Source: Ochrobactrum chromiisoli (GTDB lineage Bacteria > Pseudomonadota > Alphaproteobacteria > Rhizobiales > Rhizobiaceae). From it: a DNA stretch of 64,000 nt. The notes beneath the pieces were generated by a model. The model saw nothing but the letters and a program-made list of their open reading frames with translations, was not told the origin of the DNA and did not search any database. A program made the position numbers and the translations under genes. Shown here piece by piece: positions 1-64,000 of this stretch. Position 1 is the stretch's first letter; every line of letters starts with the position of its first letter. Location: NCBI RefSeq assembly GCF_026241335.1, contig NZ_JAPHAV010000001.1:868001-932000 (forward strand). Direction: 5' to 3'.

Positions 1-631
1 GGCGATGGTTTTCATCCAGCAAGGTATAGAAAAAACCTTTGCTGTCTGCATCCCAGCTTCCGCCGCCGTTGGTATCCGACAGAATATCTTCGAGATCCGA
101 CATGGTGCTGAGATCACGAACTCTGAGCTTGTAGAACTCTGATCCCTTATCGTCATAGCCCCAGATCAAGCGATTGTGATCGGGCGAATGATCGGCGGAT
201 GCGAGGCGGAAATAAGCTTTATTTTCCGCTTCCTTGTCGCCATCGAGCAGAATGGTTTCATCACCGCCATCGCGTGGGGTTCGAATGAAGTAAGGCTGCT
301 CGCCGCCGGTCCGGAACGACATGCCATAAGCATAGGGACCGTCCTTTGACGGAATCGATGAATCGTCTTCCTTGATGCGACCACGCATCTCGGCAAACAG
401 CTGCTTCTGAAGCGCTTCTGTATCTTTCATGAGCGCTGTCTGATAGGCGTTTTCTGCCTCCAGATGATCATGAATTTCAGGCGCCAGAACAGACGGATCC
501 TTGAAGACCTCCTGCCAGTTATCGGCGCGCAGCCATGCATAATCATCGGTGCGGGTGATGCCATGGCGTGTATCGCTCGCAGGATGCTTTGGTGCTTTTG
601 GTGGCTGAGGAAAATTGGTGTCGTGTGGCAT
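1..631 (-). CDS. ptrB: Oligopeptidase B (S9 family), N-terminal part, cut by window edge
   Basis: Read on the minus strand from ATG at 631-629, the frame stays open to the window edge (about 210 residues). The N-terminal text contains HGITRTDDYAWLRADNW and later a beta-propeller-like stretch (GYDDKGSEFYKLRVRDL), typical of the propeller domain of prolyl oligopeptidase family enzymes. The family cleaves short peptides after basic residues in the cytosol. The catalytic Ser-Asp-His domain would lie to the left of the window and cannot be checked. It is transcribed divergently from nothing nearby; msrB lies behind it on the same strand. Oligopeptidase B is favoured over prolyl endopeptidase by the N-terminal motif, from memory of the family. 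Confidence 0.85.
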   Translation of the reverse strand, partial: MPHDTNFPQPPKAPKHPASDTRHGITRTDDYAWLRADNWQEVFKDPSVLAPEIHDHLEAENAYQTALMKDTEALQKQLFAEMRGRIKEDDSSIPSKDGPYAYGMSFRTGGEQPYFIRTPRDGGDETILLDGDKEAENKAYFRLASADHSPDHNRLIWGYDDKGSEFYKLRVRDLSTMSDLEDILSDTNGGGSWDADSKGFFYTLLDENHR

Positions 632-702
632 GTAAAATCCAGTAAAAAGCAAATGAAATCAGTCCGAACCGTTGTGCCGTTCCGGACTGTTAAACACAAG
701 AA

Positions 703-1122
703 TTAATCCTGATCGAAAATCAGTGCATTTCCGTTCATGCAATAGCGCAGGCCGGTTGGTGGCGGACCATCGGGAAAGACGTGGCCCAGATGCGCATCGC
801 AGTCTGAGCAGCGGATTTCAGTGCGGGTCATACCATAGGAATGATCTTCAAATGCAGAAACGGCATCAGGTTCAATCGGCTGATAGAAACTTGGCCAGCC
901 AGTGCCTGATTCATATTTCGCTTCCGACTTGTAGAGCGGACGATCACAACAAACGCATCGATAGGTTCCATGCAGCGAACTGTCGAAATTCGGGCTTGAA
1001 AAAGCGCGTTCTGTGCCGTGCTGGCGTGTGATCTGATACTGAATGGGCGTGAGCTGTTCCCGCCATTCGGCATCAGTCTTAACAACCTTAAGATTGCTTC
1101 TCTGACTGGTAGAGCTTGACAT
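703..1122 (-). CDS. msrB: Peptide-methionine (R)-S-oxide reductase MsrB
   Basis: A 139-residue protein of the usual MsrB length. It reduces methionine-R-sulfoxide in proteins, using thioredoxin as reductant. Visible are the two zinc-binding CxxC pairs (CVCC near residue 56, CSDC near residue 105), the SGTGWPSF motif, the GHVFPDG motif and the catalytic Cys in RYCMNG near the C-terminus. It has no signal peptide, so it should be cytosolic. It lies about 70 bases upstream of the oligopeptidase gene on the same strand and could be cotranscribed with it. The start ATG at 1122 is supported by length. Confidence 0.95.
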
Positions 1123-1179
1123 GGTTTTGTCCTCTCTTTGGCGTATTGCAGTGTAAGACTGCCAGTTGGTTCTTGTCAG

Positions 1180-1221
1180 TTTAGAGCACTGATGTGATTC
1201 AATCTGATCAAAGCGCGCTCC
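1180..1221. repeat. Right half of dispersed repeat upstream of mucR region
   Basis: TTTAGAGCACTGATGTGATT...AATCTGATCAAAGCGCGCTC pairs as the right half hairpin of the family seen at 40297-40401. Confidence 0.45.
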
Positions 1222-1642
1222 GGGGTAAGTGCTTCAACCCACTGATAAATCTTGTCTACGCTAATCGGGCTCAATCTGCTGATGTACGTATGGCGAATAT
1301 ATAGTTGGTGACACCGTTGAATGCGAGTTTATTTAATCAAAATATATTGTACTCTGGCCTTTTTGTTGCCAGACTCCTTGTTCAGGGTCTCACGTGCAGA
1401 ATGATATTTGTTCTAGCTTATGGTAAAAGACTTATCACAAAAAAATGATTGCTTATGAGTGCTCTGCAACTTAAGGGCGCGCCAACACAATTTTCCATTT
1501 CCGCCCAGCAATACGAATAAATTATGGCGCTGAAAGCAGCGCTGTCTGTGTGTTTTCAGTCAACTTGATGGCCTGAGTCCGGGAATAATTATGTTGTATT
1601 TAATGACATAAGAAGAAACCGGCCACTTTAATGTAATGTGGT

Positions 1643-1671
1643 TTGACAATTCTATTGCAAATGACACTATT
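1643..1671 (+). promoter_or_regulatory. Candidate sigma-70 promoter for mucR
   Basis: A perfect TTGACA at 1643-1648 is followed after 16-17 bases by a weak -10 (CACTAT/ACTATT, 1665-1671). It lies about 120 bases before the mucR start. The -35 is strong, the -10 poor. Confidence 0.35.
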
Positions 1672-1788
1672 CATTGTTAATTGCATCGTTTGTAAGGTGG
1701 GGTGGGGATAAGAAATTCGCGCAGACGGCATTCAGGTTTTTGAGAGCCATAATCTGTTTGATGCTAAGACGACCAAAAAGGAAATAAA

Positions 1789-2217
1789 ATGGAAAACTCT
1801 GAAGTTTACGATGAGAGCGCAGAATTGCTTCTCAGCCTGACTGCTGATGTTGTTGCAGCTTATGTCGGAAATAATTCTATTCGCGCAAGTGAACTGCCTC
1901 TCCTGATTTCAGAAGTACATGCTGCTTTCAAGAGCCACGTTGCTCGTGAAGAAGCGCCTGTCGTTGTTGAAAAACCAAAGCCGGCCGTAAATCCGAAGAA
2001 ATCGGTTCATGATGATTACATTATTTGCCTCGAAGACGGCAAAAAGTTCAAGTCGCTGAAGCGTCACCTGATGACCCATTACAGCCTGTCTCCTGAGCAG
2101 TATCGTGAAAAGTGGGATCTTGATCCTAACTATCCAATGGTTGCTCCGAACTATGCTGCAGCACGTTCGCGCCTTGCAAAGAAGATGGGTCTGGGCCGTA
2201 AGCCTAAGGACGCATAA
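1789..2217 (+). CDS. mucR: MucR/Ros family zinc-finger transcriptional regulator
   Basis: A 142-residue protein of the Ros/MucR family, which bind AT-rich promoter DNA and globally repress surface polysaccharide, motility and virulence genes in rhizobia and Brucella. The N-terminal half (about 1-50) is the oligomerisation region; the zinc finger lies at about 77-115, with CLEDGKKF and HLMTH. The second metal ligand position of the classical CxxC is Asp (C-L-E-D), a variant known in MucR/Ml proteins. The C-terminus is basic ([10 protein letters not shown]). The ATG at 1789 has a GGA-rich site (aaaaaggaaataaa) before it. It is monocistronic, ended by the terminator at 2351-2380. In Brucella MucR has also been linked to cell-cycle gene control. 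Confidence 0.95.
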
Positions 2218-2319
2218 TTTAGAGCATAATCCGACCGGAGCGAAGCGAAGGTCGTTAAGATTGTGCTTCAAATAGAAAAATTTAGAGCTTTGATCTGTTT
2301 AATCAGATCGGAGCTCTAA
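2217..2319. repeat. Dispersed two-hairpin palindromic repeat (Brucella RS-like), copy 1
   Basis: About 103 bases starting at the mucR stop. The left part runs from AGAGCATAATCC to GATTGTGCT; the right part is a hairpin with TGATCTGTTTAATCAGATC bounded by AGAGCT/AGCTCT. Same architecture as copies at 40297-40401 and 62796-62897, and like the palindromic elements known in Brucella. The left half is diverged. Confidence 0.55.
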
Positions 2320-2350
2320 TTCGTTACGTGTTGTAAAACAGGTTGAGTGT

Positions 2351-2380
2351 AGCCCGGCATTGATATGCCGGGCTATTTTT
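2351..2380 (+). terminator. Rho-independent terminator after mucR
   Basis: Perfect 10-base stem AGCCCGGCAT/ATGCCGGGCT (2351-2360 and 2365-2374) with a TGAT loop, followed by ATTTTTATTT. It ends mucR transcription and may also serve the convergent gene at 2402-2734. Confidence 0.85.
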
Positions 2381-2401
2381 ATTTGAATTTTATTCGAGCG
2401 C

Positions 2402-2734
2402 TTATCTCGCTATGCCTGATACGGTCTTTCTCTTCATTGTATTTATTTCTCCGCCAAGCCTGTCGAGCGCCTGCTTCAAAGCGATATGTCTGTTGAGATC
2501 GTAGCTCCAGTGGCCGCTGACGCCCTTCAGGCGCTCGCGCTCAATCAACCGGATAAGCTTGCTTTGCGCTTGTTTTTGTTGGTCTTGCGGGGCGCTCAAG
2601 AGATTATCCATATCGATACCGGCGATAATCTGTAGTGCGATGCGCTGCATGGAGTTCATACGCTCCTGGCTGCGTGCTGCCAGAAATGCCTGGCAGGCTT
2701 TACGAAGAACAATTTCCATTTGGTGATCTTTCAT
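2402..2734 (-). CDS. Small conserved-looking hypothetical protein
   Basis: A 110-residue, charged, mostly helical soluble protein without signal peptide or membrane segment. I do not recognise a domain. It has a Gln-rich middle (QDQQKQAQSK) and a basic C-terminus (MKRKTVSGIAR). It is convergent to mucR, with the shared terminator between them. No partner genes are evident. The ATG at 2734 is the first good start and the only long frame on this strand. It is likely real because codon use resembles its neighbours and nothing else occupies the interval, but function is unknown. Confidence 0.6.
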   Translation of the reverse strand: MKDHQMEIVLRKACQAFLAARSQERMNSMQRIALQIIAGIDMDNLLSAPQDQQKQAQSKLIRLIERERLKGVSGHWSYDLNRHIALKQALDRLGGEINTMKRKTVSGIAR

Positions 2735-2844
2735 GGGTTCGTGATGCGTACCGATGATAGGATCACCGTCTTTGACGGCTGTTGGATAAAATTCCTATTT
2801 TTTGATAAAATCTCTGGATAATGAAGTGTCTTAGTGCTTCAATA

Positions 2845-2895
2845 AACTTATCCCCACTTGCAGAATCCTCATTATAAGAACATATTCCTATAATG
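2845..2895 (+). promoter_or_regulatory. Upstream region of the DnaA-domain gene with a DnaA-box-like site
   Basis: TTATCCCCA at 2848-2856 differs by one base from the canonical DnaA box TTATCCACA. Downstream, ATTATA and TATAAT flank a 12-base centre (2871-2894). Since the next gene carries a DnaA DNA-binding domain, the box may be an operator; this is speculative. Confidence 0.3.
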
Positions 2896-2909
2896 GTGAG
2901 GAAAGATGA

Positions 2910-3362
2910 ATGTCTCTGAAATTTTCGGATATCATCCATACCCGCGCAGAAGCTGTAGAAGCTTTACGAGTCATTGCAGCGCGACACGGACGAACGCTTA
3001 ACCCGGATAATTCCGGTCCTGCTTTGGGGCGCAGGCGTCAGGAGAAAAACGTGGAAATCTGTGATGCGCTTATCGATTTATTGTCTGCTTATTTCGCTGT
3101 CAGTGGCGCAGAATTACGTTCGCCTTTGCGATGCAGGAGAGAAGTGGCACAGGTTCGACAATTGGGAATGTATCTCGCACATACTTCATTCGGAATGGTG
3201 ATGCGTGAGGTGGCTGTCGGTTTTGCCCGCGATCGTACGACGGTTATGTATGCCTGCCACCTCGTGGAGGACAGGCGTGATGATGAGGATTACGACGCTG
3301 TGGTTGCGACGCTGGAAAAGGTTGTTAATCAAGGGTTCTCGGCGTGGAGGATGGCAGCATGA
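2910..3362 (+). CDS. DnaA C-terminal-domain (domain IV) protein
   Basis: A 150-residue protein whose C-terminal two thirds resemble the DnaA domain IV helix-turn-helix that recognises DnaA boxes: REVAVGFARDRTTVMYACHLVEDRRDD (given here in parts: REVAVGFARDR, TTVMYACHLVED) at about 99-125 corresponds to the signature with the basic loop and the DHxTV-like segment. It lacks the AAA+ ATPase of DnaA, so it cannot act as an initiator by itself; a regulator or competitor for DnaA boxes is possible. Its stop overlaps the next start in ATGA (3359-3362), so the two are translationally coupled. The start ATG at 2910 follows GAGGAAAG. A DnaA-box-like site lies just upstream. Confidence 0.75.
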   Translation: MSLKFSDIIHTRAEAVEALRVIAARHGRTLNPDNSGPALGRRRQEKNVEICDALIDLLSAYFAVSGAELRSPLRCRREVAQVRQLGMYLAHTSFGMVMREVAVGFARDRTTVMYACHLVEDRRDDEDYDAVVATLEKVVNQGFSAWRMAA

Positions 3363-4141
3363 GCACAACATATTCGACGTCCGAAGCCCGGATCATTCGT
3401 TTTCTCAGGCAGGGTGGCTGTGAGATGCAGGATTCGGTCCGCGAAACACATGTTTTGCTGGTTGGCGAGCAGGGAAATATAGCCGTAACGCGTGTCGAAC
3501 TGGATGCAATGCAAAAGCGCGGCATTGTGATTTGCGAAGGCGAGCGCTTGGTGATTTCAGGCTATACGCGCAAGACTGCGGCGAAAAATCCAAAACCTGT
3601 GCGCAAGACAGAAACCGTTGAGACTGAGCACGGTGAAAAGGTTGAAATCAACCTGTCTGAATCTCCGCTTGCGAAACTTTATCGTCTTCGCAACGCAGAT
3701 GGTGGAAGTTTCATTTGTGAAGATGAATTTCGCGCAGGCGAGAGATTACGGGCCGATTTTACCCGTGGCGCTATGATGCCATCCATGTCAGCGCGCTGGG
3801 ATGTCGGGGTTTCTGGTTCCACGCGTTCGGGGCCGGGTGGGATGGCGGAACTCACCGATATTGCGCTGGCAAGCCGGATGCGCGTGGAGCGGGCGCTGGA
3901 TGCCGTTGGACCCGAATTAAGCGGCGTACTGATTGATGTGTGCTGCTTTCTCAAAGGACTTGAAACGGTAGAGCGGGAACGACAGTGGCCGGTGCGTTCT
4001 GGCAAAATGCTGCTGAAAATGGGACTTTCTATGCTACACCGACATTATAATCCACAACTCGCAAAAGAATGCCGATCTCCGGTGATTCTGCATTGGGGTT
4101 CTGATGACTATCGCCCGACTGCAAGCCCGGCAAAGGGCTGA
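3359..4141 (+). CDS. DUF6456 domain-containing protein
   Basis: A 260-residue cytosolic protein. The C-terminal part (about 110-245) matches my memory of DUF6456: SPLAKLYRL, FRAGERLRADF, ARWDV and a GLETVERER/WPVRSGKMLLKMGL end, found next to DnaA-domain proteins in rhizobia. The N-terminal part looks like a winged-helix (SEARIIRFL, VELDAMQKRGIV). Start chosen at the ATG that overlaps the preceding stop (ATGA), not the upstream ATG at 3344, which lies inside the previous gene. Molecular function is not known; coupling with the DnaA-domain protein suggests a DNA-binding pair. Confidence 0.75.
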   Translation: MSTTYSTSEARIIRFLRQGGCEMQDSVRETHVLLVGEQGNIAVTRVELDAMQKRGIVICEGERLVISGYTRKTAAKNPKPVRKTETVETEHGEKVEINLSESPLAKLYRLRNADGGSFICEDEFRAGERLRADFTRGAMMPSMSARWDVGVSGSTRSGPGGMAELTDIALASRMRVERALDAVGPELSGVLIDVCCFLKGLETVERERQWPVRSGKMLLKMGLSMLHRHYNPQLAKECRSPVILHWGSDDYRPTASPAKG

Positions 4142-4154
4142 TCGCAATTTGAAT

Positions 4155-5459
4155 ATGGAAACGAAAATGCAAAGCTGTCGGCAAAATCTGGAGACAATTC
4201 TGAAAGAGCTTGAGACGAGCGCGAAAAATGAGTGCGTCTTCAGTGTTGTCTATCAGGAGACGGCGCGTCTTGAGGCCAGCGCGTCTGAGCAACGTGCGAA
4301 AGAGAGGCGTGTTCTTGGTCCGCTTGATGGCCGGATCGTTTCGATCAAAGACCTGTTCGATGTGAAAGGAGAGCCAACGCTGGCTGGCTCCGTCATTCGC
4401 AAAACGGCTGCGTCTGCGCATACGGACGCGATTATTGTGCAACGCCTGAGAGCTGCGGGTGCCATCATCGTCGGCAAGACCCACATGACGGAATTTGCGT
4501 TCACCGCAGTGGGGCTCAATCCGCATTATGGCGTTCCGGCAAATGCCGCCGATCCAACACGTGTGCCGGGAGGGTCGTCGTCCGGTGCTGCGGTTTCTGT
4601 TGCGCAGGGCACCAGTGAAATTGCGATTGGTTCTGATACAGGCGGTTCCGTTCGCATTCCGGCGGCACTCAATGGTTTGGTCGGTTTCAAGCCGACCGCA
4701 AAACGCATTCCGCTCCAAGGTGCCTTTCCGCTCGCTCCATCGCTTGATTCGATTGGCCCTTTAACGAAAAACGTGAGCGACTGCATTCTTGTCGATGCGG
4801 TAATGGCAGGCGATAGCCCGGTTTTGCCTGTTTTTGCGTCTGTGGAGGGGCGAAGAGTAGGGCTGCCTGCTGGCCTTTTGCTGCACGACATGCAGCCGGA
4901 GGTCGCGACCGCTTTTGATCTGGCGGTGAGCATGCTCGAAAAAGCCGGAGCACGCATTGTAAGAATTGAACTGGATGATCTTATTCTTGCCTTTTACGAA
5001 GCGACCCGCATTGGCTCAATTGCCGGTATTGAAGCGAGCCGTGTTCATGCGCAAACTTGGCTGAAAGACCCTGACGCGAACGTCGATGAGAGGGTAAAAC
5101 ATACGCTTGTAAAGCGTCTTAACGTCTCCAATGCAGCCTATAACCAGCTAATGGATACACGGTTGAAGCTGATTGAAGAAATGGATCAGCGGCTGCGCGA
5201 CATTGATTTTTCCATCGCGCCAACAACGCCGATTGTTGCACCAACCATCGCATCGGTCAGTGGAAACCCTGCCGAATATGATCGGGTTGAAGAACTGTTA
5301 TTGCGCAATACGCAGATTGCCAATCAGTTCGATCTTTGCAGCATTACATTGCCGATGCCTGTTTCAGGGATGCCGGCAGGCCTGATGATGAGCGCACGCA
5401 ATGGCGCTGATAAAGAGCTGCTCTCAGCCGCGCTTACAGTCGAAAAACTGTTAAGCTGA
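4155..5459 (+). CDS. Amidase signature family enzyme
   Basis: About 434 residues. The amidase signature triad is visible: Lys in SIKDLFDV, cis-Ser in GGSSSGAAV and Ser nucleophile in GSDTGGSVRIPA, followed by GFKPT. These enzymes hydrolyse amides (for example allophanate, aryl or aliphatic amides) in the cytosol; the substrate here is not shown by sequence. The frame is open from 4104, but that start lies in the DUF6456 gene; ATG 4155 and ATG 4167 (GGAA six bases before it) are better, and 4167 is equally likely. The adjacent GatB is absent, so it is not GatA of the tRNA amidotransferase. The 3' end overlaps sufE by nine bases in convergent orientation. Confidence 0.85.
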   Translation: METKMQSCRQNLETILKELETSAKNECVFSVVYQETARLEASASEQRAKERRVLGPLDGRIVSIKDLFDVKGEPTLAGSVIRKTAASAHTDAIIVQRLRAAGAIIVGKTHMTEFAFTAVGLNPHYGVPANAADPTRVPGGSSSGAAVSVAQGTSEIAIGSDTGGSVRIPAALNGLVGFKPTAKRIPLQGAFPLAPSLDSIGPLTKNVSDCILVDAVMAGDSPVLPVFASVEGRRVGLPAGLLLHDMQPEVATAFDLAVSMLEKAGARIVRIELDDLILAFYEATRIGSIAGIEASRVHAQTWLKDPDANVDERVKHTLVKRLNVSNAAYNQLMDTRLKLIEEMDQRLRDIDFSIAPTTPIVAPTIASVSGNPAEYDRVEELLLRNTQIANQFDLCSITLPMPVSGMPAGLMMSARNGADKELLSAALTVEKLLS

Positions 5460-5876
5460 AACACGGAGAATTTCTGCATCCCTGCGAATACGCGCCACCA
5501 TGGAGCGAAGGCCATTAGAACGCTGCGGCGTTAAATGCTCATCCAGTCCGAGCTTCTTAAGCAGGTCTTCGGGATCGGATGCGACGATTTCCGATGCCTT
5601 GCGGCCTGAATAGAAGGCTAGCACAATGGCCACTAGCCCGCGCACGATATGGGCATCTGAATCGCCCAGAAACTCCACAATCGGGTCATCGCCCTCATGT
5701 GGAATGGTTTTGAGCCAGACTTGACTGACACAGCCCTGCACCTTGTGTGCAGCATCGCGGGCATCTTCCGGGTAGGCAGGCAATTCTTTTCCAAGATCAA
5801 TCACATAGCGGTAGCGGTCTTCCCAATCGTCGAGAAATTCGAAGTCGGAGATAATGCTGTCTATCGTGGTGGTCAT
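5451..5876 (-). CDS. sufE: SufE-like cysteine desulfurase sulfur acceptor
   Basis: About 141 residues, the normal SufE length. SufE takes persulfide sulfur from the desulfurase SufS and passes it to SufB for Fe-S cluster assembly in the cytosol. The sulfur-accepting Cys is in VQGCVSQVWL, followed by the family's RGLVAIVLAFYSGR helix. Start taken at ATG 5876 (MTTTIDSI); the frame extends to 5924 but without family-like sequence. The rest of the suf operon is not here, which is common in rhizobia where a second sufE copy stands alone. Confidence 0.92.
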   Translation of the reverse strand: MTTTIDSIISDFEFLDDWEDRYRYVIDLGKELPAYPEDARDAAHKVQGCVSQVWLKTIPHEGDDPIVEFLGDSDAHIVRGLVAIVLAFYSGRKASEIVASDPEDLLKKLGLDEHLTPQRSNGLRSMVARIRRDAEILRVSA

Positions 5877-5938
5877 GACATTCGCCTGAATAAAATCTTG
5901 GATAAGCCATCTATATAGGGACAAAAGCCGCCAAGGTC

Positions 5939-5974
5939 ACGGAAAACTGTTTCGCACTTTTCAGGATGTGCTCT
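5939..5974. repeat. Left half of dispersed palindromic repeat
   Basis: GGAAAACTGTTTCGCACTTT...GGATGTGCTCT is the inverted complement of the left half of the repeat seen whole at 40297-40401 and 62796-62897. It fills the gap between sufE and the DUF5330 gene. Confidence 0.5.
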
Positions 5975-6002
5975 GGGCTCTGTCTGCATTCACGGGCTTC
6001 GT

Positions 6003-6434
6003 TCATCTCGCTTGCGCTCGCAATGCGCTTGCACGCGGCGTGGGGACCGGAATGGTCTGGAGAGACGTCTTTGAAGGCTCTGTCAGCGGCTCCTGCTTTG
6101 TAACAGTGGCAGCAGGTATCTCATGCTTTGTGCCGATGCGATCACTCAGATATTCGAGGATACTGCCGCTGCGGTGTAGGATTCCGCTGGCTGCACTTGA
6201 AAGCAAAGACGTGCCATTTTCGCACAATGCAGGATTGTTGGCGCAGAGCTTTCCAACTTCCAATGCCGTTTTGCCGTTTGCAAGCAGTTGATTGATGGAG
6301 TCTGGCTTTGCCATTGCTTCAACCGAAGCAGCATTTTTAGATGACGTGTTTTCTTTGTCCGCAGGAAAGAAGTGCGGCATGACAATAAATGCCAGCGACA
6401 ACCAGAATACGGATTTGATGAGAAAACGGATCAT
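6003..6434 (-). CDS. DUF5330 domain-containing protein
   Basis: A 143-residue protein with an N-terminal membrane anchor or signal (IRFLIKSVFWLSLAFIVMPHFF, about residues 2-23, with no clear cleavage site). The middle has the DUF5330-like LCANNPALCENG stretch with two Cys. The C-terminus is low complexity. Such proteins occur in rhizobia near sufE and the DivJ gene, as here; function unknown. It is divergent from the DivJ-like kinase, and likely sits in the inner membrane with a periplasmic domain. Confidence 0.75.
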   Translation of the reverse strand: MIRFLIKSVFWLSLAFIVMPHFFPADKENTSSKNAASVEAMAKPDSINQLLANGKTALEVGKLCANNPALCENGTSLLSSAASGILHRSGSILEYLSDRIGTKHEIPAATVTKQEPLTEPSKTSLQTIPVPTPRASALRAQAR

Positions 6435-6743
6435 TACGCTCGGAGTTTGTTGGCCGGGATTGGTAATGGCATTGTCTACGTAATTTGAAAAGATTCCGTA
6501 ACCGCAAGAATCGCTGGTGTCTTACTCCTGATTGTGGCGCGCCTTGAAAGGCAATCGGGACTGCCCATATCCACCATCTGTTTACCATAGCGAAAAAACA
6601 CCCGCGCCGAACCGTCAGATTCTGCATCAAGTTGCTGAAGATGGCTTCGTTTTATCGTTTCTTTAAAGCCTCACCTGCATTCTGGCTTCCAGAGGTTCTT
6701 CCGCGATGGATAAACCGAGCGAGTATTGAGTGAGTAAGGCAAG
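6435..6743. other. Divergent intergenic region between DUF5330 and DivJ-like genes
   Basis: No gene was supported. It must carry the promoters of both divergent genes. A TTTACCAT at about 6579-6586 is one base from the CtrA half-site TTAACCAT, too weak to claim. Confidence 0.4.
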
Positions 6744-8585
6744 TTGAACGCCATTCTTTTGAACGCAGCACAGATTCTCGGCACGAAGGTGCAGACGTTG
6801 GCGCGTTTTCACGAACGTTTCTGCCAGCGTTGGACTGACCAATCGGATGCCGTAGCGCTTCGCACTGTCGGCTCATTTATGCTCATGCCCACCCTTCTGT
6901 TTGCAGCCGTGCTCGCATCGGGCTTAACGACAGATTTTGCAGCCATTGCTGTTCTTGCCGCAAGTTTTGCTGGCTTTGCGATGATTCTATGCGCGCTCAG
7001 CCTCATGGGTCTGAGCGTTGCAGCACTTGGAGCGTTGAATTTCTTGGCCTATGGCGCCGGTCTTGCCGCAATTTCAATGTTTCTAAATGCCAGCAACGTC
7101 GCGCTTTGGATAATGGCAGCAGCCTTGCCGCTGGAAATATGGTTTGTCAGCCGTAAGATTCCGCCTGTGCTTGCAGCGACTGGCTTGAGCGCCTGCGTTT
7201 TAAGTTTCTTTGCGCTTAAAGGTGGCATATCTGTTGCACCCGCATCGCTGATCATTTTGATACTTTATATGATGAGCCTTATAGCGCGCAGTTTTGCGAT
7301 TAAATCTGCACTTCAATCAAAGCCGCTTGTGCAGCATCAACCTGTGGTCGCGGAAGGCGGTGTGCGACTCTGTCTGGATATCGAGGGCGTTCTCACTCAA
7401 GTTGATGCGCAGTCCGCAGCAGTGCTGGGCGTGCAGCCACACAATCTTGAAGGCGTTGCGTTGATTGATCGGATCCATGTTGCAGATCGCGTGCAATATT
7501 TGTCGCTTCTGGCGGACCTGCGTTCAGGACATGCATCACAGCCAGCGGATATTCGTCTGCGCATGCTGGAAAACGGCACTCCGGTTTTTCTAGCCTTCCG
7601 TATGGAAGGTGCTGCCAGCAACGGCATTATCACCCTGGTCGGCCGTTCGCTCGAAGGCGAACATAAGCTGCTTGAAGAAATCAATGCGCTGAAAGCGCAG
7701 CTTGAAGCGGAACGGATCAGCAAGGGACGTTTGCTTGCAACCGTCAGCCATGAACTGCGCACGCCGCTCAATTCGATCATCGGCTTTTCGGATATGCTCT
7801 CGCACGAAATGGGTTGCCAGTTGCAGAATGAAAAACAGCGCGAATATGCTGGTCTCATTCACAAGTCGGGCCATTATCTGCTCGAGCTGGTCAATTCTGT
7901 GCTTGATAATTCAAAGCTTGAAACTGGCACTTACGGCATTGAGCCACAGAATATTAATTTCAGGGAAGTGGCTGAACTGTGTGCGGCTGTTATGCTGCCG
8001 CAGGCCGAGAAAAAGGGCATCGCTTTTTGTCATCGTGTGAATGCGAGCACCGGTGATCTGGTGGCGGATCGCCGTGCGCTACAGCAAATCTTGATCAATC
8101 TTGCAGCCAATGCCGTGAAATTTACGCAAACCGGTGGATGCGTCACGATCGATGCTGCGCGTGTAATGATCAATGGGCGTCCACATCTCGAAATCGTGGT
8201 CTCTGATACCGGCATTGGCATTGAACCGGAAGATATGCAGCGCATCGGGGCGCCATTCGTGCGCGCAGACAATCACTATACGCGCGCGCAAGAGGGCAGC
8301 GGCCTTGGCCTTTCGGTGGTCAAGGGGCTGGTGGAACTGCATCAAGGCTCGATGCAAATTAAAAGCTGTGTGGGCGAAGGAACGGTCGTAACGGTCCACC
8401 TTCCGGTTGCAGGCCCACAAAAACTGCTCGAACCGGGCGCTTTGGGAGAAGAAGATCAACAGCAACTTGGCACGGTTATTGACATGCACCGTCACCAGGG
8501 AGAACGGAATAATGACTGGCAGAAAGACGAAAACCGGGAACAAAGCCCAGAGCGGATCGACGCGCAAGCCCGCAAAACGGCATAG
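6744..8585 (+). CDS. divJ: DivJ-like membrane PAS sensor histidine kinase
   Basis: A 613-residue kinase. An N-terminal hydrophobic region of several membrane segments (about 45-190) is followed by a PAS-like region (about 205-300), a coiled stretch, HisKA with phospho-acceptor His336 in SHELRTPLN, and HATPase_c (NLAANAVKF, DTGIGI, GSGLGLSVV). DivJ phosphorylates DivK, a cell-cycle regulator acting upstream of CtrA. The DHp type matches the DivJ/PleC/PdhS group; the neighbourhood (sufE, DUF5330 before, peptidoglycan-binding and DUF1491 after) is what I recall for rhizobial divJ, so the name is an inference. Start is TTG 6744 after AAGGCAAG; an in-frame TAA at 6735 rules out anything upstream. 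The next gene starts inside its 3' end. Confidence 0.75.
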   Translation: MNAILLNAAQILGTKVQTLARFHERFCQRWTDQSDAVALRTVGSFMLMPTLLFAAVLASGLTTDFAAIAVLAASFAGFAMILCALSLMGLSVAALGALNFLAYGAGLAAISMFLNASNVALWIMAAALPLEIWFVSRKIPPVLAATGLSACVLSFFALKGGISVAPASLIILILYMMSLIARSFAIKSALQSKPLVQHQPVVAEGGVRLCLDIEGVLTQVDAQSAAVLGVQPHNLEGVALIDRIHVADRVQYLSLLADLRSGHASQPADIRLRMLENGTPVFLAFRMEGAASNGIITLVGRSLEGEHKLLEEINALKAQLEAERISKGRLLATVSHELRTPLNSIIGFSDMLSHEMGCQLQNEKQREYAGLIHKSGHYLLELVNSVLDNSKLETGTYGIEPQNINFREVAELCAAVMLPQAEKKGIAFCHRVNASTGDLVADRRALQQILINLAANAVKFTQTGGCVTIDAARVMINGRPHLEIVVSDTGIGIEPEDMQRIGAPFVRADNHYTRAQEGSGLGLSVVKGLVELHQGSMQIKSCVGEGTVVTVHLPVAGPQKLLEPGALGEEDQQQLGTVIDMHRHQGERNNDWQKDENREQSPERIDAQARKTA

Positions 8586-9519
8586 CCTCGGTCGCCGTCT
8601 GCTCAAGTTCTTCTTCAGTTCGGCTTCCGCGCTGGCGATTTTCGCTGGCAATGTCATCGTGCGCAATCCTGTGCTTACAGGCGGAGCCACAGCGTTTATC
8701 GTGGTGATGGGGTTTGTTTCGGCCAATGCGCTTTGGTATCAGCCAGAAGCGCATAATGCCGTGTTTTTCAAAACCCGTGCGAATTTTGTTTTCAAGGCAA
8801 CGCCACGTGCGGTGCTGCCTGGAACGGTTGTTGATAAAAAGCATGAAACTGCCAGCATAGAAACACCACAGACAGTGCCGTCGCAATCAGTGGCGGAGAG
8901 CGCAGAATTGTCGCCTGATCGCCTGCAAGTGACAGGCTCTATTGATGAAATGCTGCCCGCTCTTGCACCAAATGCCGATCTGGAGATCGCGCGATTGCAA
9001 CAAAGATTGTTGACGCTTGGTATTTATCAAGGCGCTGTCGATGGCTTCACCGGCCCCCAGACGCGTGAGGCAATTGAGCGGTGGCAGGCACTTCAGAAGA
9101 AGCTCGGTGTTCCTGCACAAAATGCTTCGGCACAAACGCCATCGCAAGATGATGTTGCAAAGGTTATCGATCTGGCCATACCGACACCGCGTCCCGAACC
9201 TGCCGTGTTGAAAGTCAGTGAAACAGCAAATCGCGCGCCCGATCTTGCATCGCTGGAGCGTAAACCAGCGCCGCAAAAGAAGCATGCGGCATCGGCACCG
9301 GCCATTGAGCAGCAGGCAAGGATTTCCTCTCAGGATATTGTCCGCGTGCAGGCGGGCCTTAAAGCTTTCGGCAATGAAAAAGTGAGCGTTGACGGGGTTC
9401 CCGGTAAGTCGACGCAGGATGCCATTCGCGAATTCCAGAAATTGTTCAACCTGCGCGTCACGGGAGAAGTCGATGCTGCACTGATTTCCAAGATGCGCGA
9501 AATCGGGTTGATAAGCTGA
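8512..9519 (+). CDS. Membrane-anchored peptidoglycan-binding protein
   Basis: About 335 residues. A basic N-terminus and one or two hydrophobic segments (about 30-70) anchor it in the inner membrane. Two PF01471-type peptidoglycan-binding domains are visible: LQQRLLTLGIYQGAVDGFTG with TREAIERWQ (about 165-195), and VQAGLKAFG, VDGVPGKSTQDAIREFQ, LRVTGEVD (about 280-330). The link between them is Ala/Pro-rich. Start taken at ATG 8512 after GGGAGAACGG; it overlaps the kinase gene by 74 bases, so translation is coupled. A cell-wall-linked partner of the kinase is a fair guess given the operon. Confidence 0.8.
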   Translation: MTGRKTKTGNKAQSGSTRKPAKRHSLGRRLLKFFFSSASALAIFAGNVIVRNPVLTGGATAFIVVMGFVSANALWYQPEAHNAVFFKTRANFVFKATPRAVLPGTVVDKKHETASIETPQTVPSQSVAESAELSPDRLQVTGSIDEMLPALAPNADLEIARLQQRLLTLGIYQGAVDGFTGPQTREAIERWQALQKKLGVPAQNASAQTPSQDDVAKVIDLAIPTPRPEPAVLKVSETANRAPDLASLERKPAPQKKHAASAPAIEQQARISSQDIVRVQAGLKAFGNEKVSVDGVPGKSTQDAIREFQKLFNLRVTGEVDAALISKMREIGLIS

Positions 9520-9869
9520 TGCGTGTTACATCTGATTTCTGGGTGTCGGCTTTAATCCGCAGAGTGCAGGGCGAGGGCGGATTTGCCTATCTCGCGCGTC
9601 GCGGCTCCAAAGAGGCCGGTGCGATCTTCATCAAAGTCAGTTCGCGCCTTGGAACATGTGATCTATATTCGCCCGCACCGCAGACGTCTTATGATGAAGA
9701 CGATGATGGAGAACGCATGTTTTTGCGCATTCTCCACGAGGTGGATGCTCTGAAAGCAGGGGAGCGCATGGAGCGCGAAATTCGCTTTGATCCAGATCTT
9801 TGGTTGGTTGAACTGGAAGATCTGGCTGATCCGGCAAATCTATTTTCTATTTCACCGGATGATCTATAA
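9519..9869 (+). CDS. DUF1491 family protein
   Basis: A 116-residue soluble protein of typical DUF1491 length. The family core is visible: WVSALIRRV, GAIFIKV, LYSPAP, DPDLWLVELED. The function is not known. The start shares a base with the preceding stop (TGATG), so the gene forms one operon with the DivJ-like kinase and the peptidoglycan-binding protein. Its stop overlaps the convergent DUF2336 gene by six bases. Confidence 0.85.
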   Translation: MRVTSDFWVSALIRRVQGEGGFAYLARRGSKEAGAIFIKVSSRLGTCDLYSPAPQTSYDEDDDGERMFLRILHEVDALKAGERMEREIRFDPDLWLVELEDLADPANLFSISPDDL

Positions 9870-10838
9870 GTTTGATCGTGCTGTAGCGGTATTTACATCC
9901 GCGGCAGTCGCCATCTCGCGCAACTTGCTGCGCAACAGTTTCGACATGTCATCAGCCTTCCAGCGCCGCACGAGCATGACAGCTTTTTCGCGGTCAATCG
10001 AACGATACATCTGAACGAATTCGCGCAAATGATCGCGACTGGCTGCAATCGGCCCCAAAAGCGTTGACATGATCATGAAACATTCCGAAGCGGATATTCC
10101 AAGTGCGCGCAGTGCGATAGGCAGATGTGTTTGCGGCCATTGCCCGATAATGTGATCGGCGCGCTCAAAAGATACATCAAGCGAATCGGCCAGCGCCGTC
10201 CGGAAAATCTGATCATCGATGAGCAAAGCCGTATCGATAAGATATTCAGGTGCCCAGAGTGCGCTTGTACCCGAAAGCGATGACGCAAAGGGTGAGCCGT
10301 CATCCGGCTTTTCAATTGTGTATTCTGACGTGACGGTTTTTTCAGGTTCAAGGCCCGCGAGATTTTCCTGCAGGGCCAGCAATCGATTGATTGCCGGATC
10401 ATCGAAGCTGCGCAGAACATTTTTCAGCAATGGGTCGTCAGACTGCCTGCGAGCAACAGCGCGGGCATGGTCCAGCCCATTCTTGGCGATGATGTCGAGC
10501 AAATCTTCGGATCGCAAAACCGGCGAACGCAGAAGGATTGGTGCGGAAATCTCGACTGGCTCGCTTGCAAGCGAAAGAATGAGCCGGCGCGGCGCGTCTT
10601 CAATCTGAGCAAGTGCGTGGGCGGCTTGCCGTTTTCCGCGTGTGGTTGCGCGTTCAATGAGCGGAAATGCCAGATCTTCAAGCTGATGCGCATCGTGACG
10701 GCTGGGGCGTGTGATGGAGGCAAACGCAGCTATTGCAGCGCCCAGAAGGTCGTCTGCTTTGCTGCTGTCAGCTCTTGAATGTGATTGGCTCCGGTTCGCT
10801 GAAATCTCTTCCAGCACGCGGAACTGATCATTTGTCAC
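9864..10838 (-). CDS. DUF2336 domain-containing protein
   Basis: A 324-residue, helix-rich soluble protein. The first two thirds show the HEAT-like repeat pattern of DUF2336 (HQLEDLAFPLIERA, ISAPILLRSPVLRSEDL, RAVARRQ). No enzymatic motif is visible. In alphaproteobacteria such proteins are often cell-cycle associated; here two TTAACC half-sites lie upstream (10928 and 10965) and could be CtrA half-sites, though the full TTAA-N7-TTAA form is imperfect. The gene is convergent with the divJ operon. Confidence 0.8.
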   Translation of the reverse strand: MTNDQFRVLEEISANRSQSHSRADSSKADDLLGAAIAAFASITRPSRHDAHQLEDLAFPLIERATTRGKRQAAHALAQIEDAPRRLILSLASEPVEISAPILLRSPVLRSEDLLDIIAKNGLDHARAVARRQSDDPLLKNVLRSFDDPAINRLLALQENLAGLEPEKTVTSEYTIEKPDDGSPFASSLSGTSALWAPEYLIDTALLIDDQIFRTALADSLDVSFERADHIIGQWPQTHLPIALRALGISASECFMIMSTLLGPIAASRDHLREFVQMYRSIDREKAVMLVRRWKADDMSKLLRSKLREMATAADVNTATARSNL

Positions 10839-10964
10839 GCAAAATTACTCCACACGACCTAACACTACGAACGCCATTTGCCACAAGTCGGCAACCTGGA
10901 TAATAGGTATGAAGCCTTAGCAACTCATTAACCGTGCGTAAGAAAGTGTCTGTTTCGCAGGGAG

Positions 10965-11507
10965 TTAACCCGCTTCATATGGTGTGCAGTTTGCTTGTGT
11001 GAAAAAGTCTTGGACCTGCTGACCCCAGCTCGCATCAGGAACGAACCCCCGCAGGAGAACCGCACCTTCGCCGGCATTCAGTTCAATAATGATGGAACGG
11101 CCATCATTCTGCAGACCCTCGGCACGAAGCGCTGCAACACCAAGCGGATCGGCAATGATCAGATCAAGCTGCCGGTCAGTCGATACATTATCATTGAGGC
11201 TGTAAAGATTATCGCCATTGGGTGCGTAAACCGATAGCGACCAGAAAGGTAGATTGCCTTTTGCGGTGATCTGTACGGGGCCATCGGTCAGGTCAAACCG
11301 GCATGCGGCCTGTTCTATGAGTGGGTCCTGATCGCTGACAAGCCCCGATGTGTCGGAAAGCATATAGAAGCGATAAGGCTCGCCCAAAGCTTCCAGATGT
11401 GACCACGCATTCTTGCTCGAATAAAGCGGAACCAGCAACAACACCGCAATATGCACGATTGCAGCGCCGACCAGACCAAGCACCAACAGGCGGAGCACCT
11501 TAGCCAC
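10965..11507 (-). CDS. DUF1254 family membrane-anchored protein
   Basis: A 180-residue protein with one N-terminal membrane segment (VLRLLVLGLVGAAIVHIAVLLLV, in parts: VLRLLVLGLVG, about 4-26) and a beta-rich extracytoplasmic domain (FWSLSVYAPNGDNLYSLN). This looks like the short rhizobial form of DUF1254, here next to a separate DUF1214 gene; in larger proteins the two domains are fused. Function unknown. The start overlaps the upstream DUF1214 gene by eight bases, so the pair is coupled. The order PBP1a, DUF1214, DUF1254 suggests one leftward operon. Confidence 0.75.
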   Translation of the reverse strand: MAKVLRLLVLGLVGAAIVHIAVLLLVPLYSSKNAWSHLEALGEPYRFYMLSDTSGLVSDQDPLIEQAACRFDLTDGPVQITAKGNLPFWSLSVYAPNGDNLYSLNDNVSTDRQLDLIIADPLGVAALRAEGLQNDGRSIIIELNAGEGAVLLRGFVPDASWGQQVQDFFTQANCTPYEAG

Positions 11508-12096
11508 GACAAGCCTCCCGTCCGGTAATTGGCAGAATGCGTGGCATGACGAGATCAGTCAGCCCGGACGAACTTGCAGCCGGTGTATCATAAAGTGTCA
11601 TGACAAGCACGAAACTGCCACTGCCTTCAACGGGCAGCCAGTTATCCGGGCTGGCATCTGGCCCCACTGTGATCTGAATGCTGCCGTCATTGTCATAAAG
11701 CACTTCACGTGAGTGCAGCGCAGGTTGCAGACCTTCGCGGGGGGGAAGCGGCTCAAGGTTCGGATCGGCCGGATAGAGCGTCCAGAAACGTGCCGGTGGT
11801 GTCAGTCCGGTAAGGCGATAACTGCACCCGCGCCGCAATTCCGCTCCATGGCTATCACGACGCGCATAAAACGGTAGCCCTTCAGCTGTTCCGAGTGCAA
11901 GCGAGGCTTTGCGCGCGGCGCGCGCCTTTGAATAAGGATCGGCCTGACTGGTACCGGAGGCGGGGTAGGCATTCCACGCGTCAAGCTGCAATTCACCGAA
12001 CCCGTCAAAATGGTCCAGCGTATAATCGGTCACCCATATACCGCCGCCAATTGCAATCGTGAGCACGGCCAGAACTTTGAGAATTGTTTTCAGCAT
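11500..12096 (-). CDS. DUF1214 domain-containing membrane-anchored protein
   Basis: About 198 residues. An N-terminal membrane segment (TILKVLAVLTIAIGGGIWV) is followed by a DUF1214 core: AEGLPFYARRDSHGAELR, YRLTGLTPPARFWTL, and YDNDGSIQITVG. Start taken at ATG 12096, which lies just after the PBP stop; an upstream ATG at 12135 would overlap that gene by 32 bases. Partner of the DUF1254 protein. Function unknown; periplasmic location follows from the anchor. Confidence 0.75.
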   Translation of the reverse strand: MLKTILKVLAVLTIAIGGGIWVTDYTLDHFDGFGELQLDAWNAYPASGTSQADPYSKARAARKASLALGTAEGLPFYARRDSHGAELRRGCSYRLTGLTPPARFWTLYPADPNLEPLPPREGLQPALHSREVLYDNDGSIQITVGPDASPDNWLPVEGSGSFVLVMTLYDTPAASSSGLTDLVMPRILPITGREACRG

Positions 12097-12103
12097 TCTG
12101 GAC

Positions 12104-14263
12104 TCAAAGAACCGATATTTTTGTTCGTCCCGCAAGCGAGGGAACGGGCGGCGAACTGAGGAATTTGTCGCGCAGCTCTTTAAGCGTTTTTGTCGCGGCG
12201 GGTGAGAGAACGCGCGGTGGAGCGGCCATCATTTCCTGCGGGCTTGCCGTTGCCGCAAGCGTTGCCTGGGGCGTCTTTGCAGGGGCGGGGAAGGCAGGCG
12301 TGATACCGGGTATTGGCTTTAGCTCGATATTCTGATGCGCGTAATTCATCATGCGCTGCCATGCCATCGCAGGCAGAACGCCACCGGTAAGCTCTTTCAT
12401 CGGCGTGAAATTATCATTGCCGAACCAGACTGCGGCTGTGAAATTTCCGGTGAAGCCGACAAACCATGCATCGCGATAGTTCTGCGTCGTGCCTGTTTTG
12501 CCGCCAACCCGCGTCATGGAAAGGGCTGCGCGGCGTGCCGTACCGCGTTCTGGCACCTGCACAAGCATTGAGTTCATCTCAAACGCTGCTTTTTCGGACA
12601 GCGCACGATGCGGCTTTGGTGCATCGCGGGTAAAATCCCATAACACTTTTCCATCTGCCGATATGATCTGCGTAAAGCCATGGCGATTGCCAGCCATTCC
12701 GCCATTGGGAAAGACGTTAAAGCCGGTTGCCTGATCCATCACCGTCATTTCCGATGTGCCGAGCACCATGGTTTTATGCGAAGAAATGGTTGATTCCACC
12801 CCCATGGCTTTTGCAAGTGCAACAATGGGGGCAGTTGTGAGATGATCGCGCGCAAGGCGCACAGGCACCGAATTGAGCGAGCGCACAAGTGCTGTTGTGA
12901 GATCAACGCGTCCGGCAAAGCTGCGGCCATAATTGCGTGGTGACCAGTTGCCCCAACTAATCGGTGCATCGGAAACGACCGTGCTTGGCGTCAGACCTTT
13001 TTCCATCGCGGCCGCATAGACATAAGGCTTGAAGGACGATCCTGCCTGCCGCAGCGCTTTGGTTGCGCGATTAAACTGGCTTTCGCCATAGTCGCGCCCA
13101 CCGACAAGCGCACGCACCGAACCGTCATTGGCTATGACGACGGTGGCTGCTTCCGAGACATTATACTCTTTGCCATTCTGGCGCAGATAGAATTCGAGCG
13201 ATTCCTCAGCTGCTTTCTGAATGTTGCGGTCGAGTGTCGTGCGTACGGTGAGCGTACGCTGGGGAAGTTTTCCTGCAACTTTTTTGACTTCTTCGAAGGC
13301 CCAGTCCAGGAAATAGTCGGGGCTTTCATTTTTTGCACGGTCGATGATGCTGGCAGGGTTGCGGCGCGCAACAGCCACCTGGCCATTGCTCATGAAGCCG
13401 CTTTCAACCATGTTGGAAAGCACCACATTGGCGCGTGCGCGTGCCGCAGGCAGATTGACATGCGGTGCGAATTTCGCAGGCGCTTTGAAAAGCCCGGCCA
13501 GCATGGCGGCTTCCGCAAGAGTGACATCTTTGACGTTTTTACCGAAATAAAACTCGGAGGCAGCAGCAATCCCGAATGTACCGCCCCCCATATAAGCGCG
13601 GTCGAGATACAGTTGGAGAATCTCTTTCTTGGTGAGATTGCTTTCAAGCCAAAGGGCGAGGAAAGCTTCCTTGATCTTGCGTTCAATCGTCCGCTCATTC
13701 GAAAGAAACAGGTTCTTGGCAAGCTGCTGCGTGAGGGTCGAGCCGCCTTGCACCACGCCATTGGCACGCAGATTCTGATTGAGCGCGCGGCTGAGCCCCC
13801 AGAAATCAATGCCATAATGATCGAAAAAGCGACGATCTTCCGTACCAAGCACTGCTTTGATGACATGATCGGGCAGTTCATCAATCGGCACTGCCTGGCG
13901 ATGCAAAATCCCGCGTTGGCCTATTTCATTGCCATATCGATCGAGAAAGGTGACGGCATAGTCATCCTGCGCACGCCAGTCTTTTTTGGTTTCTTCAAAA
14001 GCTGGAAGTGCAAGTCCGAGCATAAGGACGGCGCCAATCGTGCCAAGCGTAAAGCCTTCATCCAGCACTTCCACGACCAGACGTCGAAAGCCGCGAACAC
14101 GAAATCTGCGCGAGAAAATAGTGATATTTTCCCACCATTCACGTGTATGAGAACGCAGATTATAGAGGCCGGAATCGATCCAGGCATCAAGTCCTATAAG
14201 CCGGGAAACCCGGAAGGGCCGGCGGCTTTTTTTGTTAGAACTTTCATCGGCCGTTTTACGCAT
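12104..14263 (-). CDS. Class A penicillin-binding protein (PBP1A-type glycosyltransferase/transpeptidase)
   Basis: A 719-residue bifunctional cell-wall synthase. A cytoplasmic basic N-terminus is followed by a membrane segment (about 71-90). The glycosyltransferase domain carries the catalytic Glu142 in GTEDRRFF and the GGSTLTQQLAKN motif; the transpeptidase domain has SSFK (Ser409), SLN (about 462) and KTGTT. It polymerises and cross-links peptidoglycan from lipid II at the inner membrane. The C-terminus is Ala/Pro-rich. Transcribed leftward with the DUF1214/DUF1254 pair 8 bases or so downstream. A long frame on the other strand (13460-14320) is a shadow. Confidence 0.93.
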   Translation of the reverse strand: MRKTADESSNKKSRRPFRVSRLIGLDAWIDSGLYNLRSHTREWWENITIFSRRFRVRGFRRLVVEVLDEGFTLGTIGAVLMLGLALPAFEETKKDWRAQDDYAVTFLDRYGNEIGQRGILHRQAVPIDELPDHVIKAVLGTEDRRFFDHYGIDFWGLSRALNQNLRANGVVQGGSTLTQQLAKNLFLSNERTIERKIKEAFLALWLESNLTKKEILQLYLDRAYMGGGTFGIAAASEFYFGKNVKDVTLAEAAMLAGLFKAPAKFAPHVNLPAARARANVVLSNMVESGFMSNGQVAVARRNPASIIDRAKNESPDYFLDWAFEEVKKVAGKLPQRTLTVRTTLDRNIQKAAEESLEFYLRQNGKEYNVSEAATVVIANDGSVRALVGGRDYGESQFNRATKALRQAGSSFKPYVYAAAMEKGLTPSTVVSDAPISWGNWSPRNYGRSFAGRVDLTTALVRSLNSVPVRLARDHLTTAPIVALAKAMGVESTISSHKTMVLGTSEMTVMDQATGFNVFPNGGMAGNRHGFTQIISADGKVLWDFTRDAPKPHRALSEKAAFEMNSMLVQVPERGTARRAALSMTRVGGKTGTTQNYRDAWFVGFTGNFTAAVWFGNDNFTPMKELTGGVLPAMAWQRMMNYAHQNIELKPIPGITPAFPAPAKTPQATLAATASPQEMMAAPPRVLSPAATKTLKELRDKFLSSPPVPSLAGRTKISVL

Positions 14264-14579
14264 GAACTCTACTTTAAAGCCGTAAAATTTATGAAACGAG
14301 CGAAACCTGCTCGCGGATAATAGCAGATTAATAAGTTATAACTCATTTTAATTCGTAAACAGAGTCGACAAAAGTCGATATGAAAAAAATCATAAATAGG
14401 AAAATAGTCCTTGACGGCGTAACGGTGCTTTGCTACCAATTAGATACGGTCAAGAAATTGTGACTGATACCGATGAGAGCTTCGATACCCCCGGCTTTTA
14501 TCGATATTTACAAAACCCCGGAAGCAACGCGCTTTCGGGGTTTTGCATGAAAAGAGGTTAAACCTGACGGATATGGCCG
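14264..14579. other. Intergenic region between PBP gene and the GTA cluster
   Basis: AT-rich and without a convincing gene. It holds a promoter-like TTGACG (14411-14416), a terminator-like hairpin (14511-14545), and two very short ATG frames (14380-14463, 27 codons, and 14472-14549). It should contain the promoter of the GTA cluster and that of the divergent PBP gene. No clear CtrA site (TTAA-N7-TTAA) was seen. Confidence 0.4.
14511..14545 (+). terminator. Terminator-like hairpin just before the GTA cluster
   Basis: Arms CAAAACCCCGGAAG (14511-14524) and CTTTCGGGGTTTTG (14532-14545) pair with one mismatch around a 7-base loop. The tail is TTTTG, weak but usable. It lies 35 bases upstream of the first GTA gene and downstream of a possible promoter, so it could end a small RNA or attenuate GTA transcription. 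Confidence 0.6.
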
Positions 14580-15068
14580 TTGAAGACGCAAAAAAATGAC
14601 GCGGACCGCGAGGCGCAGGTCAGGCTGGCTTTTTGCCTGCAAATAAAACATGAAATCACCCCTGCGGATATTGCGCAGGTGATGGGCATCACGGAAAAAA
14701 ACTATCGGATTCGTCTCGGGCGTCTCAATCTGGATGATAAAATTGTCAGCAAGCCGTCTGCCAGTGAAACGGCTTTGCAAAGATTGCAGGCAGAACTCAA
14801 TAAATTAATTGATGGCGATGATTTGCCGGACAAAAGCAAGGCTGAAGCCCTGATGGCACTGGCCAAGGCTGTGAAAACCGTTGGCGAGCTTGTTGCTGAA
14901 ACACAGACTGCTGAAGGGGACACGGTGACATCCGTTGCAAGCCTTCACGAGGTTCGACAGGCGCTTATCCGCATAGACAGGAGAATTGAAGATCTTGCTC
15001 AAAGGCGCGCGCGGGACATCTTGGGGCGCGGACTTGACGCAAAATCAGATATTGGCAGCGGATTGTGA
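14580..15068 (+). CDS. GTA small terminase (g1-like)
   Basis: A 162-residue protein in the position of RcGTA g1, now known as the small terminase that binds the large terminase for headful DNA packaging. The N-terminal part looks like a helix-turn-helix (ITPADIAQVMGITEKNYRIR), the middle is helical, and the C-terminus is charged (RIDRRIEDLAQRRARD). Start is TTG 14580. An ATG at 14573 in another frame ends after eight codons at a run of seven A; loss of one A would fuse it to this frame, so the real or ancestral start may be there. The 3' end overlaps the large terminase gene by 83 bases. Confidence 0.7.
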   Translation: MKTQKNDADREAQVRLAFCLQIKHEITPADIAQVMGITEKNYRIRLGRLNLDDKIVSKPSASETALQRLQAELNKLIDGDDLPDKSKAEALMALAKAVKTVGELVAETQTAEGDTVTSVASLHEVRQALIRIDRRIEDLAQRRARDILGRGLDAKSDIGSGL

Positions 15069-16287
15069 ATGGCTGATCAGGGCGCGTGATGCGCAATTGC
15101 CACCATTTGGTGACTGGCGGACTTGGCTTATTCTGGGCGGACGTGGCTCGGGAAAAACGAGGGCAGGGGCGGAATGGGCATCGGGGATGGCATTGGGATT
15201 GGCACCTTTCTCGCAGAAAGCATGCGGACATATTGCGCTGGTCGGCGAAACTTTCGCCGATGCGCGTGAGGTGATGGTCGATGGCCCTTCCGGCATTTTA
15301 TCGGTGTCGCGCATTTCGCGTCCCCGTTATGAAACAACGCGCAGGCGACTGCTGTGGGACAATGGGGCCGTGGCGTCTCTTTATACATCAGAAGATCCAG
15401 ATGGCTTGCGTGGGCCGCAGTTTGATGCCGCATGGTGCGATGAGCTTGCAAAGTGGAAAAACCCGCAAGCCACATGGGACATGCTGCAATTCGGGCTTCG
15501 ACTGGGAGACTTCCCACGTCAGGTGGTGACGACAACACCGAGGGCAGTGCCATTGTTGAAGGCGCTGATGACAGACAGTTCTGTAACCATGACGCATATG
15601 CGCACCGCGGAGAATGCAGCGCATCTGGCTGTTGGCTTTATGGAGACTATCAATCAACGCTATGCGGGAACCCGCCTTGGACGACAGGAACTCGATGGCG
15701 AATTGATTGAGGAGCGCGCAGGCGCTTTGTGGTCGCGTGAGCGGATCGAACAGTGTTTTGAACCCAAAGCCCCTGAGCTTGAGCGTATTCTGATCGCTGT
15801 TGATCCGCCTGCATCATCCAACAAATCGTCGGATGCCTGCGGAATCGTTGTGGCCGGGATTGATGAAAATGGCTTTGCGCATGTGTTGGCTGATGAAAGC
15901 ATGAATATGGCCAAGCCGCATCAATGGGCGCGGCGTGCAATCGCACTTTATCATTCTTATGAGGCCGATGCGATTTTGGCCGAGGTCAATCAGGGCGGTG
16001 AAATGGTTGCCGCCGTTCTGTCGGCCGAAGATGCCACCGTTCCGGTGCTGATGCGGCATGCATCGCGCGGCAAATGGCTGCGCGCCGAGCCGGTGGCGGC
16101 CCTTTATGAACAGGATCGTGTTCGTCATGCAGGACGCTTTGCAGCACTTGAAGATGAAATGTGTGATTTCGCACCCGAAGGTCTGTCCACCGGGCGCTCG
16201 CCGGACCGTCTTGATGCCCTTGTCTGGGCGCTGACCGAACTCATGCTCGGTCACGACCGAAAGCCGCGTATCAGGCGTTTCGGATAA
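14986..16287 (+). CDS. GTA terminase large subunit (g2)
   Basis: A 433-residue packaging ATPase-nuclease. Walker A is GGRGSGKTRAGAEWA (about 51-65), a Walker-B-like AAWCDELAKW follows at about 150, with the TTTPRAVPLLKAL coupling motif. The nuclease domain shows AVDPPAS, a central EVNQGG and the RSPDRLDALVWALTEL end. It cuts and pumps DNA into the prohead; in GTAs packaging is headful and not sequence-specific. Start TTG 14986 lies inside the g1 frame and gives a family-like N-terminus (LTQNQILAADCEWLIRARD). Followed by the portal gene after 27 bases. Confidence 0.93.
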   Translation: MKILLKGARGTSWGADLTQNQILAADCEWLIRARDAQLPPFGDWRTWLILGGRGSGKTRAGAEWASGMALGLAPFSQKACGHIALVGETFADAREVMVDGPSGILSVSRISRPRYETTRRRLLWDNGAVASLYTSEDPDGLRGPQFDAAWCDELAKWKNPQATWDMLQFGLRLGDFPRQVVTTTPRAVPLLKALMTDSSVTMTHMRTAENAAHLAVGFMETINQRYAGTRLGRQELDGELIEERAGALWSRERIEQCFEPKAPELERILIAVDPPASSNKSSDACGIVVAGIDENGFAHVLADESMNMAKPHQWARRAIALYHSYEADAILAEVNQGGEMVAAVLSAEDATVPVLMRHASRGKWLRAEPVAALYEQDRVRHAGRFAALEDEMCDFAPEGLSTGRSPDRLDALVWALTELMLGHDRKPRIRRFG

Positions 16288-16314
16288 CATTTACACTGAT
16301 TGGAGAGCCGATAT

Positions 16315-17508
16315 ATGGCGTGGAATTTGCCGTGGCGTAGAAATGCCGGGAAGGCAGCCTCATATTCTGATGCGGGACGTGAGCGCAAAAACACGAATGG
16401 CTTTGTGGCCCTTCATATGGAACGCGGACCATCCTGGATAGCGCGGGATTATACATCATTGGCGCGCGAAGGGTTTATGCGTAATCCGGTGGCGCATCGT
16501 TGCGTTCGGCTGATCGCCGAAGCGGCCAGCAATGTGCCGTGGCTGCTTTATGAGGGCACGACCGAGCATGAAGTTCATCCGCTGCTTGATCTTGTGGCGC
16601 GCCCCCAGAGTGGTCTGGATGGAAGCAGTTTTTTTGAACGGCTTTATGGCCATTTGCTGATTTCAGGAAATGCTTATGTGGAGCGTGTTGCTCTTCCAAG
16701 CGGAAACAGCGAGTTGCATTTGCTCAGGCCTGAAAGGGTGACGCTAGAAACATCGAATGATGGATGGCCGCAATCGCTGGTCTATCGTTCAGGCAATACA
16801 AGCCGAGTGGTGTCTCTTTCAGGCGAGGCATCCTCTGGCCTGCATCTGAAACTGTTTCATCCACTGGATGATCATTATGGTTTTCCGCCGCTTGAAGCGG
16901 CTTTAATGGCGCTTGATCTGCATAATGCAGCAGGTGCCTGGAACAAGGCTCTGCTTGATAATTCCGCACGGCCTTCCGGCGCGTTAGTCTACGCACCAAA
17001 AGATGGTGGCAATCTGACGGAAGAGCAGTTTGATCGCCTGAAAACCGAGCTTGAAGAAGGCTACACAGGGGCCTCAGGGGCGGGGCGACCATTGCTTCTT
17101 GAAGGCGGACTGGACTGGAAAGCCATGGGCTATAGCCCGCAGGATATGGATTTTATCGAAGCCAAAAATGGTGCCGCACGCGATATTGCGCTGGCATTTG
17201 GCGTGCCGCCGATGCTGCTCGGTATTCCGGGTGATAACACATATGCAAATTATGCCGAAGCCAATCGCGCCTTCTATCGCCTGACTGTTCTGCCGCTGAT
17301 CAACCGGACTGCCAAGGCCTTTGGCTGTTGGCTGGGCCCACTGTTTGGCGGCGATCTGCGGCTAGAGCATGACATTGACCAGATCGAAGGGTTGTCGCTC
17401 GAACGGGAGTCGCTCTGGCGGCGTGTGTCAGAAGCCTCATTTCTTAGCGATGACGAAAAACGCGATGCGGTTGGCTATCAGCTGCGCGCAGAAAGGAGAG
17501 TGCCATGA
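16315..17508 (+). CDS. GTA portal protein, HK97 family (g3)
   Basis: About 397 residues, the usual HK97 portal size. Recognisable parts are the N-terminal NPVAHRCVRLIAEAASNVPW, the LLISGNAYVERV strand, HPLDDHYGFPPLEAA, DNSARPSGAL, and the GVPPMLLGIPGDNTYANYAEA motif. It forms the dodecameric ring through which DNA enters. ATG 16315 is preceded by GGAG at 16302-16305; the upstream TTG 16300 lacks a site. Its stop overlaps the next start in ATGA. Confidence 0.93.
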   Translation: MAWNLPWRRNAGKAASYSDAGRERKNTNGFVALHMERGPSWIARDYTSLAREGFMRNPVAHRCVRLIAEAASNVPWLLYEGTTEHEVHPLLDLVARPQSGLDGSSFFERLYGHLLISGNAYVERVALPSGNSELHLLRPERVTLETSNDGWPQSLVYRSGNTSRVVSLSGEASSGLHLKLFHPLDDHYGFPPLEAALMALDLHNAAGAWNKALLDNSARPSGALVYAPKDGGNLTEEQFDRLKTELEEGYTGASGAGRPLLLEGGLDWKAMGYSPQDMDFIEAKNGAARDIALAFGVPPMLLGIPGDNTYANYAEANRAFYRLTVLPLINRTAKAFGCWLGPLFGGDLRLEHDIDQIEGLSLERESLWRRVSEASFLSDDEKRDAVGYQLRAERRVP

Positions 17509-17882
17509 GTAATCTGAGTGATACCGTAATGACATCCGATGCAACATTGGTTTGGTTTGCCAAGATTGCCGGAGCGGTTGCCGGTTCTGCCGTGTCACTT
17601 GCCTATATGCTGCCCAAAGGAAAACGCGAAGCTGGCATTCGCTTTGCGGTGGGAATCATCTGCGGTATGATCTTTGGCGGTGCCGCAGGCGTTAAAATAG
17701 CGGAAACACTCTCGCTTGAAGCCCTTCTTGGCCGAGCTGAACTGATGCTGATGGGGTCGACGGCTGCAAGCCTTGCTGCATGGTCGGTGCTTGGCATTCT
17801 GAAGCGCTTTGCCGAGCGGGTGAAGCATGCGCCGCTTCAGGGGCTTATAACGTCTCAAAGGAGCGGGAATGATAAAGCCTGA
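17505..17882 (+). CDS. Small membrane protein of the GTA cluster (DUF6107-like, g3.5 position)
   Basis: A 125-residue protein with two to three membrane segments (about 15-35, 47-65 and 80-97). It sits between portal and protease, where R. capsulatus has the small g3.5, but I cannot say they are homologous; it resembles DUF6107 proteins of rhizobial GTA clusters. Both ends overlap the neighbours (ATGA with the portal, 14 bases with the protease), so it is made with the head proteins. A membrane protein inside the head module is unusual; a role in assembly at the membrane is only a guess. Confidence 0.7.
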   Translation: MSNLSDTVMTSDATLVWFAKIAGAVAGSAVSLAYMLPKGKREAGIRFAVGIICGMIFGGAAGVKIAETLSLEALLGRAELMLMGSTAASLAAWSVLGILKRFAERVKHAPLQGLITSQRSGNDKA

Positions 17883-18549
17883 TCTCAAACTGGAAACCAA
17901 GCGTGCTTCACTTGCGCTCAGTGATGTCGAAATGGACGGGAGTTTTTCCGGCTATGCCAGTATTTTCGGCCTGCCTGATCTTGGCAATGACATTATTGAA
18001 AAAGGTGCTTTTGCAAAGTCGCTGTCGACCCGGAGATCGTCGGGTGTGCGGATGCTCTGGCAGCATGATGCGGCCGAGCCGATCGGTGTATGGACAGATA
18101 TTCGCGAGGATGCGCGTGGTCTTTATGTGGAAGGCAGGCTTGCCAAGGGTGTGGCGCGCGCACGCGAAGCACTGGAGCTGATGCGGGCAGGCGGGCTTGA
18201 TGGACTGTCCATCGGCTTTCGCACCGTGAAGGCGCGCAAGGATGCACGCACGGGCCTGCGCCATATTGTTGAAGCGGATCTCTGGGAAATCTCGGTGGTG
18301 ACGTTTCCGATGCTGCCACAGGCGCGCATCAACAATCTGAAAGCGGATTTGCCAACAGTCAGAGAATTTGAACGTTGGCTCACGCGGGATGCGGGGTTAA
18401 GCCGTTCCGCTGCACGTCTGGTGATAGCCAAAGGCTATTCAGCACTTGCAGCCTTACAAAGCCGGAATGAGCGGGACGCTCTCAACTCGGGCGATACAGG
18501 CCTTGCACAGCGTATGCGTGCCGCCTGCAAGATGATGTCTTTTAACTAA
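17869..18549 (+). CDS. GTA prohead protease, HK97 family (g4)
   Basis: A 226-residue U35-type maturation protease. The family core is visible: FSGYASIFGLPDLGNDIIEKGAF (in parts: GYASIFG, DLGNDII), RMLWQHD with the catalytic His, GLSIGFRT with the catalytic Ser, and EISVVTFPMLPQA. The last 60 residues are an extra helical tail. It cleaves the capsid precursor and itself during head maturation. The gene overlaps the membrane protein gene by 14 bases and lies 12 bases before the capsid gene. Confidence 0.93.
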   Translation: MIKPDLKLETKRASLALSDVEMDGSFSGYASIFGLPDLGNDIIEKGAFAKSLSTRRSSGVRMLWQHDAAEPIGVWTDIREDARGLYVEGRLAKGVARAREALELMRAGGLDGLSIGFRTVKARKDARTGLRHIVEADLWEISVVTFPMLPQARINNLKADLPTVREFERWLTRDAGLSRSAARLVIAKGYSALAALQSRNERDALNSGDTGLAQRMRAACKMMSFN

Positions 18550-18561
18550 ATCAGGATCAAA

Positions 18562-19836
18562 ATGAACAACACTCATAAAGTCCAGCTCGAAACCAAGAGC
18601 GTGGAAACAAAGGCGCTTGGCGCCAATCTGGGCAATGATGGCGATGTGTCGGAAGCCTTCGATGAATTCATGGCCGCTTTTTCGGCCTTTCGTGAAGCCA
18701 ATGATGAGCGGCTGAAAAAAGTCGAAAAGAATACGAGTGTCGATGTGCTGCTGCGCGAAAAGGTTGATCGTATCAACCACGCGCTCGACGAGCAGAAACA
18801 GGCGCTTGACCAATTTGTTCTGAAAACTGCACGTCCGCAACTGGGCAAATGTCCGGTTGTCGAAAACCGCGAACACAAGCAGGCTTTCGATGACTATGTA
18901 CGCCGTGGCGATGAACAGGCGATGCGCGGTATTGAGCAGAAAGCGCATTCTTACGCCTCTGGGCCGGATGGCGGTTATCTTGTGCCAGCAGAGCTTGAAA
19001 CCGAAATTGGCCGCAGGCTGGCTGTGTTGTCGCCGATCCGTGGCATTTCAAGCGTGCGCCAAGTTTCTGGTGCTGTGCTCAAAAAGCCGTTTTCGGTGAG
19101 CGGCCCGGCAACAGGCTGGGTCGGTGAAACTGATGCTCGCCCACAGACAGCTTCGGCCAAACTGGCAGAACTGCAGTTTCCAACTATGGAAATCTACGCG
19201 ATGCCGGCGGCAACATCTTCGCTTCTCGATGATGCTGCCGTTAATGTCGAGCAGTGGATCGCCGAGGAAGTGGAAGCAGCCTTTGCCGAGCAGGAAGGCG
19301 AGGCCTTTATCAGCGGCAATGGCGTCAACAAGCCAACGGGCTTTTTGAGCTATGATACGGTCGAAGACACAAGCTGGGAATGGGGCAAGATCGGTCATAT
19401 CGAAACGGGTGTTGCAGGTGCGCTGCCAGCAGCCGATCCGTCTGACAAGCTGATCGAACTTATCTATGCGCTGAAAGCCGGATATCGTCAGAATGCCAGT
19501 TTCGTTATGAATCGCAAGACTCAGAGCGTGCTGCGCAAGCTCAAAGATGCAGACGGAAATTACCTCTGGCAGCCGCCCTCGGCTGTTGGCGAGAAAGCGT
19601 CACTGATGGGCTTTGGTCTGGTTGAGGCCGAGCATATGCCGGATATTGCAGCCGACGAAACGCCAATCGCTTTTGGTGATTTTGAACGGGGGTATCTGGT
19701 TGTGGACCGTATTGGCGTTCGCGTTTTGCGCGACCCATACTCTGCCAAACCATATGTGCTTTTTTATACCACCAAGCGCGTTGGCGGTGGTGTTCAGGAT
19801 TTTGATGCGATCAAGCTTCTGAAGTTTGGAGCCTGA
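18562..19836 (+). CDS. GTA major capsid protein, HK97 fold (g5)
   Basis: A 424-residue HK97-type capsid precursor. The first 100 or so residues are charged and coiled-coil-like (the scaffolding delta domain, to be cut by the protease), then the fold begins near GGYLVPAELETEIGRRL. Other family marks are the SLLDDAAVNVEQWIAEEV helix, EGEAFISGNGVNKPTGFL and the C-terminal YFYTT/DFDAIKLLKF-type end. It forms the GTA head. A 196-base gap with hairpins and a repeat half follows, the largest break inside the cluster. Confidence 0.95.
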   Translation: MNNTHKVQLETKSVETKALGANLGNDGDVSEAFDEFMAAFSAFREANDERLKKVEKNTSVDVLLREKVDRINHALDEQKQALDQFVLKTARPQLGKCPVVENREHKQAFDDYVRRGDEQAMRGIEQKAHSYASGPDGGYLVPAELETEIGRRLAVLSPIRGISSVRQVSGAVLKKPFSVSGPATGWVGETDARPQTASAKLAELQFPTMEIYAMPAATSSLLDDAAVNVEQWIAEEVEAAFAEQEGEAFISGNGVNKPTGFLSYDTVEDTSWEWGKIGHIETGVAGALPAADPSDKLIELIYALKAGYRQNASFVMNRKTQSVLRKLKDADGNYLWQPPSAVGEKASLMGFGLVEAEHMPDIAADETPIAFGDFERGYLVVDRIGVRVLRDPYSAKPYVLFYTTKRVGGGVQDFDAIKLLKFGA

Positions 19837-20032
19837 TATTTGCATCAACAAGCATCGTATCCGAAAGCGGAATCATGTTTTCGGGATGCGCATTTCGCAG
19901 CGGCTTTGCTGCATTTCTGCTTAACGACCCTGCCGGTTTTGGCAGCTAGATTCAATTCGCAAACACGTTGAATCTTTTTCTGGAATGCCATTCGTAACTA
20001 TCTGATTTGAGAGTTATTTTAAGGGGAAATAA
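19837..20032 (+). other. Gap between g5 and g6 with hairpins
   Basis: No gene. It carries a degenerate left half of the dispersed palindromic repeat (19846-19896), short hairpins GCAGC..GCTGC (about 19896-19911) and CTGCC..GGCAG (about 19929-19944), and a TTGAAT that might be part of an internal promoter. AAGGGG before the g6 start is a strong ribosome site. Confidence 0.5.
19846..19896. repeat. Degenerate left half of dispersed repeat inside the GTA cluster
   Basis: Reverse complement reads CGCATCCCGAAAACATGATT, then CCGCTTTCGGATACGATGC, which aligns with the left half of the repeat at 40297-40401 (CGCATCCCGAAAAGTGTGAA and following). Confidence 0.45.
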
Positions 20033-20593
20033 ATGACAATGTTTCTTGTCACGCCGCCGGTACTTGAACCGGTGACGGTCGCGGATGCGCGTGCATTTTT
20101 AAGAATTTCAACGGACAGCGAAGATGACATTCTTCGCCGTATTATCAAGACAGCACGTGAACTGGTCAAGGCTGATACAGGGCTGGCTCTTATCGACCAA
20201 ACTTGGCGGTTGCGCGTTGATCGCTGGCCGCGTTCGGGTCGGTTGGCTCTTTTCAAGTATCCGGTAAAGGCTGTGACCGCTGTCGTCGCATATCGCTGCG
20301 ACGGAACTGCAATCAGCATGGAGCCCGAAGAATTCATGCTCCAGCATGGACGCCGCCCCCAGCGTGTTTACATGGCACAATATCCTGATGCGCAGTCGTT
20401 TTGCGGTCTTGAAGTCGACTTCATTGCGGGCTTTGGCGAAACGGGTGTCGAGGTGCCTGACGCCCTCAAGCAAGCCATACTCACGTTGAGCGCGCATCTC
20501 TACGAGAACCGCGCTGGTCTTGATGGCGCAACATCAGAGCTTCCGCCGATGGTTGGGCAGATGGTCGATAGTTGGCGGCGCATATCTCTATGA
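20033..20593 (+). CDS. GTA head-tail connector/adaptor (g6)
   Basis: A 186-residue protein of the phage connector family (gp6/PhiE125 gp8 type). The N-terminal helical part VTVADARAFLRISTDSEDD and IIKTARELVKADTG are the typical marks; a beta-rich middle carries the YPVKAVTAVVAY strand. It forms the ring below the portal. The start ATG 20033 follows AAGGGGAAATAA. The next gene starts within its stop (ATGA at 20590). Confidence 0.9.
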   Translation: MTMFLVTPPVLEPVTVADARAFLRISTDSEDDILRRIIKTARELVKADTGLALIDQTWRLRVDRWPRSGRLALFKYPVKAVTAVVAYRCDGTAISMEPEEFMLQHGRRPQRVYMAQYPDAQSFCGLEVDFIAGFGETGVEVPDALKQAILTLSAHLYENRAGLDGATSELPPMVGQMVDSWRRISL

Positions 20594-20928
20594 ACAACGT
20601 CCTGTTTATTGATCCAGGCCAGCTCACCGTAGAGCTGGCTCTGGAAGCCATGCATCCGATTGCCGACGGCATGGGCGGCTATCGCGAAACATGGGTGGAA
20701 GTATCAACCGTTTGGGGGCGCATTGAACCAATAACCGCCAGTCAACGCGATTTCGGCACCCGGCCACGCCCGGAAATAACCCATCGTATCTTGGTGCGCC
20801 ATCGTGAGGATATTTCATCCGACAAGCGCTTCCGAAAAGGGGGGCGTGTTTTCTTGCTGCGTTCCGTACGCGATCCGGATGAAAGCGGACGCTATCTGAT
20901 TTGTCTGGCAGTGGAGGAAGGGCGGTGA
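20590..20928 (+). CDS. GTA head-tail stopper/adaptor (g7)
   Basis: A 112-residue phage head-closure protein (SPP1 gp16-like family). The family pattern GGYRETWVEVSTVWGRIEPI, then HRILVRHREDI and DKRFRKGGRVFLLRSVRDPDESGR (in parts: FLLRSVRDPDE), is clear. It closes the head after packaging. Start chosen at ATG 20590, overlapping the g6 stop; the frame extends to 20572 inside g6. Length matches the family. Confidence 0.88.
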   Translation: MNNVLFIDPGQLTVELALEAMHPIADGMGGYRETWVEVSTVWGRIEPITASQRDFGTRPRPEITHRILVRHREDISSDKRFRKGGRVFLLRSVRDPDESGRYLICLAVEEGR

Positions 20929-21101
20929 ACGTAACCATGAAATTAACGTTTGATGGCCTCGTGCGTGCGCTTCGGTTCAAACAGATAGCGCTGCGCGAGG
21001 AAATTGCCACCTGGGGATCTGGCAGTCGAGGCGACAAAGAAAAGCTGATTGGGGAACACAATGAAGAGCAGCGCGGCAGCATTGCAGAAAGCACTTTATG
21101 A
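20925..21101 (+). CDS. Very small unknown protein between g7 and g8
   Basis: A frame of 58 codons that begins at GTG 20925, overlapping the g7 stop in GTGA, or at ATG 20937 (MKLTFDGLVRALRF). It is basic and helical, with no known domain. I have a vague memory of similar LTFDGLVRALR proteins in other rhizobial GTA clusters. It overlaps the start of g8 (21061) by 41 bases, which argues for caution. Not present in R. capsulatus as far as I know. Confidence 0.5.
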   Translation: MNVTMKLTFDGLVRALRFKQIALREEIATWGSGSRGDKEKLIGEHNEEQRGSIAESTL

Positions 21102-21471
21102 GGCCTTGAAGAACGACGGCGAACTCATTGAAACGCTTGGTGGAGAACATGTTTATGACCATGTCCCACCAAAAACCGCGTTCCCTTATATCACGCTTGG
21201 CGAGACACTGACGAAGGATTGGAGCACGGCGAGCGAGCTGGGCGGGGAGCATTTTCTCAACATTCAGATATGGGCGCGCGAGTCAGGCCGCAAACGCGTT
21301 TTGGAGATTGCCGGGCGCATCGCTACGCGTCTTGATGAACAACCGCTCGCAGTCAACGGCCATCGCATCGTCAATCTTATGTTGACCGAAGTGCTAGCCC
21401 GTAACACCGACGGGTTCGGGAGTTATCTCGGCACCATGCGCTATCGGGCCGTAACAGAACCCGTAATTTGA
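21061..21471 (+). CDS. GTA tail terminator, DUF3168 (g8)
   Basis: A 136-residue DUF3168 protein: LQKALYEALKNDGELIETLG, VYDHVPPKTAFPYITLGE, and the DEQPLAVNGHRIVNLML strand. It caps the head-proximal end of the tail tube. ATG 21061 has GGGGA six bases upstream; the TTG at 21049 is unlikely. The stop overlaps the upstream extension of the next frame only. Confidence 0.9.
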   Translation: MKSSAAALQKALYEALKNDGELIETLGGEHVYDHVPPKTAFPYITLGETLTKDWSTASELGGEHFLNIQIWARESGRKRVLEIAGRIATRLDEQPLAVNGHRIVNLMLTEVLARNTDGFGSYLGTMRYRAVTEPVI

Positions 21472-21485
21472 TTCAGGAGCCAAAT

Positions 21486-21899
21486 ATGACAGCTCAACGC
21501 GGCAAGGACATCTTGCTGAAAATTGCGCATGGCGCAGGGCAGTTTGAAACCTGTGCCGGCCTGCGCACCAAACGCATTGCGTTCAATGCGGAAACGGTCG
21601 ATGTGACTGACGCCGACGCAGCCGGGCGCTGGCGACAGTTGCTGGCCGGAAGCGGCGTGCAGCGGGCCTCTGTAAGCGGGTCTGGCATATTCAAAGATGC
21701 AACGTCTGATGCTCTGATACGCAGCGTATTCTTTGATGGTGAAATTCGCAACTGGCAGATTTTACTTCCTGACTTTGGAACAATCACAGGGCCGTTTCAG
21801 ATCGTGGCTCTTGAATATGGCGGCAATCACGATGCGGAAATGACCTTTGAAATTGCGTTGGAATCCGCCGGACTGATCGCCTTCGGAGAAGCGCTATGA
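21486..21899 (+). CDS. GTA major tail (tube) protein (g9)
   Basis: A 137-residue tail tube protein of the TP901-1-like family: MTAQRGKDILLKI, RIAFNAETVDVTDADAAGRWRQLL (in parts: TVDVTDADAAGRW), SGSGIFKD, and EMTFEIALESAG near the end. It forms the tail tube between head and baseplate. Start chosen at ATG 21486 after AGGAGCC. The stop overlaps the g10 start (ATGATG). Confidence 0.92.
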   Translation: MTAQRGKDILLKIAHGAGQFETCAGLRTKRIAFNAETVDVTDADAAGRWRQLLAGSGVQRASVSGSGIFKDATSDALIRSVFFDGEIRNWQILLPDFGTITGPFQIVALEYGGNHDAEMTFEIALESAGLIAFGEAL

Positions 21900-22234
21900 T
21901 GGTCAATCGTCATCGTGGCGAGGTTGCGGCAAAACTGGATGGTCGTGACTGGACACTCTGCCTGACGCTCGGTGCGCTGGCGCAACTCGAATCTGCTTTT
22001 GAGGCAGACAATCTTTCTGACCTGATCATGCGCTTTTCCGGCGGTAAGCTGTCTGCTTTCGATATGCAGCGCATCATCTGTGCGGGCCTTCATGGTGGTG
22101 GGCATAATGTACCGTTTGAAGACGTGGCCGAAATGCGCGCCGATGGCGGTGCCAGCGGCTATGCCCGCATCGTTTCAGCACTGCTGACGGCGACCTTCGG
22201 AACGGAAGAAAGCGATTCTCCTTCAAACCCTTGA
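21896..22234 (+). CDS. GTA gp10 family protein
   Basis: A 112-residue protein of the gene transfer agent gp10 family, likely a tail assembly chaperone: NRHRGEVAAKLDGRDWTLCL, LGALAQLESAFEADNLSDL and IICAGLHGGGH are the family marks. Overlaps g9 by four bases and shares its last codon region with the TTG start of g10.1. In phages the chaperones of this position help the tape measure guide tail length. Confidence 0.88.
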   Translation: MMVNRHRGEVAAKLDGRDWTLCLTLGALAQLESAFEADNLSDLIMRFSGGKLSAFDMQRIICAGLHGGGHNVPFEDVAEMRADGGASGYARIVSALLTATFGTEESDSPSNP

Positions 22235-22446
22235 GTGCCGCAGTTGAATCAAGTCCTTCACGTCAGCCTTTTCCCTGGAAAGAGGTGATGCGCGCTGGCT
22301 TTGGTTTGCTGCGGCTTTCTTCAAAAGACTTCTGGGCGATGACCCCACGCGAACTCAGTGTCGTTCTCGGGCCTGTCTCGCAGAGCAAAAATGCTCCTTC
22401 GCGCGCGACTCTCGACGCGCTGATGCATGCCTTTCCCGATAGGTGA
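22231..22446 (+). CDS. GTA tail assembly chaperone-like protein (g10.1)
   Basis: A 71-residue protein in the place of R. capsulatus g10.1 (TAC-type). FPWKEVMRAGFGLLRLSSKDFWAMTPREL (in parts: FPWKEVMRAGFGLLRLS, DFWAMTPREL) is the family signature. The start is TTG 22231, overlapping the g10 stop in TTGA. It lies directly before the tape measure gene, as chaperone genes do. Confidence 0.85.
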   Translation: MSAAVESSPSRQPFPWKEVMRAGFGLLRLSSKDFWAMTPRELSVVLGPVSQSKNAPSRATLDALMHAFPDR

Positions 22447-22452
22447 TTTATC

Positions 22453-23001
22453 ATGACGGATGAAACCGTAACTGTTTCCGTCGAGGCGGATACAAGCGCA
22501 TTTGATCGCGCATTGACGGACCTCGAAAAACGCTCATCAAGCTTCGGCTCAAGCCTGACGACTGCACTCAAAAGTGCAATCGTTTCCGGCAAGGGGCTTG
22601 ACGATGTGCTGCGCGGCCTTGCCAGCAGTCTGGCAGGTTCGGCACTTTCGGCCGGGCTTCAGCCATTGCAAAGTCTTGGCTCATCGCTGATGTCGGGCGT
22701 ACTTGGCGGTATTCGTGGCATCATGCCGTTTGCGAAAGGCGGTGTGGTTTCAAGCCCGACCTATTTCGGCATGGGCAATGGGGCGCTGGGGCTGACGGGG
22801 GAGGCCGGTGCAGAGGCGATTTTGCCACTCGCGCGCGGTGCTGATGGCAGACTTGGCGTTGCCACGGGTGGCACAGGCAGTAAGCCGGTGCAGGTGGTCT
22901 TTAATATGACGTCGCCCGATGTATCTTCTTTCCGCAAGTCCGAGGCACAGCTTTCCACCATGCTTGCAGGTGCAGTACGCCGTGGCGCACGGAGGATGTG
23001 A
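22453..23001 (+). CDS. GTA tail tape measure protein (g11)
   Basis: A 182-residue tape measure protein. Short length fits the short tails of GTAs. The N-terminus is helical (VSVEADTSAFDRALTDLEKR), the middle hydrophobic and Gly-rich (about 45-95), and the C-terminal part holds FAKGGVVSSPTYF and GLTGEAGAEAILPLAR, a common end of tape measure proteins. It sets tail length and may form a channel at injection. Confidence 0.9.
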   Translation: MTDETVTVSVEADTSAFDRALTDLEKRSSSFGSSLTTALKSAIVSGKGLDDVLRGLASSLAGSALSAGLQPLQSLGSSLMSGVLGGIRGIMPFAKGGVVSSPTYFGMGNGALGLTGEAGAEAILPLARGADGRLGVATGGTGSKPVQVVFNMTSPDVSSFRKSEAQLSTMLAGAVRRGARRM

Positions 23002-23002
23002 G

Positions 23003-23632
23003 ATGGAAGCCTTTCACGATGTGCGTTTTCCGCTCAGCGTTTCGTTTGGTGCAACCGGTGGGCCGGAATGGCGCAATGAAATTGTCACGCTCACATCAGG
23101 TATGGAAAAGCGGAATGCGCGCTGGGCGCATTCACGCCGACACTTTGATGCGGGGACGGGGCTGCGCTCGCTTGATGATCTGAAAACCGTATTGGCGTTT
23201 TTTGAGGCGCGGCGCGGGTCGCTTCATACGTTTCGGTTCCGCGACCCGCTCGATTTTTCTTCCGCAACCGGCTGTGCTGCGCCCTCGCATCTCGATCAGG
23301 TGATTGGAACGGGCGATGGGGCCACCACACGCTTTCAACTCGTCAAACATTACGAGACATATGATCGCCCCATCCGGCGGCCCGTTGCAGGCTCTGTGGT
23401 GGTTGGTGTGGATGGCATAAGGCTGACTGAAACTGAGGCTTTCACGCTTTAGCCCGCCACTGGCATTGTCGCCTTCACATCCGGTTATGTGCCGTCTTCA
23501 GGCCAGCGGGTCAGTGCTGGTTTCCTGTTCGATGTGCCGGTACGTTTCGATACGGATCGTCTTTCGGCCAGCATCGCCTCGTTTCAGGCGGGTGAAATCC
23601 CGTCTATTCCCATCATTGAGGTCAAGGCATGA
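23003..23632 (+). pseudogene. GTA distal tail protein, DUF2460 (g12), interrupted by an in-frame TAG
   Basis: The frame 23003-23632 encodes a full-length 209-residue DUF2460 protein except for one TAG at 23450-23452 (codon 150). Before it: FPLSVSFGATGGPEWRNEIV, RWAHSRRHFDAG, FRFRDPLDF; after it in the same frame: PATGIVAFTSGY, FLFDVPVRFDTDRL, AGEIPSIPIIEVKA, the usual family ending. The final stop overlaps the next start (ATGA). There is no frameshift and no other damage, so this is either a recent nonsense mutation (CAG to TAG would be one step), a sequencing error, or a suppressed amber. Without readthrough a 149-residue protein lacking the end would be made, and tails would probably fail. 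Confidence 0.9.
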
Positions 23633-24504
23633 TCCCTATTCCGACCGAACTTGAATCACATTTAAAGGGTGAAGTGACAAGCCATTGCTTTGCATGGCTT
23701 ATCAGGCGTTCTGACACTGTCGTTCTCGGTTTCACCGATCATGATTCTGCTTTGCCTTTGGACGGTGTTTTATGTGAACCGCTCACGGGATTGAACAGCA
23801 GCGAAGCAACCACAATGCTTGGTCTCTCTATCGCCGGAGGCGAGGTCGAGGGTGCACTCTCATCGCAGCGCATCAGCGATCGCGATATTGAACTTGGCCG
23901 CTACGATGGTGCCATCGTTGAAAGCTATCTGGTCAACTGGAATGCTCCAGATCAGCACATGCTGTTGCGGCGCTGGATAGCGGGCACCATCAGCCGCTCC
24001 GATGGACGCTTCGTAATGGAGTTGAAAGGCGCCGCTGCAGCGTTCGATGCCGTTTGTGGGCGCCGGATTATGCGCCAGTGTAATGCAGTGCTAGGCGATA
24101 ACCGTTGCGGCGTGAATGGCAATGATCCGCGATTTTCTGCCGTTGGTTCAATCCTGCATGCCGATGGTGTGATGCTTGATGTTGCCGGGCTTGAGGGCTT
24201 TGGCAGTGGCTGGTTCACGCAAGGACTGCTCACATGGACGAGTGGTGAAAATGTCGGTCGGTCTGTGCGTGTTCTTATGCACAGTGGCACTAATCTAAAC
24301 CTAACCGATCAGCCGGTCCTGCCTGTCACAGCAGGCGATGGTTTTCGTATCATTGCTGGCTGCGACAAGAGTTTTGCCACCTGTAAGGCGAAATTCGAAA
24401 ACGGCATTAACTTCCGAGGTTTTCCGCATCTTCCCGGAAACGATGCAGCTTTTGCCTATGTCAGCGGCGGCAATGAGTATGACGGGAGCGCACTGGTGCC
24501 ATGA
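23629..24504 (+). CDS. GTA baseplate hub protein, DUF2163 (g13)
   Basis: A 291-residue DUF2163 protein. Family marks are HCFAWLIRRSDTVVLGFTDHD (in parts: FAWLIRRSD, LGFTDHD), VEGALSSQRISDRDIELGRYDGA (in parts: ISDRDIELGRYDGA) and the C-terminal FRGFPHLPGNDAAF. Four Cys in RQC, DNRC, AGCDKSF and ATCKAKF match the iron-sulfur ligands reported for the RcGTA hub. It forms the tail hub. Starts in ATGA with the g12 stop and ends in ATGA with the g14 start. Confidence 0.92.
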   Translation: MIPIPTELESHLKGEVTSHCFAWLIRRSDTVVLGFTDHDSALPLDGVLCEPLTGLNSSEATTMLGLSIAGGEVEGALSSQRISDRDIELGRYDGAIVESYLVNWNAPDQHMLLRRWIAGTISRSDGRFVMELKGAAAAFDAVCGRRIMRQCNAVLGDNRCGVNGNDPRFSAVGSILHADGVMLDVAGLEGFGSGWFTQGLLTWTSGENVGRSVRVLMHSGTNLNLTDQPVLPVTAGDGFRIIAGCDKSFATCKAKFENGINFRGFPHLPGNDAAFAYVSGGNEYDGSALVP

Positions 24505-24935
24505 CAATCGCAGACAAAGTTTTGACCGAAGCTGAAAGCTGGATTGGTACGCCCTATCGGCATGGCGCTTCAACGCGCGGCATAAGCTGCGATTGCCTCG
24601 GACTGGTGCGGGGTGTTTGGCATGCGCTTTATGGTGAGGAGCCAGAAGATCCCGGTGCCTATGCGCCGGACTGGGCGGAGGCCGCATCTGGCGATCCGTT
24701 GCTGGAGGCGGCCAACCGGCATATGCAGCCTCGTTCCAGCTATAATCCTGAGCCGGGTGATCTGTTGATCTTTCGCTGGCGTGCCGATGTTGCGGCCAAG
24801 CATCTCGGCATTATGACCAATCAAAACCGTTTCATCCATGCCTATGAGGGGCATCGGGTAATGGCCTCTGCGCTGGTGCCGCAATGGCGGAAACGTATAG
24901 CCGGAATTTTCATCTTTCCCGAACCAAAAGGTTAA
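24501..24935 (+). CDS. GTA tail NlpC/P60 peptidase (g14)
   Basis: A 144-residue NlpC/P60 cysteine peptidase. The catalytic Cys is in SCDCLGLVRGVW, and the His in AKHLGIMT; the start ITPYRHG-like element is IGTPYRHGAS. It is the tail peptidoglycan hydrolase that helps the particle cross the recipient cell wall. Overlaps g13 by four bases and lies three bases before the tip gene. Confidence 0.93.
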   Translation: MTIADKVLTEAESWIGTPYRHGASTRGISCDCLGLVRGVWHALYGEEPEDPGAYAPDWAEAASGDPLLEAANRHMQPRSSYNPEPGDLLIFRWRADVAAKHLGIMTNQNRFIHAYEGHRVMASALVPQWRKRIAGIFIFPEPKG

Positions 24936-24938
24936 GCA

Positions 24939-27900
24939 ATGGCGACTGTTGTTCTGCAGGCCGTGGGCGCTGCTGTCGGAGGCATTTTTGGTCCTGTGGG
25001 TGCAGCTATCGGCGCAGGTCTTGGTGCCATGGGCGGATATGCCATCGACACGGCAATCATCAATTCTACCCGTCATATGGAAGGGGCACGCCTCAATAGC
25101 GGCCGCGTGGCCACGGCAGAAGAGGGCGCTGCATTGCCATTTGTCTATGGGACAGCACGGCTTACGGGCACGCTGATCTGGGCAACCCGTTTTGAGGAAA
25201 AGAAAACCACCGAGCGCCAGGGCGGCAAGGGCGGTCCGAAAGTCACCAGCTACAGTTATTTCGGCAATGCAGCCTATGCAGTTGCCGAAGGTGAAATTGC
25301 TACTATTCGTCGTGTATGGGCCGATGGGCAGGAGCTTGATCTTACCGAGATCGAAATGCGCATTTATCACGGCACCGATACCCAGCAGCCGGACCCGCTG
25401 ATTGAGGCAAAGCAGGGCACGGGCAATGCACCCGCTTATCGCGGTACGGCCTATGTGGTTTTCGAACGCATTCCGCTTGATACTTACGGAAACCGATTTC
25501 CGCAGTTTCAGTTTGAGGTTCTGCGACCGGTTGGAGAACTGGCACAGAATCTTCGTGCCATCGCGCTTATTCCGGGGTCAACTGAATTTGGTCTTTCGCC
25601 TGATCCGGTTACGGATCGGGTCTTCTTCGGTGAACGCCGCACACTCAACCGCAATGCAAAGCGCGGTCGTAGCGACTGGACGGTGGCCATGGATGAACTG
25701 CAAGCGCTGTGCCCTCAATTGCAACACGTGGCTATCGTTCTGCCGTGGTTTGGCGATGATCTGCGTGCAGCATCATGTAAAATTCGCCCCGGTGTCACGC
25801 ATCAGGCGTCGCTGTTATCAAGCCTGACATGGAAGGTCGAGAATGTCACGCGCGCGCAGGCGCATTTGATTTCGACGAGCGGCAAGGGCGCGGCCTATGG
25901 CGGAACGCCATCCGATCAGAGCGTGATCAGTGCCATCCGCGATGCGAAAGCGCGCGGTCTTAAAGTCACATTATATCCTTTTATCATGATGGATATTGCG
26001 GCTGATAATCAGTTGCCGTCTCCCTATGGTGGAATTGGGCAATCGGTCTATCCATGGCGCGGACGTATCACCTGCCATCCGGCAATCGGTGAAACAGGTT
26101 CGCCAGATACAACGCCTGAGGCGGGAAGTCAGGTTGAGGCTTTCGTCAATGGAACATGGGGTTACAGACGTTTTTTGAATCATTGTGCAAATCTTGCGGT
26201 ACGGGCCGGTGGAGTCGATGCGTTTTTGCTGGGATCTGAATTGCGCGGCCTGACAAGCATTCGCGATGCTCGAGAGAACTTTCCATTTGTCACGCATCTT
26301 TGTGCGCTCGCCGGTGAAATGCGTGTGAAGCTTGGGGCGGGTTGCCGCATCAGTTATGGCGCAGACTGGACCGAATATTTTGGTTATCAGGCGCAGGACG
26401 GAACCGGCGATTTTTATTTTAACCTCGACCCGCTCTGGTCGCATCCGGCAATAGATGCCGTTGGCATCGACAATTACATGCCGCTTTCCGACTGGCGAGA
26501 TAGTGATCTTCGCGGCGGCAATCCCGATGGTTTCGAGGGGCCCTATGATCTTGATGGACTGCTACAGAGTGTTGAGGCACGTGAAGGTTTCGACTGGTAT
26601 TATGCCAACAGTCAAGACCGGGATGAGCGCAAGCGCACACGCATCACTGACGGGCTTGCGGGGAAGCCATGGGTCTATCGTTACAAAGACACTCGTGCAT
26701 GGTGGAGCAATCCGCATCATAACCGGATTGATGGTGAGGAGGTTGCAGCACCGACCGGTTGGGTGCCGCAGTCAAAGCCCATTTGGTTTACGGAACTCGG
26801 ATGTCCGGCAGTCGATAAGGGACCGAACCAGCCCAATGTATTTCCCGATCCAAAATCGTCGGAAAATGCCACGCCCTATTTTTCGAATGGCTCGCGCTCC
26901 GATATCGCAATGGATCGCTTCCTGCGCGCGCATTATTACTATTGGCCTCAAAATAATCCGGTCTCGCCGGTCTATGGCGGGTCAATGCTGGATATGGACC
27001 GCATTTATCTCTGGGCCTGGGATACGAGGCCTTTCCCGGAATTTCCGCTGAAAGGGGATGTGTGGGGTGATACGCCAAACTGGCGGCTGGGTCATTGGTT
27101 GAACGGCCGGCTGAGTGGCGTTGCCCTTGATGAACTGATTGCCGCAATCCTTGAGGACTTTGATTTGCCGCAAGCTGATTGTTCCGGTGCAGATGGACAT
27201 TTGACCGGCTTCGTCATTTCAGAACCCTCCACAGCGCGTGGCGTGCTTGAACCTTTGGTGAATGTATTTGGCGTTCATGGTTTTGAGCAGGCGGGAACAT
27301 TCGTCTTCCGCAGCATTGGACGTACCGCACAAACGCTGGATGTTGCGGACCTGTTGGTCGAGCCGCATGATGGTGATGCGCTGACCTCTGTTCTTGAAGA
27401 CCAGGGCGATTTGCCCAGCGTGGCGGAGCTTTATTGCAACGATCCTCTGCGTGATTTTCAGGTCGTGGGGGCATCCGTGCGCCGCGATGCGGGACAAGGG
27501 ACAGAGAGTCTCAGCCTTTCAGATTCGATGGAAACAGGACAGGCAATGGCCCTGGCTGAAGGCTGGATGGCACGTCGCTATGCGGAGCGGCGCACAGCAA
27601 GCTTTTCATTGCCGTGGTCGGCAGCAGCGCTTCATGTCGGGGACCGGGTACGGATCGATATTTTGGGCGGTGAGCGTGATTATGTGGTGTCATCGCTCGA
27701 AGATGGTGAGGTGCGAGCGGTCAAGGCGGTGGCGTTAGCACCCAATGTCGCCTTTGCCGACAGAGGCGAAACACCACAGCTTTCGCCGGGCGGGTCAGTT
27801 TCTGATATGAAGCCGATTTTCCATCTGATTGATGTGCCGCTCTGGCCGGGTGCGGAAGATCCCGCTGGTCAGTTTCGCATTGCTTGCCATGCCAGACCAT

Positions 27901-28745
27901 GGCGTGGCGTGGCAATTTATGCTTCGCCTTCCGATGATGGTTTTGCCGAGCGTAATATGATTGGGGAGCGCGCGGTCATGGGAGAACTCACCGCGGCACT
28001 TGGATCAGGTCCGAGTGGACGTCTGATCGAAGCGCAGACCATAGACGTGGTGCTTTATTCGGGTGAACTGCAATCAAAGCCGATCGCACAAATTCTCAAT
28101 GGTGCCAATATGGCAATGATGAAATCTCCCGATGGAAAATGGGAGGTGGTTCAGTTTCTTGAGGCCGAGGAAGTTGGACAGAATCAATGGCGATTATCGC
28201 GGCTTTTGCGCGGCCAGCTTGGCACAGAAGCGGCAAGCCGCATCGAAAAACCCATCGGAGCGCCATTTGTGCTCTTTGATGGCGGCGTACAAAGCATTGG
28301 ATTGCAGGCAAATGAAATCGGGCTTGAGCTCAATTGGCGGATAGGCGCGGCAGGCAAAACCTTCTCGGATGAGTATTTTGATACTGTGAAAGTCATCGGT
28401 GGTCTGAACGCTTTGAGACCTTTAAGCCCTGTTCATCTCAGGGCAGAACGGCTTGGTAATGGTGATCTGTCGCTGCATTGGATAAGGCGCGGGCGTGTAG
28501 ATGCCGATAGCTGGATGGGCGCAGATATTCCGCTGGGGGAGGACGCAGAAGCCTATCGGATTGAAATCTGGCAGGGGGAAACGCTTGTCCGAAGTTTAGA
28601 GGTGCAGACGCCATCATGGATCTATCCGAATGCTGAACGAATGGCTGAGGTTGGAGCCAACAGTTTTGAGCTGCGGATTGCGATGTTGAGCGCAAGAATA
28701 GGCGCGGGCGATTTTGCCTCAATCGAAATTCAGAATGTTTTGTGA
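24939..28745 (+). CDS. GTA tail tip/host specificity protein (g15, GTA TIM-barrel)
   Basis: A 1268-residue protein, the length expected for RcGTA g15. An N-terminal Gly/Ala-rich hydrophobic stretch (about 1-45) is followed by a phage-tail hub-like region (GARLNSGRVATAEEGAALPFVYGTARLTG, in parts: EEGAALPFVYGTARL), a TIM-barrel glycosidase-like domain (about 400-760; FLLGSELRGLTS, ISYGADWTEYFGY, WFTELGCPAVDKG) and beta-rich C-terminal domains. It forms the baseplate tip and is thought to bind or cut cell-surface glycans. No interruption is visible. Confidence 0.93.
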   Translation: MATVVLQAVGAAVGGIFGPVGAAIGAGLGAMGGYAIDTAIINSTRHMEGARLNSGRVATAEEGAALPFVYGTARLTGTLIWATRFEEKKTTERQGGKGGPKVTSYSYFGNAAYAVAEGEIATIRRVWADGQELDLTEIEMRIYHGTDTQQPDPLIEAKQGTGNAPAYRGTAYVVFERIPLDTYGNRFPQFQFEVLRPVGELAQNLRAIALIPGSTEFGLSPDPVTDRVFFGERRTLNRNAKRGRSDWTVAMDELQALCPQLQHVAIVLPWFGDDLRAASCKIRPGVTHQASLLSSLTWKVENVTRAQAHLISTSGKGAAYGGTPSDQSVISAIRDAKARGLKVTLYPFIMMDIAADNQLPSPYGGIGQSVYPWRGRITCHPAIGETGSPDTTPEAGSQVEAFVNGTWGYRRFLNHCANLAVRAGGVDAFLLGSELRGLTSIRDARENFPFVTHLCALAGEMRVKLGAGCRISYGADWTEYFGYQAQDGTGDFYFNLDPLWSHPAIDAVGIDNYMPLSDWRDSDLRGGNPDGFEGPYDLDGLLQSVEAREGFDWYYANSQDRDERKRTRITDGLAGKPWVYRYKDTRAWWSNPHHNRIDGEEVAAPTGWVPQSKPIWFTELGCPAVDKGPNQPNVFPDPKSSENATPYFSNGSRSDIAMDRFLRAHYYYWPQNNPVSPVYGGSMLDMDRIYLWAWDTRPFPEFPLKGDVWGDTPNWRLGHWLNGRLSGVALDELIAAILEDFDLPQADCSGADGHLTGFVISEPSTARGVLEPLVNVFGVHGFEQAGTFVFRSIGRTAQTLDVADLLVEPHDGDALTSVLEDQGDLPSVAELYCNDPLRDFQVVGASVRRDAGQGTESLSLSDSMETGQAMALAEGWMARRYAERRTASFSLPWSAAALHVGDRVRIDILGGERDYVVSSLEDGEVRAVKAVALAPNVAFADRGETPQLSPGGSVSDMKPIFHLIDVPLWPGAEDPAGQFRIACHARPWRGVAIYASPSDDGFAERNMIGERAVMGELTAALGSGPSGRLIEAQTIDVVLYSGELQSKPIAQILNGANMAMMKSPDGKWEVVQFLEAEEVGQNQWRLSRLLRGQLGTEAASRIEKPIGAPFVLFDGGVQSIGLQANEIGLELNWRIGAAGKTFSDEYFDTVKVIGGLNALRPLSPVHLRAERLGNGDLSLHWIRRGRVDADSWMGADIPLGEDAEAYRIEIWQGETLVRSLEVQTPSWIYPNAERMAEVGANSFELRIAMLSARIGAGDFASIEIQNVL

Positions 28746-28761
28746 AATGAAAGGACACGTC

Positions 28762-28965
28762 ATGAGTGAAGACAAGCCTTGGTATCTTTCTCGCACTATC
28801 TGGGCCGGGCTGGTCGCGCTTTTTCTGTCGCTGGCTGGCGCTTTTGGCTTCATCAGCGATGCGGTGGATCATGGTGCTTTGACTGATGTAATGCTGCAAC
28901 TTGCCACTGCAATTGCCGGTCTTATTACCATTTTTGGAAGGTTAGGGGCAACTTCGCGCATTTCA
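28762..28965 (+). CDS. Small two-helix membrane protein after g15, holin-like
   Basis: A 68-codon gene with two membrane segments (TIWAGLVALFLSLAGAFGF and MLQLATAIAGLITIFGRL) and a short charged N-terminus (MSEDKPWYLSR). The ATG 28762 follows AAAGGACACG; the longer frame starts inside g15. The stop is the TAA at 28966-28968. Size and topology suit a holin, which would release GTA particles together with an endolysin. No endolysin gene is adjacent. R. capsulatus keeps its lysis genes elsewhere, so this would be a local variant; function is inferred from topology and place only. Confidence 0.6.
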
Positions 28966-29018
28966 TAATTTCATAAACCGTGATAGCAAAGTTCCGAAGA
29001 TCGCCTGATACCGGAATA

Positions 29019-29047
29019 TTGACGGATGTTTCGGAAGATATTATGCG
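29019..29047 (+). promoter_or_regulatory. Candidate promoter for feuNPQ
   Basis: TTGACG at 29019-29024, 17 bases, then TATGCG (weak). It lies in the 200-base gap after the GTA cluster, 120 bases upstream of the feuN-like start. A TATATAAGGGA closer to the start is mostly ribosome site context. Confidence 0.3.
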
Positions 29048-29168
29048 TAAAAACAATAGTTTAGAATGGCTTCGGTCTGAGGCTGTTTTATGGGAAAAAT
29101 TCCTTTGCGTTGATCATCTGCGTGTATCGTTCATGCATCGTTCAGATGAAAGGCGCTATATAAGGGAC

Positions 29169-29468
29169 ATGATGAAACAGAACCCTGCTCTCAAAATTTT
29201 CGCGCTTCTGGCCGTTAGCATTGGTCTGTTGCCTGTTAACGCCGGTGCCTTGCCAATTGCTACCCCGCAGAAGTCCAACATGCTGATTGCCGCCGCAGGT
29301 GATTGCGCGGCAGTCGGCGAACAAGTGGCCGCCTCACAGGGGGGCCAGTTGGCCAAGGCAACACCCACCACACAGAACGGTCGCGCTATGTGCGTGATCG
29401 TGGTGCTCGTGCCGGGGCGCGATGGCGAACGTCCGCGTCGTGTCGAAGTGGCTGTTCCTGCGCAATAA
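29169..29468 (+). CDS. feuN: FeuN-like small periplasmic protein
   Basis: A 99-residue protein with a signal peptide (KIFALLAVSIGLLPVNAGALP, cleaved near residue 25) and a small periplasmic domain with two Cys (GDCAAVGEQVAAS, GRAMCVIVVLVPG). It sits directly before the FeuP/FeuQ pair. In Sinorhizobium meliloti the small periplasmic FeuN precedes feuPQ and restrains the FeuQ kinase; homology is inferred from place, size and export signal. ATG 29169 (the first of ATGATG) follows AAGGGAC. The frame is open from 28980 but that part is unlike coding sequence. Confidence 0.7.
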   Translation: MMKQNPALKIFALLAVSIGLLPVNAGALPIATPQKSNMLIAAAGDCAAVGEQVAASQGGQLAKATPTTQNGRAMCVIVVLVPGRDGERPRRVEVAVPAQ

Positions 29469-29519
29469 CTTACTTTGCTAGAGAATATAGGCAAGGCAAC
29501 ATAGGCAAGGGAATATGGC

Positions 29520-30209
29520 TTGCGTATCCTGATTGTTGAAGATGACAAGGACCTGAACAGGCAGCTCTCGGATGCGTTGGGTGCAGCAGGTTATGTTATT
29601 GATAGCGCTTTTGATGGCGAGGAAGGTCATTATCTGGGCGACACTGAGCCCTATGATGCGGTGATCCTTGATATTGGCTTGCCGCAGATGGATGGCATTA
29701 GCGTGGTTGAGCGCTGGCGGCGCAGTGGCCGCACAATGCCTGTTCTGATGCTGACGGCGCGGGATCGCTGGAGCGACAAGGTTGCTGGTATTGATGCCGG
29801 TGCCGATGATTATGTTGCCAAACCTTTTCATATTGAGGAAGTGCTGGCCCGATTGCGTGCATTGATTCGTCGCGCTGCCGGGCATGCTTCATCTGAGCTG
29901 GTTTGTGGTTCCTTGCATCTTGATACGAAGACATCCAAGGCAAGCGTCGATGGCGTCGCGCTCAAGCTCACATCCCATGAATATCGCCTGCTGTCTTATC
30001 TGATGCATCATATGGATGAGGTCGTTTCGCGAACTGAACTGGTTGAGCATCTTTATGATCAGGATTTTGATCGTGACTCGAACACGATTGAAGTTTTTGT
30101 CGGACGCCTGCGCAAGAAGATGGGTGTCGATCTGATCGAAACCGTGCGCGGTATGGGATATCGCATTCGCTCGGACGAGCAGGGAGATACGAAAGGGACC
30201 GGGAACTGA
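29520..30209 (+). CDS. feuP: OmpR-family response regulator FeuP
   Basis: A 229-residue response regulator. Receiver: LIVEDDKDL, phospho-Asp in DAVILDIGLPQMDG, Lys in VAKPFHIEE. Winged helix: LKLTSHEYRLLSYLMHH, DRDSNTIEVFVGRLRKK, ETVRGMGYRIR. It matches my memory of FeuP, which in rhizobia controls cyclic glucan export and osmotic adaptation and in Brucella is conserved. Start is TTG 29520 with AAGGGA seven bases upstream; the nearby ATG is out of frame. The stop overlaps the likely feuQ start. Confidence 0.9.
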   Translation: MRILIVEDDKDLNRQLSDALGAAGYVIDSAFDGEEGHYLGDTEPYDAVILDIGLPQMDGISVVERWRRSGRTMPVLMLTARDRWSDKVAGIDAGADDYVAKPFHIEEVLARLRALIRRAAGHASSELVCGSLHLDTKTSKASVDGVALKLTSHEYRLLSYLMHHMDEVVSRTELVEHLYDQDFDRDSNTIEVFVGRLRKKMGVDLIETVRGMGYRIRSDEQGDTKGTGN

Positions 30210-31594
30210 AGCTTCTCAGCGTTTTCCCCTCTTTACGATCCCTTGCGATACGCGTCGTCACCCTATCGACGCTCTGGGTTATTCTGGGGCTGGTCGTTGT
30301 CGCGACACTTATCAGCACACTTTATGGCGATGCGGCGCGCAATAATTTCGAGCGGCTTCTGACGGCGCACCTTTTCAGTCTTGTTGGCGCCGTGAGCATA
30401 ACACCCGATGGGCTTCTGCAGGGCCGCCCGGAATTGGGTGATCTGCGATATTCCAGCCCGCTCTCCGGTTGGTACTGGTTTGTTGACCCCATTTCTCCCA
30501 ACACCAATGGCAAATTACAGTCTCTGTCTTCAGTGGGGCGTATCGTGCCGGAAATGCCGGTTTCGCAGGCGCCTTTTGATAGCTCGTTCATGCGCAGCTA
30601 CACCTTGCCAGGTCTCAACGGTGAAGAGCTTTACATCGTTGAAACGGAAGTGGTGCTCGACAATGACAACCGTGTTGCGCGTTTTCGCGTGATGGGAAAC
30701 CTCAGTGAAGTCCTAAGTGAAATTTCGGACTTTAGAAGGAAACTTGCATTCTATCTGGCGATTTTTGGCCTAGGCAGTGTTTTCATTAATGCAGGCATTA
30801 TTCTTTTTGGTCTGCGTCCTCTCGATAAAGTGCGTCAGGCTTTGGCTGATATTCGAGAGGGGCGTTCTGCGAAGCTTGATACATCGCTGCCAATTGAGAT
30901 TGCCCCCCTTGCGGTTGAAATGAATGCGCTGATTGAAAACAACCGCCGTATTGTCGAGCGCTCGCGCACACAGGTCGGGAATCTTGCGCATTCGCTAAAA
31001 ACGCCGCTATCGGTCCTTGCCAATGAGGCGCGTACAATGGGTGGTCAGCAGGGGCGGCTTGTACTGGAACAAAGCGAGGCAATGCAGGTCCAGATCCAGC
31101 ATTATCTGCAACGAGCACGGATTGCAGCACAACGTGACAGTGTTGTGTTTCGCACCCTGGTTACGCCTGTTCTTGAACGCATGGAGCGGGTGACAGCAAA
31201 GCTCAACCCTTCTTTGAAGATCACTTTCAGAAACACCCTGCCGGAAGCAGTCTTTGCTGGTGAGAAGGAGGATCTGGAGGAGATTGTCGGAAACCTTCTG
31301 GAAAATGCGGGTAAGTGGGGGCGCAGACGGATAAAGATTGTTTTGCAGTCTGCAACGGATTCGCAACGGCAGTTTGAAATTCTGATCGAAGATGATGGTG
31401 CGGGGCTTGCGCCGGATAAGATGGATGCGGCCCTGAAACGTGGCAATCGTGTTGACGAAACGAAGCCGGGAACAGGTCTTGGTCTGGCAATCGTTCAGGA
31501 TACGGTGCGCGAGTATGGGGGGACTCTGCATCTGGGGAAAAGCGATATGGGGGGGCTTCAGGTGCGCGTTGTGTTGCCGCTGACCGAAGATTGA
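30206..31594 (+). CDS. feuQ: Sensor histidine kinase FeuQ, apparent CTG start
   Basis: About 462 residues. Two membrane segments (about 20-42 and 175-200) flank a periplasmic domain; then HAMP-like RPLDKVRQALADIREG, HisKA with His in NLAHSLKTPLSVLANEA, and HATPase_c (EIVGNLLENAGKWG, DDGAGL, GTGLGLAIV). The frame has no ATG, GTG or TTG between 30206 and 30392; starting at GTG 30392 would delete the first membrane helix and part of the sensor. CTG 30206 overlaps the feuP stop (CTGA), with GGGA just before it, and gives a family-like N-terminus. It phosphorylates FeuP. Confidence 0.85.
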   Translation: MKLLSVFPSLRSLAIRVVTLSTLWVILGLVVVATLISTLYGDAARNNFERLLTAHLFSLVGAVSITPDGLLQGRPELGDLRYSSPLSGWYWFVDPISPNTNGKLQSLSSVGRIVPEMPVSQAPFDSSFMRSYTLPGLNGEELYIVETEVVLDNDNRVARFRVMGNLSEVLSEISDFRRKLAFYLAIFGLGSVFINAGIILFGLRPLDKVRQALADIREGRSAKLDTSLPIEIAPLAVEMNALIENNRRIVERSRTQVGNLAHSLKTPLSVLANEARTMGGQQGRLVLEQSEAMQVQIQHYLQRARIAAQRDSVVFRTLVTPVLERMERVTAKLNPSLKITFRNTLPEAVFAGEKEDLEEIVGNLLENAGKWGRRRIKIVLQSATDSQRQFEILIEDDGAGLAPDKMDAALKRGNRVDETKPGTGLGLAIVQDTVREYGGTLHLGKSDMGGLQVRVVLPLTED

Positions 31595-31626
31595 CTGTTG
31601 CGTTTGGCTCAAGGTGATTTAGAAGA

Positions 31627-31656
31627 TTGAAGTTATTAGCTGTATTCTGCGATAGT
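31627..31656 (+). promoter_or_regulatory. Candidate promoter of the lipoprotein gene
   Basis: TTGAAG (31627-31632), 18 bases, then GATAGT. It lies about 35 bases before the lipoprotein ATG. Confidence 0.35.
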
Positions 31657-31690
31657 ATGCATGCTCATTTATTATGAAGGCCGGTTTATT

Positions 31691-32152
31691 ATGATGGTTG
31701 TATCAAGGTTTTCTGCTCCGATTCTGGTTGCTTCAATGGCGATTGCGCTTTCTGCCTGCGGTACGTCCGGCGGCGGAAAGGGTTCGGGGCTGACTTCACT
31801 TGGTGGTCTTTCTGCTCCGGCTAACACGCGCCCGGCTGACACACGTCCTGATCTGCTTGCTTCACTCGGTAATGGGCTTCTTGGCAGTTCAGCAGCGCAA
31901 TTGACTGCCGCTGACCGCAAAACTGCGCTTGAAGCGGAGTATCGCGCGCTCGAATATTCGCCTGCTGGCAAAGCAGTGTCTTGGAGCGGCAGTGGGTCGG
32001 CTTCTGGTGATGTGACCGCCGCACAGCCTTATCAGGTCGGATCCCAAAATTGCCGCCAATATACCCATAGCTTTACGATTGCGGGAGCACCACAAACTGC
32101 ACGTGGAACGGCTTGTCGCAATACGGATGGAAGCTGGACGCCATTAACCTGA
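31691..32152 (+). CDS. Outer-membrane lipoprotein, surface-antigen-like
   Basis: A 153-residue lipoprotein. The signal peptide ends in the lipobox LSAC (Cys near residue 23), followed by Gly/Ser/Thr-rich linkers. The C-terminal part (about 90-153) has WSGSGSASGDVTAAQPYQVG, then NCRQYTHSFTIAG and ARGTACRNTDGSWTPL, which resembles the C-terminal end of the 17-kDa surface antigen family. The first ATG of the pair at 31691 is chosen; the frame goes up to 31661. Monocistronic, likely in the outer membrane facing the periplasm. Confidence 0.75.
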   Translation: MMVVSRFSAPILVASMAIALSACGTSGGGKGSGLTSLGGLSAPANTRPADTRPDLLASLGNGLLGSSAAQLTAADRKTALEAEYRALEYSPAGKAVSWSGSGSASGDVTAAQPYQVGSQNCRQYTHSFTIAGAPQTARGTACRNTDGSWTPLT

Positions 32153-32238
32153 TTTGGCCTTTGCGGCGAATTGCCCTACTATGCGACTTATAGCAGGTTA
32201 GTGTTGGTTTTTGCCTCGGCTGGGATTAAGTCTCAGCC

Positions 32239-33375
32239 ATGGAATTCTGGTTGACTGCCGCACTGCTGACTTTTGCAGCTACATTGACTGTTTTGTTGCC
32301 GCTGACGCGGAACAAGCAGGAATTTTTGCCCCCTGAAAAAAACGATCTGGAAGTTTATCGCGATCAGCTGCGTGAGATCGAAGCCGATGCCGCACGCGGC
32401 ATGATTGATGCGCCAAGCGCTGAACAGGCACGTATCGAAATTTCCCGCCGTATTCTCAATGCCGAGAAAGCCAGCACGGATGCAGCCGCGCAAATGAAGA
32501 AGTCCCGCTCCGGACGCCTGCTTGCATTTCTGGCTGTTCTGGCTGTGCCGTTGATCGCGTGGGGTGTTTATCCTTTGTTTGGTGCGCCCGATATGCAGTC
32601 CATGCCGCTTGCCGCGCGTCTGGAAAATAGTCCGCAGAACAGTTCGGTTGACGAGCTTATTGCGCGTGCTGAAACACATCTTTCTCAAAATCCGAATGAT
32701 GCACGCGGGTGGGATGTCTTGGCGCCAATTTATCTGCGCATTGGCCGTGGTGCCGATGCGGTCAACGCTTATCGTTCAGCAATTCGTCTTGAAGGCGAAA
32801 ACTTTTCTCGCCTTCTTGGGCTTGGTGAAGCCTTGATCGCAGTGTCAGGTGGGCCGGTGACGGCAGAAGCTGAAGAATTATTCAACAAAGCAGCAAGTTT
32901 GAACCCGAAAGATATTCGCCCGCAATACTACCTCGCGCAGGGCGAAGTTCAGGATGGCAATACCGAAGGTGCTGTGAAGCGGTTACAAAGTCTGCTTGAT
33001 GAAGCGCCTGCTGAAGCACCATGGCGTGCTCAGATTGAGCAGGCAATTGCCCGTATTAAGGGGGTTGTTGCGGCCCCGCCGCCTGCCAATGGCCCAACGA
33101 CAGAGGATGTGGCTGCTGCTGCTGCCATGAATGCCGATGATCGTCAGGCCATGGTTGAAGGCATGGTTCAACGCCTTGATGATAGCCTTCGCAACGACGG
33201 TGACAATCTTGACGGCTGGAAGCGGCTTGTGCAGGCTTACATTGTTCTTAATCGCCGCGATGCGGCCCTTGATGCGTTACAACGTGGTGCGGAAGCGCTC
33301 AATGTTGAGAAGCGGGATGAGCTGAAAAGCTTTGCCGCGGGGCTGGGCCTTGAAGCAGGGAGCGCAACCCAATGA
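32239..33375 (+). CDS. ccmI: Cytochrome c maturation protein CcmI (CycH)
   Basis: A 378-residue protein. N-terminal membrane segment (about 2-20), cytoplasmic linker with [17 protein letters not shown], second segment (about 92-112), then a periplasmic TPR domain ([37 protein letters not shown]-type repeats) that holds apocytochrome c for heme attachment by CcmF/H. It opens the operon ccmI-ccmE-ccmF-ccmH (cycHJKL in rhizobia), with its stop overlapping ccmE by ATGA. Confidence 0.93.
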
Positions 33376-33869
33376 GTGCGACTGCAGAAAATAATGATCG
33401 GAAAGCGAAACCGACAGGCAGTCTTGCCCGCGCCGTCAGCCAGAGGAAGCGCAAGCGCCTTATCATGATTGGTGGAGCGCTGGCTGTTCTTGCGGTCGCG
33501 GTCGGCCTCATGCTGATGGCTTTTAGTCAGGATATTCGTTTCTTTCGAACACCTGCGGATTTGACTGAACAGGAAATCACGTCCGGGGCCCGCTTTCGTC
33601 TGGGGGGGCTTGTGGAAGAGGGATCTGTTACGCGGGTTGGCAGCGAATTACACTTCACAGTCACCGATACAATTAAAACCGTCAAAGTCGTGTTTGAAGG
33701 CATTGCACCTGATCTCTTTCGGGAAGGGCAGGGTGTTGTCGCCGAGGGGCGCTTCGGCCCTGACGGGGTATTTCGCGCTGATAGTGTGCTGGCCAAACAT
33801 GATGAAAATTACATTCCTAAAGATCTCGCCGACAGCCTGAAGGAAAAGGGCGTGTGGGAAGGGCAATGA
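33372..33869 (+). CDS. ccmE: Heme chaperone CcmE (CycJ)
   Basis: A 165-residue membrane-anchored heme chaperone. One membrane segment (about 35-55), then the OB-fold periplasmic domain: [25 protein letters not shown] and the heme-binding His in [11 protein letters not shown], close to the end. It takes heme from CcmC/D and passes it to CcmF. Overlaps ccmI in ATGA; ccmF follows after 19 bases. Confidence 0.95.
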
Positions 33870-33888
33870 TGAGATCGGGATATAGAAC

Positions 33889-35880
33889 ATGAATGTTGAA
33901 ATCGGTCATTTTGCCCTTGTGCTTGCACTGGCTTTGTCTGTGGTGCAATCTATTGTTCCGCTTGTGGGCGCGCAACGCAGAGATATGCAACTCATGTCCG
34001 TTGCAGCCCCCACTGCACTTGCAGTTTTCTCACTGATTGCCTTTTCCTTCATCGTTTTGACTGTTGCTTATGTCACATCCGATTTCTCGGTGCTGAATGT
34101 GGTCGAGAACTCCCATTCGCAGAAGCCGATGCTTTATAAAATCACCGGCGTCTGGGGTAATCACGAAGGCTCGATGCTGCTGTGGGTGCTGATTCTTAGT
34201 TTTTTCAGCGCACTTGTTGCAGCCTTCTCGGCCAATCTGCCTGAGACACTGCGCGCCAACGTTCTGGCTGTTCAAGGCTGGATTGCCACGGCTTTTCTTG
34301 CTTTTATCATTTTCACATCCAATCCTTTCATACGCATCTTTCCAGCGCCGATGGAGGGGGGCGATCTCAATCCGATCCTTCAGGACATCGGCCTCGCCAT
34401 CCATCCACCGCTGCTTTATCTGGGATATGTCGGCTTCTCAGTCTGTTTCTCTTTCGCTCTTGCGGCGCTTATCGAGGGACGTCTGGATGCTGCATGGGCT
34501 CGCTGGGTGCGTCCATGGGCACTGCTTGCATGGATGTTCCTGACGGGCGGCATCGCGATGGGTTCCTACTGGGCCTATTATGAACTTGGCTGGGGAGGTT
34601 GGTGGTTCTGGGATCCGGTTGAAAACGCATCCTTCATGCCATGGCTGGTCGGCACTGCATTGCTGCATTCGGCAATTGTGATGGAAAAGCGCTCGGCACT
34701 GAAAATCTGGACCGTCCTGCTCGCAATATTGACCTTCTCGCTGTCTCTGCTCGGCACATTTCTGGTGCGCTCCGGTGTGCTTACATCGGTGCATAGTTTT
34801 GCAACCGATCCGGGGCGTGGGCTATTTATCTTAGCCATCCTTGCGATTTTCATCGGCGGTTCCCTGTCGCTTTTTGCGCTGCGTGTTCAAAGCCTTTCGT
34901 CGGGTGGGCTGTTTCAGCCGATTTCGCGCGAAGGCGCGCTGGTTTTTAACAATCTTTTCCTCACAACGGCGGCAGCAACGGTGCTGATCGGTACGCTTTA
35001 TCCGTTACTTCTGGAGGTTCTGACGGGTGAGAAGATTTCAGTTGGCGCACCATTCTTCAACATGACATTCGGGCCGTTGATGATTCCGTTGCTGCTGGCC
35101 GTGCCTTTCGGGCCGCTTCTGGCCTGGAAACGCGGTGATCTTTATGGCGTCGCTCAACGGCTGATGACCGCCTTCGCTTTGGCTTTGATTGTCTTTGGCA
35201 TCGTGCTGTGGCGCAGCAATGCGCATTCGGTGATGGCAGCACTTGGCATCGGTCTCGCGGCATGGCTTATCTTTGGCAGCCTTACTGACCTGTGGCTCAA
35301 AGCAGGGATCGGTAAAGTTTCGGCAGGCAAGGCATTCTCACGCTTCATCGGTCTGCCGCGTTCGGTCTTCGGCACATCGCTCGCGCATATGGGCCTTGGC
35401 TTTACGCTGCTTGGCATTGTCAGCGTCACAACCTTTGGCACGGAAAATGTCGTTGTTATGCGTTCCGGTGATACGGTCAGCATTGCCGACTATTCGCTGC
35501 GCTTTGACGGACTGCGCCCGCTAACGGGCTCTAACTTCACAGAAAACCGCGGCGATTTTACGCTGTTCGATTCCTCAAATCGTGATCTTGGGCAGATCCA
35601 CTCCTCAAAGCGCTTTTTCCCTGCGCGTCAGATGCCCACAACTGAATCGGGCATCCGCACACTGTGGTTCAGCCAGATCTATGTCGCTCTTGGTGATGAG
35701 CCGGGTGAAGGATCCATCGTTGTGCGGGTCTGGTGGAAACCATATGTCACACTCATTTGGTACGGCGCTCTGGTGATGATGCTTGGCGGCATCTTCTCGC
35801 TGGCCGATCGGCGATTGCGCATCGGCGCTCCGTCGAAAGCGCGCAAGTCTTCGTCCAAGCAGGCAGGGGCAAGCGCATGA
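33889..35880 (+). CDS. ccmF: Heme lyase CcmF (CycK)
   Basis: A 663-residue, about 15-helix membrane protein. The heme-handling WWD motif is [18 protein letters not shown] (about 240-257), preceded by [13 protein letters not shown] and followed by [18 protein letters not shown]. It delivers heme to apocytochrome c at the periplasmic side with CcmH and CcmI. The stop overlaps the ccmH start in ATGA. Confidence 0.96.
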
Positions 35881-36353
35881 GACTCTCCCAAAAACTCGCG
35901 GCGTTTTTTTTAGGATTTTCATTGATACTATATGGTTCTGCTGCTTTGGCAGTGAACCCCGACGAGATTCTGCCTGATCCTCAGCTTGAAAGTCGTGCGC
36001 GTCAAATCTCGGCTGAACTTAGATGCATGGTCTGTCAGAATGAATCGATAGACGATTCCAATGCCGAACTCGCACGAGATTTGCGCATATTGGTGAGGGA
36101 GCGCCTGACATCGGGCGATACCGATCAGCAGGTTATCGATTTTGTGGTGGATCGTTACGGCGAATTCGTTTTGCTTAAGCCGCGCTTCAATGCACAGACA
36201 GCTCTTTTATGGGGTTTCCCTGTGCTTCTTCTTTTAATTGGTGGCATCGCACTTGTTTTTGCATTTCGCAGAAGAAGTGCTGTCGTTGAAGTGCAAAAGC
36301 CGCTTTCTGAAAGCGAAAGAGCCCAGCTTTCCCGGCTTCTTGACGACAAATAA
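35877..36353 (+). CDS. ccmH: Cytochrome c maturation protein CcmH (CycL)
   Basis: A 158-residue protein of short CcmH type. Signal segment at the start, then the thiol motif [16 protein letters not shown], and a C-terminal membrane anchor ([21 protein letters not shown], about 110-130). It reduces or holds the CXXCH cysteines of apocytochromes. Start chosen at ATG 35877, in ATGA with ccmF. Last gene of the operon; the separate thioredoxin CcmG and CcmABCD are not in the window. Confidence 0.93.
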
Positions 36354-36520
36354 TCGCGTTTGAGCGGGAATTATAAGCTCTATTCTTACAAAAGTTTCAT
36401 CTTGCGGAAATTGAGCGGTAAGGTAGCCCATACTATCTTAAGCTCTATAAAGAGTTCACAGAGCTGGTAAGCCATGTAACGGCGCGCTGGTCCGAGAATA
36501 TTGCTCGCAAGGAGAGACTT

Positions 36521-38068
36521 ATGTTTAAAGCGACTAATTCCAGGTATCGTAAGGGCGTTGCAGCCTTGGCACTGTCGGCAGCGCTCGCTGGCGGTTTTGT
36601 CGCAACCGGCCCTTTGGGCGCATTGCAGGATGCCCGTGCTGAAGCTGTCCGCGTTACCGGTCCCCAGCAGGCAGGCTTTGCTGATCTTGTTGAAAAGGTT
36701 CGCCCCGCTGTTGTCAGCGTGCGGGTGAAGAAGGAAGTGCAGGAAGTTGACAATCAGGGTCAGCAGTTCGCGCTGCCTCCAGGCTTTGATCAGCTCCCGG
36801 ACGGTCATCCGTTAAAGCGCTTCTTCCGTGATTTCGGTATGGAGCCACGCGGTGATGCGCGCCCGGATGATCGCCGTCAGGGCAAGCGCGGTGCAAAGCC
36901 GCGTCCAGGTCACGAACGTCCGTTTGCGCAGGGTTCTGGCTTCTTCATTTCAGAAGACGGCTATCTGGTTACCAACAATCATGTCGTTTCCGATGGTGAC
37001 GCTTATAGCGTTGTGATGGATGATGGCACCGAATATGATGCCAAGCTCATTGGCGCCGATCCGCGCACCGATCTTGCTGTGCTCAAGGTTGATCAGCCTA
37101 AGCATAAATTTACCTATGTCAGTTTTGGTGACGATAACAAGGTCCGTGTCGGTGACTGGGTTGTCGCTGTCGGTAACCCCTTTGGTCTTGGCGGCACCGT
37201 GACATCCGGTATCGTTTCGGCGCGCGGTCGTGATATTGGTGCCGGCCCTTACGATGACTTTATCCAGATTGACGCTGCGGTAAACAAAGGTAATTCCGGT
37301 GGTCCGGCTTTTGATCTCTCCGGTGAAGTGATCGGCATCAACACCGCGATCTTCTCCCCATCTGGCGGCAGCGTTGGTATTGCCTTCGCAATTCCGGCTT
37401 CCACTGCCAAGCAGGTTGTGGATCAGCTGATCAAGACAGGTTCGGTTGAACGTGGTTGGATTGGTGTTCAGATTCAGCCTGTCACCAAGGACATTGCAGC
37501 ATCGCTCGGTTTGGCGGAAGAAAAAGGCGCAATCGTTGCCTCGCCACAGGCTGATGGCCCTGCTGCAAAGGCAGGCATCAAGGCAGGTGATGTGATCACC
37601 GCAGTCAATGGTGACCCTGTTCAGGATCCACGTGATCTTGCACGCAAGATTGCCAAGATTGCGCCGGACGAAAAGGCAGCATTGACGGTCTGGCGTAAAA
37701 ATAAGGCTCAGGAAATCGACGTTACGATTGCCGCTATGCCTAAGGATGCAGGCAAGGCCACAACCCAGTCCGATGATGGCAACAGCGATCAGGGTGAAAC
37801 GCTTGACAACTATGGTCTGACGGTCACGCCTTCAGAAGAAGGTGACGGTGTTGTTGTAACCAATGTTGACCCGGACAGCGATGCTGCGGATCGTGGCATT
37901 CGTTCTGGCGATACGATTGTTACTGTCAATAATCAGATCGTGAAGAGCGCGAAGGATATCGACAAGGCTATTGCCGAAGCATCGAAGGCAGGTCGCAAGG
38001 CTGTGTTGCTTCAGATCCAGAGCAATGATCAGAGCCGCTTCGTCGCTCTACCAATCGATCAGGGTTAA
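36521..38068 (+). CDS. degP: Do-family periplasmic serine protease DegP/HtrA
   Basis: A 515-residue HtrA protease. Signal peptide (cleaved after about residue 35), protease domain with His in VTNNHVV, Asp in RTDLAVL and Ser in GNSGGPAFDL, then two PDZ domains (about 300-385 and 405-510). It degrades and refolds damaged periplasmic proteins. ATG 36521 has AAGGAGAGAC before it. A hairpin follows at 38105. Its place after the ccm operon and before a response regulator-kinase pair matches what I recall of rhizobia, so the pair may respond to envelope stress. Confidence 0.95.
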   Translation: MFKATNSRYRKGVAALALSAALAGGFVATGPLGALQDARAEAVRVTGPQQAGFADLVEKVRPAVVSVRVKKEVQEVDNQGQQFALPPGFDQLPDGHPLKRFFRDFGMEPRGDARPDDRRQGKRGAKPRPGHERPFAQGSGFFISEDGYLVTNNHVVSDGDAYSVVMDDGTEYDAKLIGADPRTDLAVLKVDQPKHKFTYVSFGDDNKVRVGDWVVAVGNPFGLGGTVTSGIVSARGRDIGAGPYDDFIQIDAAVNKGNSGGPAFDLSGEVIGINTAIFSPSGGSVGIAFAIPASTAKQVVDQLIKTGSVERGWIGVQIQPVTKDIAASLGLAEEKGAIVASPQADGPAAKAGIKAGDVITAVNGDPVQDPRDLARKIAKIAPDEKAALTVWRKNKAQEIDVTIAAMPKDAGKATTQSDDGNSDQGETLDNYGLTVTPSEEGDGVVVTNVDPDSDAADRGIRSGDTIVTVNNQIVKSAKDIDKAIAEASKAGRKAVLLQIQSNDQSRFVALPIDQG

Positions 38069-38104
38069 TGCTGTACTGTTGGTCTTGCTGTGATTAAATC
38101 TGGT

Positions 38105-38127
38105 GCCAGGCGGACGATCCGCCTGGC
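38105..38127 (+). terminator. Hairpin after degP
   Basis: Perfect 10-base stem GCCAGGCGGA/TCCGCCTGGC with CGA loop. The following ATTGCTTCATTTT is only moderately T-rich, so it is a likely but not certain terminator. Confidence 0.65.
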
Positions 38128-38166
38128 ATTGCTTCATTTTCTCCAACGACCCGGTATAGTAACGCC

Positions 38167-38892
38167 ATGAAGATTCTCGTTATCGAAGACGACCGCGAAG
38201 CGGCCCGCTATCTTGAGAAGGCCTTTACCGAGGCCGGTCATTCTGCTGATATTGCCGGTGACGGCGAGACTGGTTATGCACTGGCGGAACATGGCAGCTA
38301 TGATGTGCTGGTCGTTGATCGGATGCTGCCCAAGCGCGATGGACTTTCTGTCGTTGCAGGTCTTCGGGCGAAGGGCTTGGAAACGCCGGTTCTCATTCTT
38401 TCTGCCCTCGGCGAAGTGGATGATCGCGTAACGGGTTTACGTGCGGGTGGTGATGATTATCTCACCAAACCCTATGCATTTTCCGAGCTTCTGGCGCGTG
38501 TGGAAGTTTTGCAGCGTCGCTCGAGTCCGCGCGAGGCCGATACTATTTATCGCGTTGGTGATCTGGAACTCGACCGTCTCGCACACACCGCACGCAGACA
38601 AAATGTCGACATCACACTCCAGCCGCGCGAATTCCGTTTGCTTGAATATTTGATGCGTCATGCGGGACAGGTCGTGACGCGCACAATGTTGCTCGAAAAT
38701 GTCTGGGATTATCACTTTGATCCCCAGACCAACGTGATTGATGTGCATATTTCGCGCCTGCGTTCAAAGATCGAAAAGGGATTTGACGGTCCGCTGCTGC
38801 ACACGGTGCGCGGTGCAGGTTACATGTTGAAAGCCGGACGTTCCAAGCCAGCTTCGAATGCCGGGACAGCCGTTTCCGGAGGACAAGAGTGA
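38167..38892 (+). CDS. OmpR-family response regulator
   Basis: A 241-residue regulator. Receiver: VIEDDREAARYL, phospho-Asp in VLVVDRMLPKRDG, Lys in LTKPYAFSE. Winged-helix: ITLQPREFRLLEYLMRHAGQ (in parts: LQPREFRLLEYLMRH), NVIDVHISRLRSKI, TVRGAGYML. It resembles CusR/QseB-type regulators. It forms one operon with the kinase (ATGA-type overlap at 38889) and lies 98 bases after degP. The target genes are not known. Confidence 0.9.
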   Translation: MKILVIEDDREAARYLEKAFTEAGHSADIAGDGETGYALAEHGSYDVLVVDRMLPKRDGLSVVAGLRAKGLETPVLILSALGEVDDRVTGLRAGGDDYLTKPYAFSELLARVEVLQRRSSPREADTIYRVGDLELDRLAHTARRQNVDITLQPREFRLLEYLMRHAGQVVTRTMLLENVWDYHFDPQTNVIDVHISRLRSKIEKGFDGPLLHTVRGAGYMLKAGRSKPASNAGTAVSGGQE

Positions 38893-40292
38893 GCCGTTTT
38901 TCCGCACTTATGCGGACAACTGCCGTGCGATTGTCCACGCTCTACCTGCTGCTTTTTGCAGTAGGCGCGGTCGCGCTTGTTTTTTACATGACAAATCTGT
39001 CGGCTTCAATTCTCAATGGCCAGACGCAGGAAGCTTTGGGCGAGGAAGTTGCAAGCATTGGCAAGGCCTATGCGCGTGGCGGCATACCTCAACTCGTGCG
39101 GACAATTGATTATCGTTCCCGTCAGCCGGGCGCTTATCTTTATCTCGTCGCCGATCCATCGGGGCGTATTCTCTCCGGCAATGTCGAAGGTGTCGAGCCG
39201 GGTGTCCTTGATACGGATGGCGTGGTTGAACGCGCGTTCAAATATCGGCGCTATGGTGATCAGGGGGCTGAAACCGAGCATCGTGCGATTGCCGTGGTGA
39301 TTGCGCTGCCCAATAGTATGCGCCTGCTGGTCGGCCGCGATCTGGGCGAACCGGAGCGTTTCCGCGATCTGGTGCGTAGCTCGCTGATGCTGGCACTTGG
39401 TATCATGGGCGTTGGCGCACTTCTGATCTGGTTCTTTGTTGGCCGTCGGGCACTCAAGCGCATTGATGATATGTCGCGTGCATCACAGCGCATTATGGAT
39501 GGTGATCTGACAGGTCGGTTACCGGTTAATGGTTCGGGCGACGAGTTTGATCGCTTGTCCGGCAATCTCAACGTCATGCTTGGGCGCATTCTTGAGCTGA
39601 ATGAGGGGCTGAAACAGGTTTCTGATAACATCGCGCATGATCTCAAGACACCGCTGACACGACTGCGCAATCGTGCTGAAGAAGCGCTCTCGCGCAAGAA
39701 AACCGGCCCGGAATATCGTGAAGCGCTTGAGGCTATGATCAGCGAATCCGATCAGCTGATCCGCACATTCAACGCCATCTTAATGATTTCGCGTCTCGAA
39801 GCGGGCTATTCGACTGAAAGTCTTGAAAACATGTCGGTGGCGTCGATTGTCAGGGACGTTGCGGAAATGTATGAGCCGGTTGCCGAAGATGCTGGCGCTG
39901 CTTTGACGCTTGGAGCGTTGGACGATGTGCCTTTGCATATCAACCGCGAATTGGTCGGCCAGACGGTTTCAAACCTCGTCGATAATGCCATCAAATATGC
40001 TTTGCGAAGCGAGAAGGATGCTGCCGTCAGTCTCTCCATGGAGCGCGATCAGCAATGGGTGCGCATTGTGGTGGCCGATAACGGTCCGGGGATTCCCGAG
40101 GACAAGCGTGAACAGGCGACAGAGCGTTTCGTAAGACTTGAGGAAAGCCGCACGCAGCCGGGTTCAGGGCTCGGTTTAAGCCTTGCCAAGGCGGTCATGA
40201 AGTTGCACGGTGGCGCTCTTCGTCTCGAAGACAATGGTCCCGGTCTGCGTGCTGTTCTGGAGTTTCCGTTGGTAAAAGATGAAAAACCATAA
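38889..40292 (+). CDS. Sensor histidine kinase with HAMP domain
   Basis: A 467-residue kinase. Two membrane segments (about 13-35 and 165-188) enclose a periplasmic sensor; HAMP (RRALKRIDDMSRASQRIMDG, in parts) follows; HisKA has His in DNIAHDLKTPLTRLRN; HATPase_c shows NLVDNAIKYA, DNGPGIPED and GSGLGLSLAKAV. The start GTG 38889 overlaps the response regulator stop. It phosphorylates its partner; the signal is unknown. A dispersed repeat sits between it and glnE. Confidence 0.9.
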   Translation: MSRFSALMRTTAVRLSTLYLLLFAVGAVALVFYMTNLSASILNGQTQEALGEEVASIGKAYARGGIPQLVRTIDYRSRQPGAYLYLVADPSGRILSGNVEGVEPGVLDTDGVVERAFKYRRYGDQGAETEHRAIAVVIALPNSMRLLVGRDLGEPERFRDLVRSSLMLALGIMGVGALLIWFFVGRRALKRIDDMSRASQRIMDGDLTGRLPVNGSGDEFDRLSGNLNVMLGRILELNEGLKQVSDNIAHDLKTPLTRLRNRAEEALSRKKTGPEYREALEAMISESDQLIRTFNAILMISRLEAGYSTESLENMSVASIVRDVAEMYEPVAEDAGAALTLGALDDVPLHINRELVGQTVSNLVDNAIKYALRSEKDAAVSLSMERDQQWVRIVVADNGPGIPEDKREQATERFVRLEESRTQPGSGLGLSLAKAVMKLHGGALRLEDNGPGLRAVLEFPLVKDEKP

Positions 40293-40296
40293 TGGC

Positions 40297-40401
40297 TTAG
40301 AGCGCATCCCGAAAAGTGTGAAGTGATTTTCATATAAGATGCGCGTCAAAACAAATAAACAGAGCGCCGATTTGATAAAATCAGATCGAGATGTGCTCTA
40401 A
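40297..40401. repeat. Dispersed two-hairpin palindromic repeat (Brucella RS-like), copy 2
   Basis: 105 bases, bounded by TTAGAGCGCATCC and GATGTGCTCTAA. The left half is a hairpin ending in GATGCGCGT; the right half pairs AGAGCGCCGATTTGAT with ATCAGATCGAGATGTGCTCT. It matches the inverted copy at 62796-62897 almost base for base over the left half. Confidence 0.75.
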
Positions 40402-40415
40402 TACACGAGGGGCTT

Positions 40416-43355
40416 ATGACGGCTGAAGACACAAAGGCACTGTTTTTTGATCGAAACCTTTGTGGGCTGACACCCCTTGATGACGAGAGAGCACAGTCCT
40501 TCCTGACTGATCTTGAAGAGCGGGTAAAGGAAGAAGAACTTGGCCGCGTCAAAGCCCTTTTGCAAGACAAACGCGCCGCGAGCTTTCTGGCAGCCGTCCT
40601 TGACCTGTCGCCCTTTATGCGCGAGGCGCTCATCCGTCACCCGCGCATTCTTGATCGCATTGCAGTCGATACGCCTGAGCAGGCGCTTGCCAATATTCTT
40701 TCCGAAATTGTTGCATCCGGCCTCGAAGACGGTGTGACCGAGGCGGCGTTGATGAGCAGCCTGCGGCAACGAAAGCGAGAGGCGCATGTGCTGATTGCAC
40801 TTTGTGATCTGGCTCGGATTTTTAATACCGAAATGACGACTGGCTGGCTCACGGATCTCGCAGAAGCCTGTACGGGCGCAGCCGTTCGTTTTCTTCTGCG
40901 CGATGCGGACAGTGCCGGTAAAATCAAGCTGCTGGATCGCGATAACCCCGAAAAAGAAAGCGGCTGGATCATTCTTGGCATGGGTAAGTTCGGTGCGCGC
41001 GAACTTAATTATTCTTCTGATATTGATCTGATTGTTTTTATCGATTCAGAACGCCCGGCGATTATAGACCCTTATGAGTGCGTGGATGCTTTCTCGCGGA
41101 TGACGCGGCGTCTGGTTCGTATTCTGCAGGATCGCACGGCTGACGGCTATGTCTTCCGCGTCGATCTCAGACTGCGTCCTGATCCGGGATCGACACCGCT
41201 GGCAATTCCGGTGGGGGCAGCGCTTCATTATTACGAAGGGCGCGGCCAGAACTGGGAACGTGCAGCGATGATCAAGGCGCGGCCTGTTGCCGGTGATCGC
41301 GAATCCGGCCAGCAAGTGCTTGCCGAACTTAGCCCCTATGTCTGGCGCAAATATCTCGATTATGCGGCAATTGCTGATGTGCATTCGATCAAGCGGCAGA
41401 TTCATGCGCATAAGGGCCATGGCGATATCGCCGTGCGCGGGCATAATGTGAAACTTGGGCGCGGCGGTATCCGCGAAATCGAGTTTTTCGTGCAGACACA
41501 GCAATTGATTGCCGGTGGACGTTTTCCCGAATTGCGTGGCAATCAGACGGTCCCAATGCTGGCCAGACTTGCCGAGCGCGGCTGGATCACCGAGAAGGCA
41601 CGTGATGCGCTTGGCAAGGAATATTACTTCCTGCGCGATGTTGAACATCGCATTCAGATGGTTGCCGATGAGCAAACCCACATTCTCCCGGAAGATGATG
41701 AAGGCTTTGCCCGCATTGCCCATATGATGGGCTATTCTGATACAGCCGCGTTTTCCGATGTGTTTTTATCGGCGCTCAAGATCGTTGAAAAGCACTACGC
41801 TGCATTGTTCGAACAGGCGCCCGAACTTGGCTCATCCAGTGGTAATCTCGTTTTCACTGGCGATGTCGATGATCCGGGAACATTGGAAACGCTTGCCTCG
41901 ATGGGGTATGAGCGTCCAAGCGACATTTGCCGTGTCATCCGCACATGGCATTTTGGCCGTTATCGCGCCACACAATCAGCCGAAGCACGCGAGCGTCTCA
42001 CAGAACTGACACCAGCCTTGTTGCAGGCTTTTGCCGCAACAAAGCGCGCAGATGAATCGCTTTTGCGCTTTGATGGTTTTCTGCAGGGACTGCCTGCGGG
42101 CATCCAGCTTTTCAGCCTGCTTCAATCCAATCCGCGCCTTCTCAACTTGCTTGTGATGATCATGAGCGCCGCCCCCCGGCTTGCAGAGGTGATCACGCGC
42201 AATCCGCATGTCTTTGATGGACTTCTCGATCCGGCAATTTTCTCGGAAATGCCAACGCGTCATTATCTTGAGGAGCGGTTGCGCGTTTTTCTGGGCGCTG
42301 CCACCGATTATGAAGAAGTGCTCGACCGCTTACGCATTTTTGCGGCTGAACATCGCTTTTTGATCGGCATTCGTCTGCTCACCAGTGCGATTGATGGTGT
42401 TCGGGCAGGGCGCGCATTCTCCGATCTGGCTGAACTGATGATTGGTAAGGCTTTCGAGGCAGTGGAAGCCGAACTTGAGCGCCGCCATGGCAAGGTGAAG
42501 GGCGCGAAGGTTGCATTGCTTGCCATGGGCAAGCTTGGCAGTCGCGAACTGACTGCAGGCTCCGATGTCGATCTGATCCTGCTTTATGATCATGACAAGG
42601 ATGCTGAGGAATCGGATGGCGCGAAGCCGCTTGCGCCGTCGCAATATTATATTCGACTGACACAGCGTTTGATTGCGGCCTTGTCTGCGCCAACCGCCGA
42701 AGGCGTGCTTTATGAAGTCGATATGCGTTTGCGCCCCTCCGGCAATAAAGGCCCCGTTGCCACGCATATTGAATCATTTGGCAAATATCAGCGCAGCGAG
42801 GCATGGACGTGGGAACATATGGCGCTCACCCGTGCGCGCCCGATCCATGGCGACGTGGCATTCAGCGACTTTATCAGGGGCGAAATTGACGAAGTGCTGG
42901 CGGCCAAACGCGACACACACAAGATCGCCAAAGATGTGCACGAAATGCGCGACCTCATTTATGAGGAAAAGCCGCCGCGTGACGATTGGGATTTCAAGCT
43001 GAAACCCGGTGGCATTGTTGATCTAGAATTCATCGCGCAGTTTGCCGTGCTGACCGGCAAGGAAATCAGACATCCCCGACCCTTGGGAACCGAAGATGTG
43101 CTGGCGGGATTAGACCCATCTTTTGCCGATCCCGCTGTCATTGACACTCTGGTTGAGGCACATCGCTTCTACACAAATCTCAGCCAGACAATCAGGCTCT
43201 GTCTGGGGGGCGATGCAAAACGCGAAGAATTCATTCCTGGAATGGTTGATCTTCTTTGCCGTGCGGCCGAACTGCCAGATATTGATCGCGTCGAACATCA
43301 TTTGAGCGAACTTGCAGCAACGGTTCGAACCAGCTTTGATACGCTGATCAAATAA
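40416..43355 (+). CDS. glnE: Bifunctional glutamine synthetase adenylyltransferase/adenylyl-removing enzyme GlnE
   Basis: A 979-residue enzyme with two nucleotidyltransferase domains: N-terminal adenylyl-removing with GMGKFGARELNYSSDIDLI (about 189-207) and C-terminal adenylylating with AMGKLGSRELTAGSDVDLI (about 703-721). It switches glutamine synthetase off and on in response to PII. Length is normal. ATG 40416 follows ACGAGGGGCTT. Its stop touches the stop of the convergent pleC gene with no base between. Confidence 0.95.
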   Translation: MTAEDTKALFFDRNLCGLTPLDDERAQSFLTDLEERVKEEELGRVKALLQDKRAASFLAAVLDLSPFMREALIRHPRILDRIAVDTPEQALANILSEIVASGLEDGVTEAALMSSLRQRKREAHVLIALCDLARIFNTEMTTGWLTDLAEACTGAAVRFLLRDADSAGKIKLLDRDNPEKESGWIILGMGKFGARELNYSSDIDLIVFIDSERPAIIDPYECVDAFSRMTRRLVRILQDRTADGYVFRVDLRLRPDPGSTPLAIPVGAALHYYEGRGQNWERAAMIKARPVAGDRESGQQVLAELSPYVWRKYLDYAAIADVHSIKRQIHAHKGHGDIAVRGHNVKLGRGGIREIEFFVQTQQLIAGGRFPELRGNQTVPMLARLAERGWITEKARDALGKEYYFLRDVEHRIQMVADEQTHILPEDDEGFARIAHMMGYSDTAAFSDVFLSALKIVEKHYAALFEQAPELGSSSGNLVFTGDVDDPGTLETLASMGYERPSDICRVIRTWHFGRYRATQSAEARERLTELTPALLQAFAATKRADESLLRFDGFLQGLPAGIQLFSLLQSNPRLLNLLVMIMSAAPRLAEVITRNPHVFDGLLDPAIFSEMPTRHYLEERLRVFLGAATDYEEVLDRLRIFAAEHRFLIGIRLLTSAIDGVRAGRAFSDLAELMIGKAFEAVEAELERRHGKVKGAKVALLAMGKLGSRELTAGSDVDLILLYDHDKDAEESDGAKPLAPSQYYIRLTQRLIAALSAPTAEGVLYEVDMRLRPSGNKGPVATHIESFGKYQRSEAWTWEHMALTRARPIHGDVAFSDFIRGEIDEVLAAKRDTHKIAKDVHEMRDLIYEEKPPRDDWDFKLKPGGIVDLEFIAQFAVLTGKEIRHPRPLGTEDVLAGLDPSFADPAVIDTLVEAHRFYTNLSQTIRLCLGGDAKREEFIPGMVDLLCRAAELPDIDRVEHHLSELAATVRTSFDTLIK

Positions 43356-45710
43356 TCATGCCGCGTGGATTTCCGCCTCCGGGTTATTGACGATTTTCTG
43401 TCTGCGATCGGGAATGCAGACGGAAACCACCGTTCCAACACCTTCGGTTGAGCGGATGCGCAGCCAGCCGCCATGCAGCTCTGCAAGCGAACGGGTGATC
43501 GCGAGGCCAAGACCTGAACCGCTATGCGTTTTGGTGAACTGGTTTTCCACCTGCTCGAATGGCTGGCCGATTTTCTTGAGCGCGGATTTCGGAATGCCCA
43601 CGCCTGTATCCTGAATGGTCATGAACAGCGCTGAGCCGGTCTTGCGTGCGCGCACCGTGATATGGCCGTTATGCGAAGTGAACTTCACCGCATTGGACAG
43701 AAGATTGATCAGGACCTGCTTGACCGCACGGCGGTCGGCATTGAGTTGCATCGCTTCTTCAATGCGCGTTTCAACCGTGATGTTTTTCTCATCTGCTTGC
43801 AACGAGATCATACGCACGGTTTCATTGATGAGCGGACAAAGGTCGATCTCTTCGCGATCAAGCGAGAAGTGACCCGCTTCGATCTTCGACATATCGAGAA
43901 TGTCGTTGATCACATTGAGCAGGAAGTTACCGCTGGTGTGAATATCGTTGATATATTCCTCGTAACGGTCTGAACCAAGCGGCCCGAATGTGCCAGCCTG
44001 AATCATCTCAGAGAAGCCGATAATCGCATTGAGCGGCGTGCGCAGTTCATGGGACATATTGGCAAGGAATTCAGATTTGGCACGGTTTGCAGCTTCCGCG
44101 CGTTCCTTTTCCTGCCCGTATTTACGCGCCAATTCCGAGAGCTCACGCACCCGGTCGCGCTCGCCTTTGCGGGCAATGGAGAGGTCGTGAATGGTCGCCA
44201 TCAAGCGGCGCTCGCTATCCACCAGACGCTCCTGATGCTGTTTGATCTGCGTAATATCGGTGCCAATCGAAACAAGACCACCGTCCTGCGTGCGGCGTTC
44301 GTTGACCTGGAGCCAGCGACCATCACTCAACTGGCGTTCAAACGTCTGTCCGCCTGCACGATTGTGCTCGTTGGCCATGCGGCGTTCGAAGCTGAACGGG
44401 CGGGTATGCGCATCAACCTCGTTGCGTGGTACGCCGGGCTTCAATGTCCAGACAGGCAGGCCTGCATATTCGCTGAATTTGGAATTGGCCATTACCAGAC
44501 GATTGTTGGAATCCCAAAGAACGAAGGCTTCGGAAATGTTTTCGATGGCTTCGCGGATGCGCATATCGGCCTCTGCCGTCTGTTGCGCAAAGCGATGCTG
44601 TTCGCTGACGTCAAAGGCAATGCCGACCAGATGCAGTTCATTTTCTGCTGCAATCTCAGCGCGAACCCGCATCCATACCCACGAGCCGTCCGCGTGGCGC
44701 ATGCGAAACACGCGATCAACATGTGAGATGTCGCCAGCCGCAGCCTGCTCGGCGATGGAATACAGATCGCCATCTTCCGGGTTGATGATCGCCGATACGT
44801 CACCAAAAGCCAGCACGGCATCCTGCGCTTCATAGCCCAGCATTTCATACATGGAGCGCGACCAGTAAATGCGCCCCCGCGCCATATCCCAGTCCCACAG
44901 GCCGCCGCGACCGCGCGCCAGCGCCATATCAATACGGCGCTGGATCTGGCCAGAAAGATCGTCGGCCTCCCGAGCCCGTGCCGCCTGGCTGAAATAAGCA
45001 TAAAGAATTGCAAACATCACGCCGGTCGTGCCAGCAAACAGCGTCACATTCAGCGAGACTGCACGCCGCCATTCGGCAAAGATCGTGCTTTCCGGTTCAG
45101 CTGCGATAATCGAATAAGGCACGCTGACTGGTTTTGACACCGTGCCATAAGCGGCTTCCCCCTTCATGACGATCGTCAGAACGCCAGCGCGTTCCGCAAA
45201 CATGAACAGCGGCTGGATGTCGCTGAATACCTCGTCCGCCTGTTTTCCCACTATGTCCGCCGCAGGCCCCGAGGCGGTCACGATGACAGATTCATCATTG
45301 ACCATAGCAATGGTCATCCCGCTGGATGAAAGACCACGCGCGCGAAATTCGGCAATTGTATTGTCCAGATCTTTCGGCGTCATTTGCGCGCCGGACTGTG
45401 TGCCATTGGAGGCACGCTCGATCATCTGCGCGAGATTGGCGGTCGCGGCTGAGAGGGCAGCCTTATGCTGCAATTCAATGTCTTCACGCCATGAAAGCAT
45501 CGAGAACACGCGCGCTGCGCCAAGGATGACAAGAAAAATAATGATGAGGGCTGGCACAAGACGGCGCAATGCAGGTTCGAATGCCGCGAACTTGCCATAG
45601 GCAGGACCTGCAAGAAGCTTGGCATGGCCCGAAAGCCTGCTCTTCTTGCGCTTTGCTTCGGAGTAGCCACGCTTCCCCGCCGCCGCGTCATACGCGTCGG
45701 TGCTCGCCAT
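43356..45710 (-). CDS. pleC: PleC-type PAS sensor histidine kinase/phosphatase
   Basis: About 784 residues. Two membrane segments (about 40-60 and 245-265) flank a periplasmic domain; two PAS regions follow (about 300-410 and 415-520); HisKA with His near 554 in [18 protein letters not shown]; HATPase_c with [15 protein letters not shown] and GSGLGLAIT. PleC dephosphorylates DivK at the cell pole, against DivJ. The place next to glnE matches rhizobial pleC. Start chosen at ATG 45710 after GAGGGG; the frame extends to 45839 with an unlikely N-terminus. Confidence 0.88.
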
Positions 45711-46117
45711 GTGTCGGCCCCTCTTGATCCGTCGTGACAGTTTCCAATATGCGCCAAAAAGCGCCGCCCACTCGAAACTGCGTGAATTGAAATCTTTACT
45801 CAAAATCGTTCGGAATACGCCGCCTCCGAACAGCTTCAATGAATCAAAAGTGATTCGTGCTGTCCAGCGAATTCGTTAACGAGATGTAAAAAATGACATT
45901 CCTTGATGACATTTTCCGTTGAATCTCAATCTGTTAAGTAGAATCAGTTTGAGAAGTGGCCCATCTAACGTCATGAAAAGACTCATGAAAGCCGTAAGCC
46001 TTCGCAGGATTTATGCGATACTTCTTGAATATAGCCAGAATGATAAAACCCGACCCATTTCGAGTCGGGTTTTACGAATCACGCAATCATCTCAGTGATT
46101 CGCGAATCAGTGACCAA
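45711..46117. other. Region between pleC and pepN
   Basis: Holds the upstream extension and promoter zone of pleC, and the pepN terminator (46045-46073). No other gene is supported; a 41-codon ATG frame at 45974 runs through the terminator and is unlikely. TTAAC (about 45876) and TTAAG (about 45937) occur but not in CtrA spacing. Confidence 0.4.
46045..46073 (-). terminator. Rho-independent terminator after pepN (bidirectional)
   Basis: Stem AAAACCCGAC/GTCGGGTTTT (46045-46054 and 46064-46073), loop of nine, with T-rich tail in both directions. It lies 45 bases after the pepN stop. Confidence 0.85.
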
Positions 46118-48769
46118 TCAAGCAAGCGTCCTGTCCACGATGTCCCGCAGGTCGGTCGAGAGCTTTGGTGTCGCTGATATGCGTGCCAGAGCCGCGCGCG
46201 CATGTTCACGGCGCGTGTCTTCGAGTGCGCGCCACGAACGCAGAGCTGTTAGCAGACGCGCTGCAAGCTGCGGGTTTTCTGGGTCAATTGCCAGAATGAT
46301 ATCAGCAAAGAAGCTGTAAGCTGCACCATCTCTGCGATTGAAGCCTGTCGGATTGCTGGCCGAGAATGCACCAATCAATGCACGCACACGGTTCGGATTC
46401 TCAAAGGAAAGAAGCTTGTGTTTCGTCAAAGCACGAACCGCCTCAAGCGCTTTTTCGCCTGGACGCGTTGCCTGCACGATAAACCACTTATCCATGACCA
46501 AACCATCATCGCCAAAGCGCTTTTCAAAGGAGGCGAGAGCGCCTTGTGCTTCGTGACTATCACCAAAGCGATGCACCAGAATGCTCAATGCGGCTGCGCG
46601 TTCGGTCATGTTGTCGCCATCGGCAAATTGTTGCGCTGCCCGTGCAGGATTGTTTTCATGGCGGCTCAGATAATCGAGAAGCACATTCCGCAAGGCGCGT
46701 TTGCCTGCCGATACCGCATCGGGTGAGAAGGCACCTTCTTGTTGCAGGCTGGTGTAAAGAGCCGCAAATTCTTTGGCATAAGCCGACCCAATGGCCGCGA
46801 TCAGATGATCACGGCTTGCAAAGATAGCATCCGGGTCAACGTTCTCGCCAATTTCGCGGGCGATGTCGCTTTCCGTTGGCAAGGTCAGGCACAACGCACG
46901 GAAGGCGGGATCAAGCGTTTCATCGGAAGCAATGCGTCCGGCAAGTTCAAGGATATTTGGGTCGGTTTCTGGCTTATAGCCGCCACGCACGCGTTTGGTG
47001 CCTTCAAGCAAGGCCTGCGTGAAGATATTGGTGAGTGCCTGCCAGCGAGCGACCGGGTCGCTGTCATTGAGCGCGAGAAAAGCCCGGTCTTTTGCATCCA
47101 GTGGTAAAACCAGATTGATTGGCGCTGAGAAGCCGCGCAAGAGCGAGGGCACAGGACGCTCCTTAATGCCATGGAACGTGATTGTTTCTGATGCGCGATG
47201 CAGATGGATAACACCGTCCTGCACGTCGCCACCTTCGACAGATGAGGGGTGAATGTCCTTTCCATCCGAGCCCAAAAGGCCAAAGGCGATAGGAATATGC
47301 ATGGGCCTTTTCACCGGCTGGCCGGGAGTGGGCGCAAGAGATTGAATGAGATGGATGGTATAGGTCTCGTTTACAGCATCAAAGTCGAAGCTTGCCTCAA
47401 CCTTCGGCGTGCCTGACTGATCGTACCAAAGCGCGAACTGCGAGAAATCCCGACCGGATACATCGGCAAAGACTTTGATAAAGTCTTCAATGGTCGCCGC
47501 ATCACCATCATGGCGCTCGAAATAGAGGTCCATACCTTTGCGGAATAGTTCAGCGCCGATGATAGTGTGGATCATCCGCACCACTTCCGAGCCCTTTTCA
47601 TAAACAGTCGCGGTGTAGAAATTGTTGATTTCGCTGTATTCGCGTGGACGCACGGGGTGCGAAAGGGGGCCGCTATCTTCTGGAAACTGCTGCGCTTTGA
47701 GGATTTTCACCTCGGCAATGCGTTTCACAGGGCGCGAGCGTTCATCGGCTGAAAACTGGTGATCGCGATAAACGGTCAGACCTTCTTTGAGACACAGCTG
47801 AAACCAGTCGCGGCAGGTGATTCTGTTTCCCGTCCAGTTATGGAAATATTCATGCGCAATAACCGCTTCGATGCCTGCATAATCCACATCCGTTGCCGTT
47901 TCGGGATCAGCCAGCACATATTTATCGTTGAAGACGTTAAGGCCCTTGTTCTCCATGGCCCCCATATTGAAATCCGAAACGGCGACAACATTGAACACAT
48001 CAAGATCATATTCGCGGCCGAATTTTTCCTCGTCCCAGCGCATGGAGCGTTTGAGCGCATCCATTGCATAAAGCGCGCGATCCTGTTTGCCATGCTCGAC
48101 ATAAATAGCGAGATCGACCGGACGGCCAGATTGTGTGGTGAAATGATCTTTCACAACATCAAGTGAGCCGGCAACGAGCGCGAATAAATAGGACGGTTTC
48201 GGATGGGGGTCGTGCCAGATGGCAAAATGTCTGTCGGTTGTGCCAGACACGGCGCCGTGTTCGACAGGGTTTCCGTTCGCCAGCAATATGGGCGCGGCTT
48301 CCTTCTCCGCATCAATGCGGACTGTATAGACGGAAAGCACGTCTGGACGATCATAATAGTAAGTGATGCGCCGGAACCCTTCTGCCTCGCACTGTGTGCA
48401 ATAGACGTCGCTTGAGCGGTAAAGCCCTGAAAGCTGGCGATTTGTCGTCGGGTTCACTTCGGTGACGATTTCCAGCGAAAAACGTTCGGCGTCTGGAAGA
48501 TCCGTGATCTCCAGCTTGTCCGGTGTCACGGCGTAGCTGTTATTGCTGAGCACTTTGCCATCAAGACGAATGCTGATGAATTTCAGTTCATCGCCATCCA
48601 GCACAAGCGGCGTGCCCGCGACTGTTCCCGCACGGCGCTCGATGATGAGTTCGGCACGAACGATCGTCTTTTCCGGTTCAAGTGTGAAATCGAGTTTCGT
48701 TTCCGGAATGGCGTAAGGGGTCGGGCGGTAATCCTCAAGACGGAATGTCTGGCCGGTTTCAGTGCGCAT
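46118..48769 (-). CDS. pepN: Aminopeptidase N (M1 family)
   Basis: About 883 residues, normal for PepN. Visible are the exopeptidase motif GAMENKG, the zinc site HEYFHNWTGNR with the downstream Glu ligand in LKEGLTVYRD, and the family N-terminus FRLEDYRPTPYAIPET. It removes N-terminal residues from peptides in the cytosol. Start chosen at ATG 48769 after AGAGAAGAG; a GTG at 48793 is in frame but less likely. Confidence 0.95.
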   Translation of the reverse strand: MRTETGQTFRLEDYRPTPYAIPETKLDFTLEPEKTIVRAELIIERRAGTVAGTPLVLDGDELKFISIRLDGKVLSNNSYAVTPDKLEITDLPDAERFSLEIVTEVNPTTNRQLSGLYRSSDVYCTQCEAEGFRRITYYYDRPDVLSVYTVRIDAEKEAAPILLANGNPVEHGAVSGTTDRHFAIWHDPHPKPSYLFALVAGSLDVVKDHFTTQSGRPVDLAIYVEHGKQDRALYAMDALKRSMRWDEEKFGREYDLDVFNVVAVSDFNMGAMENKGLNVFNDKYVLADPETATDVDYAGIEAVIAHEYFHNWTGNRITCRDWFQLCLKEGLTVYRDHQFSADERSRPVKRIAEVKILKAQQFPEDSGPLSHPVRPREYSEINNFYTATVYEKGSEVVRMIHTIIGAELFRKGMDLYFERHDGDAATIEDFIKVFADVSGRDFSQFALWYDQSGTPKVEASFDFDAVNETYTIHLIQSLAPTPGQPVKRPMHIPIAFGLLGSDGKDIHPSSVEGGDVQDGVIHLHRASETITFHGIKERPVPSLLRGFSAPINLVLPLDAKDRAFLALNDSDPVARWQALTNIFTQALLEGTKRVRGGYKPETDPNILELAGRIASDETLDPAFRALCLTLPTESDIAREIGENVDPDAIFASRDHLIAAIGSAYAKEFAALYTSLQQEGAFSPDAVSAGKRALRNVLLDYLSRHENNPARAAQQFADGDNMTERAAALSILVHRFGDSHEAQGALASFEKRFGDDGLVMDKWFIVQATRPGEKALEAVRALTKHKLLSFENPNRVRALIGAFSASNPTGFNRRDGAAYSFFADIILAIDPENPQLAARLLTALRSWRALEDTRREHARAALARISATPKLSTDLRDIVDRTLA

Positions 48770-48883
48770 TGCGAAACTCTTCTCTGTAATCACTTCGATA
48801 CAGGAGTCGTATCCGGCTTTTGAGTAAACGACAAGAAAGGCAAAATGACAGGATATTTTTTACGCAATCGTGAAAGCCTGACG

Positions 48884-48949
48884 AGGCCATGTGGTCAATT
48901 ATATTCTCGTTCATACCACGAACCAAAAATATAATTGTCCACATGGCCT
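48884..48949. repeat. Long inverted repeat between pepN and the EamA gene
   Basis: Arms of 21 bases (48884-48904 and 48929-48949) pair with one mismatch: AGGCCATGTGGTCAATTATAT against its complement with A at position 12. The 24-base centre is itself partly symmetric. It could be a hairpin in RNA or a large operator; it lies 92 bases before the EamA start and 115 bases before the pepN start. Confidence 0.85.
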
Positions 48950-49040
48950 AGTGCTTTATTGCGAACAAGCCTATGGATATCACAGTCACTACAATTTCCC
49001 ACCTTACTCCTTTGCCCTCCCTGTTTTAAGGAATTGCGTT

Positions 49041-50030
49041 GTGAAGTCCCTTCCGGACGCGGCCTCCGCAAATGCTCAGATCAGCCAAACTGTCGAGCCT
49101 GATCTGCTTCAAAATAATCCAATGCTGGGGATTAGCCTCAAAGTTGCTTCTGTTGCAGTGTTTGTCGGCATGTCGACCTTGCTCAAGGCCGCAGATGGTA
49201 TCCCTCTCGGACAACTGATTTTCTTTCGGTCTTTTTTCGCCGTATTGGCAATCCTGGTGTATTTCGCAGCGCGTGGGCAAATATCCGGTATTCTCCATAC
49301 GCAGCACGGTTTCAGCCATTTCTGGCGTGGAATGGTCGGCGTCGCTGCGATGACCTTAAGCTTTTATGCATTGACCAAACTGCCTTTGCCCGAAGCAATT
49401 GCGATCAATTATGCATCACCGCTTATTGCTGTGATTCTTGGCGCTGTCATTCTGCGTGAAGTCGTCAGAATGTATCGTTGGAGCGCTGTCATTGTCGGGC
49501 TTTTTGGTGTTCTGATCATCATATGGCCGCGCATGACGTTGTTTGCTGAGGGGCATGTGGGTCGGAATGAAGCGCTGGGCGCTCTTGCGGCACTTGGCGG
49601 TGCAGTCATGGCTGCGTTTGCCATGATGCTGGTGCGACGTCTGGTTCAGACCGAGCGCACATCGACAGTTGTTATTTATTTTTCAATCTCAGCAACCGTC
49701 ATTTCGCTGGCGAGCATTCCTTTTGGCTGGGTTATGCCAAGTGGCCCGCAGCTGGCAATGTTGATTGGCGCGGGCATCGCTGGTGGCATCGCTCAAATTC
49801 TACTCACCGAATGCTATCGTCATGCCCCCATGAGCACGATCGCACCGTTTGAATATACATCGATGCTGCTCGGTTTGGCGATTGGCTTCTTCTTTTTCGG
49901 CGATATTCCGACATTGGAAATGCTGTTAGGCAGCGCGATTGTCATGAGCGCCGGCGGCTATATTATCTATCGTGAGCATAAGCTTGCAATTGCGCCGCAT
50001 AAGACCAATACGCCGCAACAAGCACAGTGA
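49041..50030 (+). CDS. DMT-family transporter (EamA)
   Basis: About 329 residues with ten membrane helices in two EamA repeats (about 25-150 and 175-310). These proteins export or import small metabolites across the inner membrane; the substrate is not visible. Start is GTG 49041 with AAGGA eight bases before it; the frame is open from 48891 but runs through the inverted repeat and has no family-like sequence. It converges on the MFS gene. Confidence 0.85.
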   Translation: MKSLPDAASANAQISQTVEPDLLQNNPMLGISLKVASVAVFVGMSTLLKAADGIPLGQLIFFRSFFAVLAILVYFAARGQISGILHTQHGFSHFWRGMVGVAAMTLSFYALTKLPLPEAIAINYASPLIAVILGAVILREVVRMYRWSAVIVGLFGVLIIIWPRMTLFAEGHVGRNEALGALAALGGAVMAAFAMMLVRRLVQTERTSTVVIYFSISATVISLASIPFGWVMPSGPQLAMLIGAGIAGGIAQILLTECYRHAPMSTIAPFEYTSMLLGLAIGFFFFGDIPTLEMLLGSAIVMSAGGYIIYREHKLAIAPHKTNTPQQAQ

Positions 50031-50048
50031 GACCCATGTCTGGACGAT

Positions 50049-51284
50049 TTATTCTGATCTTGGATCAAGCTGCATGGTTTCAGGCGTGGGCTGCCCGTCG
50101 GGTGTATAAATCTTGAACTCAGTTTTCTGATCGCTGACGGCTGGGCGCTCAAAGCGGCGGATACGCCAAAAAGCATGCAGCCCATAGGCGGCATAGGAAA
50201 CGGCCATTGTGACAAAGAAGCCGGAGGCCCCCATAACATCCATGAGCTGGCCTGATAGCGCAGGACCAATAACGCTGCCCGCTCCGTAAATGATAAGCAA
50301 CCCGCTTGAAACTTTCACGAATTCGCTGGCATCAGCATAGTCATTCGCATGAGCGACATTGAGGCTATAGACCGGATAGATGACCGAGCCGAAGAGAAAC
50401 ATCATCGTATAAAGTGCATAGGGTGATGTGGGGTGCACGATCAGCATGATCAATGAGATTACAAAGCCGATAACACCGGCGATAACCATCACATAACGGC
50501 GATCGACAACATCAGAAGCGCGACCAAGCGGATATTGGAAAATAACACCGCCTATCATGGCGCATGCCAGCATTGTCGCTATACTAAAGGTCGAAAGCCC
50601 GTTCATCTCGCCGTAAATCGCAGCAAGAAAGCTCCATGTGCCAGCAACGATTCCGGCAATCAGTGAACCAACAGCTGCCGCAGGAGATCGGCGGTAAAGA
50701 CCTTTGAGATCGAGTGTGACCTGTGTCAGTGGGTTTGGTGATTGTGCGCTGGAAAGAGCGGTCGGCAGAAGCGCGCTGGCGTAGATGATCGCACAGATAA
50801 TGAAGAGGGTCTGCGTCGTGGCATTGCCAAAGGGCAAAATATACTGCCCGCACATGAGCCCGAGCATGGTGATGATCATATAGATCGAGAAGACGCGGCC
50901 ACGTGATTCATTGGTCACGCGTTCGTTCAACCAGCTTTCGATGATCATGTAGGAACCGGCCAGCGAAAACCCCGCAATGCCGCGAAAAACCATCCAAGCA
51001 TAGGGATTGACGATAAGCGAGTGGAGCAGCAGCGCGATGGATAAAAGCGTCAGCAGCGCGGAGAAGACGCGGACATGGCCGACACGGCGCACCAGATGGG
51101 GGATAACGATGCAGCCAATCGTGAAAGCAAGCGCATAGGTCGTGCCCATCCAGCCGATTGTTGTCGTGGACCAGCCCTCAAGCCCGCCGCGGATCGGCAG
51201 AAGAATGCCCGCAAGGCCACCGGCAAGCAGCATGAGAAATGTGCTTGTAAGCAAAGCGGCTATGGGCAGAAGCTGGCCAGCCAT
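50049..51284 (-). CDS. MFS transporter (YcaD-like)
   Basis: About 411 residues with twelve membrane helices. The N-terminal half has the MFS loop VRRVGHVRVF and SWLNERVTNESRGRVFS, the last being a mark of the YcaD-like family. Substrate unknown. Start chosen at ATG 51284 with GGTGGAG before it; TTG 51299 is an alternative. Convergent to the EamA gene with 18 bases between the stops. Confidence 0.85.
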   Translation of the reverse strand: MAGQLLPIAALLTSTFLMLLAGGLAGILLPIRGGLEGWSTTTIGWMGTTYALAFTIGCIVIPHLVRRVGHVRVFSALLTLLSIALLLHSLIVNPYAWMVFRGIAGFSLAGSYMIIESWLNERVTNESRGRVFSIYMIITMLGLMCGQYILPFGNATTQTLFIICAIIYASALLPTALSSAQSPNPLTQVTLDLKGLYRRSPAAAVGSLIAGIVAGTWSFLAAIYGEMNGLSTFSIATMLACAMIGGVIFQYPLGRASDVVDRRYVMVIAGVIGFVISLIMLIVHPTSPYALYTMMFLFGSVIYPVYSLNVAHANDYADASEFVKVSSGLLIIYGAGSVIGPALSGQLMDVMGASGFFVTMAVSYAAYGLHAFWRIRRFERPAVSDQKTEFKIYTPDGQPTPETMQLDPRSE

Positions 51285-51405
51285 GAAAAACTCCACCAAG
51301 AGCTATGTAAAAAGAATATCAGTCACGTCGATATGGCCGATTAATAGAAGTTTACGGCATGTTGGTGACATGTGGCTCTGCCGATGCCATTCAAATCAGT
51401 GAAGA

Positions 51406-52278
51406 TCAATCGCCAAATTCGGCGAGCTTCATTTTTACGGCAAGAAAATCGCGCCATGCAAAGCGCTTTTGTGAAGGCGTGCGCAACAAATAAGACGGAT
51501 GCAGGGTTGGCATAACAGGAATTTCAATGCCTGAAGCCGTGCGGTGTATTTTCCAGTGGCCACGCAAACGCAAAATGCCTTCCGTCGCCCCAGTCAAAGC
51601 TTTGCCTGCGGGGCCACCAAGCGCAACAATCACTTTGGGAGCTGCAAGCTCAATCTGTCGTTCGATGAACGGGCGGCACAATTCTGCTTCCAGCGGCGTC
51701 GGTGTGCGATTTCCCGGCGGGCGCCATGGTATCGTATTGGCGATATAGACGTTCTCGCGCTTAAAACCGATGGCCTCGATCATATGATCAAGAAGCTGGC
51801 CCGACTTGCCGACGAATGGCAAGCCTTCCATATCCTCGTCACGTCCTGGAGCCTCACCAACAAACATAATGTCTGAAGACGGATCACCATCCGCAAAACA
51901 TAGATTCTTGGCGGTAAATTTGAGATTGCAGCCATCAAATGCTGCAAGCTTTTCACGCAATTCATCAAGCGTTGCGGCTTGTGAAGCCAGTTCATGGGCC
52001 AGAGCGATCTGGCTATTGTCGGGAACGTCGGCGGCAGCCTGCACGGGGCGGCTGGTCGGGGAAGGCGTTGCTGCTGGGCGTGGGGGCTGTTGTTGCGCGC
52101 GCTGGCGCTCCACTTGCGACGATGGTCTGCTTTCCGGCGCTGCTGGTGAATGCGCTGATTGACGCTGCGGCTCAGCAAAGCGATCAATGGGTGTATCGGA
52201 AAGCGGCATGTCAACGCCCGCTTCCGCATAAAAGCGCAGCAGACCTTCCATATCCAGCGTTTCCCGATCATTGATCAT
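51406..52278 (-). CDS. Uracil-DNA glycosylase, family-4-like
   Basis: A 290-residue protein. The first 90 or so residues are Pro/Gln-rich and disordered. The glycosylase domain shows GEAPGRDEDMEGLPFVGKSG, NTIPWRPPGNRTPTPLEAEL (in parts) and HPSYLLRTP. It removes uracil from DNA. The four cysteines that bind the 4Fe-4S cluster in classic family 4 are not all there: I see Cys in DGCNLK, NLCF and AELCRP, but no CxxC and Trp where VKC is usual. So the cluster may be absent. Start ATG 52278. Confidence 0.85.
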   Translation of the reverse strand: MINDRETLDMEGLLRFYAEAGVDMPLSDTPIDRFAEPQRQSAHSPAAPESRPSSQVERQRAQQQPPRPAATPSPTSRPVQAAADVPDNSQIALAHELASQAATLDELREKLAAFDGCNLKFTAKNLCFADGDPSSDIMFVGEAPGRDEDMEGLPFVGKSGQLLDHMIEAIGFKRENVYIANTIPWRPPGNRTPTPLEAELCRPFIERQIELAAPKVIVALGGPAGKALTGATEGILRLRGHWKIHRTASGIEIPVMPTLHPSYLLRTPSQKRFAWRDFLAVKMKLAEFGD

Positions 52279-52652
52279 GTTTCTACCTCACAGATTGAGG
52301 TGGCGAATTTTGATCGTGAATGCAAGAGCAAGGCGTATAATTCCGGTTCATAGAGTGACTGGGCGCGCAGAAATATGTGTTGCGTCACAATAGCCCACAG
52401 CCCGTTCACCGCTTTTTTCAATTGACGTTTACGTTAAGGTAAATATTATCATTGCTGTTATTGCAGTGATTTTGGACAATTGGACGCATATGCGCCAGTC
52501 TTTAACTCTGCGAGAGGGTAAGACGTCAATGGGAACAAGACCAGTAAGATATGGTTTATCGCCATTCGCGATAGGTTCATGAGCAAAAAACAATTGGATG
52601 CATCACCTGCGCTGAAATAGTGAGGGGGAATGTAAACCAGACGGAGGCACGA
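52279..52652. other. Divergent intergenic region before the ETF-QO gene
   Basis: No gene. It has an operator-like site at 52422-52443 and carries the promoters of the udg and ETF-QO genes. AT content is higher than around. Confidence 0.45.
52422..52443 (+). promoter_or_regulatory. LiuR-like operator/promoter upstream of ETF-QO
   Basis: TTGACGTTTACGTTAAGG runs into TAAA: it contains the dyad TTTAC-N6-GTAAA (52428-52443), which resembles what I recall of MerR-family LiuR sites that control branched-chain amino acid and ETF genes. The core ACGTTTACGTT is also present upstream of the DUF2147 gene. Confidence 0.4.
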
Positions 52653-54359
52653 ATGTCTGAAGGCCCAGCAATCGCGAGCCATGAGCTTCCCGAACGCGAA
52701 AGCATGGAATTTGATGTTGTGATTGTCGGCGCAGGCCCTGCTGGCCTTGCTGCGGCGATCCGGTTCAAGCAGATCAATCCTGAGCTTTCAGTCGTTGTTC
52801 TTGAAAAGGGCGGGGAAGTCGGCGCGCATATTCTCTCAGGCGCAGTCGTTGATCCAAGCGGTATTGATCAGCTTCTTCCGGGCTGGCGAGAGGAAGAGGG
52901 GCACCCCTTCAAGACGCCAGTGACGGCTGACCATTTTTTGTTGCTGGGTCCTGCTGGCTCTGCGCGCTTGCCAAATTTCATCATGCCGCCGCTGATGAAC
53001 AATCACGGCAATTACATTGTATCGCTTGGCAATGTCTGCCGCTGGCTTGGTACGAAGGCTGAAGAGCTTGGCGTTGAAATCTATCCGGGCTTTGCTGCGA
53101 CGGAAGTGCTTTATAATGATGAAGGCGCTGTGATCGGTGTGGCAACGGGCGACATGGGCATTGAGCGCGATGGCACACATGGCCCGAATTACACGCGCGG
53201 CATGGCATTGCTTGGCAAATATGTGCTGATTGGCGAAGGTGCGCGCGGTTCGCTGGCCAAGGAACTGATCACCAAGTTCAAGCTTGATGAGGGGCGCGAG
53301 CCAGCCAAATTTGGTATTGGCCTCAAAGAGCTTTGGCAAGTCGATCCATCCCAGCATAAGCCTGGCTTGGTGCAGCATTCATTCGGCTGGCCGCTGGACA
53401 TGAAAACCGGCGGTGGCGCGTTTCTGTATCACCTTGAAGACAATATGGTTGCGGTTGGTTTTGTGCTGCATCTCAACTATAAAAACCCGTATTTGTCGCC
53501 GTTTGAAGAATTTCAGCGCTTCAAGACGCATCCGGCAATCCGCGCTACTTTTGAAGGTGGCAAGCGCCTGTCTTATGGCGCGCGCGCGATCACCGAAGGC
53601 GGATACCAATCGGTGCCAAAACTGTCTTTCCCTGGCGGCGCGCTGATCGGTTGTTCGGCAGGCTTTGTCAATGTTCCACGCATTAAAGGCAGCCACAACG
53701 CGGTTCTGTCTGGCATTCTTGCCGCCAATAAAATTGCAGAAGCCTTGGCGGCTGGCCGTGCCAATGATGAGCCGATTGAAATCGAAAACAGCTGGCGCAA
53801 CAGTGCCATCGGCAAGGATTTGAAGCGCGTTCGCAACGTGAAGCCGCTGTGGTCGAAGCTTGGAACAGTTGTGGGTGTTACTCTTGGTGGTCTTGATATG
53901 TGGACCAATCAGCTGTTTGGCTTTTCGTTCTTCGGCACGCTGAAGCATGGCAAGACCGATGCGCAGGCATTGGAACCTGCAGCAAAGCATAAGAAGATTG
54001 ACTATCCGAAGCCGGATGGCGTTCTGACTTTTGATCGTCTGTCGTCAGTGTTTCTGTCGAACACCAATCACGACGAAAACGAGCCAGTGCACTTACAAGT
54101 CGCTGATATGAAATTGCAGCAGACGTCAGAACATGATGTTTTTGCTGGTCCATCGACACGCTATTGCCCGGCGGGCGTTTATGAATGGGTGGATGCTGAC
54201 GGCAATTCTGCAACTGACCCACAGGCCAAAGACGTTCGCTTTGTAATCAATGCGCAGAACTGCGTGCATTGCAAAACGTGCGACATCAAGGACCCGAACC
54301 AGAACATCAACTGGGTTCCGCCACAAGGCGGCGAAGGACCAGTTTATGTAAACATGTAA
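52653..54359 (+). CDS. Electron transfer flavoprotein-ubiquinone oxidoreductase (ETF-QO)
   Basis: About 568 residues, normal length. FAD-binding VVIVGAGPAGLAAAIRF at the start, the HILSGAVVDP and PGGALIGCSAGFVNVPRIKG motifs, and a C-terminal 4Fe-4S module with CPAGVYEW and CVHCKTCDIKDP. It passes electrons from acyl-CoA and amino-acid dehydrogenases via ETF to ubiquinone at the membrane. Start is ATG 52653 after ACGGAGGCACGA. The last codons are part of a 75-base tandem repeat that continues after the stop. Confidence 0.95.
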   Translation: MSEGPAIASHELPERESMEFDVVIVGAGPAGLAAAIRFKQINPELSVVVLEKGGEVGAHILSGAVVDPSGIDQLLPGWREEEGHPFKTPVTADHFLLLGPAGSARLPNFIMPPLMNNHGNYIVSLGNVCRWLGTKAEELGVEIYPGFAATEVLYNDEGAVIGVATGDMGIERDGTHGPNYTRGMALLGKYVLIGEGARGSLAKELITKFKLDEGREPAKFGIGLKELWQVDPSQHKPGLVQHSFGWPLDMKTGGGAFLYHLEDNMVAVGFVLHLNYKNPYLSPFEEFQRFKTHPAIRATFEGGKRLSYGARAITEGGYQSVPKLSFPGGALIGCSAGFVNVPRIKGSHNAVLSGILAANKIAEALAAGRANDEPIEIENSWRNSAIGKDLKRVRNVKPLWSKLGTVVGVTLGGLDMWTNQLFGFSFFGTLKHGKTDAQALEPAAKHKKIDYPKPDGVLTFDRLSSVFLSNTNHDENEPVHLQVADMKLQQTSEHDVFAGPSTRYCPAGVYEWVDADGNSATDPQAKDVRFVINAQNCVHCKTCDIKDPNQNINWVPPQGGEGPVYVNM

Positions 54360-54513
54360 TGTTTACAGGAACTGTGTCCGTCTCGTCCGCCGCTGAAAAA
54401 TGCCGGCGAAGGACCGGTTTATGTAAACATGTAATGTTTACAGGAACTGTGTCCGTCTCGACCGCCGTTGAAAAATGTCGGCGAAGGACCAGTTTAGGAA
54501 AACATGTAAATGG
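54330..54513. repeat. 75-bp tandem repeat at the 3' end of the ETF-QO gene
   Basis: Units start at 54330, 54405 and 54480 (the third is partial, about 33 bases). Each begins GGCGAAGGACC and contains the last ten codons and stop of ETF-QO (ending VYVNM), then a stretch with GTAAACAT-GTA-ATGTTTAC, a perfect 8-base hairpin across the stop codon. The unit is 25 codons, so the frame is kept. Units 1 and 2 differ at only a few bases. Confidence 0.93.
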
Positions 54514-54514
54514 A

Positions 54515-54541
54515 AAAGGCGGTTTCAAACCGCCTTTTTTA
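54515..54541 (+). terminator. Terminator after ETF-QO (shared with convergent EEP gene)
   Basis: Stem AAAGGCGG/CCGCCTTT around TTTCAAA, then TTTTATT. It lies after the tandem repeat and just before the stop of the convergent gene at 54539. Confidence 0.85.
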
Positions 54542-55555
54542 TTGAAGCATAACGGATTGCGTTTCCGGCTCATCAGTATCGGGCCGGACAGGCAAAGGAA
54601 CTGAAAAATCAAGCCTGACGGGCAGATGATCCGACCCTACGTTGTCGCGTGAAATGGCAACAGGTTCTTGGATTTCGTCGCTTACGAGAACCTGATCAAT
54701 AGGCAAACCGATATAAGGCGCGAGTACCACGGAAAGACTTTGTGGCATCCATGTGCCGCCGATTCCGGTCAACGCCCTCGTGGCCGAAGCCTTTTCAATA
54801 CGATGGACTGCATTGCTCCACGGCGTTGCGTTGAAGTCACCCGCAATCATCGACGGGCCGTTGAATTTTTGCAATTCCGGCGCCAATGCATCAATGGTCG
54901 TGGCTTGATTAAATGGCCATGGAAGGGCGGCGTGATAAGCCGCAACGTTGACGCTTGTGCCACTGAAATCGATCGCTGTCATAGCAAGGCGGTTATCGCC
55001 AAGGCAGAGTTGTTTGCTGCCTTCACTGAATGGGCGGCGGGACAAAATACCCACGCCCATCTTGCCGCCATCGATGTGGCATTCAAAATGATAAGGATAT
55101 GTGCCTTTGAGAATATCGATCCACATAGCCCAATCGGAACCGGCTTCCTGATAGGTGATCACATCAGGTTTTTCCTGCGCAATCATTTGCAAGACGCGTT
55201 TTGGTTCAGGATTATTATAGCGTAGATTGATCTGCACCAGACTATAACGCGCAGCAGATGCTGGTGTCGTGGCCTGGGCTGCGGATGATCCTTCAAGCAG
55301 ATTGCGTGCCGCGCTCACTGTTGTGCTGAAAGCAAGGATTGCAAACAGCAGGATCATTGCTCCCTCTCGCCGCATCGTTGTGAACAGAAGCGGCAGCGCA
55401 AAGAGCCCCATCAGAATTGCAAGATGTGGCCGGAAATGCGCAAGTGAATCAAACATCGGATGCGCTGCGCCGAGAAATCCGAGCACAAGCGGAACTGACA
55501 CCAGAACGGCGGTGATCAGCAGGAAAAATGAAAGGCTTTCACGGCGTTTTGACAT
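54539..55555 (-). CDS. Membrane-anchored endonuclease/exonuclease/phosphatase family protein
   Basis: A 338-residue protein with three membrane segments at the N-terminus (about 8-30, 40-60 and 65-85) and a periplasmic EEP domain: VQINLRYNN, ITYQEAG (catalytic Glu), AAYHAALPWP, AGDFNATPWS and SDHLPVRLDF. The EEP superfamily cuts phosphodiesters in nucleic acids or lipids. The substrate is not visible. It overlaps the terminator of ETF-QO. Confidence 0.85.
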   Translation of the reverse strand: MSKRRESLSFFLLITAVLVSVPLVLGFLGAAHPMFDSLAHFRPHLAILMGLFALPLLFTTMRREGAMILLFAILAFSTTVSAARNLLEGSSAAQATTPASAARYSLVQINLRYNNPEPKRVLQMIAQEKPDVITYQEAGSDWAMWIDILKGTYPYHFECHIDGGKMGVGILSRRPFSEGSKQLCLGDNRLAMTAIDFSGTSVNVAAYHAALPWPFNQATTIDALAPELQKFNGPSMIAGDFNATPWSNAVHRIEKASATRALTGIGGTWMPQSLSVVLAPYIGLPIDQVLVSDEIQEPVAISRDNVGSDHLPVRLDFSVPLPVRPDTDEPETQSVMLQ

Positions 55556-55623
55556 GACAGGCGCTTAGCGTTTGATTGCGGCGTGATGATGGTGCCGCAA
55601 GTAAACCCGCAGCACCCTTATCA

Positions 55624-57126
55624 TTATTGAAACGCCGTCTCGTAGAAGCTCCTGAGTTTGCGTGAATGCAGCCTTTCGTCTGGCATGGCGGCAATCTTTT
55701 CCATGGCGCGAATACCAATCTGCAAATGCTGCGCGACCTGTCGTTTGTAAAAGTCCGTTGCCATGCCCGGCAGCTTCAATTCGCCATGCAGCGGCTTGTC
55801 GGAAACGCACAAAAGCGTGCCATAGGGAACGCGGAAGCGGAAACCATTGGCTGCAATTGTGGCTGACTCCATATCAAGTGCAACGGCCCGCGCCTGCGAA
55901 AGACGCTGAACCGGGCCGCGCTGGTCGCGCAATTCCCAGTTTCGATTGTCGATTGTGGCAACAGTGCCGGTGCGCATGATGCGCTTTAAATCATAGCCTT
56001 CAAGGCCGGTGACTTCCTCAACGGCTTCTTCCAGGGCAACCTGAATTTCTGCAAGAGCTGGCAGAGGCACCCACACAGGAAGATCGTCATCAAGAACGTG
56101 GTCTTCACGCATATAGGCATGCGCAAGCACATAATCGCCAAGCTCTTGACTGTTGCGCAGCCCAGCGCAATGTCCCAGCATCAGCCAGGCGTGCGGGCGC
56201 AACACCGCAATATGGTCTGTAATCGTCTTTGCGTTGGATGGGCCAACACCGATATTGACCATGGTGATACCGGAATGATCAGCCCGTTGCAGATGGTAGG
56301 CTGGCATCTGCGGCATACGCTGTAATGCGTTGCCGATACTCGGCGCAGATTCTCCGGCGTGCGTTATCGCGTTACCCGGCTCGACGAAACTGTCGTAACC
56401 GCCGCCACCTTCTGCCATAAGCTTGCGTGCATAGTCGCAAAACTCGTCCATATAGAACTGGTAGTTGGTGAACAGCACGAAATTTTGGAAATGTTTCGGG
56501 CTGGTTGCGGTGTAATGGGCAAGCCGGTGCAGCGAATAGTCAACGCGCTGTGCGGTGAAAGGAGCGAGCGGCATTGGCTCGCCGGGTATTGGATCAAAGT
56601 CCGCATTGACGATTTTGTCGTCAGTGGCAGCCAAATCCGGCACGTCAAACAGATCGCGCATTGGGTGCGTGAAGGCATTGGCAACCGATGCCTCGACATA
56701 GGTGCCTTCCATGAAGGCAAAATGGATCGGAATGGGGGTTGCCGATTCCCGAACGGTGACGGCAACACCGTGATTGCGCATCAGCAGGCGGATTTGTTCG
56801 TTGAGATAATGATCAAACAGATCAGGTCGTGTAATTGTTGCTGCATAATCGCCGGGCATGGTCACGTGGCCATAAGCAAGCCGTGTATCGACGTGGGCGA
56901 AGCTCGACGTAGACAGGCAAATTTCGGGATAAAAAGCCCTATACCGCTGCGGGCGGACCTCTCCCTTTGCCAATTGCTCAAAAGCCTTGCGGAGAAATGC
57001 GGTGTTGCGATCATAAAGTTTGCGCAGCGCGGCAACAGCCGCGCCAGCATCGGTAAAAACTTGCGGCTCCATAAAGGGCGGCATTTTAATTTCGTTGAGA
57101 AATGGATGATCGATTCGCTGTGTCAT
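55624..57126 (-). CDS. amn: AMP nucleosidase
   Basis: A 500-residue enzyme, normal for Amn. It splits AMP into adenine and ribose 5-phosphate. The N-terminal Amn domain has HPFLNEIKMPPFMEP; the C-terminal nucleoside-phosphorylase-like domain has TMVNIGVGPSNAKT, MLGHCAGLRNSQELGDYVLA (in parts) and ALDMESATIAANGFRFRVPYGT (in parts). Start ATG 57126. Divergent from the GST gene, with two tiny genes on its own strand upstream. Confidence 0.93.
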   Translation of the reverse strand: MTQRIDHPFLNEIKMPPFMEPQVFTDAGAAVAALRKLYDRNTAFLRKAFEQLAKGEVRPQRYRAFYPEICLSTSSFAHVDTRLAYGHVTMPGDYAATITRPDLFDHYLNEQIRLLMRNHGVAVTVRESATPIPIHFAFMEGTYVEASVANAFTHPMRDLFDVPDLAATDDKIVNADFDPIPGEPMPLAPFTAQRVDYSLHRLAHYTATSPKHFQNFVLFTNYQFYMDEFCDYARKLMAEGGGGYDSFVEPGNAITHAGESAPSIGNALQRMPQMPAYHLQRADHSGITMVNIGVGPSNAKTITDHIAVLRPHAWLMLGHCAGLRNSQELGDYVLAHAYMREDHVLDDDLPVWVPLPALAEIQVALEEAVEEVTGLEGYDLKRIMRTGTVATIDNRNWELRDQRGPVQRLSQARAVALDMESATIAANGFRFRVPYGTLLCVSDKPLHGELKLPGMATDFYKRQVAQHLQIGIRAMEKIAAMPDERLHSRKLRSFYETAFQ

Positions 57127-57167
57127 AGCCTAGTATAACAAAGTCTTTGACACGCGCATGTCTCACT

Positions 57168-57335
57168 TTATGAGCTTCGTTGCAGACTCACGTAAAGAAC
57201 GAGTCCGGCGGCACTCATCTGTGCTTTCTGGCCGATTTGCGTATAGGCAAATGTAGCAGCAGGTCCGGTAAAAGCCGCTGTGAACAGTAAAACGCGCAAT
57301 GCAATCAGTGCGGAGAGACGGCAACGTGAAATCAT
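57168..57335 (-). CDS. Tiny hydrophobic protein, second of an overlapping pair
   Basis: A 55-residue frame starting at ATG 57335, in ATGA overlap with the stop of the preceding tiny gene. The sequence has one long hydrophobic helix (LSALIALRVLLFTAAF, about 8-23, then GPAATFAY) and a Leu/Val-rich C-terminal stretch. No known domain. Stop TAA at 57168-57170. The overlap with its partner and the lack of other content argue that it is real; its end lies 42 bases before the amn start. Confidence 0.5.
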   Translation of the reverse strand: MISRCRLSALIALRVLLFTAAFTGPAATFAYTQIGQKAQMSAAGLVLYVSLQRSS

Positions 57336-57496
57336 AGCCTTGTCTCTTCGCGCGCAGGTTTGAGATGCATCACGGTCATCGGGCTGATAACGGGGTTGTC
57401 ACGATAGACATCATATTTTCGATCAACAAAGAGACCTGCAATGATTGCAAAACCTGCAATCATCAAACAGACTATTGTGACACGCCATAACAGCAT
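57332..57496 (-). CDS. Tiny membrane protein, first of an overlapping pair
   Basis: A 54-residue frame from ATG 57496 with a strong GGGGGAAAT ribosome site. One membrane helix (VTIVCLMIAGFAIIAGLFV, about 6-24) is followed by a short polar tail (DRKYDVYRDNPVISP). No family known to me. Overlaps the next tiny gene in ATGA. Both are on the amn strand and could be cotranscribed with it. Confidence 0.6.
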   Translation of the reverse strand: MLLWRVTIVCLMIAGFAIIAGLFVDRKYDVYRDNPVISPMTVMHLKPAREETRL

Positions 57497-57705
57497 ATTT
57501 CCCCCGGCTTCAAAATCGTTTGATCTATGCGGTTGAGTTTAAAGCTGCCATCTGAACTGCTCCTGAGAGCTGCATTCATCCGGCGTTCAAAAATATTGAT
57601 GTTTCATTAACTTGATCGCTTCGCACTTGTGCCAAGCTGCACGAATCTTATGTTAACTCGCATCGGAAATACGCACAAAGCCAAGAAAGCGGGAGACAAA
57701 TACCT

Positions 57706-58416
57706 ATGGCTGAGCAGATAAAACCCATTGAGCTTTACTATTGGCCCACCCCAAATGGCTTTAAGATCAGCATCATGCTGGAGGAATTAGGCGTTCCCTA
57801 TGAAGTCAAATATGTGAATATCGGCAAGGGGGATCAGTTCCAGCCGGACTTCCTCAAAATCGCACCGAACAACCGTATGCCTGCGATTATCGATCCGGAA
57901 GGTCCGGGCGGTGAGCCGATCTCGGTGTTTGAATCCGGTGCGATCCTGCAATATCTCGGCAGGAAGTTCGGCAAGTTCTATCCAGCAGACGAACGCAAGC
58001 GCGTTGCCGTTGATGAATGGCTGATGTGGCAGATGGGCGGACTTGGTCCTATGTCGGGGCAGGCAGGGCACTTCCGCGTTTATGCGCCGGAAAAGGTGCA
58101 GTACGGCATCGACCGCTATACCAATGAAGTCAACCGTCTTTATGGCGTGCTCGATCGCCAGCTTGAAGGCAAAGATTATATCGCAGGCGAATATTCCATC
58201 GCTGATATGGCGAGTATCGGTTGGATCAATGCTTACAAAAATTTTGACCAGAAGCTGGAGGATTTTCCCAACCTCAAGCGCTGGCATGAAACCATGAATG
58301 CGCGACCTGCCGTACAGCGTGGTCTTGTGGTTGGTAAGGAAGAGCGCGAACGCGCATTGGCCTCGGCAAACAAGGAAGAAGAGCAGAAAGTGCTCTTTGG
58401 TCAGAAAGCGCGATAA
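57706..58416 (+). CDS. Glutathione S-transferase / GSH-dependent disulfide reductase (YfcG-like)
   Basis: A 236-residue GST. N-terminal thioredoxin-like half: ELYYWPTPNGFKISIMLEEL with the TPNG site in place of Ser/Tyr, NNRMPAIIDP and FESGAILQYL; C-terminal helical half with the GEYSIADMASIGW motif. TPNG and the overall pattern are those of YfcG/YghU (Nu class), which reduce disulfides with glutathione. Cytosolic. GGGAGAC lies before ATG 57706. Ends with the hairpin at 58421. Confidence 0.9.
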   Translation: MAEQIKPIELYYWPTPNGFKISIMLEELGVPYEVKYVNIGKGDQFQPDFLKIAPNNRMPAIIDPEGPGGEPISVFESGAILQYLGRKFGKFYPADERKRVAVDEWLMWQMGGLGPMSGQAGHFRVYAPEKVQYGIDRYTNEVNRLYGVLDRQLEGKDYIAGEYSIADMASIGWINAYKNFDQKLEDFPNLKRWHETMNARPAVQRGLVVGKEERERALASANKEEEQKVLFGQKAR

Positions 58417-58420
58417 TGAT

Positions 58421-58450
58421 AAAAGGCGGCTGAGAAGCCGCCTTTTATAT
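58421..58450 (+). terminator. Terminator after the GST gene (also faces DUF2147)
   Basis: Stem AAAAGGCGGCT/AGCCGCCTTTT (58421-58431, 58436-58446) with GAGA loop, then ATAT. It lies between two convergent genes and may serve both. Confidence 0.85.
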
Positions 58451-58456
58451 ATAGGT

Positions 58457-58816
58457 CTATTGCCTTGTGAGGCTTTCACTTTTGCAAATCAAGCCGCCCA
58501 TAACGCAGCCCGAGAGTGATAGCGTGTTGCCCTTGACGCTTGCCTTGCCCGTATAGGTCTTGCCTTCGTCGAGCTTGTTGACTTCACCCTTATAGCTGCC
58601 GTCCTCGCCCGACATGGTGCCGATCGACTTGCCCTTATATTCGCCGGTCTGCACAGTGCCGCAATATTTGCCGCCACCACAGGCGGCATAGCTGATGATC
58701 GTGCCATTCGGACGTTTCCATGTGCCGACAATTGCCTCATTGGCAAAGGCAGGTGCTGCAAGCGTCGCGCTCAATGCAACAGTTGCCGTTATTCCCAAAA
58801 ACAGTTTACGGATCAT
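58457..58816 (-). CDS. DUF2147 domain-containing secreted protein
   Basis: A 119-residue periplasmic protein with signal peptide (FLGITATVALSATLAAPAFA, cleaved near 25). The DUF2147 core is IVGTWKRPNGTIISYAAC, YCGTVQTGEYKGK and the C-terminal LSLSGCVMGGLICKS. Four Cys may form disulfides. Function unknown. A site with ACGTTTACGTT lies about 55 bases upstream. Confidence 0.88.
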   Translation of the reverse strand: MIRKLFLGITATVALSATLAAPAFANEAIVGTWKRPNGTIISYAACGGGKYCGTVQTGEYKGKSIGTMSGEDGSYKGEVNKLDEGKTYTGKASVKGNTLSLSGCVMGGLICKSESLTRQ

Positions 58817-59235
58817 GCATTCCTCCCAAAATGCGGCAAGGCAATCAGCCTTGCGGAAAACTTACGCAAACGTAAACGTAATGGAGTTTTCGTCGAAGTG
58901 GAAGAGGGATAATTTGCGCACGGCAGCAATGTTTCTGACATGATCAATCTGCGTCATGGTTATCATCTGGTTTAAAGGTCCGCTGCCGCAAAATTGCGTT
59001 ATTTTAGAAAAGCACAGCAATTGTCGGCCTTTGGATGTTTAACAAATTCCGAAGTTTACCCCTTGTTTGTATTTCGTTGTCGCGTTGTTAAGCATCTGTT
59101 TTAACGCGCATTTTAATCCTGTGGCTTATCTTGAAGACCATGAACGGAACGACAGATCCGACAATCTGCGGCGGCGAAAGCCCGTCACGGAAACAAAGAG
59201 CGGACGGTTCTCGGGATTTAACAGGGACAAAGAAA
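58817..59235. other. Intergenic region between DUF2147 and the SEL1-like gene
   Basis: No gene was supported; short frames lack family-like sequence. Contains the operator-like site at 58862-58881 and is AT-rich from about 58970. Confidence 0.4.
58862..58881 (-). promoter_or_regulatory. LiuR-like site upstream of DUF2147
   Basis: On the minus strand TTACGTTTACGTTTGCGTAA; it holds the same 11-base core ACGTTTACGTT as the site before ETF-QO. The distance to the DUF2147 start is about 46-65 bases, usual for an operator. Confidence 0.4.
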
Positions 59236-59493
59236 ATGACACAGTTTCAGAGCGTTACACAGCACCACACGAAAACTTCACAGGATCGCATCCTGCTGGA
59301 GATGGGTTTGAAATATGCTATTGGTCGCGACTGTGAAATCGATGTGGTTGAAGCGCATAAATGGCTCAACATCGCAGCCATTCGCGGCAACCAGAAAGCT
59401 GAACGTATGCGCAATCAGGTTGCCGCAACCATGAGCAAAAGCGAATTGGCCGCAGCCCTTCGTGGCGCGCGTGAGTGGATGACCTCTCACTGA
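59236..59493 (+). CDS. Small SEL1-repeat-like protein
   Basis: An 85-residue cytosolic protein with one SEL1-like helical pair: LEMGLKYAIGRDCEIDVVEAHKWLNIAAIRG (in parts: LKYAIGRDCEID, VEAHKWLNIAA). Such single-repeat proteins occur widely in rhizobia; partner and role unknown. Start ATG 59236 after AGGGACAAAG; the longer frame from 59131 has a low-quality N-terminus. Confidence 0.75.
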   Translation: MTQFQSVTQHHTKTSQDRILLEMGLKYAIGRDCEIDVVEAHKWLNIAAIRGNQKAERMRNQVAATMSKSELAAALRGAREWMTSH

Positions 59494-59798
59494 CGGCAAT
59501 ATTCGGATTTTAACTCTGTTTCAATAAAAACGAGACAAGGGCATGTAATTTCGATATATTTACTTTGCGTATCTAAGCTAAGTAACACATAAAAAATGAC
59601 AGTCAGAAATTTTGTGTTGTAGATAATGTTAATATTAAGCAATTGATTGACATATACCTTGTATCATATCAAGCTTAGTAGAGTAAGAAATATAAAAGCT
59701 ATTGCGGTCGATCAAACACATTCGCTGTTTTGAAATATCGTGAGAAGCGATCCGTATACAACGAATTCAATAGTCCGTATCCGACAGGGAGCGACGCG
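59494..59798. other. AT-rich region before the Cys-repeat protein gene
   Basis: No gene. TTGACA at 59647-59652 is followed by a partly symmetric stretch (TTGACATATAC...GTATCATATCAAG), which could be a promoter with an operator. No Pho box was recognised. Confidence 0.35.
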
Positions 59799-60452
59799 AT
59801 GTCTATTCGTACCTTCACAGCCATGGCCGGCACCGCAATGATTTTGGGCGCATCTGCCTTCGTTTTCTCATCCCCGGCAAGCGCACTGACCATGAAAGAG
59901 TGTAGCGCGAAGTATCAGGCTGCCAAAGATGCTGGAACGCTTGGCGGTGTAAAATGGAATGATTTCCGTAAATCGCAGTGTGGTGACGATGCAGCTGCAG
60001 CGCCCGCTGCTCCGGTTGTTCCGGCGAATAAAGCCGCAGCCCCTGCCAAAAATGCAGCCGCTCCTGCTGCAGATGATGCTGGCAAAGGCCTTAGCATGAA
60101 GCAGTGCAGCACAAAATATCAGGCAGCAAAAGATGCCGGTACCGATGGCGGTGTCAAGTGGAACGACTTCCGTAAGTCGGAATGTGGACCGGGTGCGGAT
60201 CCGGTTGCGCTGACCACCGATGGCAATTCAGAGCCTCCTGCGCCAACTGTTGCTGCACCGCGTGGTGTGAAATTCCCGACAGCTGTTTCTGCCAAGTTCT
60301 CAAATGAATCTCCGGGCAAGGCGCGCATGCATACTTGCCTTGAGCAGTATCATGCGGCCAAGGATGCAAATGCGCTTGGCGGACTTAAGTGGGTCCAGAA
60401 GGGCGGCGGCTACTACAGCCTTTGCAATGCACGCCTGAAGGGCAATTCGTAA
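59799..60452 (+). CDS. Secreted protein with three Cys-containing repeats (PsiF-like)
   Basis: A 217-residue exported protein. The signal peptide (residues 1-30) ends near SPASA. Three repeats of about 30 residues follow: MKECSAKYQAAKDAG...WNDFRKSQC, MKQCSTKYQAAKDAG...WNDFRKSEC and MHTCLEQYHAAKDAN...YSLCNAR; each has two Cys that may pair. The links are Ala/Pro-rich. The repeat resembles PsiF, a phosphate-starvation protein, but that is a weak likeness. Start ATG 59799 after CAGGGAGCG. Function unknown. Confidence 0.75.
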   Translation: MSIRTFTAMAGTAMILGASAFVFSSPASALTMKECSAKYQAAKDAGTLGGVKWNDFRKSQCGDDAAAAPAAPVVPANKAAAPAKNAAAPAADDAGKGLSMKQCSTKYQAAKDAGTDGGVKWNDFRKSECGPGADPVALTTDGNSEPPAPTVAAPRGVKFPTAVSAKFSNESPGKARMHTCLEQYHAAKDANALGGLKWVQKGGGYYSLCNARLKGNS

Positions 60453-60460
60453 GTTCAGAG

Positions 60461-60503
60461 CTGTTCCCGCACGTTACAAACGGCGGGGACAGCCCTGTTT
60501 TTG
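60461..60503 (+). terminator. Terminator after the Cys-repeat protein
   Basis: Stem CTGTTCCCGC/GCGGGGACAG (60461-60470, 60483-60492, one G-T pair), then CCCTGTTTTTG. Confidence 0.65.
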
Positions 60504-60603
60504 CTCTACGCATTATTCAACGCAAAGGTTTTTCGCACTTTTGCTGGGGATACTTTATCTTAAACGGCTTTAAGTCGGTTTGAACTTGCACCGTTTTAGA
60601 TGG

Positions 60604-60637
60604 AAGGGCCTTGCTGATCGGCAAGGCCCTTTTTTAT
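60604..60637 (-). terminator. Terminator of the DUF423 side / bidirectional
   Basis: Stem AAGGGCCTTGC/GCAAGGCCCTT with TGATCG loop, followed on the plus strand by TTTTTATT. It may end transcripts from the left; in the leftward direction it lies after the DUF423 stop, but the T-tail there is weak. Confidence 0.75.
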
Positions 60638-60652
60638 TCGGGTGGCTGTTGC

Positions 60653-61024
60653 TCAGCCTCTTTTAAACCAGCCGCTCACTCCCACCACGAGCCAGCCCAG
60701 AATCAGGAGGCTCCCGCCGGTAGGCGCCGCCATCGGAAATAGCCTGTTCCCGATCATATCCCGCATAAACAGATCGCCACAGAACAGCGCCAGCCCCGCC
60801 ACCAGCAATGCCGCGCCAATATTTGCGACACGGCTGTTTGGAATAATCAGTGACAAAACCAGCAGGGCAGGGGCGTGGCCGAGCAATATCGGAGCGATGG
60901 CACTTAGATGATTCTCCCCGCCATGTGCTGCACCGGCATAGGCCGCTATGGCCAGAGCACCACAAAGGCCTGCAAGTGTGCCAAACAGAATATTGCGGGG
61001 TTGGCTGCTGTTTTGGATCGACAT
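60653..61024 (-). CDS. DUF423 family membrane protein
   Basis: A 123-residue protein with four membrane helices. The family marks are GALAIAAYAGAAHG and the C-terminal PMAAPTGGSLLILGWLVV. Function unknown. It follows the aminotransferase gene after 15 bases on the same strand and is probably cotranscribed. Confidence 0.9.
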   Translation of the reverse strand: MSIQNSSQPRNILFGTLAGLCGALAIAAYAGAAHGGENHLSAIAPILLGHAPALLVLSLIIPNSRVANIGAALLVAGLALFCGDLFMRDMIGNRLFPMAAPTGGSLLILGWLVVGVSGWFKRG

Positions 61025-61039
61025 ATCATTACTCCGCTC

Positions 61040-62161
61040 TCAGGCTTTGTTTAAAGCGTTTCGGGCACTTGCAAGTGCAGCGGGCAATGCTGCTTCAAAC
61101 ATATCCAGTTGTTCATTCACCCCAACACTCACGCGAATGCAGCGATCAAGGACAGGCGCGCCGGGTTTGCGGACAAAAATGTCCCGTTCAATCAGACCAT
61201 TGAGAACAGCGGTCGCAAAAGCTCCGTCATGTCCGCAATCAATGGTGACGAAATTCGTGGCTGAAGGAATAGGTTTTAGCCCCTGCTGTTCTGCGATTTT
61301 CGCTACTCGATCCCGGCCCGCATGAATCTTCCCTACGATCGCGTGCAGATAATCCTGATCTTTCAATGCAGCAATTGCAGCCGCCTGTGCAATCCGGCTG
61401 ACCGCAAAATGGTCGCGGATTTTGTCAAATGACTTGATCGCATCTGCACAGCCTACAGCATAGCCGACGCGAATCCCTGCAAGTCCGTAAGCCTTGGAAA
61501 AAGTGCGCATGCGCAGGATGTTTGTGCGGTCGGTCTCAAAGGCCGGGAATGCTGAGGCTGGTCCGGTTTCGCAGTAAGCTTCATCGAGAATTAGCATTGT
61601 TGTTTCTGGGATGCGCTCGATAAATGCCTGAATATCCGCCCCGTCATGCCATGTCCCCATCGGATTGTCCGGATTGGAAATATAAAGCAGCGCCGGCTTT
61701 TCCTGATGCGCTTTATCAATAAGAGCGTCGAGGTCAGGCTTGTCAGCATTGTAAGGGACAGTCAGCAGATTTCCGCCAAAGCCCGCTACATGATAATTAA
61801 AGGTAGGATAACCACCGAGTGAATTGATGACTTTATCACCTTGTTGAACATATAGCCTGACAACAAGCCCCAGCAGCGCATCGACGCCTGCACCCGGCAT
61901 GATGTTTTCAGGCTTTACCCGGTGATGAGCGGCAATTGCCTGACGAAGCGCATAGTTTTCCGGATCGCCATACTTCCAGACCTCTGAGGCTTCTTCCTGC
62001 ATGGCCTGAATGACGGATGGAGCGGGGCCAAAGCTGCTTTCATTTGCACCGATGCGCGCTGTGAAAGGCTTTCCGCGCTGTAATTCCAGCGTTTCAGGCC
62101 CGGTGAAAGGAACGGTGGAGGGGAGGCTTTCAACAAGCGGCGTAAGTCGAGGCGATGCCAT
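61040..62161 (-). CDS. Histidinol-phosphate aminotransferase-like PLP enzyme
   Basis: A 373-residue fold-type I aminotransferase. It has RIGANESSFGPAPSVI at the start, GAGVDALLGLVVRLYVQQGD, YISNPDNPMGTW, DEAYCE, the PLP-binding Lys in RTFSKAYGLAGIRVGYAVG and a C-terminal CIRVSVG. The type is HisC/aromatic aminotransferase; no his genes are near, so it may be a second HisC-like enzyme with aromatic substrates. Exact substrate not determinable. The start ATG 62161 is preceded by GGAAGCAAA-like context. Confidence 0.85.
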   Translation of the reverse strand: MASPRLTPLVESLPSTVPFTGPETLELQRGKPFTARIGANESSFGPAPSVIQAMQEEASEVWKYGDPENYALRQAIAAHHRVKPENIMPGAGVDALLGLVVRLYVQQGDKVINSLGGYPTFNYHVAGFGGNLLTVPYNADKPDLDALIDKAHQEKPALLYISNPDNPMGTWHDGADIQAFIERIPETTMLILDEAYCETGPASAFPAFETDRTNILRMRTFSKAYGLAGIRVGYAVGCADAIKSFDKIRDHFAVSRIAQAAAIAALKDQDYLHAIVGKIHAGRDRVAKIAEQQGLKPIPSATNFVTIDCGHDGAFATAVLNGLIERDIFVRKPGAPVLDRCIRVSVGVNEQLDMFEAALPAALASARNALNKA

Positions 62162-62795
62162 TTTGCTTCCGATTGATTTCTTTGTAAGTCTAAGAACGAC
62201 AGAAGATGGAAACCTGTGTTCACAAACTCACGAATAATGACTTTTCCCTAGCCATATCAACTTGGATCAGTTTCTGCCAGTTGCAGACGGAAGCACAGCC
62301 GAATTATTGCAATATTTTGTCTTCGGCTTATCGGCTCTGCCAGAGCAACGAATATGCACCGCATATGATCGCTGTTTTGCTCTTCGAAAAAAAGCGCGTC
62401 ATATCGCTGATACTGCGATCACAGCGCTTAAAGAATATCGCAACGCAACGGGGTCGAGCCTTTTTAACACAGTAGCCGGGCGGCTGGGCCACATCCTTCG
62501 GGCACCAAAATGAACAGGCGATCTGCTGCGTCAAGCCGTTGAGATGGGGACAGGTCCCATTCTTCGCGTCTTTCCTTGCATAGCTGGCCGTTATAGGTGT
62601 CATTTTCATTCAATGAATAGGCGTGAGCCTAACGATCAAGCTGTGATGATAACCAGAAAGAGCCTGACGCCGTTTCTAAGGCCAATGAGTGGATATCAAC
62701 AGGGGGGGGCGGTTTTCGGATAGGATACGCGTTGTACTTACCCCGTTTCGTGCGTGAACCGCACCGCAGTGAGATGAGGATCGATAAGATTATGC

Positions 62796-62897
62796 TTGGA
62801 GCGCCGATCTGATCCAATCAAATCACCGCTCTAAGCATTTGTTTTAACGCGCATCTTTCCCGAAAGCCGTTTCACACTTTTCGGGATGCGCTCTAAA
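62796..62897. repeat. Dispersed two-hairpin palindromic repeat (Brucella RS-like), copy 3
   Basis: Inverted relative to 40297-40401. The left half (in complement TTTAGAGCGCATCCCGAAAA onward) is nearly identical; the right half pairs AGAGCGGTGATTTGAT with ATCAGATCGGCGCTC. Confidence 0.75.
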
Positions 62898-62906
62898 ATG
62901 AAATTG

Positions 62907-62948
62907 GGCAGAGCACAGATCTGATTTAATCAGATCAAACCGCGCTTA
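62907..62948. repeat. Right half of dispersed repeat
   Basis: Hairpin GATCTGATTTAATCAGATC bounded by AGAGC and GCGCTTA, like the right half of copy 1 at 2280-2319. Placed ten bases after copy 3. Confidence 0.5.
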
Positions 62949-63007
62949 GATGGTAGAAATAACTGACAAAATCGGTGCCAGTGCTTGTATCCCGACAGCC
63001 CTGAGTA

Positions 63008-63110
63008 AGAGCATTTCCTGTTTTGACTGAAGGGTTGGAAATGCTCTCCCTGTTTGTTTTTACGCATTATCCCACGCAGAACCGCTTCGCGCTTTTGCTG
63101 GAAACGCTCT
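63008..63110. repeat. Second-family two-hairpin repeat abutting the integrase stop
   Basis: About 103 bases. One hairpin pairs AGAGCATTTCCTG with a GGAAATGCTCT arm (63008-63047); the other part runs AAACAGGG...GGAAACGCTCT. Same layout as the first family but other sequence (AGAGCGTTTCC/AGAGCATTTCC ends). Its last bases overlap the stop codon of the integrase. Confidence 0.65.
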
Positions 63111-64000
63111 ACTGAATCTCCAGAACCTTCACACACGAATCGAGATCATGGGTTGCGAGATGGGCGTAACGCATTGTCATCTGCAAAGTTTGATGACCCA
63201 GCCACATTTGAACACGTCGAATATCGATCCCTCCGCGCACGAGACGCGATGCGCAGGTATGGCGCAAAATATGCGGAACGACCTGATCATCCGCCCCAAG
63301 GCCAACTTCAATTTTGGCATCGTTCCATACCTGGCGGAAACGAACCTGATTGAGCATCGAGAAAGGCCCTTTAAGGCGCTGTCGTTCAATCGTAGTCGCT
63401 TTGCGTGCACGGCGGGTCAAAGGAACTGTGCGGCTTCTGTTGGATTTTGTCAGCCAGAAGGTAACACGCTGATCCTGCAGGTCATTCCAGGTCAGCCCTA
63501 TGGCTTCTCCGAGGCGACAGCCAGTATCGACAAGAAAAACGGCTAATCTGTAACTTTCTTCACATCGATATTTGATGGCAGCGAATAGTCGCTTTTCTTC
63601 CTCATATTCGAGAAATCGAATCCGTCCCACGCGCTCTTTTTGTCGGACAAATTCCGGCAGACTGTAAATATCCCCCATCTTGTTCGCCTTTCGCAGCAGC
63701 TTGCTCAAAGCAGCCATCTTTCTATTGATGGTTGCATTGCTGTTACCGCGCTCACGAAGCGAACCAATGACAAAGTCGAGCATTTCCTGATCGAAACCCG
63801 AAAAGCGGGTGCCTTTCAAAATCTCGTCTATCTCACCGAGAAACGATTTAACATTATACTTGTGCGATCCGTCATCCCAGAGAATGTTAATATATTTTCC
63901 TGTCAGTTCAGCCAGTGAGAATTGCTCGACAATTCTGTGTTTCTGATTTCTGACAGATGTATATTCCAGATTATAATCGACAACTGGCGAATATGTATCG
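63109..64000 (-). CDS. Tyrosine recombinase (site-specific integrase), N-terminus beyond window
   Basis: The frame is open from the stop at 63109 up to the right edge, about 297 residues, so the start lies outside. The N-terminal core-binding part has SLAELTGKYINILW and FVIGSLRERGNSNATINRKM (in parts); the catalytic domain shows Arg in CRLGEAIGLTW, Lys in WLTKSNRSRTVPL, HILRHTCASRL (His-x-x-Arg), LGH and Tyr in MTMRYAHL. It cuts and joins DNA, as in phage and island integrases. It reads leftward out of whatever element lies to the right. No tRNA is visible at its 3' side. Confidence 0.92.
   Translation of the reverse strand, partial: DTYSPVVDYNLEYTSVRNQKHRIVEQFSLAELTGKYINILWDDGSHKYNVKSFLGEIDEILKGTRFSGFDQEMLDFVIGSLRERGNSNATINRKMAALSKLLRKANKMGDIYSLPEFVRQKERVGRIRFLEYEEEKRLFAAIKYRCEESYRLAVFLVDTGCRLGEAIGLTWNDLQDQRVTFWLTKSNRSRTVPLTRRARKATTIERQRLKGPFSMLNQVRFRQVWNDAKIEVGLGADDQVVPHILRHTCASRLVRGGIDIRRVQMWLGHQTLQMTMRYAHLATHDLDSCVKVLEIQ

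What the first reader, a model, noticed from the sequence alone, without database searches (positions are those of the whole stretch)
14580..28965. Near-complete RcGTA-like gene transfer agent in a Brucellaceae-type genome
All fifteen RcGTA-type structural genes are there in order with coupled starts, plus local additions (a membrane protein in the g3.5 place, a tiny gene between g7 and g8, and a holin-like gene at the end). No integrase, repressor or replication genes. RcGTA-like clusters are known in many alphaproteobacteria, but activity in this group is, to my knowledge, little tested.
Basis: partly seen in the sequence, partly recalled or inferred. Interest (0 to 1): 0.75.

Follow-up and report, generated by a model that had tools for sequence, protein, structure and literature searches.

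The report
Broken gene transfer agent in Brucella
A Brucella-group bacterium carries the gene set for a virus-like DNA-shuttling particle and the switch genes thought to control it, but one tail gene is cut by a stop codon, so this lineage probably no longer makes working particles.

Summary
The finding is real: window 14580-28965 holds an RcGTA-type gene transfer agent (GTA) cluster, g1 to g15 in order, in a genome of the genus Brucella. GTA clusters in Brucella are in print, so the kind is known. (1) g12, the distal tail gene, has an in-frame TAG at 23450-23452; of 35 genus genomes searched only this one has a stop in an otherwise complete g12, and none of 50 tRNA genes found reads UAG. Working particles are therefore unlikely. 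Lesions in g2, g9 or g15 occur in 3 of 24 related clusters, and 9 further genomes have eroded clusters. (2) A GafA-type activator pair lies 10 kb upstream (2910-4141). (3) A promoter element at 14379-14470 is seen in all 34 genus genomes aligned and in 52 of 80 loci of the named collection. In 7 of 9 eroded genomes the g3.5-place gene (DUF6107, three helices) is still full length or nearly so, with dN/dS 0.12-0.30 in the six measured. Best reading: a once-selected GTA, recently inactivated.

The parts
1789..2217 (+). mucR-type regulator beside the activator pair
   Evidence: Pfam ROS_MUCR E 2e-49
2910..3362 (+). DnaA-type HTH protein: first half of the split gafA-type activator
   Evidence: Pfam Bac_DnaA_C E 1.8e-13; arrangement as described for Hyphomicrobiales in PMC9638019 section 10
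3344..4141 (+). DUF6456 protein: second half of the split gafA-type activator
   Evidence: Pfam DUF6456 E 1.3e-43; the only DUF6456 match in the genome
14379..14470 (+). conserved GTA promoter: a TAGGAAAA-type box next to -35 TTGAC, a weaker copy upstream that some genomes lack, a CGTNACG element and a -10 region
   Evidence: box and -35 visible in all 34 rows printed; 52 of 80 loci within 3 mismatches; one exact match in the genome
14580..15068 (+). g1 (small terminase place), TTG start
   Evidence: position and conservation only; no family match
15001..16287 (+). g2 large terminase (start uncertain)
   Evidence: Terminase_6N and Terminase_6C
16315..17508 (+). g3 portal
   Evidence: Phage_portal E 1.2e-83
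17505..17882 (+). g3.5-place membrane protein DUF6107, three predicted helices
   Evidence: DUF6107 E 2.5e-32; AlphaFold2 model; kept in 7 of 9 eroded loci
17869..18549 (+). g4 prohead protease
   Evidence: Peptidase_S78
18562..19836 (+). g5 major capsid protein
   Evidence: Phage_capsid E 1.5e-91
20033..20593 (+). g6 connector
   Evidence: Phage_connect_1
20587..20928 (+). g7 head completion
   Evidence: Phage_HCP
20937..21101 (+). tiny ORF between g7 and g8, coding status doubtful
   Evidence: found mainly in near relatives; dN/dS 0.15-0.35
21061..21471 (+). g8 tail completion
   Evidence: Tail_completion_gp17
21483..21899 (+). g9 tail tube
   Evidence: Phage_tail_2
21896..22234 (+). g10
   Evidence: GTA-gp10 family PF11836
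22231..22446 (+). g10.1
   Evidence: rcc01693 family TIGR02216 over cut-off
22453..23001 (+). g11 tape measure
   Evidence: RcGTA_tape, below cut-off
23003..23452 (+). g12 distal tail protein, first 149 codons up to an in-frame TAG at 23450-23452
   Evidence: TIGR02217 positions 1-148
23453..23632 (+). g12 remainder behind the TAG
   Evidence: TIGR02217 positions 152-209
23629..24504 (+). g13 hub
   Evidence: Phage_phiJL001_Gp84_N and Phage_BR0599
24501..24935 (+). g14 tail peptidase
   Evidence: NLPC_P60
24939..28745 (+). g15 megatron
   Evidence: NF048004 1659 bits, cut-off 800
28762..28968 (+). holin-like gene after g15 (68 aa from the likely start)
   Evidence: phrog_34682 holin E 2.4e-6; start from relatives

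Best explanation
The cluster is the chromosomal head-tail operon of an RcGTA-type gene transfer agent, inherited with the host chromosome and probably switched on by the GafA-type pair at 2910-4141 acting on the promoter at 14379-14470. In this genome it has recently been inactivated by a nonsense codon in g12. A 149-residue distal tail protein would lack about its last 60 residues, including the C-terminus that in RcGTA helps bind the hub and megatron, so heads and tails might form but particles with a baseplate should not. The lineage would then be a non-producer. Shown: gene content, order, the stop codon, no UAG-reading tRNA among the 50 found, purifying selection, the shared locus, promoter conservation. 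Inferred: control by the GafA-type pair, loss of particles, non-producer status.
For: Family matches and order. TAG in g12 in the window's genome only: 26 of 35 genus genomes have g12 over the cut-off; one other (G011, 69% complete) is fragmented by frameshifts and one TGA. Both g12 pieces still match their parts of the family and show dN/dS of 0.06-0.12 against six relatives, so the lesion looks recent. No tRNA with anticodon CTA among the 50 tRNA genes found. [quoted passage not shown] Lesions in other genes in 3 of 24 relatives with a cluster: B. pecoris g2, B. pseudogrignonensis g9, B. rhizosphaerae g15, on separate branches of a quick tree. The DUF6456 and DnaA-HTH pair beside mucR fits the published Hyphomicrobiales gafA arrangement. 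Promoter element with one exact match in the genome, and conserved.
Against: No experiment. A single base call could be an assembly error; reads were not available. The tRNA list is not complete: no tRNA-Ile is in it. Lesions in structural genes (3 genomes, 101,609 codons) against flanking genes (0, 82,277 codons) are too few to differ significantly. GafA-type control is by homology; binding was not tested. The CGTNACG element is only a partial inverted repeat in this genus, and another centre scores slightly higher there (3.50 against 3.20 of 5). Tail spikes, head spikes and endolysin elsewhere in the genome were not searched.
Confidence: 0.75

Rival explanations
1. The GTA still works: the stop is a sequencing or assembly error, is read through at some level, or the truncated distal tail protein suffices.
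For: The other structural genes in the window are open. Both g12 pieces keep dN/dS as low as g13-g15. The assembly is a draft in 52 contigs, and the tRNA list lacks tRNA-Ile, so a few tRNA genes are missing.
Against: No UAG-reading tRNA among the 50 found. The lost part holds the C-terminus that helps bind the baseplate in RcGTA. Lesions in other GTA genes recur in the genus.
Confidence: 0.17
2. A prophage or phage remnant that still moves between hosts.
For: The genes are of phage descent; the genome has two other phage-like TerL/MCP loci.
Against: No integrase, repressor or replication family hit in the cluster; no tRNA in the window and no flanking direct repeat. The flanking penicillin-binding protein gene was found at the cluster place in 33 of 34 other genus genomes fetched; in the other one (G025) it was not in the stretch held. 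Eroded genomes carry GTA remnants rather than an empty site. The nearest phage records read as bacterial contigs.
Confidence: 0.03
3. The head-tail genes were turned to another use, such as a tailocin-like killer.
For: Structural genes are under purifying selection.
Against: TerL, portal, protease and capsid genes are intact in the window and under selection like that on the tail genes, which a headless killer would not need.
Confidence: 0.02

Closest known systems
RcGTA, the gene transfer agent of Rhodobacter capsulatus
   Same: Order g1-g15; head-tail cluster without phage replication genes; activator outside the cluster
   Different: DUF6107 three-helix protein in the g3.5 place, whereas Rcc01685 is described as a single 75-residue helix (PMC7296036, passages); a holin-like gene at the 3' end; gafA split in two; g12 cut by a stop
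CcGTA of Caulobacter crescentus with GafYZ control
   Same: Activator in two genes; one promoter for the main cluster, with an inverted repeat between -35 and -10 there and a CGTNACG element in that place here (PMC11150451, passages)
   Different: The element here is only partly palindromic; the boxes next to -35 are not the published GafY element; no long repeats like its terminator were found in 13900-29700
GTA-like clusters of Brucella suis and B. abortus
   Same: Same genus and kind; B. suis 1330 served as the Rhizobiales reference for GTA genes (PMC9836097, passages), and clusters in B. abortus and B. suis are mentioned in PMC12946183 (passage)
   Different: Those genomes were not compared here; among the genomes searched the g12 stop is seen only in this one
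Pseudogenized GTA clusters read as possible cheaters
   Same: PMC10883770 (passages) reports recurrent pseudogenization and loss in Alphaproteobacteria and suggests cheater lineages
   Different: The passages seen do not mention a promoter plus g3.5-place gene kept after loss; the rest of the paper was not read

Membership tests
RcGTA-type gene transfer agents | Homologues of the RcGTA head-tail genes in order | tested here: met
   g2-g15 by Pfam/NCBIfam; g11 below its cut-off
RcGTA-type gene transfer agents | g1 small terminase subunit | tested here: inconclusive
   No match in three libraries; position only
RcGTA-type gene transfer agents | No integration, replication or repressor genes; no attachment sites | tested here: met
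   Cluster genes scanned; no tRNA; no flanking repeat
RcGTA-type gene transfer agents | Fixed chromosomal place, inherited with the host | tested here: met
   Same flanks in genus genomes with whole and with eroded clusters
RcGTA-type gene transfer agents | Structural genes under purifying selection | tested here: met
   dN/dS 0.02-0.15 for g2-g15 except g10.1 (0.12-0.35), window against six relatives; two g9 comparisons were saturated
RcGTA-type gene transfer agents | GafA-type activator in the genome | tested here: met
   DUF6456 plus DnaA-HTH pair; homology only
RcGTA-type gene transfer agents | All structural genes intact, as a producer needs | tested here: not met
   TAG in g12. This lowers the claim of a working GTA, not descent from one
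RcGTA-type gene transfer agents | Particles with random host DNA | not testable with these tools
   No wet-lab data
RcGTA-type gene transfer agents | Accessory loci: tail spike, GhsA/B, endolysin | not tested
   Not searched
Active temperate prophage | Integrase and attachment sites | tested here: not met
   None found in the cluster or at its edges

The most novel reading that the evidence does not exclude
When the GTA is lost in this genus, a small module often survives: the GTA promoter followed by the g3.5-place gene (DUF6107, a three-helix, possibly holin-like membrane protein), with the GafA-type pair still present where it could be checked. This gene would then serve non-producers, for example by guarding the membrane against GTA-triggered lysis or by a role in receiving DNA, rather than building the particle.
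Probability: 0.35. Interest if true: 0.68.

Novelty: new member of a known kind. Interest (0 to 1): 0.45.

Why it matters
A GTA cluster broken in one structural gene, with its activator pair, promoter and other genes still under normal constraint, is what a fresh non-producer lineage should look like, and the genus offers a graded series from whole to nearly gone. That makes the question of why GTA production persists despite cheaters open to comparison. The conserved promoter gives a sequence handle on GTA control in much of the family, and the survival of DUF6107 points to one GTA-linked gene that may be worth keeping without the particle.

Tried and rejected
Prophage reading: rejected for lack of integrase hits, tRNA, flanking repeats and empty sites. 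Phage relatives: the two closest records, MW091529 and MW462191, read as bacterial contigs with GTA clusters. Programmed readthrough of g12: rejected, since no other complete g12 in the genus sample has a stop. Suppressor tRNA: none among the 50 tRNA genes found, though the list lacks tRNA-Ile and so is not complete. Lesion excess in GTA genes over flanking genes: too few to be significant. DUF6107 as a general cell gene: rejected, 163 of 168 carriers in the family sample also match the megatron, and at order level 1 of 150 genomes, the window's own, has it. Solved structures for DUF6107: none. Fold search of DUF6107 against viral models: 0 matches at E 0.001 or better; 21 of the 50 listed weak matches are named holins, so holin-like is a lead only, on a model of mean pLDDT 74. 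Generic promoter scan: at background and did not list the conserved promoter.

Dropped rows and discarded results: the control ORF o8407 was given in a wrong frame and its stops are discarded; the sufE query there had a false N-terminal extension, so its stops at residues 6 and 13 are discarded. The lesion survey counts only stops between 5% and 95% of a gene and clear frameshifts, and leaves out G011, whose flanking genes are frameshifted too. G001 and G007 were left out of the g3.5 dN/dS pairs: the first is a frameshifted assembly, the second has a truncated copy. G025 was left out of the tree for lack of flanking genes. In one search the HK and DUF2336 values of G035 and G021 come from other or partial genes, since their upstream stretch was not fetched, and are not used. 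A further frameshift in g15 lies outside the genus, in Pseudochrobactrum kiredjianiae.

Against the novel reading: in G036, G035 and G021 both dN and dS of g3.5 are higher than in the flanking genes (G036 against G013: dS 0.98 against 0.21-0.44), so recombination may have moved this locus and the number of independent losses is uncertain; these three and G001 share one architecture. An open frame alone is weak evidence (simulated chance of no stop 0.11-0.73 per genome). The promoter is also less conserved in some eroded pairs (0.09-0.16 differences per site in pairs with G036, G035 or G021, against 0.04-0.07 among G013, G022 and G032). Three loci from other genera (L176, L177, L178) were picked because they have DUF6107 without megatron, so they are no independent test; L176 and L177 keep the promoter element exactly, L178 and its intact relative L180 do not show it. 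In the family sample most genomes without a megatron match lack DUF6107 too (48 with neither, 5 with DUF6107 alone).
Full report
What is there. The window is G000:C11:868001-932000 of a 4.65 Mb draft genome in 52 contigs. The nearest named species by capsid protein is Brucella thiophenivorans at 94%; the genus as the tools use it also takes in Ochrobactrum and Falsochrobactrum records. The region 14580-28965 codes for g1 to g15 in RcGTA order on the + strand. Pfam and NCBIfam name g2-g10.1 and g13-g15 over their cut-offs, and each piece of the split g12 over the Pfam cut-off; g11 is an RcGTA tape measure protein below its cut-off; g1 has no family match. The g3.5 place holds DUF6107. A holin-like gene follows g15.

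The distal tail gene starts at 23003 and has TAG at 23450-23452. The two pieces match TIGR02217 at 1-148 and 152-209. In a search of 35 genus genomes, the window's own included, 26 have the family over its cut-off; the window's genome is the only one with a stop inside a complete copy, G011 is fragmented, and 9 have none. The 50 tRNA matches of the genome were read with ARAGORN and none has anticodon CTA; no tRNA-Ile is among them, so the draft lacks a few. In RcGTA hub and megatron bind, among other parts, the C-terminal Arg209 of this protein (PMC7296036, passages), so a 149-residue form should not carry a baseplate. This last step is inference.

How old is the lesion. Between the window and six relatives g2-g15 except g10.1 have dN/dS of 0.02-0.15, in the range of the flanking cellular genes; g10.1 is 0.12-0.35, g1 0.22-0.32, the tiny ORF 0.15-0.35. 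The two g12 pieces are at 0.06-0.12. There is no sign of long relaxation, so the stop looks recent, and the cluster was under selection until then.

The genus shows decay in many states. Clusters of 25 further genus genomes were fetched. Leaving out G011, 24 were surveyed: 3 have a lesion in a structural gene (G013 g2, G016 g9, G019 g15; 101,609 codons, 1 gene-genome pair missing), against none in 11 flanking genes (82,277 codons, 15 pairs missing). By shared sequence these three are B. pecoris, B. pseudogrignonensis and B. rhizosphaerae. The nine genomes without g12 have remnants of the cluster beside the same penicillin-binding protein gene, with differing deletions; one (G007) could be followed only to the end of its contig. 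On a quick tree of 34 genomes from flanking genes, five of whose forks are weak, the eroded state needs at least 5 changes, and the four single lesions lie on separate branches. Recurrent GTA loss and the idea of cheaters are in print (PMC10883770, passages).

Control genes. A DUF6456 protein, the only one in the genome, and a DnaA-type HTH protein lie at 2910-4141, next to mucR. This is the split gafA arrangement described for Hyphomicrobiales, Brucellaceae included (PMC9638019, section 10 read). A sufE-like gene, named by eye and not by a family search, lies downstream behind an amidase gene. The pair was found in 26 of 28 upstream stretches, among them the eroded G015, G010 and G036; in G026 and G030 it was not in the stretch fetched.

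The promoter. Aligning the space in front of the penicillin-binding protein gene and g1 shows one conserved block, visible in all 34 rows printed, the nine eroded genomes and the window included (the search there was permissive, and G025 could not be aligned). Its core TAGGAAAAWARTCCTTGAC has one exact match in the genome, and one more with 3 mismatches, against 3 matches for a reversed control. Of the 80 loci from the named collection, Brucella included, 52 have it within 3 mismatches, against 0 of 80 shuffled loci; at least five of the other 28 (L048, L050, L053, L089, L090) start too near g5 to hold it. Between -35 and -10 lies CGTNACG, a full five-pair inverted repeat in 5 of 34 loci outside the Brucella group; within the group another centre scores slightly higher. 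C. crescentus has an inverted repeat in that place as a putative GafZ element (PMC11150451, passages). One search of the paper library for promoter or motif work in Hyphomicrobiales listed 2 papers, which I did not read for this point, so I do not claim that the element is unpublished.

DUF6107. In the nine eroded genus genomes it is full length by coverage and without stops in 7 (G001, at 119 of 125 residues, is a noisy assembly), truncated in G007 and absent in G030; of the other genes g1 is full in 2, g4 and g6 in 1 each, the holin-like gene in 4, the rest in none. Pairwise dN/dS among six eroded genomes is 0.12-0.30 (15 pairs), against 0.01-0.15 for 21 pairs of genomes with a cluster. Selection is thus weaker but not absent; recombination clouds the picture in three of the six. 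In the wider family it goes with the GTA: of 247 genomes 163 have both, 5 only DUF6107 (two of these matches are weak), 31 only a megatron match, 48 neither. The AlphaFold2 model has three long helices at mean pLDDT 74; fold matches are weak and 21 of the 50 listed are named holins. The library search for DUF6107 found 0 papers.

Verdict. This is a member of a known kind, the RcGTA-type GTA, in a genus where such clusters are already reported (PMC9836097 passages; PMC12946183 passage). What is new here is the broken state, its place in a series of losses, the linked activator pair, the conserved promoter, and the survival of DUF6107 behind it.

Noticed in passing
MW091529.1 (L102): GenBank 'Bacteriophage sp. 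103231' from sewage reads as a bacterial GTA cluster with flank; its two 'antibiotic efflux protein' labels lie, by position, where the response regulator and the next ORF lie in the window.
   Followed up: partly
MW462191.1 (L103): A 103 kb 'Bacteriophage sp.' record reads as a bacterial contig: GTA cluster beside penicillin-binding, fimbrial and cytochrome genes.
   Followed up: partly
L183-L262 (IMG/VR): 422 candidate stretches in the viral collection encode a DUF6107 relative; many of the 80 kept lie on contigs of 14-15 kb, the size of a GTA cluster, so GTAs appear to be filed as viruses.
   Followed up: no
L043: A contig titled Bacillus subtilis SK6B4 carries a GTA cluster whose identities to the window run like those of the Pseudochrobactrum loci L044-L047, which suggests a mislabelled or mixed assembly.
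   Followed up: no
G000:C22:250277-255204 and G000:C11:1081617-1085132: Two further phage-like TerL/MCP loci in the same genome, the first close to tRNA genes.
   Followed up: no
window 29520-31594: A response regulator gene and the next ORF lie just downstream of the GTA in genus genomes and, at lower identity, in five loci from other genera.
   Followed up: partly
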